Below, piece by piece: positions 1 through 64,000 of a stretch of 64,000 nt of DNA. The DNA lies in contig CADCXA010000051.1 of assembly GCA_902806565.1 (NCBI GenBank), positions 434,001 to 498,000 of the forward strand, in the 5' to 3' direction. Position 1 is the stretch's first letter; each line of letters begins with the position of its first letter. The notes below the pieces were generated by a model. It saw only the letters and a program-made list of their open reading frames with translations, was not told where the DNA came from and did no database searches. The position numbers were made by a program, and so were the translations under genes. The DNA comes from Hypoxylon rubiginosum. Lineage: Eukaryota; Ascomycota; Sordariomycetes; Xylariales; Hypoxylaceae.

Positions 1-3000
1 AAATAAATAATTTACCACTTTTAATTAAACTATTTTAAATATAAAAACTAATTTTAAATTTATATTATAACTTTTGTTAATTAAAATAAATTCCAGGTTA
101 AAAAAACCATCGTAATTTATATTTTTTAAATTATTAATCCTTATAATTTTTTAAAACCTTATATAATAATAAAACCTTTAATTTTATTATCTTTATTATT
201 TTTAATAAATAACTTAATAAACTTTTAATTAAAATTTTTATTTTTAACTTCTAGGTTTTATATTAATAATAAATATTTATAAATTAATAAAATTTAATAA
301 CTTTATAAAAAAACCTAGTTAATATAATTTACTAAATAATTTATAATATAAATTTTTATATATTTAATAATTTTACTATTAATTAATATATTTTTTAAAA
401 AATATTTAATAAAAGCTTTTAATAAATAATTAATTTTTTATAGAATTATTATTTTTTTTTTAAATAACTACTTTTAAAATAATTATTATTTTTATTTATT
501 AATATTAAATATATAAATCTTTTAAACAACTATTTTAATAAACTTATATAAAATAATCGCCGTGTTTTTAATCTTTTTATTTAAATATATAATTTTTTAA
601 ATAAAATAATTTATTAATATTATTAATATTATATAAAAGCGTTTAATTTTATTAATTACATTAAAATATAACTTTTTTTTAACTATAAGTTTATTTTTAA
701 TATTATAAAAAAATTTTACAGTATTTATATTATCTTAATATCCAGTAAAAAATATAAATTTTAAAATTACTAATTTAAAAATCTCTAAGTTTAAAAGTAT
801 TAAAATCCTTTTTTAATTAAAAATCTTATATTAAAAAATTTACTAATTTAATTTTAATGGTTTGGTATTAAAATTTTAAATTAAATAAAATAAAAAATAA
901 AACCTTTATATTAAATATTAAACTTTTTTATTTTATTAATAAAACTAGCTTAATTTTAAAATAAATAAAAAATAAAATAAAAGTTAAATAAATAAATTAA
1001 CTTTAAATAATAAAAATTTAAAATTCGTAAAAAAAAAAATAAATAAAATGTTTTAAATAAGGTTTTTTAATTATATATTAACTATATATTATATATTTAT
1101 AAATTCCTAATTATAATATTAAATATAAACATGGTTATTTTCCCTTATTTTTTTAAGTTAATAATTATTTTACTTTTATATTAATTAATATAATTTAAGG
1201 TTAATAAACGTTTTAAAATTTAATATAATAATATATCTTTTTTTTATTTCTTTAAAAAAATAAACCTTAATTTATTATAATTAAAAAACCTTATTTTTAA
1301 AAATAATTTTATTTTTTAAAATAATTTTAATAATTTACTATTTTATTTTACTATTAATTAAAATATGTTTATTTTAATATAAATTATTTTAATAAGTTTT
1401 TATATTATTATTTTTAATAATTAAACTCGTTACTTTTTAATTTATAAAATAGTTAAATATTTTAATATCTTTTTTTTTATTATAAAAAATATTATTTTTA
1501 TTTTAATTAAATTATTTACCATTTAATTTTATAGTTTAAAAATTATTAAAAAAGTTATTAAATTTTTAATATTTTTACTTATTTTTTATAAAAAGCTTAA
1601 ATTAATTTCCTAAAAATATAATTCTTAAAATAATATTATTTAATTTATAAATATTATATTTACTTTTTTTATAAACTTAATTAATTAAATAAGATCCCAG
1701 TTAATTATAATAAAATTTATTTTTATTTAAAATATTAATATAATAAAAAGTGTTAAATAAAAATATAAAATTATTTTTTTATAATATTATATTTTTAATT
1801 TATTTTATATATCTTTTATTTTTTTATTTAATTACCTTTTTTTTTTTTTTTTTAAAGATAGTAATTAGTTTTTAAAAATCTTCCTTTTTTTTTTATAAAA
1901 GTTTTATTTAAATTATTAAAAACTCCTCGTGATTTTTCACTTTATTTTATTTAAATACCCGTTATATAAAAATTATAATTTTAATAAATATTATAACTTT
2001 TTATTTATATATAATTTTATATAAAAAAACTTTATTAAATTTAACTAATATTTAATTAGTTTAAATAATTTTAAATAAATATAATACTTAGTTTTTATTA
2101 TTTTTATTTAAAATTTAAAAAAGTTTTTTAATAATTTCTTTATAATTAATTTTTATTTGGTTTTATACTTTAAAATAATAAAAAAAGCTTATTTTTCTTT
2201 TTATTTTTATTTTTAAATAAGCGTTTTTAAAAACCTTTTTAAACTTTAAACTTTTATTATATTTTATTAATAAAAAGATCTTATAATTAAAAATAATCTT
2301 TCTTTAAATAAAATTAATTATAACTTTTATTTTAACATTAAAAATAACTTTTATCTCAAGCTAATTACTAATTTTTTCTCTTATTTTTATAATAACCTTT
2401 TTTTTTTAATTATAAAATATATATTATATATTAATAATTTATATAATAAAAAAATTATTTAACTTATTATATAAATTTAACTTATAAAACTTAGTAGTTT
2501 AAGATTTTTAATAATTAAAATATATAAAAATAACTTAAATTATATTTAAATTTATTTTTTTCTAATAATATATATTTTTTACCTTATTAATTATAAAGTT
2601 ACGTATCCTATAACTACACTTAACATGATTTTTCTAAATAATTAATTTTTTTTATAAAAGTAAATTAATAATTCATTATTAATAAAACTTTTTTTTAGGT
2701 TTTTTTTATAAAACATTTTTAGTTATTATATATTAAAATATTTTATTTTAAAATCTTATTTTAATATATTAATTTTTTATTATTTTTTTATCTTTTAAAT
2801 AAAAAAAATAAATAAAAATATTTAAATATTTTATAATTTTTTAAAATTTATTATTTTAATCTTTTAATAGTTATAATAAAAAATATTTAATATTAAAAAA
2901 AGCTGGAAAAATTAAAATAATTTAAATAAAATAAATTTAACTATTAATATATTTATTAATATTACTTTTTTATTAATCGTTCTTTTTATTTAAAAAACCT

Positions 3001-6000
3001 TTTTTTTTATAAAATAAAAAGTTAATTATTATATTAAATTTATTAAATATATATTTAATCTTAAAATTAAATAATTTAATATAAGTAATTTATTAAATTA
3101 ATTTTACTTTTAATAAACTTATAAATTTATTATTTAACTAAGCGATTAATATTTTTATATCTATTTATAATAAAAAGTAAATACTATAAAAATAAATTTA
3201 TAATTAACAAAAAAACTTTATAATAATTAAAATTTTAAGTTTTAAAATATTATAATTTTTTTTTACTTTATATTATATATTTAACTTATATTTTAAAGAA
3301 TAAAAAATATTTTAATTATTAAACTATTTTAATATATAACTTTAATTATTTTTTAAGATATTTATTTATAAAATAATTAACTTTTTATAAATATAATTAA
3401 AATTAATAAAATATAAAATGTTATTTAATATATTTTTTAATATTTACATAACTTATTTTTAGTTTTTTATTTATTTTTATAAAACGTTTTTTTAAAATAA
3501 TTTTATTAAAAATATAATAATTAAAACATATAATTTAATTTAAAGTTTAAAATAAATAATAATATTAATAAAAAATTTAATATTTTTTATATTTTTATAA
3601 AAATCTTATTTTTATATTTTAAAGATTTTTAACAAAGTTAGTTTTTTTTTATAAATACCGTAAATATATTTTATAATCTCCGTTATTAAACGGTAGAATT
3701 TTAATTTTTTTTTATTTATTATTACATTAATAAGTTCGAAATTTAATAAAACGGTATCAATGTTTTCTATATATTTAAAAATAAAACATTATACTTTAAA
3801 ATAAACTTTTTAATTTTTATACTAAATAATTAATTTTTTAACTTTTATATTATTAAAAAAAAACTTATATTTATTTAATATAAAATTATAAAACATTTAA
3901 ATAACTATTTTTAAAAAGTAAATAACTAAGTTTATTACTTTTTATAATAATATTATTATTTTTATTAATTTAATTAATATAATAAAAATTATTAGTTATT
4001 TATTAAAAAAACTTAATTTTACTTAATTATATTTTAAAAACTAGTTTATTATAAATAAAATTTAATATATTATAAATTCTATAAAAAACTTTTTATAGTT
4101 TTTTAATAAAAAAATATCTTAAATTATCTTTTTATTAAGTTTAATATAAAAGTTAATTAATTTAAAAGATTTATTTTTTTTTTTAATAATAAATTAAATG
4201 TTTTAATATAAGCTATAATTTTTTTATAAAATATTATTTTTTAAACGCTTTTTTAAAACTTAAATAACCTTATTTTTAAAAAAAATAAAAATTAAAATAC
4301 TTTTAGTTTATTATATAAAATATAAAATAGTTTTAATTATATAATTAAATATTATATTTTTTTTTATATAACTAATTTTATTAAAGTTTTAAACCAAAGT
4401 TATTTCTTTTTTATAAAATATTTTAATAAAAATATTTTTTTTAATATTAGTTATTTTAAAAGTTTTTAATTTTTCTTTAATTATTTTAAATTTATTAAGT
4501 TTTAAATATTTATTATAAAACTAAGTTGTAAATTTAAAATAAATATTTTTATAAAAGTTTTTTTTATAAAATATTAAAAGGTTTTTAACTTAGTTTTATA
4601 TTAATTAAAAAAACTTTTTTTTTTAGTTAAATAATCTTAATAATATAGATTTATTAATAAAAATATTATTAATAAAATTAACTTTTAAAACTTTAAATTT
4701 ATATATAATATTAATAAAAATTAAACTAAAGTTAATTTTTATTTTATATTAATTTTAGTTTTTCTTTTTTTTCGTTTTTTTAATAGCTTTTTAAATAATA
4801 ATTTTTATGGTTTTAAAGAAATTATTATTTATTAATATATAAAAAATTATCTTGTTTTTATTAAAACCGTATTTAAAAATATTTATTAAACTAGTTTATA
4901 TATTATTATAAAAATTATTAAAAAAGTTAAAAAAATCTATTTTATTAATTAATATTAATAGTATTTATAAATTTATTTTATAAAATAAAACACCTTTTTT
5001 TTTATTATTATTTATTTTTTTTATTATAAATCTTTTATAGTTATTAATATAATTTTAATTATTAATAACTAATAATTTTTTAAAATAAGTTTTAATTACG
5101 TTAGTTTTTTTATTTGTTTTTTATTTGGTTAATTAAATATTAATAGTATTTTTATTAATATTTTTTTAAAAGTTAAATTATTTATTATTTTAAAGTTTTT
5201 ATAATAAAAGCTTATTTTTATAAGAAAAATAAAATTTAGTTTTAATAATAATTTAAATAATATAAAAATATTTTTTATAATATAAATTAAATATTATAAA
5301 AACTAGTTTTTAATTTAAATAAGATTTTTTATAATTTTTATAGTTTTTATAAAAATATAAAATTTAAATTTTAATTATATTAAATAAATTTTAAATATTA
5401 AAAGTTTAAATTTCGTTATATAAAATTTAATAATTAAATTAAATTACGTTTTTATATTAATTATTATAATTATTTTATCCTTATTTTTATATAATTTTAT
5501 TTTAATTAAAAGTTAAAATAAAAATTAAATATATATAACTAGGTTATAATAAGTAAGATTTTTTTATATATAAAAGAAATTTATATAAAAAAGTAATAAT
5601 AAAAATTCCTTTTTACTAATTAAATTAATTTAAATAAGGTTTTTTTAAGTTTTAAGTTTTAAACTTATTTTATTTATATTAACAAAGTTTTTATTATATT
5701 TTTTAATAATAAGTTTAATAATATATATAAAAGTAAAATAAATTTATAATTTATTTAATATATTTTTAAGTAAGTTTATAAATCCTGGTATTATTTAAAT
5801 TATTTTTTTCTAAGTAATTAAAAATTACTTATCTAAATTAATTATAATTTTTTCAAGCTAAAATTTTTAAACTTTATAATTAAAAAAAGCGTTAATTTTA
5901 ATAAATTTTAAGTTTTTAATAAAATTAATAACTTTTAAAAACTTTTATAGAATTTTTTTAATGTTATTATTTTTACTTTTAATGTTAATATTAATAAGGT

Positions 6001-9000
6001 TTTTTTTAAAACTTATTTTTTATTTAATACTAAAAATCTAGCTAAAGTTTTTTATTTAAAAAATTATATATATTTTAATTTAATTAAAATCCTTTTATAT
6101 TTATTTTTTATAATAATAAATATATATATTTAAATTATTAAAAATTAAATTATTATTTAAATTTAAAATAAAATTAATATTTAAGTAAAAAATATCAGTT
6201 TAATTTAATTTTTTTTATAAATAAAGTTTTTATAACTTTCTTTTTTTTTTACTTATTTATATTTTATAAAAGATTTTAATTTATACCTAGTAATATTTTA
6301 TGTAATAAATAATTAAGTTATTATTTAAATTATATTTTTTAATATAATTAAAAATATTTTTTTTAATAAAAATTTTTTAATAACATATTTTAATAATAAT
6401 ATATTTAAAGATTAAAATATTTATAAGTTTTATATTTTTTATTATTTTTTTTAAAATATATTTTTTATTTATATAATTATAATATAAAATATTATTATTA
6501 TTTAAATACTTAATTATCTTATAGTTTATTATAAAATAAAAAGTATTTTTATAAAAGTAATAATTTTAAAAATTATAATTTAACTTTAAATTTATATATT
6601 TTAAATTAAACGTTTACTAGTAATTTAATAAAATTTAATTAATTAATAATCCAGTTTAATTAATCTATAAATTAAAAAGAAAACCTTTTATATTTAACGT
6701 GTTAATTAATATAATAATTTCGGTTTAATATAAACTTTAATTATTAAAATAAAAGTTAAAATTATAAAGCTTATTTTTTATACTTTTAATCTTTTTTTTT
6801 AAATTAATATTTTAAATTTTTATTTTAAAAAATTATTTAGTAAGTTTATTAATTTTATTAATTAAAAATAATAAAAGTAAGTTTTTTTTTATAGTAGATT
6901 TTAATAAGGTTTAAATATTAATTTTAATTTTTTAAGTTTTTTAATTAATAATATTATTATTATTTTTATTATTTAAATTATATTTAATATAATTAATAAT
7001 GATTTTATTTTTATTTATATTAAAGATTTACAAATAAAAGTTTATTTATTTAGTTATTATTTTCTAGAAGTTTTTAAAATTTATAACTTTTAAGTTATTA
7101 AAGTTTTTTTTAATATAAATAATTAATTACTTTTTAACAATTAAAAATAAAAGTTTTTATAATATATAAAAATAAATATTATCACTAATTAATTTATTTT
7201 ATAATTTAATTTTAAATATAATAATTTTATAATTAAAAATTAAGTTATTAACTATTTTAAAAAAGTTTATATTTTTTAATTTTTTTTTTAAAATATTAAT
7301 TTAATTTTAAATTATTAAATGTTATTTTAAGTTAATAACATTAAAAGCTTTCTTAAACTTGTTTTTTGTTTTTTTTTTAAGTAATATATTTAAAAATTAA
7401 AATTTTAATTTTACGTTTAATTTTTAAAAAAAATATAAATTTAAAAACTTTAAAAATCTTAAACTAATTAATATATTTAAATTAAATAAAATATTAATTA
7501 AAATTAAATAACCATTAAAATATATAAAACTTATTAAATTAAATATTTTTTTATTACCTTAAGTTTATAATAAGAAAAAATAAATATAAATATATTTTTA
7601 CGTAATTTTTTTTTTAATTTATAGTTTTTAAGTTATTAATAGTTATATTAATAATTATAGTTAAGTTTATATTATTTAAAGTAATAAAATTAAAAGTTAA
7701 TATAGTTGTTAAAATAAAATTATTTTAAGATATAATAAAAAAAAAAATGTTAAATAAAAGTTATTTTTAAATAAAGTTAATATTATAATTAATTTTAATT
7801 AGTTTTTTAAAAGTGTTTTTAAAGTTTTAACTTTCTATATTAATAATAGTAAAATTAACAGGGCTTATATTTAGTTTTAAGATATTTAATAAATATTTAA
7901 AAAAATTTCTTTTAAAAAAAGCAAGTAAAAAAATAAGTAATAAGTAATTTATTAATTATAAAAAAAAGTTATTAAATAAAAAATTTCATTTTAAAAACAT
8001 ATATAAAATCTTTTATATAACTTTTTTTAGTTTTATTTTTATGTTTTTTAACAAGCTTTTTTAAAAATGTAATATATTATTTTTAAAGTTTATATTTTTT
8101 AAAACATTAGTTAAATTATTAATTAAGTTATTAATAAATAATTATATTTTTTATAAAAATATTATTATTAATTTAAATAAAAGTTTTATTATTAAAATAA
8201 TAAGCTAGATTAGTAAAATAAGTTTTATAAATACTTTTAAAAAATTTATTTTTTTAAAATATAAGATTTTTTTACTGGTTTTATTTAATGTTTAATTAAA
8301 TTAAAAATAGTTTAGTTTATAAAGTTAAAGTTCTTAATATCTTAAATAGGTTTTTTTTTTTAAAATATACTAGTATATATTTTTATACTAATGTTTATAA
8401 TATTAACTAAGATTTTTTAGTTTTATATTTTATAATATATAGTTATTTATATAATTATTTTAAATATAAATTTAAATTTTTAAAGATTTTAATATCTTAG
8501 TTTTATTATTAAATATTTAAATCCTAGTTTACCAGGTTTTTAAATTTTAAATTTTATTACTAGGTTTTATTATTAGGTTTTATTACTAAATTTTATTATT
8601 AAATTTTATTACTAGGTTTTATTACTAGGTTTTATTACTAGGTTTTAATATTTAGTTTTATTACTAGGTTTTATTACTAAGTTTTATTATTAGGTTTTAT
8701 TATTAAGTTTTATTACTAGGTTTTATTATTAGGTTTTATAGTTTTAATTTTTAAGTTTTTAGTTTTTAAGTTTTTAATTATAATGTTTTAATAATTAAAA
8801 TAAATACCTTAATTTAAAGTTTTTAATTATAATTTTATTTAAAATAACGTTTAATTAAGTTTCCTATATTTAATAGGTTTTATAAATTTTAATTATTTTA
8901 TAACATTAAAAATAACTTATTTATTAATTTAATAGTTTAATTAATATAAATTTATAATAATTAATATAAAATAATTTAATTTACGTTAGAATTTTAAGTT

Positions 9001-12000
9001 TAAGGCTTTTTTTAAAATATTAAACTCTGTTAAATATATAGGTTTTAACTTATAACGAAGTTTTTTAAAATTAATAACAATCTTTTAATAAAATATAAAA
9101 TAAAGTTCCTGGAATTTTTTATTAATTAAATTAAAATTAATATAATTTTTTTAAAACTAAGGTTATAAGTTTAAGTTTTATAATAATTATTAATTATAAT
9201 AAAATTTTATTTTTATATTAATAATTTTTAGTTTAAATAACAACTATATTATTATTTATTTTAAATTATATTTAACTTAAAAAATAACTTAAAAAATGTT
9301 TTAATTAATATATTTAAAATATTTTATAAAAAAGTATATATTCTTACGATATATAGCTATTTAATTATATAAAAAACTTTACGAGTTTTTTAAAAGAAAA
9401 AAATAAAAAAAATCTAATTATAAAATAATTATATAATTTTTTATAAAATATTAATTACCATATCTTATTATAATATATATTTAAATTTACTAGTAATATA
9501 TATTAAAAAAAACATATATATATTTAATTTTATTAATATATAAATATAAATAACTAGTAAAATAATTTTTTTTTTTCCTTTTTTTTTTATAAAATTTTTT
9601 TTTTTTAATTAACTTTTATATATTTAATTTTCTTTTTTAAATTATTTTATTTATAATTAAATATATTTATATATATTCTTTTAATTAAAATATTATTTAA
9701 ATATTTTATTTAATAAATTATTTAATTAAAATATTACTAAGAATAATTTATATAATAAACTTATTTATTATTATAACATTTAAATACTTAGTTTTAAAAA
9801 TAACAACGTTTTAATATTTTTATAAAATAATTAAAAAAATTAAAAAAAAAGTAAAAGCTAATAAAAATAATAAAATATTAAACTTAACTATAAAAAACTT
9901 ATTTATATTTATTAATAAACTAATAAATCACTTATTATTTAAAGTAATATAACTTTTAAATATATTTATTAATATTTTTTTAAATATAGTTAATTTTATA
10001 TTTTATTAATCTATATTTAACATTAATATTACATTTATAATTAAAAACCTAAATACTATTTTAAGTAATTTTTTTAAACAATTTATTAAATTTAATTTTA
10101 ATTATAATATTTTTATTATTTTTATTATTAAAAAAATTATTAGCGTTAATAAAAAACTTATTAATAATAATATTATAATAAAACCTAAGTTTAACATTTA
10201 AAATAAAAATAAAATAACTAGAAAAATTAAATTTAAAATCTTTAATAATAATATTACATTTAATATAAATAATAATAATAATAATATTAATAATATAAAC
10301 TTAAAATAAATTAATTTTTTAAAGAAATTCCTAGGTTATAATTAAAAAAAATAATAAATAACACTTATATTTAATTAAAATATTATAATTATTATTAATA
10401 ATAATTTAAATTATATTAATAAATAACTAAAAATAACTTAAAATTCTAAAAAAATAAACGTTAAAATTAAAATAAATTCTTAAAAACGTAATTTTATTAA
10501 GGTTAATTAAAACCTTTTTTATTTTAATATTAAAAAGAAATTTAATATAATTATAAACCTAAGATATTAATAAAAAATATATAAGATATTTTTAATAAAA
10601 TTATAAATTTAATAATAAAATATATAAAAAAAGTTAATTAAATTAAATTAATAATAATAATTAAATATATTTTCATTAATAAAGCGTTTTATTAATTCCT
10701 TAAAAAACTATATTCGTTTTAAAAATTAATTAAATAAAATATTAACAAATTTATAAAAAATAATTATTAATAATTAAAAATTTTTAATATTAATTAACTA
10801 GAAGTTATTTAAATTAATAAAAATACCTATAAAAATATTAATATAATATTTTAAAAAATTAAGTAATTATTTTCCTAGGTTGGATTAATTTAAATAATAT
10901 AACTAAAAATATATATTAAAATATTTAAATTTTAACAACTTTTAATAAACCATACTTAATTTTTAATTAAATAATAAAAAAATTAGTTACTAGGTTTTTT
11001 ATTATAAAATTATATAAATAATAAAATAATTAACCAAAGTAATAATTTTTAACTAACTAATTAAAACACCAATAAAATAAAAACAAAAAAAATTAATATT
11101 AATTAATAAATCTTTAAATAATAATAATTAATTATAAATAACCAACCATTTAAATTAAAATTATTAAAAGCTTAACTTATTAAAAAAAGAAATATTAATA
11201 TTAATAATTAAATTTTTTAATAATAATAAGAATTTTAACTTATTAAAAAAAAACACATTAATATTAATAATTAAAATTTCTAAATTATTATAATAATTAA
11301 TATTTAAATTTTTCGTTTTAACTAAATCTTTTAATAATAATAAACTATTAAACTATAAAACGTTAATTTAATTATTATTTTCTTAAATAAAATTATTAAA
11401 AAATTAAAAAATAAAATTTTATAAATAATTAAAAAAAGTAAAAATAATATAAAAGATATATTAAAAACTATAAAACTAGGATATAATAATATTAATAACA
11501 TTATTAAAATAATAAAAAAAGTTTAAAAGGAAATTAAAATAATAAAAATATAAATTAAAAAAATAACTAAATAATAAACTAGTAATATCTATATATTAAA
11601 AAATATTAATAAATATATATAAATTTTATTAATTACTATTAATTAAATATAAATAAAAACTAAAACTACCGTTAAAAGTTTAGCTTATTTTAAAGAAAAA
11701 CTTAATATATTAATAATATTTATTATTAATAACACTACTTAATAATATTAAAAAGAAAATAATAATAAATAATAAAGATATTATTTTCTTTTTTTATTAA
11801 AAAAAAAATAATAAACGTTAAAAACACTTATTATATTAATAAAATATATTAAAAATTAAAGTAAAATATATTTTAAAGTTAATTTATTTAAATAATTAAA
11901 GCTTATAAAACTTTAAGTAATTAATTATAACTTTAAATTTTTAATAAAATAAGCTTTATATATATTTAAACTTTTACACTTATTTAAAAATATTTAACTA

Positions 12001-15000
12001 TTTTTTAAACATTTTTTTTAAGAAATATTTATATTTTCTAATATATATTTTTTTTAAATTAATTTTTAAACTTATATTTATAAAAATCCTTTTAAATTTT
12101 TAACTTAAAAATTAACTTATTTTTATAAATTTAAATTTAATTTAATTTAACATTTAATTTTTTTATTTTATATTAATTTATAATTATTATAATTATATTA
12201 TATAAAATTATATATTTATTATTTTTATTTTATATTACTTTATAATAATTAAACATATAAATAATAAAAAATAATTTTTAAAAACAATCTATAAAAATAA
12301 TAATTTTTTTATTTATATAAAATATAATAATAAAAACTAAATTACTTTTTTTATTATTTTAAGTTTTAAAACTATTTAAATTTAAGTTTTTTACTTTTTT
12401 ACTTTACTTTTTAATAAAATATTCTACTAAACTTTTTTTAAAATAATTTTAAAACTTTTTTAATTATTTTTTATTTTTAAAAACTAATATATTTTTTATT
12501 TAAAAAAATTTTATATCCTTTTATATTTATTTAATTAAATTAATAATATTATTTATATCTAATTATATTATTATTAAAAACTATTAATAAATATTTTTTT
12601 TTAAAAAAAATTCCACGTTTTAATTATAGCTTTTATTTTTAATATTTTACTTTAATATTAAAATTTTATAAAATATTAAAAATCCATTTAACTATTTTTT
12701 ATTATATAAATTTAACTTTTTTTTACTCGTTAAAATCCGTTTTAATAAAATAACAAGTTTTATTTTTAAATTTTAATTTTTTAATTAACTATTTAAATTA
12801 CTTTTATTATTTAATAATTTATTTTTATTATTATTATTTTAATTCTTTTAATTAAATTAACTTTAATTATTTTATTTATTTAATATTTTTATTATTAAAT
12901 CGAGTTTTTTTTTAAATTTATAAATTTAATTAATAAAAAATTTAATTTGTTTTTTTAACAATTTAATAAACTTATAAATATTTTTTTTATTATAAAATAA
13001 ATTCTTATTAAATTAAACATTTTTAATAATAATAACTTAGTTATTTTTAAAAAACTAAATCTTATATAAATTAATAGCTTAATAACTTATTAAATAACTT
13101 ATATTTATTTTTTTTTTAACCTTATATATTTTTTAATTTTTATTTAAATTTTTTAATTTTTAATTTTACTTTAAAATATACACTTTATAACTATAAATAT
13201 ATATATTATTTTAATTTAATTTTAAATCGTTTATAAAAACATATATAATTATTAAAATATAATATTAAAAATATTATTTAAACTAATTATTAAATATTTT
13301 TTTAAATAAATTTATATTTTTTAATTAAAAAAAACTTATATTAATTAAATAAGCTGTTATTATTATAATTTTAAATTAAAATTTAATTAAAAACCTTATT
13401 TTAATTTATATTTTAATTAATTTAATAACAACTTTTTATTTTACTTGCTTTATTAATTTTATAAGTTTTTTAATATTTAATAAAAAAAACTTAAAAATAA
13501 TTTTTTATTTTTTTATTTATATTTAATATAAAGTTTATTTTTAATATAAAATAATTATTATAATATTATTATTATATTATAATATATAAATAATAAACTT
13601 AAATTATTATTTAATTTAAAGTTTAAATTTAATAATAATATTTATAATTTCTTTTTAATTTTTTCTAATAAAAAGTTAAATAAAAAACACCTTGTTATAT
13701 TTGTTTTTAATTATTAAAATATAATTAAAACCATTAAAATTTAAACTAAATAAAAACTTAAATATATTTTATAATACCTGTTAAAAAAGTTTTAATAACT
13801 TATTTTTAAATATATGTTTTAAAATCATTTTATAAATATATATTATTATATAATACTTACATTTAATTTATAATATTTTTTTAATTATAATATTTTTTAT
13901 TTTATATATAAAAGCTTATAAAACTTTAAATCTTGAATATTTTAACTTAATATATTATTAAAACTTTATATTCTTTTTTTTTTTCAACTTATTTTTAATA
14001 AGTTTTTAATAAGGTTTTTTTTTTTTATATATAATTATTTTTATTATTTTAACCGCGTTTTTAAATAATAAATTTAAAATTATTATTAATATAATTAATA
14101 AAACTTACAAATAAATAAAAAAAAACTTATATTTAAAAAAAAATAAGTTATATTTATAAACTAACTTTTTAATTTTAAAGTTTTTTATATAAAAATCGCT
14201 TTTATAAAAAAAGTATTTTAATTTATAATATTATATTTTTTTTTTTATTTTTATTATTTTAAATTTTAAAATAATATTTATATAAAATTTTTTTATAAAT
14301 ATTATATTTTTAAACGTTAAACTATAAATCTATTTTATTTTATTATAAATAAAATTATAAAAAACTTATTTATTTTATTTAATAATAAAAAAACTTAACA
14401 TTTTTATTTTTATAAACTTTTATTTAATTATTAATTTATAAAATCTTTTAATAAAAAACTTTTTATTATTAATTAAATAAAAAAACTTATAGGTATTAAA
14501 TAAAATACTTTTTAAAAACAAATAATAATTTATAAATATAATAAAAAATATTTTAAGTTTATAAACTAAGTTATTATTATTTGTTTTATAGAACTTTTTA
14601 ATAAATAATAAACTAATAATATATTATATTATATTCTTAATATTTTTATTAATTTTCTTGGTTTTTTTAACTTTATTTTTATTTTTTTTATTTTTTTTAT
14701 TAAAACGTAAAAAAAAGGTTTTAAAACCTTTATCATTAAAATAAACCTTAAACTATTTATAATAAAAAAAGTAAAATAAAGTTTATATTTTCTTATAACG
14801 CTTTTAATTTAACTTGTTAATATTTTAAAATATACTTTTTTTAATAATATATTTAAATATAAAATAATTTTTAAATTTTTAAAGATATTTTTTATTAACA
14901 TTTTTTAAATATAAATATAAATATATCTTTTTATTTAAATTAATTAAACTACTTAAAAAACTTTTAAAAGTTTCGTTTAATAAATTACTTAAGTTATTAA

Positions 15001-16941
15001 TTATAATAAAAATCTTATATTTACTTTTAAAAGTTTAGTTTATTATATTTTAAATATATTTTTAAAACGAAATAATTAATTACTTTATATTATTATAAAT
15101 CCATTTAAATTAATTCGTTTTAATAATTATTTAAATTTTATTTTTAGTTTATTTTAATATAATATAAACTTTAATAATATTAAAATAAACTATAAAATTT
15201 TTATATTTTTTAATTTTTAAAACTTTAAAAACTTTATATTAAAAATATATTTTATATTATTTTATATGTTAAATTTAAAAATTAACACTTTTAATTATAA
15301 CTTATTATAAAATTTTTTTATAAACTTTTAATATAACGTTTTTAGTAATATTATTTAAAAAAACTATATATAAGTTAAATATTTATATATATATATATAT
15401 ATTTATATTACTTTTTTAATTATATTTTATTAAAACTAATAAAAGTATTTTTTAATTTACTATAAAACTTATAAACTTATTAAATTTAATAAGTTTTTTT
15501 TTTTATTTAATTTTAAAAGGAAAAATAACGTTATAATTTTTAATAATTATTTTAAAAAACTTATTAATTTTTTTTTTATAAGCTTAAATAAAAATAAAAA
15601 TAATAAAAATATAAACTAAAAAATTCTTTTTTTAATTAATATACTTATTAATAATTAAATAATACTAAGCTTAAAATTATTAATAAAACGTAATATATAA
15701 ACTTATTTATATTTTTTAAATTTAATAAATTTAACTAAGTTATATATTAAAAATAATTTTAAGTTTATAATTATTAAAATTATTTTATTAAAATTAATAA
15801 TATTTTAAATTTTATATTTTTTATAAAACACTTTAATTTTAATATATTAAATAAAATAATTATTTATATTTATAAACTTAATTTTATTATTAATAATAAA
15901 CTTTTTAAACTTAAAATAAAAAATAAATATAATTATAATAAAATATATAATATATTTATATAAATATTTATAAATTTAAAAAATATTAAAAATTAAATAA
16001 AAATATAAAATAAAAAAAAATTATATATTAAATAAAAAAACTTTTTTATAAAAAAAAAAGGAATTAAAAATTATATAACTTATAATTATTTAAAATACTA
16101 ATTATATTTATAAATACTTATATTTATTAAACTTATAATTATTATATTATAAATATTAAATTATTTTATTTAAAGAATATTATTATTATAAGTTTTAAAA
16201 AAATTATTATAGGAAATTCCTAGCGAATTTTTTATTATATACTTTTATATTGTGTTAACTTTATATTATATCTAAATTAAATAATAAGGAATTAAAGTTT
16301 TTATTATATTTATTTAATTAGTTAAATTTATTTGGCTTTTTAATTAAATATATTTATTTTAATAAGTCCCACTATTTATTATTAGTTATTTAAGCTTTTA
16401 TTTTTAATTTTAATTTTTTAATTATTAATTTAAAAATATATATAAAAAAATATAACTTAAATTAAAAATTTTATATAATTAAAAAGATTTTAATAATATT
16501 AATTATTAATTAATATAAGGCTTAATAATATAAAATTAATAAATTATTTAAATTTAAATTAAATAAAGATTTTAAATAAAAAAACATATTTAACATATAA
16601 TAATAATTTAATAATTATTTTATTAAACTTAAATTTAATAACTTCTTTAAAAAAATTATATAAGTTTTATATAAATAAAACCTTAATTCGGTTTAAATAT
16701 AAAATAATTTAAAAATTAAATTTATAATTTAATTAATTAAACTTTTAATAATATAATAATAAATTAATTTATTTATATATAATTATTTTTATAATCCTTA
16801 TAATTTATATAACCTTTATAAAAACCTTAAGTTTAAACTTATATAAAAACATTTTTTTTATAATTTATAAGTTATTCTTTTAAATAAATATTAATAACTT
16901 AAATTTAATTAACCCTTATATATTATTATACCTTATAAAAA
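1..16941. repeat. AT-rich repeat block I, RIP-degraded transposon DNA
   Basis: By eye about nine bases in ten are A or T, and no reading frame of useful length survives on either strand. Isolated C or G bases remain, often inside remnants such as CCTAGG or GCTT. This is the texture left when repeated DNA is hit by C-to-T mutation on both strands; the LTR at its right edge (17559-17881) proves that mechanism for this block. I could not assign the interior to particular element families. The right part is probably the body of the minus-oriented LTR retroelement whose 5' LTR is at 17559-17881, but I did not find the partner LTR. Confidence 0.85.
8551..8740. repeat. 13-bp minisatellite
   Basis: About 14 tandem units of a 13-base motif reading TTTTATTACTAGG, with variants TTATTAGG and TTACTAAA. 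The variants differ mostly by G->A, as expected if the array was mutated together with the surrounding block. It stands out because the CTAGG part is retained in many units. Confidence 0.75.
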
Positions 16942-17061
16942 AATTCCACGGCCAGCGAAATAAACCCTAGAAAAAAAAGCCACGTATTTAAGCTCCCTGA
17001 AGTTTACGAAGGGCCGTAGCTTGGATACGTGGCTTTTTTTTTCGGGGCGGCCGTGGAATTT
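16942..17061. mobile_element. 120-bp foldback element (MITE-like), unmutated
   Basis: A sharply GC-richer island inside AT-rich DNA. Its ends are inverted copies (AAATTCCACGGCC at the left, its complement at 17049-17061). A second, inner pair of arms lies at 16971-16994 and 17018-17041 (22 of 24 positions pair, core GCCACGTA), around a 23-base loop, so the whole element could fold into a long hairpin. The two mismatches in the inner stem are T where the partner implies C. There is no coding capacity. A target duplication cannot be judged in such AT-rich flanks. It is most like a small non-autonomous DNA transposon that arrived after the host repeat was mutated, or that was too short to be mutated. 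Confidence 0.7.
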
Positions 17062-17558
17062 TAATAATTTAATAAAAAGTTATTTTAATTTAAAAAAAAA
17101 GATAAAGTTTTATAAAAAACTAAAAACTTTTATATATATAGTTAAATATTTTATATAATTATATATAAAATATATAACTTTAAAATATAATAAAAGTTAA
17201 TTAATTAAAAGGTTTTTTTAATTAAAAAGATTTTAAATTTAAATTTTTTAAAAAATAAAATAAATTTTTTTTATTTTAATAATTTTAAAATAAAATATAA
17301 TAAAGTTATTAATAAAAATAATAATAATATTAAATTATAAAAAAGTTATATTAAAATAATAATATAAATTATTTTAAAAAAAATATCTTTTAATAATAAT
17401 AAAAAAATATTATTTATTAAAAAAAAAAGTTTTAAATTATTAAAAAAATTTATAAAATAGTTAACTTAAAATAAAAAAATCTTAAAATATTTAATATTTT
17501 AAAAGTTTTTATTAATTATTTAAATTTAATATAATTTTTAAAAAAAATAAAAATTATT
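17062..17558. repeat. AT-rich DNA between foldback element and LTR
   Basis: Mutated DNA without frames. By position it should be the first internal stretch (leader and primer-binding region) of the minus-oriented LTR retroelement whose 5' LTR follows, but no primer-binding site is recognisable after mutation. Confidence 0.6.
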
Positions 17559-17881
17559 TATAATAAAAATTTATATTAAAAATTTAAAATAATTTTAATT
17601 TAATATAATAATTTTTATAAATCTTAAAATCTTTAATTTTTTTTAATTTAAATAAAAATTTAAAACCTTATTTATATTTTAAAATTACTATTTAATTTTT
17701 ATTTTATTATTATTTTAAACATTTAATTAATATATATTAATTTTATTATTTTAATTTAAATTATTTCTATTTATTTAACTTTAATTAACTTATATATTAA
17801 TATATAAAATACACATTTATTAAAATCTATAACCATGGGTTTCCTTAATTTAATAAGCCACTTAAATCGAGCCGTGTAACA
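17559..17881 (-). mobile_element. RIP-mutated LTR (5' LTR of a minus-strand retroelement)
   Basis: Exactly 323 bases, aligning without gaps to the complement of the intact solo LTR at 52975-53297. Reading both side by side, every A and T of the intact copy is kept and nearly every C and G is changed to T or A; I saw one exception, a T/C difference near 17843. Mutation is almost complete over the first 270 bases and fades in the last 50, where the motif CCATGGGTTTC and the end ATCGAGCCGTGT survive. The LTR end TGTTACACGG (minus strand) matches the intact TGTCACACGG. It marks the exact right edge of AT-rich block I. Confidence 0.92.
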
Positions 17882-17883
17882 AC

Positions 17884-18113
17884 TTATAAGGAAACTTTTT
17901 CAAGCGACTTGGTACTTATACCTAAAGATTTGCTTGTACGTTCGGCTTCTAGTTGCACAACTCTAGCCATCAATTCATGGACTTGTTTCTGTAGCTCCTG
18001 CACATCATTGACACCATTGGCATCATTCTAAGGTTTGTAAGTATATGCTCGTTATTCCAATTATGGGAAGGGAAGCGTACGTTTTGCGGAGTTTCCTCGC
18101 TGCGAGTAGCCAT
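17884..18113 (-). CDS. small coiled-coil protein, probably truncated by LTR insertion
   Basis: Two-exon model on the minus strand: exon 1 18113-18081, an intron of 53 bases (GTACGC...TTAG), exon 2 18027-17884, giving 58 aa. The N-terminus reads MATRSEETPQN. Exon 2 encodes a heptad-like stretch (VQELQKQVHELMARVVQLEAE) suited to a coiled coil. Without splicing the frame stops after 47 codons. The stop TAA lies within the five bases next to the mutated LTR at 17881, where the target duplication would be, so the natural C-terminus may have been lost when the element inserted. I do not recognise the family; short coiled-coil starts of this kind also occur in retroelement gag proteins and in fungal regulators. 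Low confidence because the frame is short. Confidence 0.32.
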
Positions 18114-18779
18114 TTTCCTAATATTGCTATAGTAAACAGAGAAGCGTCGTAAGATGGGCGAAGTAAGTCTAAAGTCTACCCCTTTTGAACGAATGCGGCT
18201 CGAGCGGACTTAGAAATAGGGCAGTGCATCCACCCTCAAGATTACAGCCTCAAACCTACTGATTAGCAATCTTCTCCAAGCCGCCTCTTCCCGAAGTCAG
18301 CCAGCCCATCATTCCCTTCAAACAATTTTATTTGGATGTATTGGCGAAATACTTGATTGGGCTAGGTTGTATCGATGAAGCAGGCTCGCTGCTGATATTT
18401 CCCTAAAGAGGTATCGGTCCCGAGCAGTGCTCGGCGAGCACGAAATCGATAAATACTCCCCAACTCGTCAACAAGTTTCGGTGAAGCAGGCTCTACGCCC
18501 GCATGATACTATGGTCCTAATTGGATAATGATACTATTGTGCAGAACCTAGAGGGCTGACTGCATGACTGAATGACTCCCACACCGTCCCTCTTGTGACA
18601 CCCCTCTTCAAATTCTGCTCGTGCTCCGACTCAGCCCTCGGACAGCCGCCCAAAAAAAGCTTTACCGAACTTATCAATTCTGTTATGCTCCTCAATCGAT
18701 TAAACCCCTTGGTTTCGCCATAGTACCCAATCTGTCAAAGTGAGAAAATCCAGGAACACCACTAGCGAACTTGGAGACA
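18114..18779. other. intergenic DNA of normal composition
   Basis: No convincing frame. It contains a 15-base near-perfect palindrome GTGCTCGGCGAGCAC (18427-18441) and two direct copies of TGAAGCAGGCTC about 108 bases apart (near 18375 and 18483), which may be remains of a small mobile element. The right part is the promoter region of the STAND-like gene. Confidence 0.4.
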
Positions 18780-20637
18780 ATGGCCCAGCCCTCGAATGAA
18801 TCTTTTACTCCATCATTCTCGGCTATCATGCCGGCTTGTGAACTGTCAGACGCAGACAGGTATGTCGAAAAGATTTGTGCAAAATAGCATATCTACCTAC
18901 CTTAGGAGGTAGGTACACACCGTCTGAACCGGATAGCTAATTTACTTTAGTAGAAAACTATTCGAGGAAACTGAAAAGAAACAAGCGAAACTCATTCAGA
19001 GGTTAGCAGGAATTAAACACAAACCAAATGAGGCAAAGGCGATGGCATGTGCTAGTCATGAGCAATTCGCTGAATTCTGGAAAGATTTCTGTGAAGAATC
19101 CCATGATAATTTTGAGCGTAGACACCTATCTGGTCCGGGCCGGTGGGCGAGGAAGTCCCAGAACTTCGGAGCGAATGCTATTATTTTTATGAATGACATG
19201 AAGCCGATATTGGACGTTTGCAAACAGATCAGTCAGCCGTATAGCGAGGCCGCTATTGGGATAGTTAGTGTACTCCTCGTGGAAAGTAGTCCCTATCTAC
19301 GGCGATCATATAAGACGACTAACATACCTAGCAAGATAGGTGGCTTCTAATAAAACGAAAACTGAGGCTAAACTCGTCCACGCTTTCGAAAGTATCTCAG
19401 ACCGACTTTCTGGATTCAAAATCTTGAACTCGTGCTTTACCTTCGACGGCGATCATGAACGGAAGTTGAGAAGGAGAATACTGCTAGCTCATTTAGCTTT
19501 CATTGACCTTGCTATGGAGATTACAAAATATTATATCTTACCCGCCTACCGTAACGTTATACCCTATATGGCCTACGAGCTTTCAGTGATGCTAACTACG
19601 CAATCACAGACAGGTGGTCAATCGCTGCTTTTAAGTCAACGAAATTCCAAGAACTGATAGACAAAGTCAATGAACATGTCATGGACGTTCGCCTGATCTG
19701 CGAAGAACTAGTAACACTGAATGTAACTCAGATGAAAGTTACCATTAGAAGTAAGTTTATTTTACTCAAAGTGAGAGCTAGTTCGGGATTGATACAATTT
19801 TCGTAACTAACTTAAGCAGAACTTCAACTAGATCAGGCAACTGATCATCTTGCCCGATTCTTAGAGCTGCTGGGGATACCTACGTGGTCGCTAAAGCAGG
19901 CTCATGAAGAAATATCCCGTTATCGGGCCCGCCTAGAGTATGAACAGTGGCAAGAGCAGGGGTGTGATCAGATGTCCGAGGCCAGGATTGAGAAATTCCG
20001 TCAAAAGGGCGCTTTCGCTCAGTGGTCAAAGAGCGCCAATCCAGCAATGCTAATCCTCACAGGCATCAACAACACTAACATAGCTTTTATCAAGTTCCAT
20101 TGTTGGATATCGCCCATCGCCATCGATGCGGTGATGAGATATCGAGATGAAGGAGCTATATATGCTTTTCATACCTTTTGTAACGACGGACCGTCCCGCC
20201 GGTCTGCCAGCGCGTGCCTGTCGGTTATAGCAGCTCAATTGCTTAACGCGCGAACCCAGGGTTTGGGGGACTCCCAGCTGTCGATTCTGTCCCTTGCACA
20301 GGAAGTCTCTCGTCTAGCCGTTGAGGAGGACGATACAACGAAGGTCAACGCTATTGGCCGGCTCCTATGCGAGATAGTTAAAACATTCGACCACGGCGAA
20401 ACTATTCACATTATAATCGATCGGCTAGACTTGTGTCAAGAGTCAGGGAGAGATGACATACCCCGAGTTATGGCCGACGTGTTGAACGAGTCGAGCTGCA
20501 CGGTCAAGGCGCTGCTGGTGACACAATGGGAGTATGACCGGAGACTAAATGAGAGGGAGATAAAGGCGAGGCTACGCCCTCCTAATAGTCTATTGCTCGA
20601 TTCAGAGACACAGGAAATTGTGGACTATATGGAATAA
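18780..20637 (+). CDS. DUF7708 / STAND-like protein, five exons
   Basis: Exons 18780-18859, 18951-19278, 19340-19550, 19610-19750 and 19820-20637 join in frame to 525 aa. Introns 1, 3 and 4 have good donors and CTAAC-type branch sites; intron 2 has a weak donor (GTGGAA), chosen because it joins VLL to VASNKTK as in the family. Residues about 55-250 match the fungal N-terminal domain DUF7708 (NA..F, FESISDRL, ITKYY, RWS). From about 320 follows an NTPase-like region with a Walker-B-like string HIIIDRLD at 450-457. The usual P-loop GxxxxGK(S/T) is not visible; the matching place reads LTGINNTNI followed by CWISP. Such proteins are thought to act in self/non-self or stress sensing. It ends 160 bases before AT-rich block II, so C-terminal repeats may have been lost. 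Family call fairly firm, function inferred. Confidence 0.72.
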
Positions 20638-20673
20638 CGGGCTTGGATATCTCCTAAGCCGACTTTTTAGCCA
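20638..20673. other. short 3' flank of the STAND-like gene
   Basis: Thirty-six bases of normal composition between the stop codon and the foldback element; no terminator or poly(A) signal of note. Confidence 0.4.
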
Positions 20674-20788
20674 TTTAGGTGATATCTTACGTAATTTGTA
20701 TTTCTGAATTTAAACCTACTTACCTAACTTATTAATAAGAATAGGTAAAATAAGATTCAAGGACGTAAATTACGTAATCTGCACCTAA
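20674..20788. mobile_element. 115-bp foldback sequence around TTACGTAAT
   Basis: An almost full-length imperfect palindrome. The left arm begins TTTAGGTG and contains TTACGTAATTT; the right arm contains AAATTACGTAATC and ends CACCTAAA. The centre is TTATTAATAA near 20730. Mismatches between arms are partly C/T and G/A. It could form one long hairpin and has no coding capacity, so a MITE-like insertion is the likeliest reading. A target duplication is not evident. Confidence 0.5.
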
Positions 20789-22484
20789 AAATTAAACGTA
20801 TTCCTTAATTATAATAAGTTATAAAACATTTAGAATTTTATAAGTTTTATAATATATTAAAATTTTATATTATAGCTTTTATATATATTTAATTTTATTT
20901 TAATAAGTTATAATATATTTTAATTATAAAAAATTATAAAAATAAAATAAATATTTTAAATATATTATAATTAAAAAATATTATAATTAAAATTAATTAC
21001 GTAACCTGGTTATATAAATATAATTAAAAAAAAAGTTATAAGTTTTTTTTTAAATTATATAAATATTTTATTATTATATTATATTAATTTTATATAATTT
21101 AAATTAATTAGAATTTATTTATAAAAATATAAAATAAAAATTAAAAAACTAATATTTAATTATTAAGTTTATTATTTTTTATTAAAACTTTTTATTAATT
21201 TATATTATTCTTTTTTAATTAATATATTTATATTAATTATTTTATTTATATTTTATATTTTATATTTATATTTATATTTAATTTTTTTAAACTTTTATTT
21301 AAACTTTATTATTTTTTTCCTTAAAAATTTTTTAATTAATAACTGTTATTTTTTTTAATTATTAAAATATTATCGTATTTATATTAATTAAAGTTTTATT
21401 TATTATTAATTTAAATATTATTATTATTATTAATAAAATTATTAAATAATAAAGTTAAATTAATATTTAATTTAAATATAATATTATTAAATATAAACTT
21501 AAATTATTTAGTTTTAATATAAGTTAAAATTAATATTAATTTTATATATTTTACTTTTAGTTTTTTATTAGTTTTAAACTTTTTTTTATAATTATTATTA
21601 TTAATTATTAATTTTAATTTATCTTATTTTTATATAATAAGGGTTTTTTTATAAAATTAATAATAAATAATAAAGTTATTATTATTAAATTTTAAATTTA
21701 AATTTAAAAAACCTTTTTTTAAAACTAAGAAATAATATTTATAATTATTTTTTAATTATTAATTTTTTAACTTTAAGGTTTTTAATTTTAAATTTTTTAA
21801 TTATTAATTTTTACTTTATTTTTTCCCCTTTTTTTAATTATTTATTTTTAATATTTCTATTTATAATTTATATATCTTAGTTAAAATTTTTAATAACTTT
21901 TATTTATAATATTTATTTTTTTAAAATTTTATTAATAATAAATTAAATTTTTAAATTTTTATTGTTTTTTTATTTTTAAGTAATAAAATTATTTTATTAT
22001 ATATTAAACTTTAAATAAAATATATAAATATATATTAAAAAAACGTTTTTAAAATAAGATAATATTTAATATTATAATAAAGGTTTAAATATAATAAGTT
22101 TTTATTAATAAAAAGTTTTAATAAGTTTAATATATAAATTTATAATATATATAATTTATTTAGTTTATTATTTTTATTTTTATTTTTTTTTAATATTACG
22201 ATTATATAGTTATAATTAAATAAATAATAAATGTTATTTTAAATTATTATTTAATTTTTATTATTATTAAAAAAATTATTTATATTTAAAAATAAAGTTA
22301 TAAAATTTTATATATAATAATTATTAAATTAAATTAAATATGTTTTTAATATAATATAAGTTATTTTAATTTTAATTAACGTTTTTATAAAATAATAAGT
22401 TTTAATTAAAAAGTTATAATTATTTATTAGTTTTTTTAAATTTATTATAATTTTAATAATTAAAGTTTATAAAAATACTTTTTT

Positions 22485-22580
22485 ATTATTTAAAGTTAAT
22501 TTATTTAAAGTTAGTTTATTTAAAGTTAGTTTATTTAAAATTAATTTATTTAAAATTAGTTTATTTATAGTTAATTTATT
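22485..22580. repeat. 15-bp tandem repeat
   Basis: Six units of TTATTTAAAGTTAGT with G/A and T/A variants at one or two positions, inside AT-rich block II. Confidence 0.65.
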
Positions 22581-24404
22581 ATATTTATATTTTAAATTTA
22601 TTGTTTTTTTTTATAATAAAAATAAAATAATAAGTATTATTTATTAGTTAAAATTTAAATAAAAAATATAGTTATTATTAAAAATATAATTATTTATAAA
22701 TAACTTATATATTATTATATATACGTAGTTATATATATATAACTAATTTTATATATATTTTCCCCGCTTATTATATTTAATAAACTTATTTTATTTCTAG
22801 TAATTAATTAAGTTTTATTAGTTTATTTTCGTATTTTATTTCGTTTATATTATATATTATTTATTTATTTATAAATATTTTATTTTTTAACAGTTATTTA
22901 TTAATATTATTTTATTAGTAAATTTAAATAATTATTATAATATTATAATAAAAAAATATTTAATATTATTTATTAATTAAATTTATTAATAGTTATTAAA
23001 TAATAAGATTTTATAATTAAATATAATAAATAGTTTATTTTTAAAGGTTTTTAAAATATAAAAATTATATTTATTTTTATATATTTATAATATATTAATA
23101 TTTTTCCTTATTACTAGATATTAATAATTACTAATAATAATAATATAAATAATATAAATTATTTTATAATTAATATTAAAAGTTATATTAAAATAATTTA
23201 AAAAATTAAAATTAAATAATAGTTTTATTTTTTAGTATTTTAAATAATATATATTAAGCTTATATTATAATTATATATATAAATTATATAAAAATAATTT
23301 ATAAATTAAATAATATAATTTATTAATATTATTTATTTTTAAATATATAAACGTAATATATATAAATTTAAATATATATAAATAATAAAAAATTATACTT
23401 ATTATAATATAAATAAAATTATAAGAATTTATTTATATAAACTATTTAAATATTTAAATAATAAGTTATTTTAAAACTTAAAATATTAATAATTTATTAT
23501 TTATTTATATATATAAATAAATTATATAATATATAATTAATTTTTTACTTTTTATTTTAATATTTACTTTTTATTAATATATTTTTTATTAATATAAAAT
23601 ATAAAATAAATCTAAAAAAAAAATTCATAGTTACTGTGTTTTTTAATAATAATAATAATATATTTAATTAGATTTAAAAAGTTATTTATATTTTTTATTT
23701 TAAATATAATTTATTATATATATTAATTATTTTATATATTATTAATAATAATAAGTTTTATTATTTATTATTTTATAAAGTTTATATAATTATTATTAAA
23801 AATATTTAAAATAATATTAAAAATATATAAAAACTATATTTTTTTTTTATTAATTAAATTACTTTTTATTTATTAGTATTTTAAAATAATTTAATTAATA
23901 TTAGGATTTATTATATTTATATTTTTTATAAAAACCGTATAAATATAAATTATATATTTAAATATTATAATTAATTTTAAATATTATATATATATATTTA
24001 TATTAATTATTTTTATTATAATTAACGTATTATATTTAGTGATTTTTTTTTAAAAGCATTGGTTTTTTTTTATAAAAATATATTTAAATAATAAAGAAAT
24101 ATATATATTAATAATTTATTTAATTATATTAACTTTAAATTTAATTTTAATTATAATTATTACGTTTTTATATTATAGTTAATAAGGTTAAAAAATAATT
24201 ATATTATATTTAAAACTATAAATTTTTAATTATTAGTTAATTAAATATATATATATTTTATAAAGGATTTATTAAATGTTATTTATATTTTTTTTTTTAA
24301 TTATATATTTTTTTATTAAGATTTTTATTATATTTAAAATAGAAATTATATTATTATTTATTTAAAACTAGATTTTAAATAGAAGAATAAACTTTATTTA
24401 ATAT

Positions 24405-26043
24405 TATAATAAAGTATAATTTTAATATTTTATAATTAAAAGGAGGTATTATAAATAATAATAAATATAAAGGATATATTAAAAATATATTAATTGGTAT
24501 AAATATTTAATTAATATTAAAGTATTATATATAATAAAAGTGGTATTTAAAAAAAAACTATTTTAATATAATATTTAAATAAGTTATATAATAAGTTTAA
24601 GTTATATATAATTTAAAATATTATATAATATTTTAATATTTTAGTATTTTAATTCTTAATTTTATTATAGCTTTTTTTTATAGTAATAATAAGTTTTTAT
24701 TAAATTAAAGTTATATAAAATAAATAAATAAATAAATAAATAAATAAGTAATTAAATATATAATTATTAAATTTAAATAAGCTTTAAAAAAAAAAATTTT
24801 AAAATATATATATCGGTAGTTTCCTTGTAATTTTCTTTTTTATATCTAATATTTTATAACTTTTCTTTTTATATTTAATATTTATACCTTTTTATATATA
24901 ACTAGTATTTTAATTAATTTAATATTATTTTAAATTTTTTTTTTAAAACCTTAAAACCTTGATATTTAAAACTTAATTTAACTTAAACTTAAACTTAAAC
25001 TTAAACTTAGATTTAGATTTAAATTTAAACTTAAATTTAAACTTAAACTTAAATTTAAACTTATAAATTTAAATTTATAGATTTAAATTTAAAAAAATAA
25101 CTATATAAGGTTTTTTAAGCTTTAAAACTATTATTTTATATTTAATTCTTACTTAATATTTTATTTAATATTTTAAATATTTAATATTTTTATAATTAAT
25201 ATCTTAATAATTAAAATCTTATAAATTTTAATTAACTAATATTTTATAATTAATATTTTAAATATTTAATATTTTTATAATTAATATTTTAATAATTAGA
25301 ATTTTATATAACTAAGGTTAAAATCTTGTAAGTTTTAGTTAATTAGTATCTTATAATTAATATTTTACTTAATATTTTATTTAGTATTTTATAATTAGTA
25401 GTTTATATAATTAAAATTAAAATTTTATAGGTTTTAATTAAAATTAATAAATATTATATATAACTAATAATAATATATATAAGTTAATTAATATTATATT
25501 GGTTTAATTAATAGATATTATATTGGTTTAATTAATAGGTATTATAAATAATTTTACTTGTAAGTACCTAAGAATTTTTTAACGTGTAAATTTTAACGTG
25601 GTAAAAAAAAAAATAATAAAAAGAAATAAAAAGCTTTGGGACTTTTATATTTAAAAGCTTATAATATTTATTTTAATTAATACGATATAAAACTATCGTA
25701 TTAATTAAAATAAATATAAGGTAAACGGTTTTTTTAAAACTGTAATTATATAAATTTAAATTTAAATTAAACGCTAATTATAATAAAATATAACTTTAAT
25801 ATCTTATAATTAAAAAAAAACATTATAAGTAATAATAAATATAAAAAATATATTAAAGATATATTAATTAATATAAATATTTAATTAATATTAAAACACT
25901 ATATATAATAAAAATAATATTTAAAAAAAGGTTATTTTAATATAATATTTAAATAAGTTATATAATAAACTTAAGTTATATATAACTTAAAATATTATAT
26001 AATATTTTAACACCTTGGTATTTTAATTTTTAATCTTATTATA
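24405..26043. mobile_element. miniature LTR element, copy A (TRIM-like)
   Basis: Two direct terminal repeats of 265 bases each (24405-24669 and 25779-26043) enclose about 1.1 kb. The repeats begin TATAATAAA(A/G)TATA and end TTATTATA, consistent with mutated TG...CA LTR ends. The interior has an (AAAT)n run (24719-24750), a stretch with six-base periodicity TTAAAC (24980-25060), many TAATATTTTA repeats, and just before the right repeat a perfect 23-base inverted repeat (25665-25687 with 25694-25716, loop of six). Copy B at 30896 shares the order of all these parts. No coding frame, so it is either a non-autonomous terminal-repeat element in miniature or an internally deleted one. Confidence 0.75.
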
Positions 26044-26386
26044 ATATTATATATTTTTTAGTTATTAATTAAATATTATAATATAAATATTAAAATATAT
26101 ATATTATTTTATAATTATTTTTTTTATTTAATTTTTTATATTTTAATTAAATTTTTATTCGCTTATTTCGCTTAAATTTTATTTATTAAAAAGGTAATTA
26201 AAATGTTTAATAATAATATTTCTTATTAAAAATATTTTATTATTTTTTTTAAATATAAAAACTTTTATAATAAATAATTTATATAATAAATAATAATAAT
26301 AAAATAACTTTTTAATTTTAAAGTAAAAGTTATTAATATTAAAAAAGTTAGTTAAAAATATAATATTAATAAAATTTTATAAAATA

Positions 26387-26481
26387 TAAACGAAGTTAAA
26401 AAAAAAAATATAAATAAAATTAAAAAAGAAAATATAAATAAAATTAAAAAAAAAAATATAAATAAAGTTAAAAAAAAAAAC
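26387..26481. repeat. 24-bp tandem repeat
   Basis: About four units of ATATAAATAAAATTAAAAAAAAAA with small changes. The 24-base period is a multiple of three, so it could be a relic of a coding repeat, but nothing else supports that. Confidence 0.5.
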
Positions 26482-26628
26482 AATATTAAATATTTAAATA
26501 AACGTTTAGTTTATTTAATATATATTAAATAAATAAAGTTTAATAGTAATAATAATTTTAAGTATTTTTTTTAAAAATATTATTATAAAAAATTAATGTT
26601 TTTAACGTATATTAAGTAATTTAAACTT

Positions 26629-26648
26629 ATTAATAATAATAATAATAA

Positions 26649-26696
<48 letters not shown>
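26629..26696. repeat. (AAT)n microsatellite
   Basis: About 22 AAT units with one interruption (AAAAAT) near the middle. Confidence 0.85.
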
Positions 26697-26697
<1 letters not shown>

Positions 26698-29600
26698 TTT
26701 AACTTTTTTTTTTTTAGTGATTTAAATAGTAATTCCCGGTTTAATTAAAAAAAAAAAGCTAAGTTTAATTTTTTATATTTAAATATTAAAATTAAGTTTA
26801 TATTATTTTATTTATTTGTTAATTTTAATTTTATTTTAAAGTTATTTATATTTATATTTAATTTAATAAGTGGTAATAATTAAAATTTAAATTATTATAA
26901 AAATTATTTTATTTTAATTATTTTTTATATAGTTTTTATTAATATTAAGTTTTTTATTAATATTAATTTTAAAGTTAATTATAAAATTATTTTTAAACAC
27001 GTTTATAATAATTATATTTATTAAAAGGTTTAATTGTTTTTAATATTTTATTTATAAAAAATTAAGTTTTTTTTAATATATTATAATTAAAAAGGTTAAA
27101 TTGTTTTTTATATATTATTTTTTTATATATATAATTTATAATATTTTTTAAATAAATGTTTTTATAAAGATAATATTTTATAAAATATACACGTATAAAT
27201 AAAAAAAAAATAGTTTAATAAATTAGTTTATTATTTTATATATCGCTTAATAAAAATTTTAAGTTAATATTTTTTTATATTTTTAAAATATAAAATTTCT
27301 TTTTATATTATAACTTTATAATATAAAATTAAAAACGTTTAATTAAATAATTTTTACTTATTTAAATTAATATTAATTAATTTTATAATTATAATTTATT
27401 TAAAACTTTTATTTTTTTTATTATTTTATATATATTTTAAACTGGTTTATTTTTAATATATAACACGTATTTAATTATTATATATTTTTTTAAATTATTA
27501 TTAAAACGTAATTTATATAATATTAATTTTAAATTATTTGGTATTTTTTTTATTTATTTAATCTAAATAATTATTTAATTTAAATTTTTAGATTTTATAA
27601 ACTTTTATAATTATTTTTAATTAATATTATTTAAGTTTATATAGTTTATAAGATTTTTTTTTAACTTATAAAAAATATTTTTTAAAAAACCTTATTAATT
27701 TTAAAAAACCTTTTAATTTTATTTTAACTTTTTTATATTATAAGAATAATATTTATAATAATTATTATTATTAAGTTAAAAAAATAACTTTATAATTTTA
27801 TAAATTAAAATAATAATAATTAATATATTAGTTTTTATTTATTAAACTTATTATTTTATAATATAAATTATTTTAACTTTTTTAAGTTTAATTAAAAATA
27901 AGTATTAATTTTAAATTAAAATAAATTAAATTATTTTTTAATTTTATTTTATATGTTTAAGATTTTTTATTATATTAGTAAAAATAACGATTATTTTATA
28001 TTAAAAAATAATAAAAATTTAATTAAATATATATAATAAGTTTTAATTAAAATTAAAAAAATAAAAATAAATAATATTATAACTTTAATATTTAATAATT
28101 TATATATATATTAAGCTTTGTTATTTTTTTAAATAAACATTTTATTAATAATTTAATAACTTATTATTAAATAAATTCTTTTATTAAATATATAATATAA
28201 AAATTAAATTTATTATTATAAAAAAATTAAGTTAAATAAAATACTAATTATTAATTATAAAGGTAAATTTATATTAATTTTTTTTAATTAATTTAAAAAT
28301 TTTAATTATTATTAGTTATTTATATATAAATATATAATATTATTTTACTTTTAAAATAAAACTATATTAATTATAAAATAAATAATAATAAATTTTAATA
28401 TTATATTATTTTATTTAATTATTTTAATAATATATATACCGGTTATTATTATAATAATATTAAAAGTAAATACTTTTATTAATTTAATATATAATATATA
28501 AATATTAATAAATTTAAATAATAATAATTAATTTTTTTAGTAATTATTAATAAATATATTAAAATAAATAATATATTAATTAATATTTTTATATTAACTT
28601 TAACTTTTTTTTAATATAACTTTTTATTATTAATAACTAAAAAAAATATAAAACTTATAGTAAAATAAAAGTTAATTAATATTTATTTATTTAAAATAAT
28701 TAAAATAATTTACAGTTTATTACTTTAATTATTTAATATAATAAAAAAAATAAAATAATTAAAATATAACAGGATTTTTTATTTTAAAAAATAAAAATAA
28801 GTTAAGTAATTAATTAAAAATGTTTTATATATATATTAAATATAATATTATTTATAGTATTTATTTTTAATTATTTATTAATTTTTATAGGATTTTAAAA
28901 TATATAATATTTAATAACTTATTAAATTTTATTTTTAATATTTTTAAGATTCTTAACTTTTAAATAAACTTAACTTTTAATATAATTATATAAAATTATT
29001 TATATATAAATATAAAAATTTTTTAATTAATATTAATTATATTAAAAAATTATTTTTATAACTTATTTATAGTTATAATAAAATAAATTAATATTAAGAA
29101 TTATTATTTAAATTATATATATAACTGGTTTTTATTATTTTAAATTAATTTAATTTTTAATAAAATATATTTTATTTTATTAAATAACTTATTAAGAATC
29201 TTAGTTTTTATATTATATTTATTAAATTAAATTATAATTATTTAAATATTATTATAAAAGTTTTAATTAAAATTTAAATTACGTAGTATTATAATAAGAA
29301 AATTAATTTTTAATTTTAATTTAATTAATAGTATTTTTCCTGGTTATAAAACTTAAATTATTTTAATTAATGTTTTTTTAATTTATTGGTTATTTATTTT
29401 AATAAACTTATTTATTAAAAAGTATTTTTATTTCTTTTTAAAAATATTAAATAATAAGTTATTATTAATTTTTTATATAAATATATTATATATAAATAAA
29501 ATAAATTTAAAAATAAAAGTGTTTAAATTATATAATATATTATCTAGGACTTTTTTTAAGTAAATATAATTATAAAAATCCTTAATATTATTAAACATTT

Positions 29601-30895
29601 TTATTATATTAAATATTAATATTAGTTTATTAGTTTTAAAGTTATAAAAAATTATTTAAAATTATTATAAGAACTTTATATTTTTTATATTATTTTATTA
29701 AACCTTTATATTTTTTATTAAATATAGTTTTTAAAACTTAAATTATAAAAACGAATTTTATAAATAAGTATTAATAATTTATAACCTTGATTTTTTTTTA
29801 ATTATAAATAAAATTTATATAAAGTTTCTTTTAAATAAAGTAAGTATTTTATTAAATAAAAATTAATTTTTTTATATATTATATAATATTTTATAAATTA
29901 TTTTAAATATATATTTATATTATATAATAATTTTATCTTAGATAATTAATAATATTTATTAAAAAAGATTTACTTTTATTAATTTTTTTTAAATATTATA
30001 TATTAAATTATTATTTAAAATAATAAGAATTTTAAACTATAAATAAGTGGTTTTTTTATTAAATAATAAAAATATTATAATATTAAATAAAACTATATAT
30101 AATATAATATTTTTTTTTAATTAATAATAATAATAAAATGTTAAATATAAAAAGATTTTCCTAGTTTTAACTAGGTTTTATAAATAAAAATATATAAAAA
30201 AAAAAGTTTATTTAATAGTTATTATAATAATATTATATATAATATATTAATTATTATTTAATATTAAAAACGTTTTATTATATAAACTTATTTTAATATT
30301 ATAATTATAATTTAATTTTTTTTTAAATAAGTAATTAATATAAACTTTTTTTTAATTAAATTAAAACGAAAAAAAACTTATTTTATTTTAATTTTTTAAG
30401 TTTATAATAGTTATTTTAATTAAATATAAATTATAATTTAAATAAATAATTTTAATTAAGTTAAATAAACTTTATATTTTATTAAATATTTATATTAAAT
30501 TATTATATATAAACTTTTAAAATTTATTTTAAATATAAATTAAATTTTAAATATTATTTTTTTATAAAACGTATATAAAAATAGCTTTTAATTAATTATT
30601 AATTAAAAATATTTATATTTTTTTAAAGAAATTCTTTTAATAATTATTATTTTTTAAAAAACCTTAAGTTTAATAAGTATTTTAAAATATTAAGTATTAA
30701 ATATTATTATATTTTATTAAATTAAATTAATTTTTAACTTTAAAAATTAAAATAAAAGATATTTATAAATAAAATCTTTTATTAGTTTTTAAATAAATAA
30801 AATATATTTAATTAAGTTTTTTTATTACTTTTTATTTATATTTTATTTATTTTTTTTTTATATATTATTAAAATAAATATAAAAAGTTTTAATAT

Positions 30896-32431
30896 TATAA
30901 TAAAATATAGCTTTAATATCTTATAATTAAAAGGTATTATAAGTAATAATAAATATAAAAAATATATTAAAAATATATTAATTAGTATAAATATTTAATT
31001 AATATTAAAGTATTATATATAATAAAAATGGTATTTAAAAAAAGGTTATTTTAATGTAATTTTTAAGTAAGTTATATAATAAGTTTAAGTTATATATAAC
31101 TTAAAGCGTTATATAACATTTTAACATTTTAATATTTTAATTTTATAATTTTATTATAGCTTTTTTTTATAATAATAATAAGTTTTTATTAAATTAAAGT
31201 TATATAAAATAAATAAATAAATAAATAAATAAGTAACTAAATGTACGATTATTAAGTTTAAATAAGCCTTAAAAAAAAAATTTTTAAAACACGCGTATTA
31301 ATAGTTTTTTTATAGTTTTTTTCCTTATATTTATACCTTATAACTTTTCTTTTTATATTTAATATTTATATTTTTTTATATATAACCAGCGTTTTAATTA
31401 ATTTAATATTATTTTAGATCTTTTTTTTAAAATCTTAAAACTTTAATACCTAGGATTTAATTTAACTTAATTTAATTTAAATTTAGATTTAAATTTAAAT
31501 TTAAACTTAAATTTAAACTTATAAACTTAAATTTATAAACTTAAAAAAATAACTATATAAGGCTTTTTAAGTTTTAAAGTTATTATTTTATATTTAATTT
31601 TTACTTAATATTTTACTTAGTATTTTAAATATTTAATATTTTTATAGTTAATATTTTAATAACTAAGATTTTATAAGTTTTAATTAATTAATATTTTATA
31701 ACTAGTATTTTATTTAATATTTTATTTAATATTTTAATTAATATTTTATTTAATATTTTATAACTAATATTTTATATAATTAAGGTTAAGATTTTATAAA
31801 TTTTAATTAAAATTAATAAATGTTATATATAACTAGTAATAATATATATAAATTAATTAATATTATATTAATTTAACTAATAAATATTATATTAATTTAA
31901 CTAGTAAATATCGTAGATAATTTTACTTGTAAAAACTTAAGGATTTTTTAACATATAAATGTTTTAATATAAATATCTTAATATAATAAAAAGGAAAAAA
32001 TAATAAAAAAAAATAAAAAGCTTTAAAATTTTTATATTTAAAAACTTATAATATCTATTTTAATTAATATAATAATAAACTATTATATTAATTAAAATAA
32101 ATATAAAATAAATATAAACGATTTTTTTAAAACTAGTTATATAATTTAAATTTAAATTAAACGTTAATTATAATAAAATATAGTTTTAATATTTTATAAT
32201 TAAAAGGTATTATAAGTAATAATAAATATAAGGGATATATTAAAAATATATTAATTAATATAAATATCTAATTAATATTAAAACACTATATATAATAAAA
32301 ATAATATTTAAGAAAAAACTATTTTAACGTAATTTTTAAATAAGCTACGTAATAAACTTAAGTTATATATAACCTAAAACGTCACGTGACATTTTAACAC
32401 CTTGGCATCTTAATTTTATAATCTCATTATA
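30896..32431. mobile_element. miniature LTR element, copy B (TRIM-like)
   Basis: Terminal direct repeats of 263 bases each (30896-31158 and 32169-32431) around about 1.0 kb. It is colinear with copy A: (AAAT)n at 31210-31231, the TTAAAC/TTTAAATT stretch at 31460-31545, TAATATTTTA repeats, an AAAAGCTTT block and a degenerate version of the hairpin before the right repeat. The right repeat is the least mutated of the four and keeps CACGTGACATTTTAACACC and the end ATCTCATTATA, which pairs with the repeat's start as inverted LTR ends do. Flanking ATAT occurs on both sides but is uninformative in such DNA. Confidence 0.75.
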
Positions 32432-35400
32432 ATATAAAATATTTTAATTATTTTTATAAATTTTATTATATTTAAATTATATTATAAAAATTATATGGTT
32501 TTATTTTAAAGTTTTTATTATTAATTTAAAGTTATTTTTAATATAATATTTTATTTTATTCTTTTTTTTTAAATAAATAACTAAAAGTTAAATAAATAAA
32601 TATATATTATAAATTAAAAATTTTAAAAAATAATATATTAATTTATATAATTTAATAAAACGGTTATATAAATATTTATTAATTTTATTATAAGGTTAAT
32701 TTTAATTTTAATTTTATTATAATAATATTTTTTTTTAATATAAATAAATTATAATTTAATTATTATTTTTATAAATATATTTATAAATATATTTAATTAT
32801 TTTTATAATAACGTAGATTTTAATATTAATATACGCTTAATATTTCTAGTTAAAAAAAAAATTATATAATATTATTTAATTATTATTTTATTTTATTAGT
32901 TTTAAATAACTTAAGATTTTAATATATAATTTTTATTTATATATTAAATATTTATTTAATTTAATTATAATTTTAAAGTAAAATAATTTTAAAAAGTTTT
33001 TAAAATAATGGTTTTTAATTATATAAAGTAATTTTAAATTTATTATATTATAAGGTTTATATATTATATTAAATAATATTATTTATTATAAAATGTTATT
33101 TAAATTAATATTAGTTTTTAAAATTTTAATTTATATAATATAGTTAATATTTATAAGTTTTATAAATTAATTATAATTTAATAATAATAAAGAAATTAAA
33201 TAATATATATAAAATAAGTTTTTTTTTTAATATTTAATCGTTTAAATTATATTATAATATTTATTAAATTAATTTTTCTTTATAATATTATTTAAAAATA
33301 CTTTTTATTTTTAATTAAAAATATAAATATTAATATTAAGTTAATTATTTATAATTTAATTTAAAAGAAACTTATTTTTTATTTTTAATTAGTTTAAATT
33401 AATAATGAAAATAATAAAAAAGGTTAATTAATTTAAATAACAAATAATAATTATTAAATTTTAATAATAATAAAATATAAATTTTTTATTATTAATAAAT
33501 AAAAATAATAAATATATATTATAGTTAATATTAATTAAATTAATGTTTTTAGTTAAAACGGTGTTATAAAAATTATTTTAAAAGGTTTTTTATAAATTAT
33601 TTTATTTATATTTTAATTATTTTAAAGCGATTTATTTTATAATAATTTAAATATTAATTAAATATTATTAAAAAAGTTAATTAAATATAAATAAAATTAA
33701 TACTTTTTATTTATAATTATATAAATAATATTAAAAATATTATTATAAAAATAAGTTTTTTTTTTATAACTTTTATTATAAAATTATATGTTTAAATTAT
33801 AGTTAATTTTTTTATATAATTATATTAATATATAAATAAATAATATATATATTAAATAACTTATAAAAATATATATATAAAAAAATAACGTTTTTTTTAT
33901 AACGGTTTATTTAATTAAAATGATTTTTTTTTATTATTAGTTTTTTTTTATAGCGTTTAAAATAATACTAATAATATTTTTAGTTTTTAAAAGGTTTTTA
34001 TATTACCAATTTATATTTTTTTTAAGAATTATATTTAAATTAAATTTTAATATAAATTAAATTATAAAACTATTTATATTTAAATCCTTTAAATTATTTA
34101 TAGTTTTTTATATTTATTTTTAAATTATAATATATTTTTTAATATATAAATTATTTATATAAATCTTTTAAAAAAATTATATTAAAATATTTAAGTTTAA
34201 GTTATTATTATTAATAATAAATTAATATTAAATAATTAATTATAAGTTATAAAAATATAATTAAATATATTTAAGTTATTTATTTTATATTATTTTTAAA
34301 AAACTAATTATATAATATAAGGTTTTTTAAATTTAAAAATAACTGGGATTTAAATTATTAATATTATAATTAATAAATTTATATAAAATAAATATAAAAA
34401 AAAAAAAATTAAATTATTAGATATTTTTTTAAAATTTTTAAGTTTTTAAGTTAAAGTTAATTAATAATAATTATAAAAACTTAAGAAGTTTATAAATTTT
34501 TATTAGTTATATATTTTTATTTTTATAATAAAATATAAAAATTTTTTTTTTTTTTGTTTTTTTTTTTAAAACGTTTATTAAATTAATAAAATATATTATA
34601 AATATTTATTTATAAAGGTTTATTATTATATAACTAAGCTTTATAATATTTAATAAGGTTTAGTTATTTTTTATAATAAAAATATAAAAAATATAATAAA
34701 TAGTTTTATTTTAAAAGTTATTAATTTAAAGTTTAAAATAATTATAAAAGATTTTAAAACTTAAACCGTTATTATTTAATTATTTTATTTTCCTTAGTTT
34801 TAAACTTTTAAAATATTTAAATTAATAAGATATATTTAAACTAATTTTACTTAATAATTAATATTATTTTAAAGTATAATATAAATAATAAATATAATAA
34901 AAATCTTTTATATAAAAATTAAAAGTTATTTTAAATAATATATAAATTTTTTTATATTTAGTATAAGTTTTAATAAATTTATATATATTTATTATATAAA
35001 AATAAAATAAAAATAAATGGTATATAATTATAATAAACTAATTTTAAATAATAATAAATTTTAAAAAAACTTAATTATATATTAAAATATAATAACATTT
35101 ATATATTAAAAGTAAATAAAATAATAATAATTAAAAAAAACATTTAATATTAATTAAAATTAAAAAATATAAATAAAAAATTTAAATAAAAAGTAGGAAA
35201 ATTTATAAATAAAAAAAAGTATATATAAGATTTATTTTTTTTTAGATTAACGTTTTTAAAACGCGTTTAATATATTTTATTATAATATGTTTTATTATAT
35301 AAAAAACAAATAAAATAAAAAGTTTTAAAAAAATAAATATATATTAAAACTACTTAAATATTTAAATTATATATTAATATACTATTAGTTTTTTTTAGAT

Positions 35401-36969
35401 TTTATTAAAAATAATTAAATATTATTAAAATATAATAATTAAAATTAAATATAAATATATTTTATTTTAATTTTTATTTTAATATATTTAATGTTACTAG
35501 CTTTTATTTAATTTTATATTTAATATTTTTAAGCTTTAAAAAAAAACTAGATATTTTATTAAACTTTAATAAAATAAATATTAATATAAGTTTTAATAAA
35601 AAACTTAAATTATTATTTATTATAATTAAATTAATTAATATTAATAATAATAAAAAGTTATTTTTTTTTAAAATTATAAATAAAAAGAGTAAATTATTTA
35701 ACGAATTTATAAAAATAAAAGCCTTTTTATTTATAAATATAACTAAAAATAATATTAGTTTATAAAAATTATTTTTTTAATAAAACCATTTTTAATATAA
35801 TTTATTAAAGTTTTAAAAAAGGTTAAAAAATAAGTTTCGTTTTTATAATAATAAGTTTTTATTAACTAAAAAAAAAAAAAAAAGATTATAACGTAAAACG
35901 GCCTTTTATAAAAAAAGCGTTAAAAAGTTTATTAAAAAAGTTATTAATATTATAAAAAACTTATATATATAATTAAAAATATTTATTATTAATAAAAATC
36001 TTAAAATATTATAACTTTATAAAATAACTATTTATATTATTTAATAGATAGTTATTAAAACTTTAATTTAAAAAATAATAATTAAAAATGATTTTTATAA
36101 AAGATTTATATAAAAAAAATAAAAAAAGATTTAAAACTAAATAATAAAAAAATAATTTTATAGTTTTAAAAAATATAAACTAGCGAGTTAATTTTATTTA
36201 TTTAAAGTTAGTTTTATTATTATTATTATTATTATTTTTAGTTTAATATTACTAATAAATAATTATTTTTTATTAATTTAAAATATAAAATTATTTAATG
36301 GATTTAGTTTTTAAATAAATTTAATAAATATATATATACTTTTAAAAAAATAAATTATAATAAATAAAAAAGTTATAATAATAATATATTAACTGTTAAA
36401 ATAAAAAGTAACTATAATATTAAAAATAAAAAAAAATGTTTATATGTTTTAAATTTAAAAAACTTTTATAATTAAATTTTAATATTAAAAAATACTTATT
36501 TTATTATATAGTTTAATAAGTTAAATAAATGTTTATTATAAATATTAAAAGTTAAATTATAATTAAATAAGAATAAAAAAAAATATTTAAATATAATAAA
36601 AATAAAAAAATAAAAAAATAAAAAAATAAAAAATAAAAAAATTTTATATATAAATAAAAAAATAAGTTTAATTTTTTATTATATATAAATATAAATATAA
36701 GTTAATATTTTATTATTAATATAATATAAAATATTTAAAGGATATTTATAGTTAAAAGCTTAAATTAATATAAATAAGTTATTTTTAAATTAATATATTT
36801 TATTTTTAAAAGTTTAATTAATTATAAATTACTTATTTTTTAAATATAATTAGTTAAAATTTATTAAATATATTTGTTATTTTTAAAAGCTTTAATAGTT
36901 ATAAGTTATTTATTTTTTAAATATATTTAATTAAGTTTAATTAAATATATTTAAATTAAAATTAAAATT

Positions 36970-37760
36970 TAAATGTTTTTTTATAAATTTTATAAATATA
37001 GTGAAAAAAAATCTAAATTAATTAAATAATAAAAATAATAATTACTTATTTATTTTTTAATTATAATTAATTAAATTTAATTAATTATATTTAAAGTTAA
37101 TTAAAAAATTAATACTTTTTTATAAAACTTATAAACGTAATTAAAAAAATAATAAATTAATTAAATAACTAAAAATTAAATAAATAAAAATTATATATTT
37201 TTTAATTATACTTAATTAAATTTAATTAATTATATTTAAAGCTAATTAAAAAATTAATATTTTTTTATAAAGTTTATAAACGTGGTAAAAAAACTATAAA
37301 TTAATTAAATAATTAAAAGTTTAATTATTTATTTTATAAATATATTTAGTTAAATTTAATTAAACTTATTTAAAAATATTTTAAATATATTAAAATCTTA
37401 TTTTATATATTTATATATTTTTTAAATATATTTAATTAAATTTAATTAAATATATTTAAAAATAATAATTAAAATATATTAAGATATTTTTTTATAAGTT
37501 TATATATTTTTTAAATATATTTAATTAAGTTTAATTAAGCTTATTTATTTTATAATTAAAAAACTAAGTTATTTTTTTATAAATTTTATAAATATTATTA
37601 AAAAGGTTATAAATTAATTAAATAATTAAAAATAAAATTACTTGGTTTTTTAATTTTTAAATATATTTAGTTAAAATTAAATAAATAGTTTTAAATAATT
37701 TAAATATTTTTTTATAAGCCTTATTAATAATATAAATTAATTAAACGTTATAAATAAATA
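36970..37760. repeat. degenerate tandem array, units of about 85-145 bp
   Basis: The anchor TTTTTTATAAA..TTATAAA recurs near 36975, 37115, 37261, 37486, 37571 and 37707, and between anchors the order AATTAATTAAATAA, then TTTAATTAAATTTAATTA, repeats. Units differ by transitions and small length changes. It may be an old satellite or the tandem part of a transposon. Confidence 0.55.
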
Positions 37761-37869
37761 ATTATAAAAATAATAATTAATAATATAATTTAAAATATTA
37801 TAAATTTTATAAAGTTTATTTAGTTTTAATTAAAAAAAGAAAAATTATATTATAAGTTTATATAATATT

Positions 37870-38075
37870 ATATTTATTAAAATAAAAATTATAATTAAAA
37901 GTTAAATTTATTATATTTTTTTACGTTATATATAAAACTTATACTAATTAACTAGTTATATTTTAACGTATATTTTTAAAAAAAAAAAGTTATAATTAAA
38001 AATTAAATTTATTATATTTTTTTATATTATATTAATATTTATATTAATTAGTTAATTATATTTTAATATATATTT
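37870..38075. repeat. direct repeat, two units of about 110 bp
   Basis: The segment from AATTATAATTAAAAGTTAAATT to ATATTTTAACGTATATTT at about 37887-37974 is repeated at about 37988-38071 with C/T and G/A differences. Confidence 0.5.
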
Positions 38076-38608
38076 AATAAATCTTTTATAAAATTAATTA
38101 ATTTATTTTATTATAGTTTAAAAAAAATAATAATTAATATAATTTAATAAAACTTATTTTATATAATTCTTTTATATTATTTATATTTTTATAGATTTTA
38201 TTATAATAAAATTATAAAAAAAAATATTAAAAAATATAAAATGATTTTAAGTATTTAATTAATTGGTAAAATTATAATAATATTAATAAAATAAAAAAAA
38301 GTTAATATATTATAATTAAAATTAAATATATAAAAAATTATAATATAAGGCTTTAAAACGTTATAAAATTATAATATATTATAAAGTTTTAAGGCTTTAA
38401 TATTATATGTTATAAGGTTTATAAAACTTAGATACCTTATAACTTATTGTAATTACGCTGGGTTTTAGAAATTCTGATTATATAATACGCAAATGGGTGT
38501 GTAAATATGGGGCTGAAGAGGGTTTCTAGGCTATTGCTTATTCTATGATGGCACCTGGTACTTATTCTGTCACTTCAACTTCTCTAACGCCAAGTGAAAG
38601 GCAGATCG

Positions 38609-39851
38609 ATGGAATCAATTCTTCGGATTGGCCAGACACTTCGAGGTCGTGCATCGAGATACTCTGTTGTAAAGGAGCTATATCGGGCGGCGGACCAGGG
38701 TGCTGTGTACCTTGCAACGTAAGTTTATTTCTCCAGTATCAGAACAGAGGCACTGTATATCTGGCATAGCTAACCTTCAAATCATTTCTAGCAATGACGA
38801 AGGGAAAAATTCAATCTTGAAGAGCGTCAAGGGCCACTGGCGCCTACAGAATGAAGTAAACATCTTAAAGAAGTATCAAGCCCGGACTCCCTTCCTCCGG
38901 CCTTAAAGAAGTATCAAGCCCGGACTCCCTTCCTCCGGCCTTTGGAGGACGAGATTGAAGACCCTGAAGACCCACCTACAATCGTATTGAAACATCTCGA
39001 TAGTGACCTACGAGCCGAGTCAAAACGCAAAACACTATCTCGGCCTGAGATCAAGCAGGTGGGGAAGATCATACTGGAGGTTCTTCATACCCTACACCAG
39101 GATGGCATGGTCCATACTGGTAAGTGCCCTAGCCTGTTTTTCTACATCTTGAGCCGACATTTGCATCAATAGATATCAAACTAGATAACATCTTTGTGAA
39201 CCTCGGCGAGCCTCCCGAGCAGCGCTTTGCCAATATTCTAATCGGAGACTGCGGCGGCGTCGTGCATAAAGATTCCAAGTTCGCCAGAGACGGCCATCTC
39301 ATTAGCTCCAGCATTGCCCGCAGCCCCGAGGCAGGATTTCAGCTGCCGTGGGGGCCACCAACTGACATTTGGTCTTTCGGAAATGCCGTGAGTTCATGAT
39401 TACCCATTACGCTATTCTCGGCTTCTCTATTTTGCTCACCATTTTTACCTAGATCATAAGCCTCCTGTTTGGTGATGACTACTATATATTCAATCCTGCC
39501 AATGATGGAATTAAGTTCGAAGATCCCGAGCATGATATTGGAGTGCTGATTCGAATGTACCAATTTTTTGGTCCGTTTCCCGACTCCTACCGGGGTATTG
39601 CCAACGAAAACGCGCTAGCTGCCATCGATTTTCTCCATAGCGAGGGTCCCCCTACGAAGCCCTTCCATCTTGTTACCAGTCGTGAGATGCCACTTGCGGA
39701 CAAGAATTTCATCCTCAAGGTCATGAAGCTAGATCCTCGAGACCGCCCTACGGCTGAGCAGTTGTTAAAGGACGAATGGTTCACAGAGGAGTCGGGAGAT
39801 ACACGGGTGCCTTCGTGCAGTCAAGAATCTAACCCTGAAGAAAGGGGCTAA
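38609..39851 (+). pseudogene. orphan protein kinase gene disrupted by a 38-bp duplication
   Basis: Exons 38609-38718, 38792-39119, 39173-39387 and 39453-39851 carry a complete small kinase: glycine loop region (GQTLRGRASRYSVVKEL, AVYLAT), VAIK-type lysine in SILKSV, catalytic loop HTDIKLDN spanning intron 2 (His-Arg-Asp arginine replaced by Thr), DCG in place of DFG, SPE in place of APE, WSFGNAIISLLFG, and a C-lobe ending DPRDRPTAEQLL. This is a lineage-expanded fungal kinase family; substrates unknown. In exon 2 the 38 bases at 38864-38901 are repeated at 38902-38939. Because 38 is not a multiple of three, the frame stops (CGG CCT TAA) right after the first copy; with one copy the frame runs on as RPLEDEIED. 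As sequenced it would give only about 75 aa. Start ATG 38609 chosen because the frame is closed upstream by TAA. Confidence 0.8.
38864..38939. repeat. 38-bp perfect tandem duplication inside the kinase exon
   Basis: Two identical adjacent copies, each starting CTTAAAGAAGTATCAAGCCC. It is the frame-breaking lesion of the kinase gene; a replication-slippage or assembly origin cannot be distinguished from sequence alone. Confidence 0.95.
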
Positions 39852-40058
39852 GACAAGAACACTAAAAGTCACTTATACGTATACCATCTAACCAACACAT
39901 GCTTTAATATCAAATTAAACACATAAAATACTCATGATGTAAGACGTAGGAATACTGGCCGGTCGCATTAGTTCAATTGGCATTCATTTTCTAGAAGGGT
40001 GCCTAACGCGGATATCTTCAAAAACGACCATTATATGCAATGCAGTCTACCTCATCCC

Positions 40059-40355
40059 TTATTTTGATTCCTGCCTCTGAACCCCGCCGAAAATAACCTT
40101 CTCCGTGTATTCAATTTGAGACTTGATCGCCTTTCTATGTTCTTTAAGAGCCTGGGGATCTCGAGGTATAACGCTCCCTGCCAAGCTTGGTGCTTCTACC
40201 AGATATCGATTGAGCATAGTTGAAGGAACTTGAGGTCGACTCCTGGTTAAATCTTTATGGTTAATTGATAAGTCTTTTGATATAGAGGTTGAAATTCATG
40301 GGGCTGAAACTTACGGTTCGCCGGTAGAGAGGGTCAATGAGAGTGGACGAGACAT
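40059..40355 (-). CDS. small conserved-looking protein, 74 aa, two exons
   Basis: Exon 1 40355-40315 and exon 2 40242-40059 join in frame across a 72-base intron (GTAAGT...CCAG). The N-terminus is MSRPLSLTLSTGEPSRPQV and the C-terminal half is charged and helical-looking (QALKEHRKAIKSQIEYTEKV, then IFGGVQRQESK). Both exons are too short to stand out as open frames, but the strong donor, the in-frame join and the sensible composition support a real gene. No signal peptide or membrane segment. It faces the kinase gene (stop codons about 210 bases apart) and is divergent from the C2H2 gene. I do not recognise the family. Confidence 0.6.
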
Positions 40356-40925
40356 AGCTTCAAGTAGTTGTAGTGAGATATCTAACAGCAGAAAATCGGA
40401 ACAATAGTTGTCAGGAATGTAATAGTCAATTCTTCCTTTCGCTAATATCTAGGTGGCCTCGCGAAAGCCATACTAGTGTTGCCTTTTATACACGATTTTC
40501 TCGCACCAGCATATTTACTAGACTTCCCACTCTCGTAAACTGTTCTCCGTCTTTTTCGCATTTCCATGATGGTAGCGGGTATAGTCACTATTGAGTATAC
40601 AACACTATAGTTATAACACAAGCGTCGTCAACCGTTCACAAGTTCTGCGTGAATTGAGCAAAACGGGACAATTCAGTATGATGCGGAATGCTGATGATTG
40701 GCTACAAGCCGATCCAATCATTCCTGTCCACAGATGCAAAGTCGGATGACGTGCAGAAAAGGGGGGAAATACAGAAGATAGCTTCTTCTTCTGGTTTTTG
40801 CATCCATACCGATATTTCCGAGCGACATCATGGCCGGGACGCAGGCATCCTTTCGCTGCAATCTTGAGGCTCCTGCGATATGGATAACCCAGAAGTAGCT
40901 TCAATATCCCGTACTTTTTATTACG
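40356..40925. promoter_or_regulatory. divergent intergenic region
   Basis: It lies between the start of the 74-aa gene and the start of the C2H2 gene and should hold both promoters. No clear TATA box or long repeat; open frames here do not look coding. Confidence 0.4.
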
Positions 40926-43468
40926 ATGGAGCAAATAGTCCGCAACGAATTCGTCTCGAGCGGGCGGAGAAACCATGACCTAGATCACCAAATTCGCCGG
41001 TGTCGACCCGTTGAACAATCGCCATCGCCACGCCATAGCCGATCCGCATCCACACGCACCAATTTGACATCTTCCGACTCTATTTTCTCGACTTCTCCTC
41101 GCACGTCATACGAGTCGCTCACATCAAATAGTCTAAGCGAATACACATGGAGCGCGTTACAGCAAGAAACCCCTCACGATCGAAGAAAACCCACAAGAGA
41201 ATCGCGTCATACTTCTAATACATGTCGCCGCGGTGAAGAAATTAAAGGGACAAGTGAACGCTGTGGAGGGGTGATTGTGAGCAACAGGAGCGTATCGCAT
41301 AAGGGCCGCTTCGCAGGGGATAGGTCTCGTCGAAAAAAGGCTATTGTAGACCACAAAGACGAAGAAGTAGGTACTTGTCCTACGATTCTTATAGTTCTCC
41401 GTATGAGATGACTCACGAAGCTCTAGCATGCGGAGGAAGTCGATATTATTCGAAGAGACTATTATGGAAGATCTGGAGATCGACATGTACATCCGATCTA
41501 TGCAGGAGTTTACCTACATCGGTCTGAACCCAGTTCAATTAAAAGCCGAGGACACATAAGCGTAAGTTTTCCCCTTAGAAAAACCTTCGTATAATACAAG
41601 AGCTACTAATGGTATGACTAATAATATAGTAGTCGCTATCAACATCTACACAATCCAAACCCCTTAATAACAATGATCTAGAACAGCGATCGGATAAGTG
41701 TATGACACCGGTACTCACATACGCGCAGACAAACGCTGGTCATAAAAGATCATCTGGTCCATTTGGTGATGGAATTGCGAGAACCGCGGAGTGGTTGCTT
41801 AATCAAGATCGTCAGAACTTTAGAAATCAAGTGGCTGCACCTGGTCCTGATACACGGACTACTACACCGGTTGAGGACACGCATGTCGAAAAGGCATGGA
41901 CTGAAGGACGTGTTAAAGAAGGATCGCTTTATTCGCAAAAGAGTTTTGCGGATTATCCAGATATACCGGAATTTCAACCCTTCCATGGTAACCACAAGGC
42001 CGCGCCCTGTTATGAAATATCGTTTGAACCAGCACCAACCGGTACGATTGGAGAGAGTGCTGAAATACCTGGCAGCCCTGAGAACCCACCTTCCGACAAG
42101 AGAACATGGCAACTGACGCTCCCCTCCCGAGCAAGACATTATGCTATTACTTCCCTAGCTGACCATACAGGCCTATCTCCCAACGGGCTTCCCCATACTT
42201 CCAACGTTGCCTTCTCCCAAACAAATCAAGAATCTACAGCGCTCGGCTCGAAGCCGAGCGATGGAAATAGCTCTAGTGGGGCGAGAAAACGGAAAATCGG
42301 ACAGGGGAGTTCTAGTGATGAGCCGGAAGAAGACAGCGATGGCGGTGATGAGGGTGACGATGGTGATAGGAGGAACAATCGCCATCAGAGAGGAAAGAGT
42401 CATAAAGGGAAAGAGGCGGCTTTACCCTCTCTAGCCTGCCCCTATTTCAAATACGATCCAACGAAATACGTTGGTAAGGATTGGAGAAATTGCTGTGGGC
42501 CTGGTTGGCCGTCAGTTCATCGGATGAAGTGAGTCACCCTACCAAATTGAACTTTTCCTTACCTAATCTTATATGTATTTAGAGAACATCTTTATAAACA
42601 TCATCGGCAGCCAAAATTCGTATGCGAACGTTGCGGTTTGTTTTTCCAAGATGAAGAGAATTTGAAAGACCATAGAAGGCAAATTGCGCCTTGTGTGCTA
42701 CAAGAGCTTAAGCCAATGGATGGATTTGATTCAAAGCAGGAAATCAAACTCAAGTCCCGCAAGAGAGTGGTAACTGAGCTACCTGAGGTCGAAAAATGGA
42801 AACAGACCTACAGGATCCTATTTCCGCATGTCCCCGGGGCTCAGATTCCGTCTCCTTGTAAGTACTTCCGCTAAAAACAATACTGATTTTCTGTACTAGT
42901 AGTGTACTAATATCTGTACTCAGTCTACGAATATGTTGAATCCGGCTCTAAAATCCTAACAGATTACGAGGAATACGCACTCCGAGAGATACAGGGCGGT
43001 TTACGGCCTACACTAGAACGAGAGTTAGAAACCAATCTCAACATTACAGGGTCGGCTTCAAAACAAAGAGCAGTCGAATTATTCGAGAAGATGCAGTTAA
43101 TGCTTTTACAGAAATTCCGGAACGCGTACGAGCAGAGGATAACGACGCCGACCACATCGACGTCTGCGAGTGTTGTAATACTTCAGGAGAGGTCTGAAAC
43201 GAGGCCGCCGCCTGAATTTCCGACTTTCTTATCGACCGACCAGCCTTCTTTCAGTGGTGACAATGACTCTACTTCCTTCACTGGCGCGCTAGGAGCCGCG
43301 CAGGACTTCGATTTTGACTTCGATCTCTACACGGATGCGGATGGGAGACCTTTACTAGAAGTGATGGTCGAGCCGTTCTCAAACAATGTAGCATCCAAGC
43401 CATCGGATTCAGCTTACGGTTCGATGAGTATAAAAGAAAGTAGTGAATACTCTCGGGATTCTGTCTAA
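40926..43468 (+). CDS. C2H2 zinc-finger-type fungal protein, 763 aa
   Basis: Exons 40926-41366, 41427-41561, 41633-42528, 42583-42857 and 42924-43468 join in frame. The N-terminal 450 residues are low-complexity, rich in Ser, Arg, Asp and Gly, with a basic stretch (RSRRKKA) and an acidic one (DEPEEDSDGGDEGDDGD). Residues about 459-495 hold the family hallmark LACPYFKYDP...CCGPGWPSVHRMKEHLY, followed by a second finger CERC...H and an extended helical region with KWKQTYRILFP. This arrangement is common in Pezizomycotina proteins annotated as C2H2-type, often near heterokaryon-incompatibility genes; DNA binding or regulatory function is inferred, not shown. The C-terminus is acidic and disordered (DFDFDFDL). 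The third acceptor was set at TAG TAG|TCG because the first TAG would leave a stop in frame. Confidence 0.8.
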
Positions 43469-44232
43469 GAGGATTGTTAGTTGAAAGTATAAAAAGGTTA
43501 CTCATGGCGTTATTAGGTGCATATACGAGCAACCATTGCTATTCTGTCTGCTTTACCTTAAGCACTTCTATCTAATTTACGTAATATATATCTCTATATG
43601 CCCATGTGGAAACCACGAAAGGTGCTTCTGATGCCTATTAAAGAGCTACCTGAGGAATACTGAAAGAACTTCGAAGCACGCACTGAAATATCCTCTTCAC
43701 ATTCAATGCACTCCCTACAACGTGCAAAATCGAACGTACGGTACGAAACCTTTTCCCAAATCACTGCAGTGGTGGGGCGTTCCATCGAGTCTTCTAGGAG
43801 GGGTTCAGGGGCTCAGGGGATTGGACAAATTAGATGATTACGTAATCGTGGATTATCCCCCATAACCTTTCTTGAAAAGTTAGGTACAACAACCTTTTTT
43901 ACATCAAGACTTTCTACTGCTATTAGTAAGTGTTCCCTTGCATTGCCCAGTATGGACTTGAGGACCAACAGGGCTAATTGAGGTTAGACGTATATAGAAG
44001 CAAGGACCCAGGCCCACTATCACTATCCCTCTTTAAGGTGAAAGGGAGGGGGTGTCGTGTAGGGAAATCAACACAGAATCAGACAGTCAATTCGATCAAT
44101 CAATCAAGGACAAAGGCGACCCATTACTGTTGAGGAGTTAGGTGATACAGTACCTGATACAGTCAGTACCTCCTGGTGGTCGATCGTTAGCCTGTGTCTA
44201 GTCTCCCACAAAGTCCTTCGTTTGTCGCCACA
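43469..44232. other. intergenic region
   Basis: It holds the 3' flank of the C2H2 gene and the promoter of the oxidase. A 12-base palindrome GATTACGTAATC lies near 43835, the same core as in the foldback at 20674-20788. A 63-codon minus-strand frame (43594-43785) has no supporting feature. Confidence 0.4.
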
Positions 44233-45931
44233 ATGCGCTGGCTAAGCGTCAATTTCCTTTTATCAGCGTTATATATGATGTCTGCCAACCTCGACAGCGC
44301 CGTCAATGGCTCGGTACCTGAGGAGCATGCGAAAGTCCTTAGAGATATACTGTCTCCTGCGGCTAAGGTCTACTATCCAAATTCGACAGAGTTCAATACA
44401 TTATCAGCAAGATGGTCCACGCTAGCCGAGCCCAATGTGAACGTTGTTGCGGTCCCTTCTACGGAAGATGACGTTGCGAAGATCGTAAGTTTCGCTTTGA
44501 TGCTCCTTTCCTCAGTCCCATTTCCTGTCTCTCCATCCTGCTGCTTTTCGTGTTAGTAGCCGTTTTAGCACAGCCTCTCAAGTCCGAATAGGTCCAATTC
44601 GCGAAGAAGGCCAACTTGCCCATCTTGGCTTTCAATGGCGCTCACGCGGCTATCACCACGCTAGGTCGGATGCAGGGTGGGATCGAGATTTATATGGGCC
44701 AGCTCTCGAGTGTGGCAATTGCTCAGGATGACAAGACGATAACTGTTGGCGGCGGGACATCATCTAAGGCCGTTACCGATGCCCTTTGGAATGCAGGAAA
44801 GCAGACAGGTTAGTACTTATCAATGGTCGTCTTTTTAAACTCGATGCTCATCTCGGCGGTAGTGACAGGAACCTGTGAATGTGTGAGCGTTCTTGGGCCT
44901 GCCCTTGGGGGCGGCCATGGATGGCTTCAAGGACACTACGGGCTTGTGGCGGACCAGTTCGTCTCTATGAATGTGGTATTGGCGGACGGTACCTTGCAAA
45001 CAATCGATGAAAATTCGGACCTCTGGTGGGCCATGAAGGGCGCCGGTCAAAACTTCGGCATCGTTACCTCTCTTACCTCGAAGATCTACGACATCGAGCA
45101 GTACGACTGGGCAATTGAGACTCTGATATTCGACGGCGATAAAGTTGAAGCCGTGTATCAAGCTGCCAACGACCACCTCTCCCCAGTGCCAGTAAATCTC
45201 ATCAATTGGTCATACTGGCTCAACATCCCCGGCGCTGATCCAGACAAAGTAAGCAAATCAGTATTTCACTGTTCCTGCTTGTGCTAACTCAATAGCCCGT
45301 CGTCTTATTTTACATCATCCAAGAAGAAGCTACGACCGTTAACCCGGCCTACACGAAGCCTTTCCACGACATCGGGCCAATCTCGATTGAGGCCGAATCA
45401 GGCGACTATCGAGACCTCGCTAGATGGACCCAAGTCGCCCTCGATTCTACTCCGTGTCAAAAGACCGGGCTCACCAACCCACGCTTCCCCGCTTACTTAA
45501 AAGAGTACAACATCCCTGCTCAGAAGCTAGCGTATGACGCCTTCGCGGCTGAAGTCTCAGGGGACTCCCCTTTCTCTACCTCGATCTTCATGTTCGAGGC
45601 CTATCCCGTCCAGGGTGTGCAGGCAATCGACAGCGACTCTGCCGCGTTTGCCTTCCGGAGCGATAACATTCTTACTGCTCCACTCATCACATACACGCCC
45701 TCCAGCAACGAACTCGACCAGCAGGCAGCTGAGCTTGGCAACAAACTTCGTAACATTGTTCACAAAGGTAGCGGTAGCGAAGAGCTGCACGCGTACGTAA
45801 ATTATGCCTTCGGCGACGAATCGCCGCAGAATTGGTACGGTTACGAGCAGTGGCGCCAGGATCGCCTCAAGGCATTGAAGAAGAAATATGATCCAGAGGG
45901 ACGATTCAGCTTCTTTGCACCTGTAGAGTAA
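44233..45931 (+). CDS. secreted FAD-linked oxidase, berberine-bridge-enzyme type
   Basis: Exons 44233-44484, 44592-44808, 44869-45248 and 45296-45931 give 494 aa. The start ATG 44233 opens a signal peptide (MRWLSVNFLLSALYMM...). A PCMH-type FAD domain follows: NGAHA with the likely FAD-linking His at 102, GGGTS, CECVSVLGPALGGGHG with a likely second FAD-linking Cys at 159 or 161, and GHYGLVADQF. The C-terminal BBE segment has WYGYEQW...LKKKYDPEGRFSFF. Members oxidise alcohols, sugars or natural-product intermediates, often outside the cell, with release of hydrogen peroxide. Typical length about 480-520 aa, so the model is complete. No biosynthetic neighbour is visible beside it, so a degradative or detoxifying role is as likely as a biosynthetic one. 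Confidence 0.87.
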
Positions 45932-46877
45932 GATTTCTAGCTTACCTAAGGTAGTTGGGCCTGTTGGGAGAAAATATTCGGTGGATTCAGAACTCTCATA
46001 TAACTGAAGACCTAGGGCATCAATGATATGTGCATCAGGTAGATTCTGACATGAATGATAATGCCCCTGGGATTTTCCAACTCTGCGAATCTCCTGACTT
46101 TCAATTCCCCGTTGCCTTCAATGTCATTCTAATACTATCCACTTTCGAGAAACACAGCGACCATCTCAACTAAGTCTAAAGTCAAGAGTGACTTCAAATA
46201 TTTCAGTCAAGACCTGGATGGCTAGTGTACTAAGAACTTTAGATGTCGTACCGAGCTCCGCGAGGAGATAATCGAGAACTGCCCAGACGCAACGTGCTCG
46301 GGCTACGCCGTGGAATGACACACTCCATGCCAAGTTGAGAGAGCTGAAATCATCGTTCGGCAATGAGAACGTAGAATACTAGCTGTAAGTCTTCGCATAC
46401 ACCAATATCACCCTGAAGCACTTGCGCCATGGGCCCTCTGACTTATACTAGTGATATACTCAGTTGGTATACAAACGCGGCCAACCAAGAGCTCGTTGCT
46501 ATGATGGATCGTAAGGCACAGATTATAATGCGTAAAGATAGAGAAGAGGAAGAGTTTCTCTCCTATACCAACACTACTCGCCAATTTCTCATAGAGTACC
46601 ACCACAAGGATAACGGTAGGCTGGATAGACTCAAATTTCTGTAAAAGCATGTTGACCCTACTGATAGAATACCTGATTATGTAATCCTGGATCTACTTAG
46701 AAGCGCAACAGTTAAGGCTACTAAGTAATCATGCTAGGCGTAAATTCATGTGTCTACAATGGATGTATAATGTGAGCCAGTGTATCAAACTGTGCCTAGG
46801 TTCTAAGTCCTCGCATTCCTTCCCAAAGCATTAACTTGTATGAGCGAAAAGGATGCTGTATGAACCGTACATGAGAA
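45932..46877. other. intergenic region, no supported gene
   Basis: Open frames at 46429-46644 (+) and 46166-46363 (-) have no recognisable domain, signal or splice support. An AT-palindromic GATTATGTAATC occurs near 46675. Confidence 0.4.
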
Positions 46878-47900
46878 GGGGATATAGCTCATCCGACCAT
46901 TGACCCGCTTTGGACCTAACCATTGACCTGCTTATTTATATGTGGCGAGGTGCTAACCATTAACTATTAAGATCTGACCTAACCATGGCCCTAGGTATAA
47001 ATTTAATTATATAAAAAGAGGTAAAAAACAGGAGTTATAAATACTTTATATATATTCGATAAATACTTAATATATATTTTAAGGTTTTTAATAATTAAAA
47101 TAAAATTAAATAAAATTTTATAAAAATATTTATATTATATATAATTATTTATTAATAAATATAATAATTTATTTAATAAAAAATATAATAATAATATATA
47201 ATAATTATTTAATAAACACTTAATAAATATTTAATAAATACTTAATAAATATTTATTAAATATTTACAGTTATATTTTAAACTGGTATTTAAATTAATAA
47301 ATTAATATTTATAAAATTTAATTAAATTTTAAAAAGTATTTATATATTTTATTTAATAATTTTTAAATAAATATAAATAATATAATTTATATATTAAAAG
47401 TTTTATTTTATAAAAAACTTTTAAATATTATAAAATTTAAATTAATATAAACTTTAATTATTAAGATATTTTAATATATAAATTAAACGTAAAAAATATT
47501 ATAAAAAATATTATAAAAAATATTATAAAAAATATTATAAAAAATATTATAAAAAGCTTTATATAATATTTTTAAATTTTATATTTAAATAATTTTATTT
47601 AAAGTTTTATTTTTTAATTATAATTAAATTATAACTATTTATTAAATTTTAATATAATTAAATTCTTTATTTTTATATTATAAATACTTATATTTATATA
47701 TTATTTTTAAAGTTTATACTTTAAAATTAAATTAAAAATAATAAGTTAAATAAGAAGTTAATAATAAAAAATCTTACCTGATTATAAAGCCATGGTTAGG
47801 TCAGATCTTAATAATCAATGGTCGGCACCCCGCCACATATAAATAAATGGGGCTATGGTCAGGTCCAAAGCGGGTCAATGGTCGGCTAAGCTGTATCCCC
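46878..47900. mobile_element. 1,023-bp DNA transposon with 112-bp inverted repeats and 8-bp target duplication
   Basis: Inverted terminal arms 46878-46989 and 47789-47900 are both 112 bases, pair without gaps and differ at about 14 positions, many of them C/T or G/A. Each arm carries repeated motifs of the form (C/T)(G/A)ACCATTGAC. The octamer CATGAGAA lies directly outside both ends (46870-46877 and 47901-47908) as a perfect direct repeat, the expected 8-bp target duplication of hAT-like (also P-like) elements. The 800-base core is extremely AT-rich and frameless, so it was mutated like the large blocks while the arms largely escaped. No transposase remains; non-autonomous or decayed. Confidence 0.88.
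47491..47555. repeat. 12-bp tandem repeat
   Basis: Five units of AAAAAATATTAT inside the mutated core of the inverted-repeat element. Confidence 0.8.
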
Positions 47901-48554
47901 CATGAGAATTACACCTAAAAAAAGATCACCCCTGAATTATGTAATCGCTTAGGTAATCTAGGCTGGCCTACCTACCGCTTATAGTATCACTTGTAATCAC
48001 TTGTAAGACGGTAAGATTATTACATTCATTCAACCTTGCTATATTCTCTCTATAGAGTATGCACTTATTGGATACTACCCGAGCGTGAATAGTGTAACCA
48101 GGCAATTGGGTGACGAGCTTCCTTATAAACAACATGGCAGCATAAGGGCATAACATACCTACCTTCAGGAACCTAGGTACCTATGTAAGAAGTTCTGAGA
48201 GCATCCCATCATTAGAAAATTCAGGTTGATTCACGGCAATGTTGCCGGTCGCTGGATGGTGGACATGGTGCATGTGCCAGATTTAGGGGTAAATGGGAAC
48301 CCGGGGTCATTCTCGATGGCACTGCCCATTCCGAATGCCAGCTATACCGAACAAAGAACTAGCTTCATTATTCAGAATGAATCATAACCACATCAGTGAG
48401 TCAGCGAGCATCTCATTGGTGGAAAATTGAAGTTCTAGAGGCGATACAGTGGACCGCCGTTACAGTGGCGTTGCTTTTTCCCGGACGTAATTCGACCACC
48501 ATGCTCCTCAATGAACTGCAGACGCTTGCATCGCTCCATTCAACGTGATCCAGC
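47901..48554. other. intergenic region, no supported gene
   Basis: It contains a GAATTATGTAATCGC motif near 47935 and an ACCTAGGTACC palindrome near 48172. No convincing coding frame. Confidence 0.4.
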
Positions 48555-48562
48555 TATATAAA
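48555..48562 (+). promoter_or_regulatory. TATA box of the Rei1-like gene
   Basis: TATATAAA about 150 bases before the chosen ATG at 48714, with no other gene between. Confidence 0.5.
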
Positions 48563-48713
48563 ATGAATTGGTAGATAGAAATTCAATTCAATCTATATAA
48601 TATCGTTCAATCGTAAATAAATCATCGACGCCCGAGTACAATCACACGACTCGAGTTTGACTTGGTCTATAGCTCCGACCACTTCCAATCCATCCGTACC
48701 TACCCGCCTAGGT

Positions 48714-49700
48714 ATGCTAGTGACGACGACAGCTACAACTTCAACCACAACTGCACCATTGTCGACTTCACCAATGAGTCTATCATCGAGTCCAGAAACC
48801 AACTGTACACCCACATCCTTCGAGGGGTCAATCGACGCCCCTGACGCGATCATGCAGCCATTCACCCCTGGGCAATGCCTATTCTGTCCCACTTCCTCTC
48901 CGAGTTTCACAGACAGTGTGATACACATGCAAAAATCACACGGCCTATTTATTCCACATCAGCAACATTTAGTCGTCGACCTCGAAACTCTCTTTAGATA
49001 TCTACATCTTATTATTTTCGGATACCGAGAATGTATACATTGCGGAACAGAGAGAGCTACTATACAAGCTGTACAGCAGCACATGACCGGCAAGGGTCAC
49101 TGTAAACTTGATATATCGGAACAAGACTCTGAATTTGCCGACTTTTACAACTTCTTTAAGCCCGAAGACGACACAGAGGGCGATATCGAAGCTGATAGCA
49201 CCGACAGGAATCAGGAGGAGAGGGCCACAAGCTTAAGTCGAAACCTACTGTGGACCGACCAAGATTCGATTCGTTTACCGTCAGGTAGAATCATATCGAA
49301 GCATTCATCAGCACAAGCGGGACCGTCATCCATTCAGTCGCGCCGTAGAGCTTGGACGTCGGCTTTACAACTAGAACACTCCCTAGAACTCGACGACGAG
49401 GAGGGGCCTATCAAAGAGGAGCTCAGCTCGGATGTACGCGACACACGTTTATTGTCGAAGAGGGAGAAACGAGAGAGAGCATCAATAACATACCAGTTGA
49501 CACATATGAGCGCGAACGACCGAGGCAGCTTGATGCACTTACCCGCGTCTCAGCAGTGCTCAATACTAGCGACACAGCAGAGGCAAGCGGAAAAGATGCA
49601 AAAGAAGGAGAGTCGAAGGCAGGGCAGAATTGACCAAAAAGGGAACAAGAATTTATATTCATATTGGGCCACCGAAACACCTATCTACCAATGTGGCTAG
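48714..49700 (+). CDS. short Rei1/ZNF622-like zinc-finger protein
   Basis: From ATG 48714 the frame gives 328 aa; it is open further upstream to about 48657 without an ATG, so a short upstream exon is possible. After a Ser/Thr-rich start come two fingers: C55-x2-C58...H71-x4-H76 in CLFCP..., followed by HGLFIP and DLETLFRYLHLIIFGYRE, then C107-x2-C110...H123-x5-H129 with QQHMTGKGHC and EFADFYNF. These are the diagnostic middle fingers of the Rei1/Reh1/ZNF622 family, cytoplasmic factors that mature the 60S ribosomal subunit. The two N-terminal fingers of true Rei1 are missing, and the usual C-terminal YRDPLLQ-like tail is replaced by YSYWATETPIYQCG. It is therefore probably a diverged, shortened paralogue rather than the housekeeping gene. 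Confidence 0.75.
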   Translation: MLVTTTATTSTTTAPLSTSPMSLSSSPETNCTPTSFEGSIDAPDAIMQPFTPGQCLFCPTSSPSFTDSVIHMQKSHGLFIPHQQHLVVDLETLFRYLHLIIFGYRECIHCGTERATIQAVQQHMTGKGHCKLDISEQDSEFADFYNFFKPEDDTEGDIEADSTDRNQEERATSLSRNLLWTDQDSIRLPSGRIISKHSSAQAGPSSIQSRRRAWTSALQLEHSLELDDEEGPIKEELSSDVRDTRLLSKREKRERASITYQLTHMSANDRGSLMHLPASQQCSILATQQRQAEKMQKKESRRQGRIDQKGNKNLYSYWATETPIYQCG

Positions 49701-50261
49701 ATACACCGAACGGTTGCTCTTATGAAGGTCGGTCGACCTGAGTCTTGAGGGCGAAACATTACATCAGCAGTAGCGGGTCTGGGGCAAACAACCGGCAATC
49801 TCGGTTTACCATCCAACACTACGACAACTAATAGACTTTACGTGGTCGACGATGAGATGTGTGGTGTGGACATGTGCCTAGGTTTTCCTCGATCTGTGGG
49901 CCAAACCAATGCCCGGTGGCCGTGTATTTGGGCTGGAAGGTGGGCTAGTCCGCTACTCTGTCGCCTTGCGTCGACGGCGGTTTCGGCTTAAATCTGGTAA
50001 TAGCCCCCGAATAGCATCAGCGAATTTAGTTCAACAGAGTAGTTCAGCACTAGATCATATACTATGCAGCTCAAGAACTTCATCCAGATTTATAAGACAA
50101 AGACCTATCTTCACAGTTGGAAGGTATCATATTGTTCCTATAAGATTTATTGATACGATCTTAGGTAAACAAAGAAACGAGAGTACGAGGTACCTATGTG
50201 TTCTATTTTTTCCTAACTTGACTACCTAGGTACCTTGGCTCTATTATATCGAGGAGATTTG
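49701..50261. other. intergenic region, no supported gene
   Basis: It holds the 3' ends of the Rei1-like and the Nudix genes, which face each other. Two palindromic ACCTAGGTACC-type motifs occur near 50190-50235. A 106-codon frame at 49909-50229 lacks an ATG-linked signal or domain. Confidence 0.4.
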
Positions 50262-50834
50262 TTAATCTTCCTTAATGGTCATTGTAGTAGGGTCCACATT
50301 GGGGGGTAGAATGAAATTTAAGTTCGACAGAGTAAGACGTTCAAATTCCCTGAGGATGCCAGAATCACCCCATTTAGGGCTTCTGGTCTCGTAGTCTTTA
50401 CGGGTGAACCAACGGACCATCATATGTTCACGTTCATCTATCCTGATATCTGAGTCTGGAATATTCCTTGTCGGTGTAGCGAAATAGAGGGTGTACACCC
50501 AACCACCGTGGTCATTCTGGCTATAGCCCATAGGACGTAGATCACTAGCCTTAATTCCGATCTCTTCTTCTACTTCTCGTAATGCTGCTTGTTGGGGCGT
50601 CTCGTCCTCTCTATCTATAATACCGCCGAAGTTCGCCCATGTGTATGGGGATTTCGAACTAAGTGCGCGCAAACCAAGTAGAAACTCAACTTCACCGTCT
50701 TTGCGATACCTGTAAATCAAGACTCCAGCAGCGCCATATTGTCCATAGTGAAGGTGATTTTTCTTGCAAGTTACGGAGAACATAGTAATTGACGTTGTAA
50801 GAGGATACGAAAAAAAATTCTGATTAATTTTCAA
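50262..50834 (-). CDS. Nudix hydrolase
   Basis: Single exon, 190 aa from ATG 50834; a second in-frame Met at residue 18 (MFSVTCKK) is an alternative start that fits the usual length of the family better. The Nudix box lies at about residues 70-94: GGIIDREDE-TPQQAAL-REVEEEIGI, with REVEEEIG intact for metal binding. The spacing between the Gly and the first Glu is one residue longer than the GX5EX7REUXEEXGU consensus. The preceding beta strand AAGVLIYRY and TWANFGG fit hydrolases of nucleoside diphosphate derivatives such as ADP-ribose or NADH type, but substrate class cannot be told. No targeting signal. Confidence 0.85.
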   Translation of the reverse strand: MKINQNFFSYPLTTSITMFSVTCKKNHLHYGQYGAAGVLIYRYRKDGEVEFLLGLRALSSKSPYTWANFGGIIDREDETPQQAALREVEEEIGIKASDLRPMGYSQNDHGGWVYTLYFATPTRNIPDSDIRIDEREHMMVRWFTRKDYETRSPKWGDSGILREFERLTLSNLNFILPPNVDPTTMTIKED

Positions 50835-50882
50835 TAGAATGCTACGGGTATTTCTTTCTTTGCTTAATCTGGCGGCATGCGG

Positions 50883-50893
50883 TTTTATTTATA
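50883..50893 (-). promoter_or_regulatory. TATA box of the Nudix gene
   Basis: On the minus strand TATAAATAAAA lies about 50 bases before the ATG at 50834. Confidence 0.5.
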
Positions 50894-51910
50894 CATGGAC
50901 TTCTAATATGACCATAAGTTAACAAGAGCTTTGTTCTAAGGTATACATATAAATATCCTTTGTCGATTGTATACTGGATTCAATATTCAAAACGGTGAAT
51001 GATCACACTATTTGGAAACACAACGACCTTGTGTACACTGAGTCACGCATTACTGACGAAATTAAAAGATATTATTCTACACTGTGGTCTCGCTGCTGTG
51101 CATTAGCGCATAATGAAGTTTCATGTTAGAACCGTACACTAGTAGCGATGAGGAAGAAATAGTGTGATAATGAGCAACGAATTGGGTTGTGGTTGGCCAC
51201 ATACCTTGGTAAGATATAGTAATGAAGATAAGTCTACCTGTTTCGTGCGAATAAATGCCCGTTCTGTTATGGGCGGAAAGTTTTTACTAATAAGCCGGAA
51301 GCTAGACGTCTCCGCTTGATCATGCTTTATAGCAGTCTCAGATTGTTGGTAATGTGATGTCGAAGAACAACAAAACAACACTAAGTCTGGCACAAATGCT
51401 TCCCTTTCCCCAACGTACCTATGTATTAGCAGCGGGATACAGGTTAGGTACATTTATTTGCCACCTATAGTGTAGGTCCAATCCGCCTCATACTGAAACA
51501 TCAGTCAGTCTACCGGGTGGTGATAAAGGTCTACCTAGGTAGGTGACGGTATCATCCGACATATCGTAAGCATGAGAGTGATTGCAGTAGTTTTGTATCG
51601 ATATTTATTTAAGTTACATTTGACTAGAGATATATAATATATCATAAATAGGTAGGTATGCTATGTTACAGCCAGGCTCTCTTTAAAGAACCATATCACA
51701 TGTGAAAAGACTTGTAACATGTATATTTCAAACATCAACATGGTCTCTCTTACCTGAGTCAACCAGTTTCGTAACAAAGAGAACTTGTGAGGTACTTAGG
51801 TACTTAGGTACCTCGGTAACCATGGCCAGATGCTCAGGATATTGTGCATAAATACGAGTCTCATCCTCTTGTTAATTAAATCGAAACTCTTCATGATTGC
51901 CTCATCGTGA
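50894..51910. other. intergenic region, no supported gene
   Basis: It carries several ACCTAGGTA / ACTTAGGTACCT palindromic clusters (near 51531-51543 and 51793-51813). A 104-codon minus-strand frame at 51139-51453 looks non-coding. Confidence 0.4.
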
Positions 51911-52333
51911 TCATTACAAGCTCGCAGTATCTTTCAAACGGAAACGACGAAACACGATGCCGACCACCCCGAAGACAACTACGATCACTGTTGGCCACCA
52001 GGCATGGTCGAGGAGGAAGCCAAGATTACGACAATCTCTATCCCAGGAACCAACATCTCGCAAACTACTAGGCGCAAAAAACTCTTTAACACTGATTAGG
52101 GTGAACATATTGATCGATATGTGACTGTCCAACCGTATAAGAACAAGATCAGAGTCGACATTCGAGCATGGACCGATTCTCAGGCTAATAGCGACCTTGC
52201 TACAAAGAAGGGCATCTCTTTGACAGTCATGGAATTCGAACAGTTGGTGCACTTGATTCCTGAGATCAAGGAGCAGATCAAAAAGCAAGAGGAACAGCTA
52301 CGGCTAGAGCGACAGCAATACCGACGATATTAA
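51911..52333 (+). pseudogene. PC4/SUB1-type transcriptional coactivator domain with an in-frame TAG
   Basis: The segment 52100-52333 encodes a PC4 p15 single-strand DNA-binding domain: DRYVTVQPYKNKIRVDIRAW, then KKGISLTVMEFEQLVHLIPEI and a charged tail. The same frame is open upstream from 51911 and contains a start ATG at 52004 with a basic stretch TTRRKK, but a TAG stop at 52097-52099 separates it from the domain. The stop sits in the string CTGATTAG, which could be an intron acceptor, yet I found no donor that joins in frame. Either the 5' exon is unidentified, or the gene is broken by one substitution. PC4 homologues assist RNA polymerase II transcription; this one is short and may be a paralogue. 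Confidence 0.55.
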
Positions 52334-52579
52334 ATAGGCCTTATAGGGGTGGGTATCTCCTCGCGACATCGCCTCAATCGGGGAGGTTTGCGTGGCATAA
52401 TTTTAAGTCCAAGAGAGGATCACCGGAAAGACGTTAGAGTGTACCTAGGTAGGTACTTAGATCCTTAGTATGATTACCTACCTAATAAACTTGTCTTCGC
52501 GTTTAAAGCAAATTTCCTAGATAGTGTTTCTGTATAAATGTGTGACTGTGAGTGACACTAAAGAGAATTCAAGCAGCGG
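52334..52579. other. short intergenic region
   Basis: Contains GTACCTAGGTAGGTAC near 52441; no gene seen. Confidence 0.4.
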
Positions 52580-53738
52580 TCATCGGTGGACCTTATCGAG
52601 CCCGCTCCCCTTAATCATCGTCGAGTCTAGCATGCCTTCCCAGCCCAGCCACGACAAGAACCAAGCGACGGTCGACATGCCGCCGCTCCAGATGCTCCGC
52701 TTGGGCGTCGGCCGCAGCAAGTCGCCGACCACCTGCCTCGCGAACGCCTCCGGTTCGACCCAGCGCGCCCCCTGCAGGAACTCGCGGTTCTCCACGCTGG
52801 CCGCCACGGGCCGGTACAGGCTATCATCGGGGATCTTGGTCGGCGGCGTGTTGTCAAACAACTTGGTCCGCACGCCGCCCGTCATCAGGGTAACGAACCG
52901 GACGCCCAGCGGCGCGAGCTCGACGCGCAGGGTCCGCGCGACGGCGTGCACGGCCGCCTTCGACGCATTGTACGTGTCACACGGCTCGATCCGAGTGGCT
53001 TACCTGATTAGAGAAACCCATGGTCACAGATCTTGGCAAGCGCGTATCCTGTATATTGATGTGTGAGTTGGCTGAGGTTGAATGGATGGAGATAACTCGG
53101 ATTGAAACAACAAGACCAACACACGTCAGTCGGGCGCTTAGAGCGGCAATAAGGCAGAAATCAGGTAGCAACCTTGGGATATAAATAGGGCCTTAGATTC
53201 CTGTCTAAATTGAAGGGGATCAAGGACCTTAGGACCCGTAAAGATTATTATATTGAATTGAAGCTATTCCAAGTCTCTGATACAGACCCTTGTCACAGTA
53301 CGCGACCTGGTACGGCGGGCAAAAAACCTCGTTGATGCTGCCGACGGTCGCCACCGCGCCGCGGGCCCGGGCTAGCAGCGGCAGGAAGGCGTGGGTGACG
53401 GCCAGCACGGCCACGACGTTGGTCTCGATGACGCGCCGGAAGTCGTCGACCTTGGCGTCGGCGAAGGGCATCACGTGGTTGACGCCGGCGTTGTTGACGA
53501 GGTAGTCGAGCGACCCGCCCGTGGCCTTCTGCACGGTCGCGAGTGCGGACGCGATGGACGCGTCCGAATTCACGTCGAGCGCGAGGGTTTCGATCCCCAG
53601 CTCGGACAGCGATCGCATCTTGCTCACGTCGCGGGCCGTTGCGAAGACCTTCAATCCCCGCGATTGGAACTCGGCGGCTAGTGCGGCGCCGATGCCACCC
53701 TCGCTACATCCGGTGATGAGAACGGACTTGGGTGGCAT
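52580..53738 (-). pseudogene. short-chain dehydrogenase/reductase split by a solo LTR
   Basis: The coding parts 53738-53298 (147 codons) and 52969-52580 (129 codons plus stop) together make a normal 276-aa classical SDR, probably of the AYR1-like group reducing acyl-dihydroxyacetone phosphate or related ketones. Visible motifs: ITGCSEGGIG for NADP(H), NNAG, the catalytic Ser in VGSINEV, and the Tyr of YxxxK. The LTR entered directly after the catalytic Tyr codon (TAC), so Tyr147 is separated from the NASK that follows. Reading through the insert gives stop codons after about 22 residues. The gene is markedly GC-rich, especially at third positions, compared with its neighbours. The C-terminal part with MTGGVRTKLFDN and a hydrophobic tail is intact, so the lesion is recent. 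Confidence 0.88.
52975..53297 (+). mobile_element. intact solo LTR inserted in the dehydrogenase gene
   Basis: 323 bases, starting TGTCACACGG and ending CCTTGTCACA, i.e. TG...CA ends, flanked by the perfect 5-base duplication GTACG at 52970-52974 and 53298-53302. A TATA box (TATAAATA, 53180-53187) gives plus orientation. No internal retroelement sequence, so it arose by LTR-LTR recombination. Composition is normal and unmutated, unlike the matching LTR at 17559-17881. Confidence 0.92.
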
Positions 53739-54087
53739 TTTGATATGTTATGTGAAACTATCTATGTATCTAGGTGTGTTCACGAGTCGCTAAGAGATCC
53801 CCGTCTCGGAGCTTCGGTCTAGCAGGCTTCATTGAAACGTCGTTAAACCTGGGAACTTGAGGCAATTGGGATTGTGGGGGCTACTCCCCTAATTTCACTG
53901 TCAAATGGACTGGTCTAGACTCTGAGAGATAACTCTTTTGGTCAAATCTTCGTATTCGCAAAGCTACGGACTCTTAGTTACAAACCACCGAAATAGAAGA
54001 TGAGAACCACCGCATTGCGGATAGATCTATGGATATAGAACTCTGGGGCTGTTAGCTTTTATGTCCACGATCAGTACTCCCACGTAT
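53739..54087. other. intergenic region
   Basis: Promoter side of the dehydrogenase and 3' flank of the MYND gene; nothing else seen. Confidence 0.4.
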
Positions 54088-55371
54088 TTATTTGTACTCC
54101 TTGAGCTTCTTCTGGTAGTTTTCCGGCGTTAGGAAGGTCATCGCTTCTACCTTGGCTTGCCGAGTACCAATTTCGGCCGCATGCTCTACCTGGTCGAGGA
54201 AGTCTGCGCAGAAGGCGAAGAAGTTCATGGTCTCGATAAATGATAGGTCTTGTCCGTCCTCCTTAACTACTATCACGTTGTTGATGTCAATCTGCCACTC
54301 GAACGGCGCAAACCCCCAAGTGGGATCATCAATGTTGATATTCAACATCATCCAGCAAGCTTTCTGGTTGCCCCAATCCGCAAATCTCTCTGCGTTTTTG
54401 CGTAATCGAAGAGGCATGCCGACTAGGCGGGAAATGGGCGAGATATCTCCATCGCCGTTGCGAATGGGATGATTGCGAGGCACTCTAACTTGGCGCACGT
54501 CCGAGCCCTTTTCTTGACAGTCAAGTTGAACTCCCTGAATTGTTTCTCGAACATCATTGCTAGAGTTGGGTGCGGCGCTTGTGGTGGCCGTGGTGCTGCT
54601 CTTGTTGCCTCCATTGCTGCCTTTACGCTGATCGTCCTTGGATACTCCTTCGGTTGCTGCAGGAGGTGGAGTGCCATCCCCTAGGTCCAGTCCTTTGAAT
54701 CCGAACTTTGACAGAAGAGCCTGCATATCGGACGGCATCTGCTGTCTTTCGTAACAGAGTGAATGATCGATGACGCTTCTGAAATCGGCGAGAGTCGCAT
54801 CGGTGTATTGCAAAATAGGACCGCCGAGGAGGTCGCCGTCGTCGTCGTCGTCCGGTGGCTCTTCTCGTGAGATGGCTAGAACAAGCACAGGGCCTTTCCA
54901 GTGACGTTTCTCTGGACCATGAGGTTCGACGGTGGCATTTATGCTAGCCGTGGTATGCGATCCGTCGTTGCAGAAGTTGTCTCGGTAATGGAACTCGATC
55001 ATCCGAGAAGAGTGCTGCTTGAGACGATGGTTCCATGAGATCTTAGTCAAACCTAGCAAGTCATTCGCGTTTCTCGTGAGGAGTTTCCGCATGAGAGGCA
55101 TTTCAAGAATGCCTGGATCGCTGTTTACTTCATCCTCTGGCGTGTGATGGATCCAAACGAGTTTGGGAGTTGGCTTGTCTTCCGGGAAGTAGATGGCTCT
55201 CACGTGGGAAGGGGTTGGACGAGCCTCCTCATTGGCGATGGCGTGACAGAGTAGTTTGTGGGATTTCCAGTCGCTCTTCTGGCACTCCTTGGAGCAGTAA
55301 CAGCAGCTCTTGCAGGCGACACAGGCCTTACCACCCTCCTTCCAGCATACGGCGCACTTGTTCAGAGACAT
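54088..55371 (-). CDS. MYND zinc-finger protein, 427 aa
   Basis: Single exon. A complete N-terminal MYND finger: C6-x2-C9, C17-x2-C20, C26-x3-C30, H38-x3-C42. The finger mediates protein-protein contacts. The remaining 380 residues have an acidic run (PPDDDDDGD), a Ser/Thr/Asn-rich linker around residues 240-280 (GGNKSSTTATTSAAPNSS), and a C-terminal region with WMMLNINIDDPTWG and NNVIVVKEDG. I see no SET or other catalytic domain. Proteins of this layout are numerous in filamentous fungi and mostly uncharacterised. No signal peptide. The 5' side has a pyrimidine-rich leader and no close neighbour. Confidence 0.85.
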   Translation of the reverse strand: MSLNKCAVCWKEGGKACVACKSCCYCSKECQKSDWKSHKLLCHAIANEEARPTPSHVRAIYFPEDKPTPKLVWIHHTPEDEVNSDPGILEMPLMRKLLTRNANDLLGLTKISWNHRLKQHSSRMIEFHYRDNFCNDGSHTTASINATVEPHGPEKRHWKGPVLVLAISREEPPDDDDDGDLLGGPILQYTDATLADFRSVIDHSLCYERQQMPSDMQALLSKFGFKGLDLGDGTPPPAATEGVSKDDQRKGSNGGNKSSTTATTSAAPNSSNDVRETIQGVQLDCQEKGSDVRQVRVPRNHPIRNGDGDISPISRLVGMPLRLRKNAERFADWGNQKACWMMLNINIDDPTWGFAPFEWQIDINNVIVVKEDGQDLSFIETMNFFAFCADFLDQVEHAAEIGTRQAKVEAMTFLTPENYQKKLKEYK

Positions 55372-56421
55372 CGTACTTGACAGTCCGTGCTAAATGTTGA
55401 CGAGTTAGAAGTAGCGCATACACCAGACTACCAGGCTTGTATAAAAGGGAGGGTAACGTAAAGCGATAAAATACGTACGACCTCTTCTTTATGAAGCCGT
55501 TGTATTGCACACGTAGGAAGCAGGTGATGATGTAGAAAGCTTGGTTTCGGAATCTCAGAGCTGAATGCGAAAGTCGATCGAAAAGAGGACTCCCCAGCGC
55601 ACAGACCTCATAGGTGGCTGCCTAGGACAAGTTGGCACTCTTCACTTCAGGTTAACCAGTGAAGAAATATCACAGCCTCTATATTAGTTTGTACGGGTAA
55701 GGAGGAGTGTACGGTTAGGCTGCAAACAAGCAATCGCGCCGTTTGTATGTGCACCCCAGTCTGCCAGCCTGGATACTTGCCTAGGTCCATGCAGCCTTCC
55801 GGCTTTCCGGCCTTCCGATCTTCTTTACTTAGGTCCTGGGTACCCAGGTAGTAAGCAGCCATGTGCAGTTCCTACCTAGGTACTTAGGTATGGCGGCTTC
55901 TATTTGTTCTGCATTAACAAGCAATTTAGGCCCGGCAATCCGTAGAGAGGATGCCTACCGCCTAGGTATTCATAGGTATTGATACAAGCTAATTTTCGTT
56001 TGAGCTTGTATCCAAAAGTTATCTTCTAGCCAATCAAGTCTCAAACCCAACCCGCGTATGTGGCTAATTGGTTGCCTGGTGCCAGCAGAATCCGGCTTGT
56101 TGCGGTGCCGCGTCAAGGGGCGGTCTCGGCGATGGAGCACACAAGCATCGGACACTGTCCGGAGCCACCGGTCAAAGCAGCCAATATAGAGAAACACAAG
56201 AATTATTTCGAAGCAGCTCGAAACGTCTGTCCCTGATGGGTTTACCCCAGTTCTCGGGCGCGTTTGTCTACTCCGCTAACCTTTCACCCATACACAGAAT
56301 AAAGCATGAAATGGTGAGGTTAGCTATCTCCCACATAAAATCTGTTTGAATACCTGGCTCCTAAGTACTTAATATATATCTACCTAGGAAACTACCTACC
56401 TAGGTAGATATGCGTACAAGT
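55372..56421. other. intergenic region, no supported gene
   Basis: Several palindromic ACCTAGGTA clusters (55875-55890 and 56383-56408). Frames up to 93 codons are present but carry no domain or splice support. Confidence 0.4.
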
Positions 56422-56943
56422 CATGGTCAAGATACAAGAGCACAACGTAGGTCGACATACTCAAAATGGAGCTGATGGCCCTTTTGCTTTGCTCGAAGCT
56501 GCAGAATACGGCCGCCACTGACGCTGATCTCAATATCGTGCCGCATACGACTTTCGTCAACAAATAACTAGACGCACTAATTGGCCGAGCACGAGTGGCT
56601 ACGATGCATATAGAACTGCTCAACGACAAGACCAGATTTAACTCCACTCTTTAGTACTTGTTCGTCAAGCTACCTGGCACCTTTGCCATCCGTGCGATAA
56701 CGCGACCTGAACGCGAGAGGAGCATCCTAGGTGTCCGGAACCGCACTTTGGCCAGCGCCACGGCGCTGCGCGCGGAGAACCATGAGAACAACAATAAACT
56801 AATGCCAATACGTCGGAGTTTCGACTTCAGTAAGTCAAGGAAAACGTCTTCAATGACTCGTTGCTTGTTTAGATATAACGATTTCATGCAGAACGAATGT
56901 GTCCAGAAGTCATATCACGATTCACGATACTCAGATTTGATTT
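56422..56943 (+). pseudogene. relic of an unidentified gene with two RIP-type stops
   Basis: A frame from ATG 56422 (MVKIQEHNVGRHTQNG) ends at a TGA near 56518; a second frame through the same place continues with DADLNIVPHTTFVNK, then TAA, then LDALIGRARVATMHIELLND, then TAG, then YLFVKLPGTFAIRAITRPER and on to a clean donor (GTAAGT, 56830). A possible second exon starts after TTTAG near 56871. Both stops would be Gln codons (CAA, CAG) before a single C->T change, as RIP makes. The family is not recognised. I infer a decayed gene with one frameshift and two nonsense changes; a chance open frame cannot be excluded. Confidence 0.35.
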
Positions 56944-57420
56944 GAAAGAGGATCGAATACGGTATGAAGTCGACTGTGCATTATGATTATAGTGCAAAAT
57001 TCAACTAATTAGAGTGGTACTTATATGACGACGTGGCTTGAAGAGGCTGCATATGGTCATCGCCAGGCGGAGATAAGGGGTAAAAAAAGGAAACTGTAGG
57101 GGAAACGTCGTGTAACAAGTCATAGGTCACTCAACTGGTCGCTTTGATCTCATCTAACATGATGTAGGTATTATCTTGTTGAATGAATAGCGACAATAAT
57201 TAACTACATCTCTAATAAATAGACGCAATAAATATGCAACGTAAACTGTTGAGCGTACCGTAACACCGCGCTACACATGTAGTCTTACAAAACCATGGAC
57301 TGGAACGAAACACACGGAATCCATCAGCCACCTGTCGCATACCGTCGGGCTTTAAAATACATGACAGTCGGAGGTATGATTACCTCACCCGATCGACCGA
57401 GCCCTAAGATTCAAACATAA
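56944..57420. other. intergenic region
   Basis: 3' flank of the FAD monooxygenase; no gene seen. Confidence 0.4.
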
Positions 57421-59022
57421 TTACTCCAGCCATCTCAGAAGCTCACTAAGTTCCGTGAGGAACCCAATGTGTTCCACGTATCCATCAGGTCTGATATAGG
57501 CATAGGATGGTTTCGACGCACCAAATTCTTTATGTAAGTGGTTCCCAATGTCCGTATATCCGGACGCGCTGTCGGAGCCGGCTGGTTCGCTTAGGATCAT
57601 ATGGAGCTTAGCTCTGTCGAGGTTCTGGTTCTCAAATTGAGACTGAGCCTCCAGCAGATCTTCTTTCGTGGCGGCACTAGCGCCGACTCCAGCGAGAAGC
57701 ACCAGGTGGTATGCGTCCGGCGTGATAAGTTCCAGGAAATACTTTTCTTTCCCCGCGCTCCGGATCAAGTTGTCGGGGACTCGGTCGCCTCCCACGACCG
57801 AGCCGGAAAACCCTGGGGCCGTCGCTACGACAGGGCTAGCCTTATAGCTGATACCAAATTCGGATATGAACTTGTAAATGTTGACGCGACGATTCCGACT
57901 GCTGACAAACCATGGTAAGACCCATGTGAACAGCAAATTGCGGAAGGTCACGAAAAAGGGGTTGGAAGAACACCCCCAAGTGAACATCTTGTCGGAGGTT
58001 TCCAGCAGATTCTGGCCGATCGGGCGACGTTCCCGGTCGTAGCTGTCAAGGAACGAGTCAGGCCGTTGACCACGGATCACTTTGGCTAGCTTCCAGCCTA
58101 GGTTGACAGAATCTTGAATACCGGTATTCATCCCCTGAGCACCGGCTGGCGAGTGAATATGCGCTGCGTCGCCCGCGACGAATAGTCGACCGTCGCGGTA
58201 ACTATTCACGCCCCGATGATGGAGGTGAAACTGAGTGATCCACGTCGGATTGTACAATTCGCCTGCGTCCGGATGAAGTTGGTTCAGCATGGTTTGAAAG
58301 TCCTCGAGTTTCGGATCTTCATTCCCCTTGGGACCCATGCGTGATACTACAACTCGACATGTGCCATTCTGCAGAGGGAAGACGGCAAGAGATCCTCTGC
58401 CCATGCAGAGGGAGAAGCGGTTCCATGGAATGTTCGCGTTTCTGATAGAAGCATCGCACAGGATGAAGTCTTGCGGATAGGCTGCACCTTGAAAAGTGAG
58501 CCCTGTTGCTGCGCGTCTCACGCTGCTGTGCGCTCCATCGGCGCCGACGACGTATTTCGCACGGATGGTCTCTTCGGTGCCATCCGGTCTGCTTAGTTTG
58601 ACAGTGGCGCCTTTGGAATCCTGCACGACAGACTGCGCCTCCAGTCCACGCTCAACGGCGAAGCCGCGCTTTGCAAGACATCCATCCAAGAACTCTTCTG
58701 TGTCGACCTGCGAGATGATGAGGATAAGGGGAAACGCCGTGTCCTGGGCGAGACCGGAGATGTCCACATCTGCCGCTTTCTTGCCATTGAGATAGAATGT
58801 GGTGCCGCTGCTTAGGTTGCCTTGCGAAACCAACCTTCGCACATCTCCATGCCTGTTTAATAGCTCCAAGGTGCGCGGTTGAACACCCAAAGCCCTCGAC
58901 TTGTCCGACCGTTGAAGTTCCCTGTCGACGATGCGAAAGGAGATCCCATGAACAGCTAGTTCCAGCGCCAATGTCACACCTGTCGGCCCTCCGCCCACGA
59001 TTAATACGTCCGTCTCTTGCAT
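57421..59022 (-). CDS. FAD-dependent aromatic monooxygenase (PheA/TfdB type)
   Basis: Single exon of 533 aa. Rossmann motif VLIVGGGPTG at residues 7-16 followed by the acidic end IVDRE, the DG motif YVVGADGAHSSVRR at 157-170, and the GD motif GRLFVAGDAAHIHSPAGAQGMNTG at about 278-301. The C-terminal 150 residues resemble the thioredoxin-like lid found in phenol hydroxylases. Enzymes of this group hydroxylate aromatic rings with NAD(P)H and oxygen and occur both in catabolism and in secondary-metabolite clusters. It lies 3.1 kb from the RiPP precursor on the same strand; ustiloxin clusters also contain flavin monooxygenases but of a different subgroup, so membership is only possible. No introns, complete length. 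Confidence 0.9.
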   Translation of the reverse strand: MQETDVLIVGGGPTGVTLALELAVHGISFRIVDRELQRSDKSRALGVQPRTLELLNRHGDVRRLVSQGNLSSGTTFYLNGKKAADVDISGLAQDTAFPLILIISQVDTEEFLDGCLAKRGFAVERGLEAQSVVQDSKGATVKLSRPDGTEETIRAKYVVGADGAHSSVRRAATGLTFQGAAYPQDFILCDASIRNANIPWNRFSLCMGRGSLAVFPLQNGTCRVVVSRMGPKGNEDPKLEDFQTMLNQLHPDAGELYNPTWITQFHLHHRGVNSYRDGRLFVAGDAAHIHSPAGAQGMNTGIQDSVNLGWKLAKVIRGQRPDSFLDSYDRERRPIGQNLLETSDKMFTWGCSSNPFFVTFRNLLFTWVLPWFVSSRNRRVNIYKFISEFGISYKASPVVATAPGFSGSVVGGDRVPDNLIRSAGKEKYFLELITPDAYHLVLLAGVGASAATKEDLLEAQSQFENQNLDRAKLHMILSEPAGSDSASGYTDIGNHLHKEFGASKPSYAYIRPDGYVEHIGFLTELSELLRWLE

Positions 59023-62000
59023 GACTACAAGTTTCTCTGAGCCTGTGTCGAATGTTCCCGACTTAGAGAGTTAGGTTCTTGGGGTTAGGATTGCCATGGG
59101 AAGAAATTAGTCCGGACACGTCCAGGACGTAGCCCTACCTAGGTGGCGTAGATATTTGAATCAAAAAAGCACCATCCGAATATCCCTTAGCATGTCTACC
59201 TGATATTAGGATAGATCAACAGGCCGTTAGAAAATAGCCTGCCCCCCTCCCTAAATAGCGCATGACGCGTCGATGTCATATTGATCGGGTTGTTCCTTTG
59301 ATGCATAAGACTTGTTAAGGCATCTATTTTCAGGAGTGGAGGAGTGGAGGATTACAATCCCGCCTGTCGAATACTTCTACGATATCATGCTACCTTTAGC
59401 ACCTAGACAAGAAACAGCGAAACAGCGGTGGGCTGCATTTATTCACCCACCCAATTACACCGATTGCCGATGGCAGCGTCGTATGTGTAGAACCATGGGT
59501 GCGGGTAGATTACAATACTAATTTATATAGGACCGCTAGTGTAGCTTGCCCTTTGAACATGGCCTGCATCATAGGCCAGTTGAGAGTAAGCCATGCGCAC
59601 CGGACGTCCAATTAAAAGTAGACACCCTTCGGCATATCGATCGACGGGGTACATAGAGGCGTCAGGATCTAAAACATATTAAAAAGGGATCCTCATTCCT
59701 AATGGTCTAACGAGACCAGGGTGGCTGGGATATTTTTCAATAGCCTGAACTAGCCCTAGCTCCCAGGCTCCATCAATTCCTAGGCACGGCGTATCTTTGA
59801 AGATCCTCGCGCACACGCCTAGAGCTGAGAAGGATTGCCAATACCAAGTGGGAAGAAGAAATGTATTAATTCAGATGAGAAGCATATGATAATTGCTTCT
59901 TTAGCTTACCTACCTGGTAGGTAGTCGGTTCGGATACCGAATTTCGCCTGGCGAAGGAGCTGACAGATCGTATCATTTATCACCTTGTTGCATCGGAGTT
60001 ATTTCTGCAGAGCTCTTTTCCCAACCAAGGGTCTGCATATATTCTGCATATTAACCCACCCCTTAGATAATCGGTGAGAACAGCATCAGATTTCGGCACA
60101 TTCGCTGCATCATGTAGTGGAACAAGTTCTTCACAGAGCTCGGTGTCATTCTTGGTAGGAAACACGTAATGAAGTTCAAGTCACGAAGAGGATACAATCA
60201 CCTAACTAAGCTTTGTCATAATAACTGATTATTTCGCATCGGTCCCTATTTATTTCATTGAAGAGCAATGCACTTCTAGTCACGCTTCTTTCTCACTTCT
60301 TCTGGAGTTCAATAGAGGTTCGCCGTAAGACATTCGTCATCTTACGTGAAGCACGCAGAGCCACATTCCATATCTCCGGCGACCGTCAGCACGGCAAACG
60401 GTGAGCTTAGCTCCGTCCTATATATTGCTCGGGACCGAAAGGACTATAGTGACAATCAAGAGGAAGTAGTTTTATATCATGAATGTTTTTAGTCAGAGTT
60501 TCCGGTGGCTGCAAAGACGCGTCAATACCTAGGTGGTTTCGACGATATGGCAAACCCACTCCGAGCTTCCCAATAAGCTGTTGCTAGTTCCCAGGCTATT
60601 CAAAGAAATGCACTTATCTACATGAATCCTAACAGGAGTTAACCCGGGAATGCGACGTATGTGAGAGCCTAGATCTTCAACACGCTTGAATTAGTTTGAG
60701 GGTTGAAGAGCCACCAAAAGGGGATGATGGGAGCCCAGTGCTAATACGGCAGAGCCCGGTGTACAACACGGCCTGCCTCGATAACTATCCGCACCGAGGT
60801 TAGGAACAAAGAGAAGGGAAAGAAGAAATAAATCACTAAATTACCAGAGGTACTATTATGCCGCCCCTATTTTTCGTTCAGATTCTAACCTTGGTAATAC
60901 TCGACACTACGGCCCGTAAAGCCTATATACTGTTTTTCTAAGCTATTAGAGGATTAAGTCTAGAAATATCAAACTCTATATATGCTTGAGGATTTTTCTA
61001 GGGGTTATATCGCCATTTGCTGGATACCTAGTATTTACCTACGGTATTACACTCATTTTCGTGAATGTCACAACGTAGACCTTTTAGATAGCTCTAAACA
61101 TACCCACCTAAGGTACCTAGATATTGAGTTTATTGTTCATGAAGTGACTGACTGCCTACCTAAAGTAGGTAGGTAGGTAGCTAATGCATTAACTTTCTCC
61201 TTCTCACCTTAGGATAAAGGACACACATTGACTTCCTTCCATACCCAAGAACCGGATTAACAACACCATTTTTCTTTTAGGAAAATTGTTTAGAGACTTG
61301 ACTTATTTAGAGAATGTTGAGTTATACATAGCAAATACCTTGACTCCGATAACCACGAGTGACAACGAGAAGGAGTTGAAAAGAATGGGTCCGAAGTCGC
61401 GTAGCCGTAAAACATATAAAAGAGATAGTGTGAGTAGTAGTGTACCGAACTTAGAGATGTGTGTCATAACTTCAAACCCCATTCAGGCTCTCTGCCTCCT
61501 GTGATGAGACTTCAATTCTAAACGAAGAGATCATATAGTGCCGTCTAGCAGCGATCTTCAGACTAAGGTGAATTCCTTGTCTTCATATCTGCTAGAATAT
61601 TTCCACCTTATCCGGGCTCGAATTATGAGTAGGGCTACGGACCTGTTAGTTGCCCTTAGAGCTTAGATAGGAGTCACTAACCTAGATCCCCATGGCCTGG
61701 ATAGGGGGCTAAGGGGCCTGGATAGAGGTTACGGGCTTATTGGTATTAAGGAAGGGATGAACTTGGGAGGTAGGCGTATAGGTCCCTTTGTCCGACCTCT
61801 TATATATACATAGGACTTAGTAACCCCCTAGGTTCATAGCTCTAATGGAAACTTTATAATTGCCTCTCCCTCGGCTCCAAGCTCTTAGCTCTCTGACCTT
61901 GCTTGCCACCATGTGGCGCCCCTTTAATCTCTTATCATAAATGCTGTACTCCCACCTCTTTGGATAGCCAAAGTTGGTTATATTTGTCGGGTTTAATTTG

Positions 62001-62132
62001 ATGGATTGATAATACTATCACTAGCTTGTTATAAGTTTCTAGTTATCATTGACCCTACCGCGTCTCACTGTGCCTTAGACTCGATGATGGTGTTGTTTTA
62101 TCCCTCTCAGTGACCCACGAGACTGGTCCGGA
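59023..62132. other. 3.1-kb region without a recognisable gene
   Basis: Normal composition. Frames of 60-72 codons (59312, 59980, 60982, 61286) show no domains, signals or splice joins that I could support. Palindromic CCTAGGT/ACCTACCT motifs recur (59138, 60527, 61106, 61160-61180). It may contain decayed genes or non-coding RNA that I cannot recognise. Confidence 0.4.
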
Positions 62133-62462
62133 TTACTCAGTCTCGTCCGCCTCAGCAATCTCCTTGTAGGTAGGCCTGTACTGACGTTCCTCAAGGCCAG
62201 TCTCATTTCCTTCGTCAATCTCCTTGTAGGTGGGTCGGTACTGACGTTTCTCAACGTCGGCCGGCTCTCCTTCAAGAGCCTTCCCGACCTTGAGAGTAGG
62301 CCTGTACTGGCGCTCAGCGAGTCCTGTAGAAACCTAGACCTCATATGTTAGACTGAGGCTCATGAGGAAGGTCTCACACGGTTTATCAAAATTACCTACC
62401 TCAACAGGTGCTGCGAACGCAACGGCAGCAAGGCCGGAAAGGAAGATAACCGAGGCACGCAT
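62133..62462 (-). CDS. RiPP precursor peptide with three QYRPT(Y/L)K cores (dikaritin-like)
   Basis: Exon 1 62462-62400 (21 codons) encodes a signal peptide (MRASVIFLSGLAAVAFA, then APVE). A 66-base intron (GTAGGT, branch TCTAAC, acceptor TCTAG) precedes exon 2 62333-62133; total 87 aa. After the leader come three repeats of 16-22 residues: AER-QYRPTLKVG, EKR-QYRPTYKEID and EER-QYRPTYKEIA, joined by acidic spacers. Secretory leader, tandem core, and cleavage at KR are the layout of ustiloxin, phomopsin, asperipin and epichloecyclin precursors, which are cut by the Kex2 protease and cyclised through Tyr by UstYa-family oxidases. Only the middle copy has a canonical KR; the others have ER. Copy 1 carries Leu in place of the second Tyr. 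A divergent UstYa gene lies 1 kb away. The core is not one I know. Confidence 0.85.
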
Positions 62463-63476
62463 TTTGACGAAGACTTTAAAGATCAGGAAGTATTGGTCCT
62501 GAGGTCGAAGAGAAATCTACTGGGCGATTGTGTGGACATAATATGGGGGTGTTACGAGAACTTATACCCGTGTCTAGGTGACGGAACCCGGGGTTGGTGT
62601 GAGATGAGAACATTCTACGAGGCACTCGATTCATCGGAAGCACATTCACATGCTCCCCTACATATCATCGGTCCTACATATTGTGCCATATCATCGGGGC
62701 CACGATGTTTGCTACACTCCCCCGCGCGCACCGGCCCTACGGTTCCCACTGATGGACCGCAATCCGAGCCAACCAACGAAGATCCCTTCCTCTTCCGCGA
62801 TTGGTGGTGACCACGACTCATGGTTAATGCGACGTGATCTAGCGTGGCATTGGTTGACCTTCCCCGATGAGTGAGCGAAGCTAAATATCCAGGCATACAG
62901 GCATCTGAAAAGGGGCGATTATACAAGGCTAGGGTGCTCGCGTAGTCCTATCCGTGCCGTCTCCGCGCCGCACGAGTACAAGCTCCTATTACGCCTTACA
63001 GGTCTGAGCGAAGTAGCGTTATTCTCAAATCGTCCAACCCCGATCGCAAACTTCGTATAATTAAGCCAACAATGGCACCATTCCAGGGCTAGCCAACCAG
63101 TCGGGTGCTTGTCAGGGTTGGAGCCGGGGACATTTCTGTACAACACAAACCGTTTTCAAACGAGCAACTCCTCCTCCTCTAGAAGCCAGTCCCATGTGAA
63201 GCAGATGCATGGATCGTTATTAGCCCTGACCTCTCTCGGAGCTACCAATCGCGATTATACTAGGTTTATCATTAAGACAAGTTATTCAGGACATTCTGCC
63301 TCGTCTAGGCGCTTACAAACTTCATCAAGATCGCCAGCTGTGCCGCTTCCTTCGAATGCATCCATGGGATAAGTGCCGGCGGCAAATATTTTACCAATTA
63401 CAAGCTCCCGTAGCGGGGCGTCCAGGTGAAGGACATCGCGGTCCCCTATTTTCACAGTTGCTAAAGACTTCGATCA
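62463..63476. promoter_or_regulatory. divergent promoter region of the RiPP precursor and the UstYa gene
   Basis: About 1.0 kb between the two start codons, normal composition, no coding frame supported on either strand. Its position suggests shared control of both genes. I see no strong TATA box or an obvious regulator site. Confidence 0.5.
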
Positions 63477-64000
63477 ATGTTCACAACTAGCATCTGGTCG
63501 AACATGTCGGATTCCAAGTTCATATATGCGCCGGAACGCTCGTCCGTAGACGGCATATCAAACGAATCCCTCGCGTCGCCGTCTTCCACCCTCGCCATGG
63601 AGGATGAGGAGACGGAAACACTGCTGAGCGAGAAATCACAGCGGGGGAAAGGCCAGATTCGATGGGGATCATGGACAAGCCCTACCATACTATTATCAGC
63701 CCTAAATATTGTCATCTTCTTAATGTCGCTGGCCCTTTTCGTTGCATCGCGAAGCCAAAAGACCCCTCTCAATGCAGAGCTTCGCCGGGCATCAACTTAC
63801 AGTAAGAAAGCATCCCAGCCATCATCCAAAATATACCTAGGTACCTAAAGCAGTTGCTAAAGCAGGACAACAGGCCCCGTATTCGACAGGTTAGACCTAG
63901 AAATGAAGCCGCGGACGGTTCAGGGGACGCTGTTCGCTGCTAAGGAGGGGACCTCGATCGCGCGGGAGCTGCCGAACGCGGCCGCCGACGAGCTGTGGGA
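63477..64000 (+). CDS. UstYa-family (DUF3328) oxidase, 5' part, cut by the window end
   Basis: Exon 1 63477-63801, intron 63802-63873, exon 2 from 63874 past the end. ATG 63477 or the in-frame ATG 63504 (MSDSKFIYAPERSS) may start it. An acidic cytosolic N-terminus is followed by one membrane helix (about residues 65-87, ILLSALNIVIFLMSLALFVA), then NAELRRASTYSPVFDRLDLE across the intron and MKPRTVQGTL, SIARELPN and DELW: the standard opening of UstYa-type proteins. The acceptor was chosen because it alone keeps YSPVFDRLDLE open. The two HxxHC motifs of the active site lie beyond 64000. UstYa and UstYb form the macrocycle of ustiloxin; here the substrate should be the precursor encoded at 62133-62462. 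Exon 2 is strikingly GC-rich. Confidence 0.88.

Follow-up and report, generated by a model that had tools for sequence, protein, structure and literature searches.

A two-gene unit at the end of a 64,000-nucleotide stretch of Hypoxylon rubiginosum DNA (the window; contig CADCXA010000051.1, positions 434,001 to 498,000) looks like a real, hitherto unstudied member of a known fungal class of ribosomal peptides. On the sequence evidence, the unit is probably of the dikaritin type of RiPP, in which a single UstYa would oxidise Tyr2 of several different cores. The original prediction of a dikaritin-type locus is supported by the UstYa gene, which is complete and carries two HxxHC motifs, by the repeat precursor beside it and by the co-occurrence of the two genes in other Hypoxylaceae where this could be checked. 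New in the present analysis is a family of 13 Hypoxylaceae precursors with 33 cores.

The precursor, read as a gene model from the window DNA, is encoded on the minus strand and comprises 87 residues, with a single intron that includes an in-frame TAG and, by inspection, a CTAAC branch-like site (Table 1). Both the length and the 66-base intron had been predicted and are borne out by the model and by a public protein from another H. rubiginosum assembly, F4820DRAFT_444817, which has 87 residues and is 100% identical to the precursor. The prediction of an identical protein in a second assembly supports the gene model; it also contradicts the expectation that gene finders were likely to miss the gene. 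The product starts with a segment judged signal-peptide-like by inspection, MRASVIFLSGLAAVAFAAP, with M1, A17, A18 and P19 invariant in 13 of 13 precursors, and continues with VSTGLAER and the cores QYRPTLK, QYRPTYK and QYRPTYK, each followed by an acidic-rich spacer. The three tandem cores expected after KR or ER were thus found, with QYRPTYK as two of them and QYRPTLK as the third; the site is KR before one core and ER, which is not dibasic, before two.

Table 1. Features of the precursor-UstYa unit (positions in the window, with numbering continued past its end)
Feature	Positions	Strand	Remarks
Precursor exon 1	62462-62400	-	signal-peptide-like MRASVIFLSGLAAVAFAAPVE, judged by inspection; N-terminus common to 13 homologues
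Precursor intron	62399-62334	-	66 nt, GT..AG; spliced product equals public protein
Precursor exon 2	62333-62133	-	VSTGLAER, three cores with acidic spacers, stop codon
Core 1, QYRPTLK	62309-62289	-	ER before core
Core 2, QYRPTYK	62243-62223	-	KR before core
Core 3, QYRPTYK	62183-62163	-	ER before core
Intergenic region	62463-63476		1,014 bases between divergent start codons; both promoters presumably inside
UstYa exon 1	63477-63801	+	N-terminal helix, membrane-anchor-like (residues 59-83 of 329-residue public model)
UstYa intron 1	63802-63873	+	72 nt
UstYa exon 2	63874-64351	+	63874-64000 inside window
UstYa intron 2	between 64351 and 64427	+	75 nt
UstYa exon 3	64427-64640	+	beyond window

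The divergent UstYa/DUF3328 gene was confirmed and is complete, its start codon lying 1,014 bases from that of the precursor. Three exons on the plus strand (63477-64640, running past the end of the window) encode 338 residues; an alternative start at the second Met (63504) corresponds to the public H. rubiginosum model of 329 residues. This public UstYa, from the other H. rubiginosum assembly, is 99% identical across 97% of the query and matches PF11807 with 157 bits (E 6.8e-46), the match to the present DNA scoring 124 bits. The HxxHC motifs sought in the continuation of the gene are both present, as HQIHC and HINHC, and an alignment of 56 homologues shows H190, H193, C194, H226 and C227 to be invariant and H223 to be retained in at least 90%. 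In a structure model of the 329-residue homologue, the helix formed by residues 59-83 is compatible with a membrane anchor. The tree of the 56 sequences places the 17 closest UstYa proteins on one branch with support of 100/100, a grouping that is partly expected from their preselection as best matches; the branch comprises proteins from Hypoxylon, Annulohypoxylon, Daldinia, Jackrogersella, Parahypoxylon, Whalleya and Durotheca. For the last two genera, the precursor matches obtained contain no counterpart to this UstYa homologue.

A search with the single precursor returned 3 proteins among 10 candidates, and a profile of those three returned 13 among 161, all with E values of 2.3e-16 or better and all from Hypoxylaceae: eight from Hypoxylon, three from Daldinia and one each from Annulohypoxylon and Parahypoxylon, the last three genera being ones that we take, partly from paper titles, to belong to this family. 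No unrelated non-RiPP family to which the repeat protein might belong, an outcome considered in the original prediction, was found. All 13 precursors share AAP, RQY and a KR, and each carries two or three cores, defined as any residue plus Arg followed by Gln or Ile and then Tyr or Asp. Among the 33 cores, QYRPTYK is the commonest (12), with QYEPIEK found seven times, QYDIAAL three times and eleven types once each; Gln1 and Tyr2 are each retained in 32, Pro4 in 28, Lys7 in 24 and Tyr6 in 14. By our own sorting, 24 cores conform to QY[RED]P[TI]x[KE] with Thr or Ile always at position 5 (class K), eight have Leu7, one of these also having Thr5 (class L), and QDRPPSK falls outside both classes.

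Cores of the RPTYK and EPIEK types occur together in three precursors, those of Hypoxylon sp. EC38, Hypoxylon sp. FL0543 and A. moriforme. The spacers of EC38 and FL0543 are alike and their cores different, and H. trugodes pairs EPIEK cores with VHASLEGKE-type spacers, so that cores and spacers are not inherited as fixed pairs. The sites before the cores also follow a pattern, with KR preceding 16 of the 20 later cores and ER preceding the other four as well as 12 of the 13 first cores. ER is a poor kexin site, a point against the preferred reading; in its favour, a kexin-type P_proprotein domain is found at one place in the genome (E 1.1e-16). The ER before 12 of the 13 first cores may reflect cutting by a different protease, or the first core may not be released in the same way as the rest.

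From these features a route can be proposed, in which the precursor would enter the secretory pathway and be cut by kexin and trimming peptidases to give peptides beginning Gln-Tyr, and the membrane-anchored UstYa would oxidise the conserved Tyr2 and join it to a side chain elsewhere in the same core. Secretion, Kex2 cutting and UstYa oxidation are usual for such precursors (PMC9233826, PMC7329392, PMC10512285). Different cores in one precursor lie beside one UstYa, which would therefore have to tolerate several of them. For class K, the beta carbon of Thr/Ile5, three residues after Tyr2, would be a preferred partner over a second Tyr because residue 5 is always Thr or Ile in the 24 cores. We know of no described dikaritin with a ring from Tyr to a Thr or Ile beta carbon three residues on. 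This proposal would not serve class L, since Thr or Ile at Tyr+3 is missing in seven of its eight cores; no good candidate partner for Tyr2 was found there, and Thr/Ile5 would serve class K only. A more far-reaching reading, which we regard as doubtful, is that of a combinatorial RiPP system across much of the Hypoxylaceae, in which one UstYa would act on interchangeable core classes through the near-invariant Tyr2, the main class would carry a Tyr2-Thr/Ile5 beta-carbon link and cores would be exchanged independently of spacers.

Cyclisation is not assured: desaturation, hydroxylation, chlorination and transacylation are likewise catalysed by UstYa proteins (PMC10880069), and clusters for polyketides and nonribosomal peptides contain such proteins too (PMC12048977). 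It is conceivable, if unlikely, that the enzyme here modifies the peptides without ring closure, for example by desaturating or hydroxylating a core residue, as the dehydro residues in the phomopsin pathway are made by three UstYa homologues, and other members hydroxylate or chlorinate (PMC10880069); the lack of a conserved acceptor position across the core classes would also fit. The almost invariant Tyr2 argues for a ring instead, Tyr being the cyclised residue in ustiloxin, phomopsin and asperipin-2a (PMC7329392).

The original prediction had suggested an ether between the two tyrosines of QYRPTYK. Such a bond is possible for cores 2 and 3 of the present precursor and is not supported as general chemistry: the second Tyr is kept in just 14 of the 33 cores, and is Leu in core 1 here, whereas Gln1 and Tyr2 are kept in 32, so that the ether cannot be the shared chemistry. 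A narrower version, in which UstYa forms a Tyr2-Tyr6 ether in QYRPTYK and cores lacking Tyr6 are by-products or stay open, is in our estimation decidedly unlikely. It agrees with the prevalence of QYRPTYK and with asperipin-2a, where internal tyrosines supply the two closing links (PMC9233826), and has against it the 19 cores without Tyr6, among them every core of H. trugodes, H. crocopeplum, H. texense and Hypoxylon sp. CI-4A. Oxidation of Tyr2 in several different cores remains the preferred reading.

The association of the two genes extends beyond the present assembly. Among the matches listed (120 of 179), five of the 13 precursors have a UstYa of the same organism on an equally long contig, namely those of H. 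rubiginosum (407,554), H. crocopeplum (2,544,341), A. moriforme (115,942), Hypoxylon sp. FL0543 (409,102) and Parahypoxylon ruwenzoriense (6,171,264), the last with consecutive locus tags for the two genes (AAE478_001035/001036). For the other eight precursors, a UstYa named for the same organism is absent among these same matches, drawn from a list that was clustered at 90% identity and in which some rows are nameless. A neighbourhood kept over genera makes a chance neighbour unlikely. It follows that a precursor of linear secreted peptides, acting as signal or effector beside a UstYa that serves something else, is very improbable: both genes share an equally long contig in five assemblies, of this or other species, and are consecutive in Parahypoxylon. 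For such linear peptides it can be said that a DUF3328 gene nearby is absent for 78% of KEP genes and that many KEPs are linear pheromone precursors, according to the cited part of the survey (PMC7329392), and that the 43 exon matches to UstYa, spread over about 22 places in the genome (48,274,338 bases, 70 contigs), of which one place is on the contig of the locus (C51), render a chance neighbour not absurd.

The repeat array itself was set against chance in a scan for units anchored on KR, RR or ER, which gave a single match, the QY array, in window positions 38001-64000 and none in three slices farther along the contig. The control, consisting of shuffled frames of 20 UstYa slices, gave 5 matches in 20 passes that totalled 75,000 frames, or 0.25 per pass. 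Cores 2 and 3 score 152 in Tandem Repeats Finder and differ by two synonymous and no non-synonymous codons of nine, while for core 1 the synonymous and non-synonymous differences number three and three against core 2 and one and three against core 3. These codon differences are no more than a slight sign of selection on QYRPT..K, and the non-synonymous ones of core 1 weigh against the preferred reading. A chance repeat or wrong gene model, for which the shortness of the gene and the one deviating core might speak, has a negligible probability and is in the main already refuted by the identical public protein, the 12 further homologues and the shuffled control.

Among the ORFs scanned around the unit, none could be assigned to it as an additional tailoring gene, and those downstream of UstYa resemble housekeeping genes. 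An SDR at 52583-53747 lies more than 8 kb from the two genes and shows no tie to them. The 21 ORFs scanned, in a scan that may miss intron-split genes, include a single transporter, for K+, at a distance of about 22 kb, and none of the 24 tyrosinase matches in the genome is on C51. An intact frame of 549 residues for an FAD_binding_3 monooxygenase (275 bits) is located upstream at window positions 57424-59070, separated from the precursor by about 3 kb, and may be part of the unit or stand apart from it.

The window also contains two extremely AT-rich blocks, at 1-17500 and 21000-38000, with GC contents of 7.6% and 6.4%, TpA/ApT ratios of 1.21 and 1.17 and (CpA+TpG)/(ApC+GpT) ratios of 0.21 and 0.15, respectively. 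They are possibly RIP-mutated repeats or centromere. A 46% GC island at 18000-20500 interrupts them, and an open frame at 19816-20634, inside the island, has an NPHP3_N match of 37 bits.

Elsewhere in the genome, 20 slices over 17 of the 21 other UstYa places yielded three plausible repeat precursors. The first, at 61.7-62.1 kb of contig C18, is secreted-looking, contains five DYVI repeats and, like the QY precursor, has an intron just past a signal-peptide-like start (by inspection); matches to UstYa (39-61 kb) and to tyrosinase (74-77 kb) lie nearby, and the locus is a candidate of the ustiloxin/phomopsin kind. An ustiloxin-like RiPP cluster has been reported in H. rubiginosum (Kuhnert et al. 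2021, PMC8403587) and, as far as the cited part of that report goes, is probably this C18 locus; it may instead be the QY locus. The second precursor, with ESPAYYFYFSKR units, lies at 880.7-881.3 kb of C21, about 0.8 kb from UstYa matches, and the third is a repeat frame with DGATEADTDYWLKAKR units at 825.9-826.2 kb of C56, about 1.4 kb from UstYa matches.

The accessory genes of asperipin-2a are a reductase and a transporter. Comparison with this Aspergillus flavus peptide shows likeness in the single UstYa gene (PMC7329392) and in a core with more than one Tyr; the second Tyr, however, is not conserved in the QY family, and the asperipin-2a pathway needs four genes (PMC10512285), whereas no reductase or transporter could be linked to the Hypoxylon locus. 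Ustiloxin and phomopsin resemble the QY system in precursor layout and in a Tyr that opens the core or lies close to its start. They differ in their Y-x-I-x core, which none of the three cores here contains, although H. texense and H. crocopeplum have QYDIAALRL, which includes Y-x-I; in addition, C51 has no tyrosinase match and one UstYa place as compared with two and five.

The QY precursor would be classed as a KEP, apart from the ER rather than dibasic site before two of its three cores, and KEP type G-6, which is mostly DUF3328-linked, includes the genus Hypoxylon in the cited part of that survey (Umemura 2020). DUF3328 genes were found there near 1,758 of 7,878 KEP genes from 1,461 strains, mostly next door, and Tyr occurs in 65.6% of the repeats of DUF3328-linked KEPs as compared with 38.2% of others (PMC7329392). 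Only five dikaritins had been reported by 2022 (PMC10512285). Given this disparity with the 1,758 linked repeat precursors, a conserved few-gene family is useful rather than surprising, and the natural core variants of the 13 precursors provide a ready test set for the looseness of UstYa towards its substrates and for the residue paired with Tyr. QYRPTYK was proposed as a new core, and in agreement with this it and related core strings have no match in a library of open-access papers, supplementary tables apart; nor was a description of the precursor family found in the titles and abstract openings on Hypoxylon, Hypoxylaceae and Daldinia among the matches listed. The unit departs from the dikaritin class in a QYxPxx core family not found in print and in the ER that stands instead of a dibasic pair before 12 of the 13 first cores, and shares with that class a secreted-looking repeat precursor, Tyr-containing cores and an adjacent UstYa with two HxxHC motifs.
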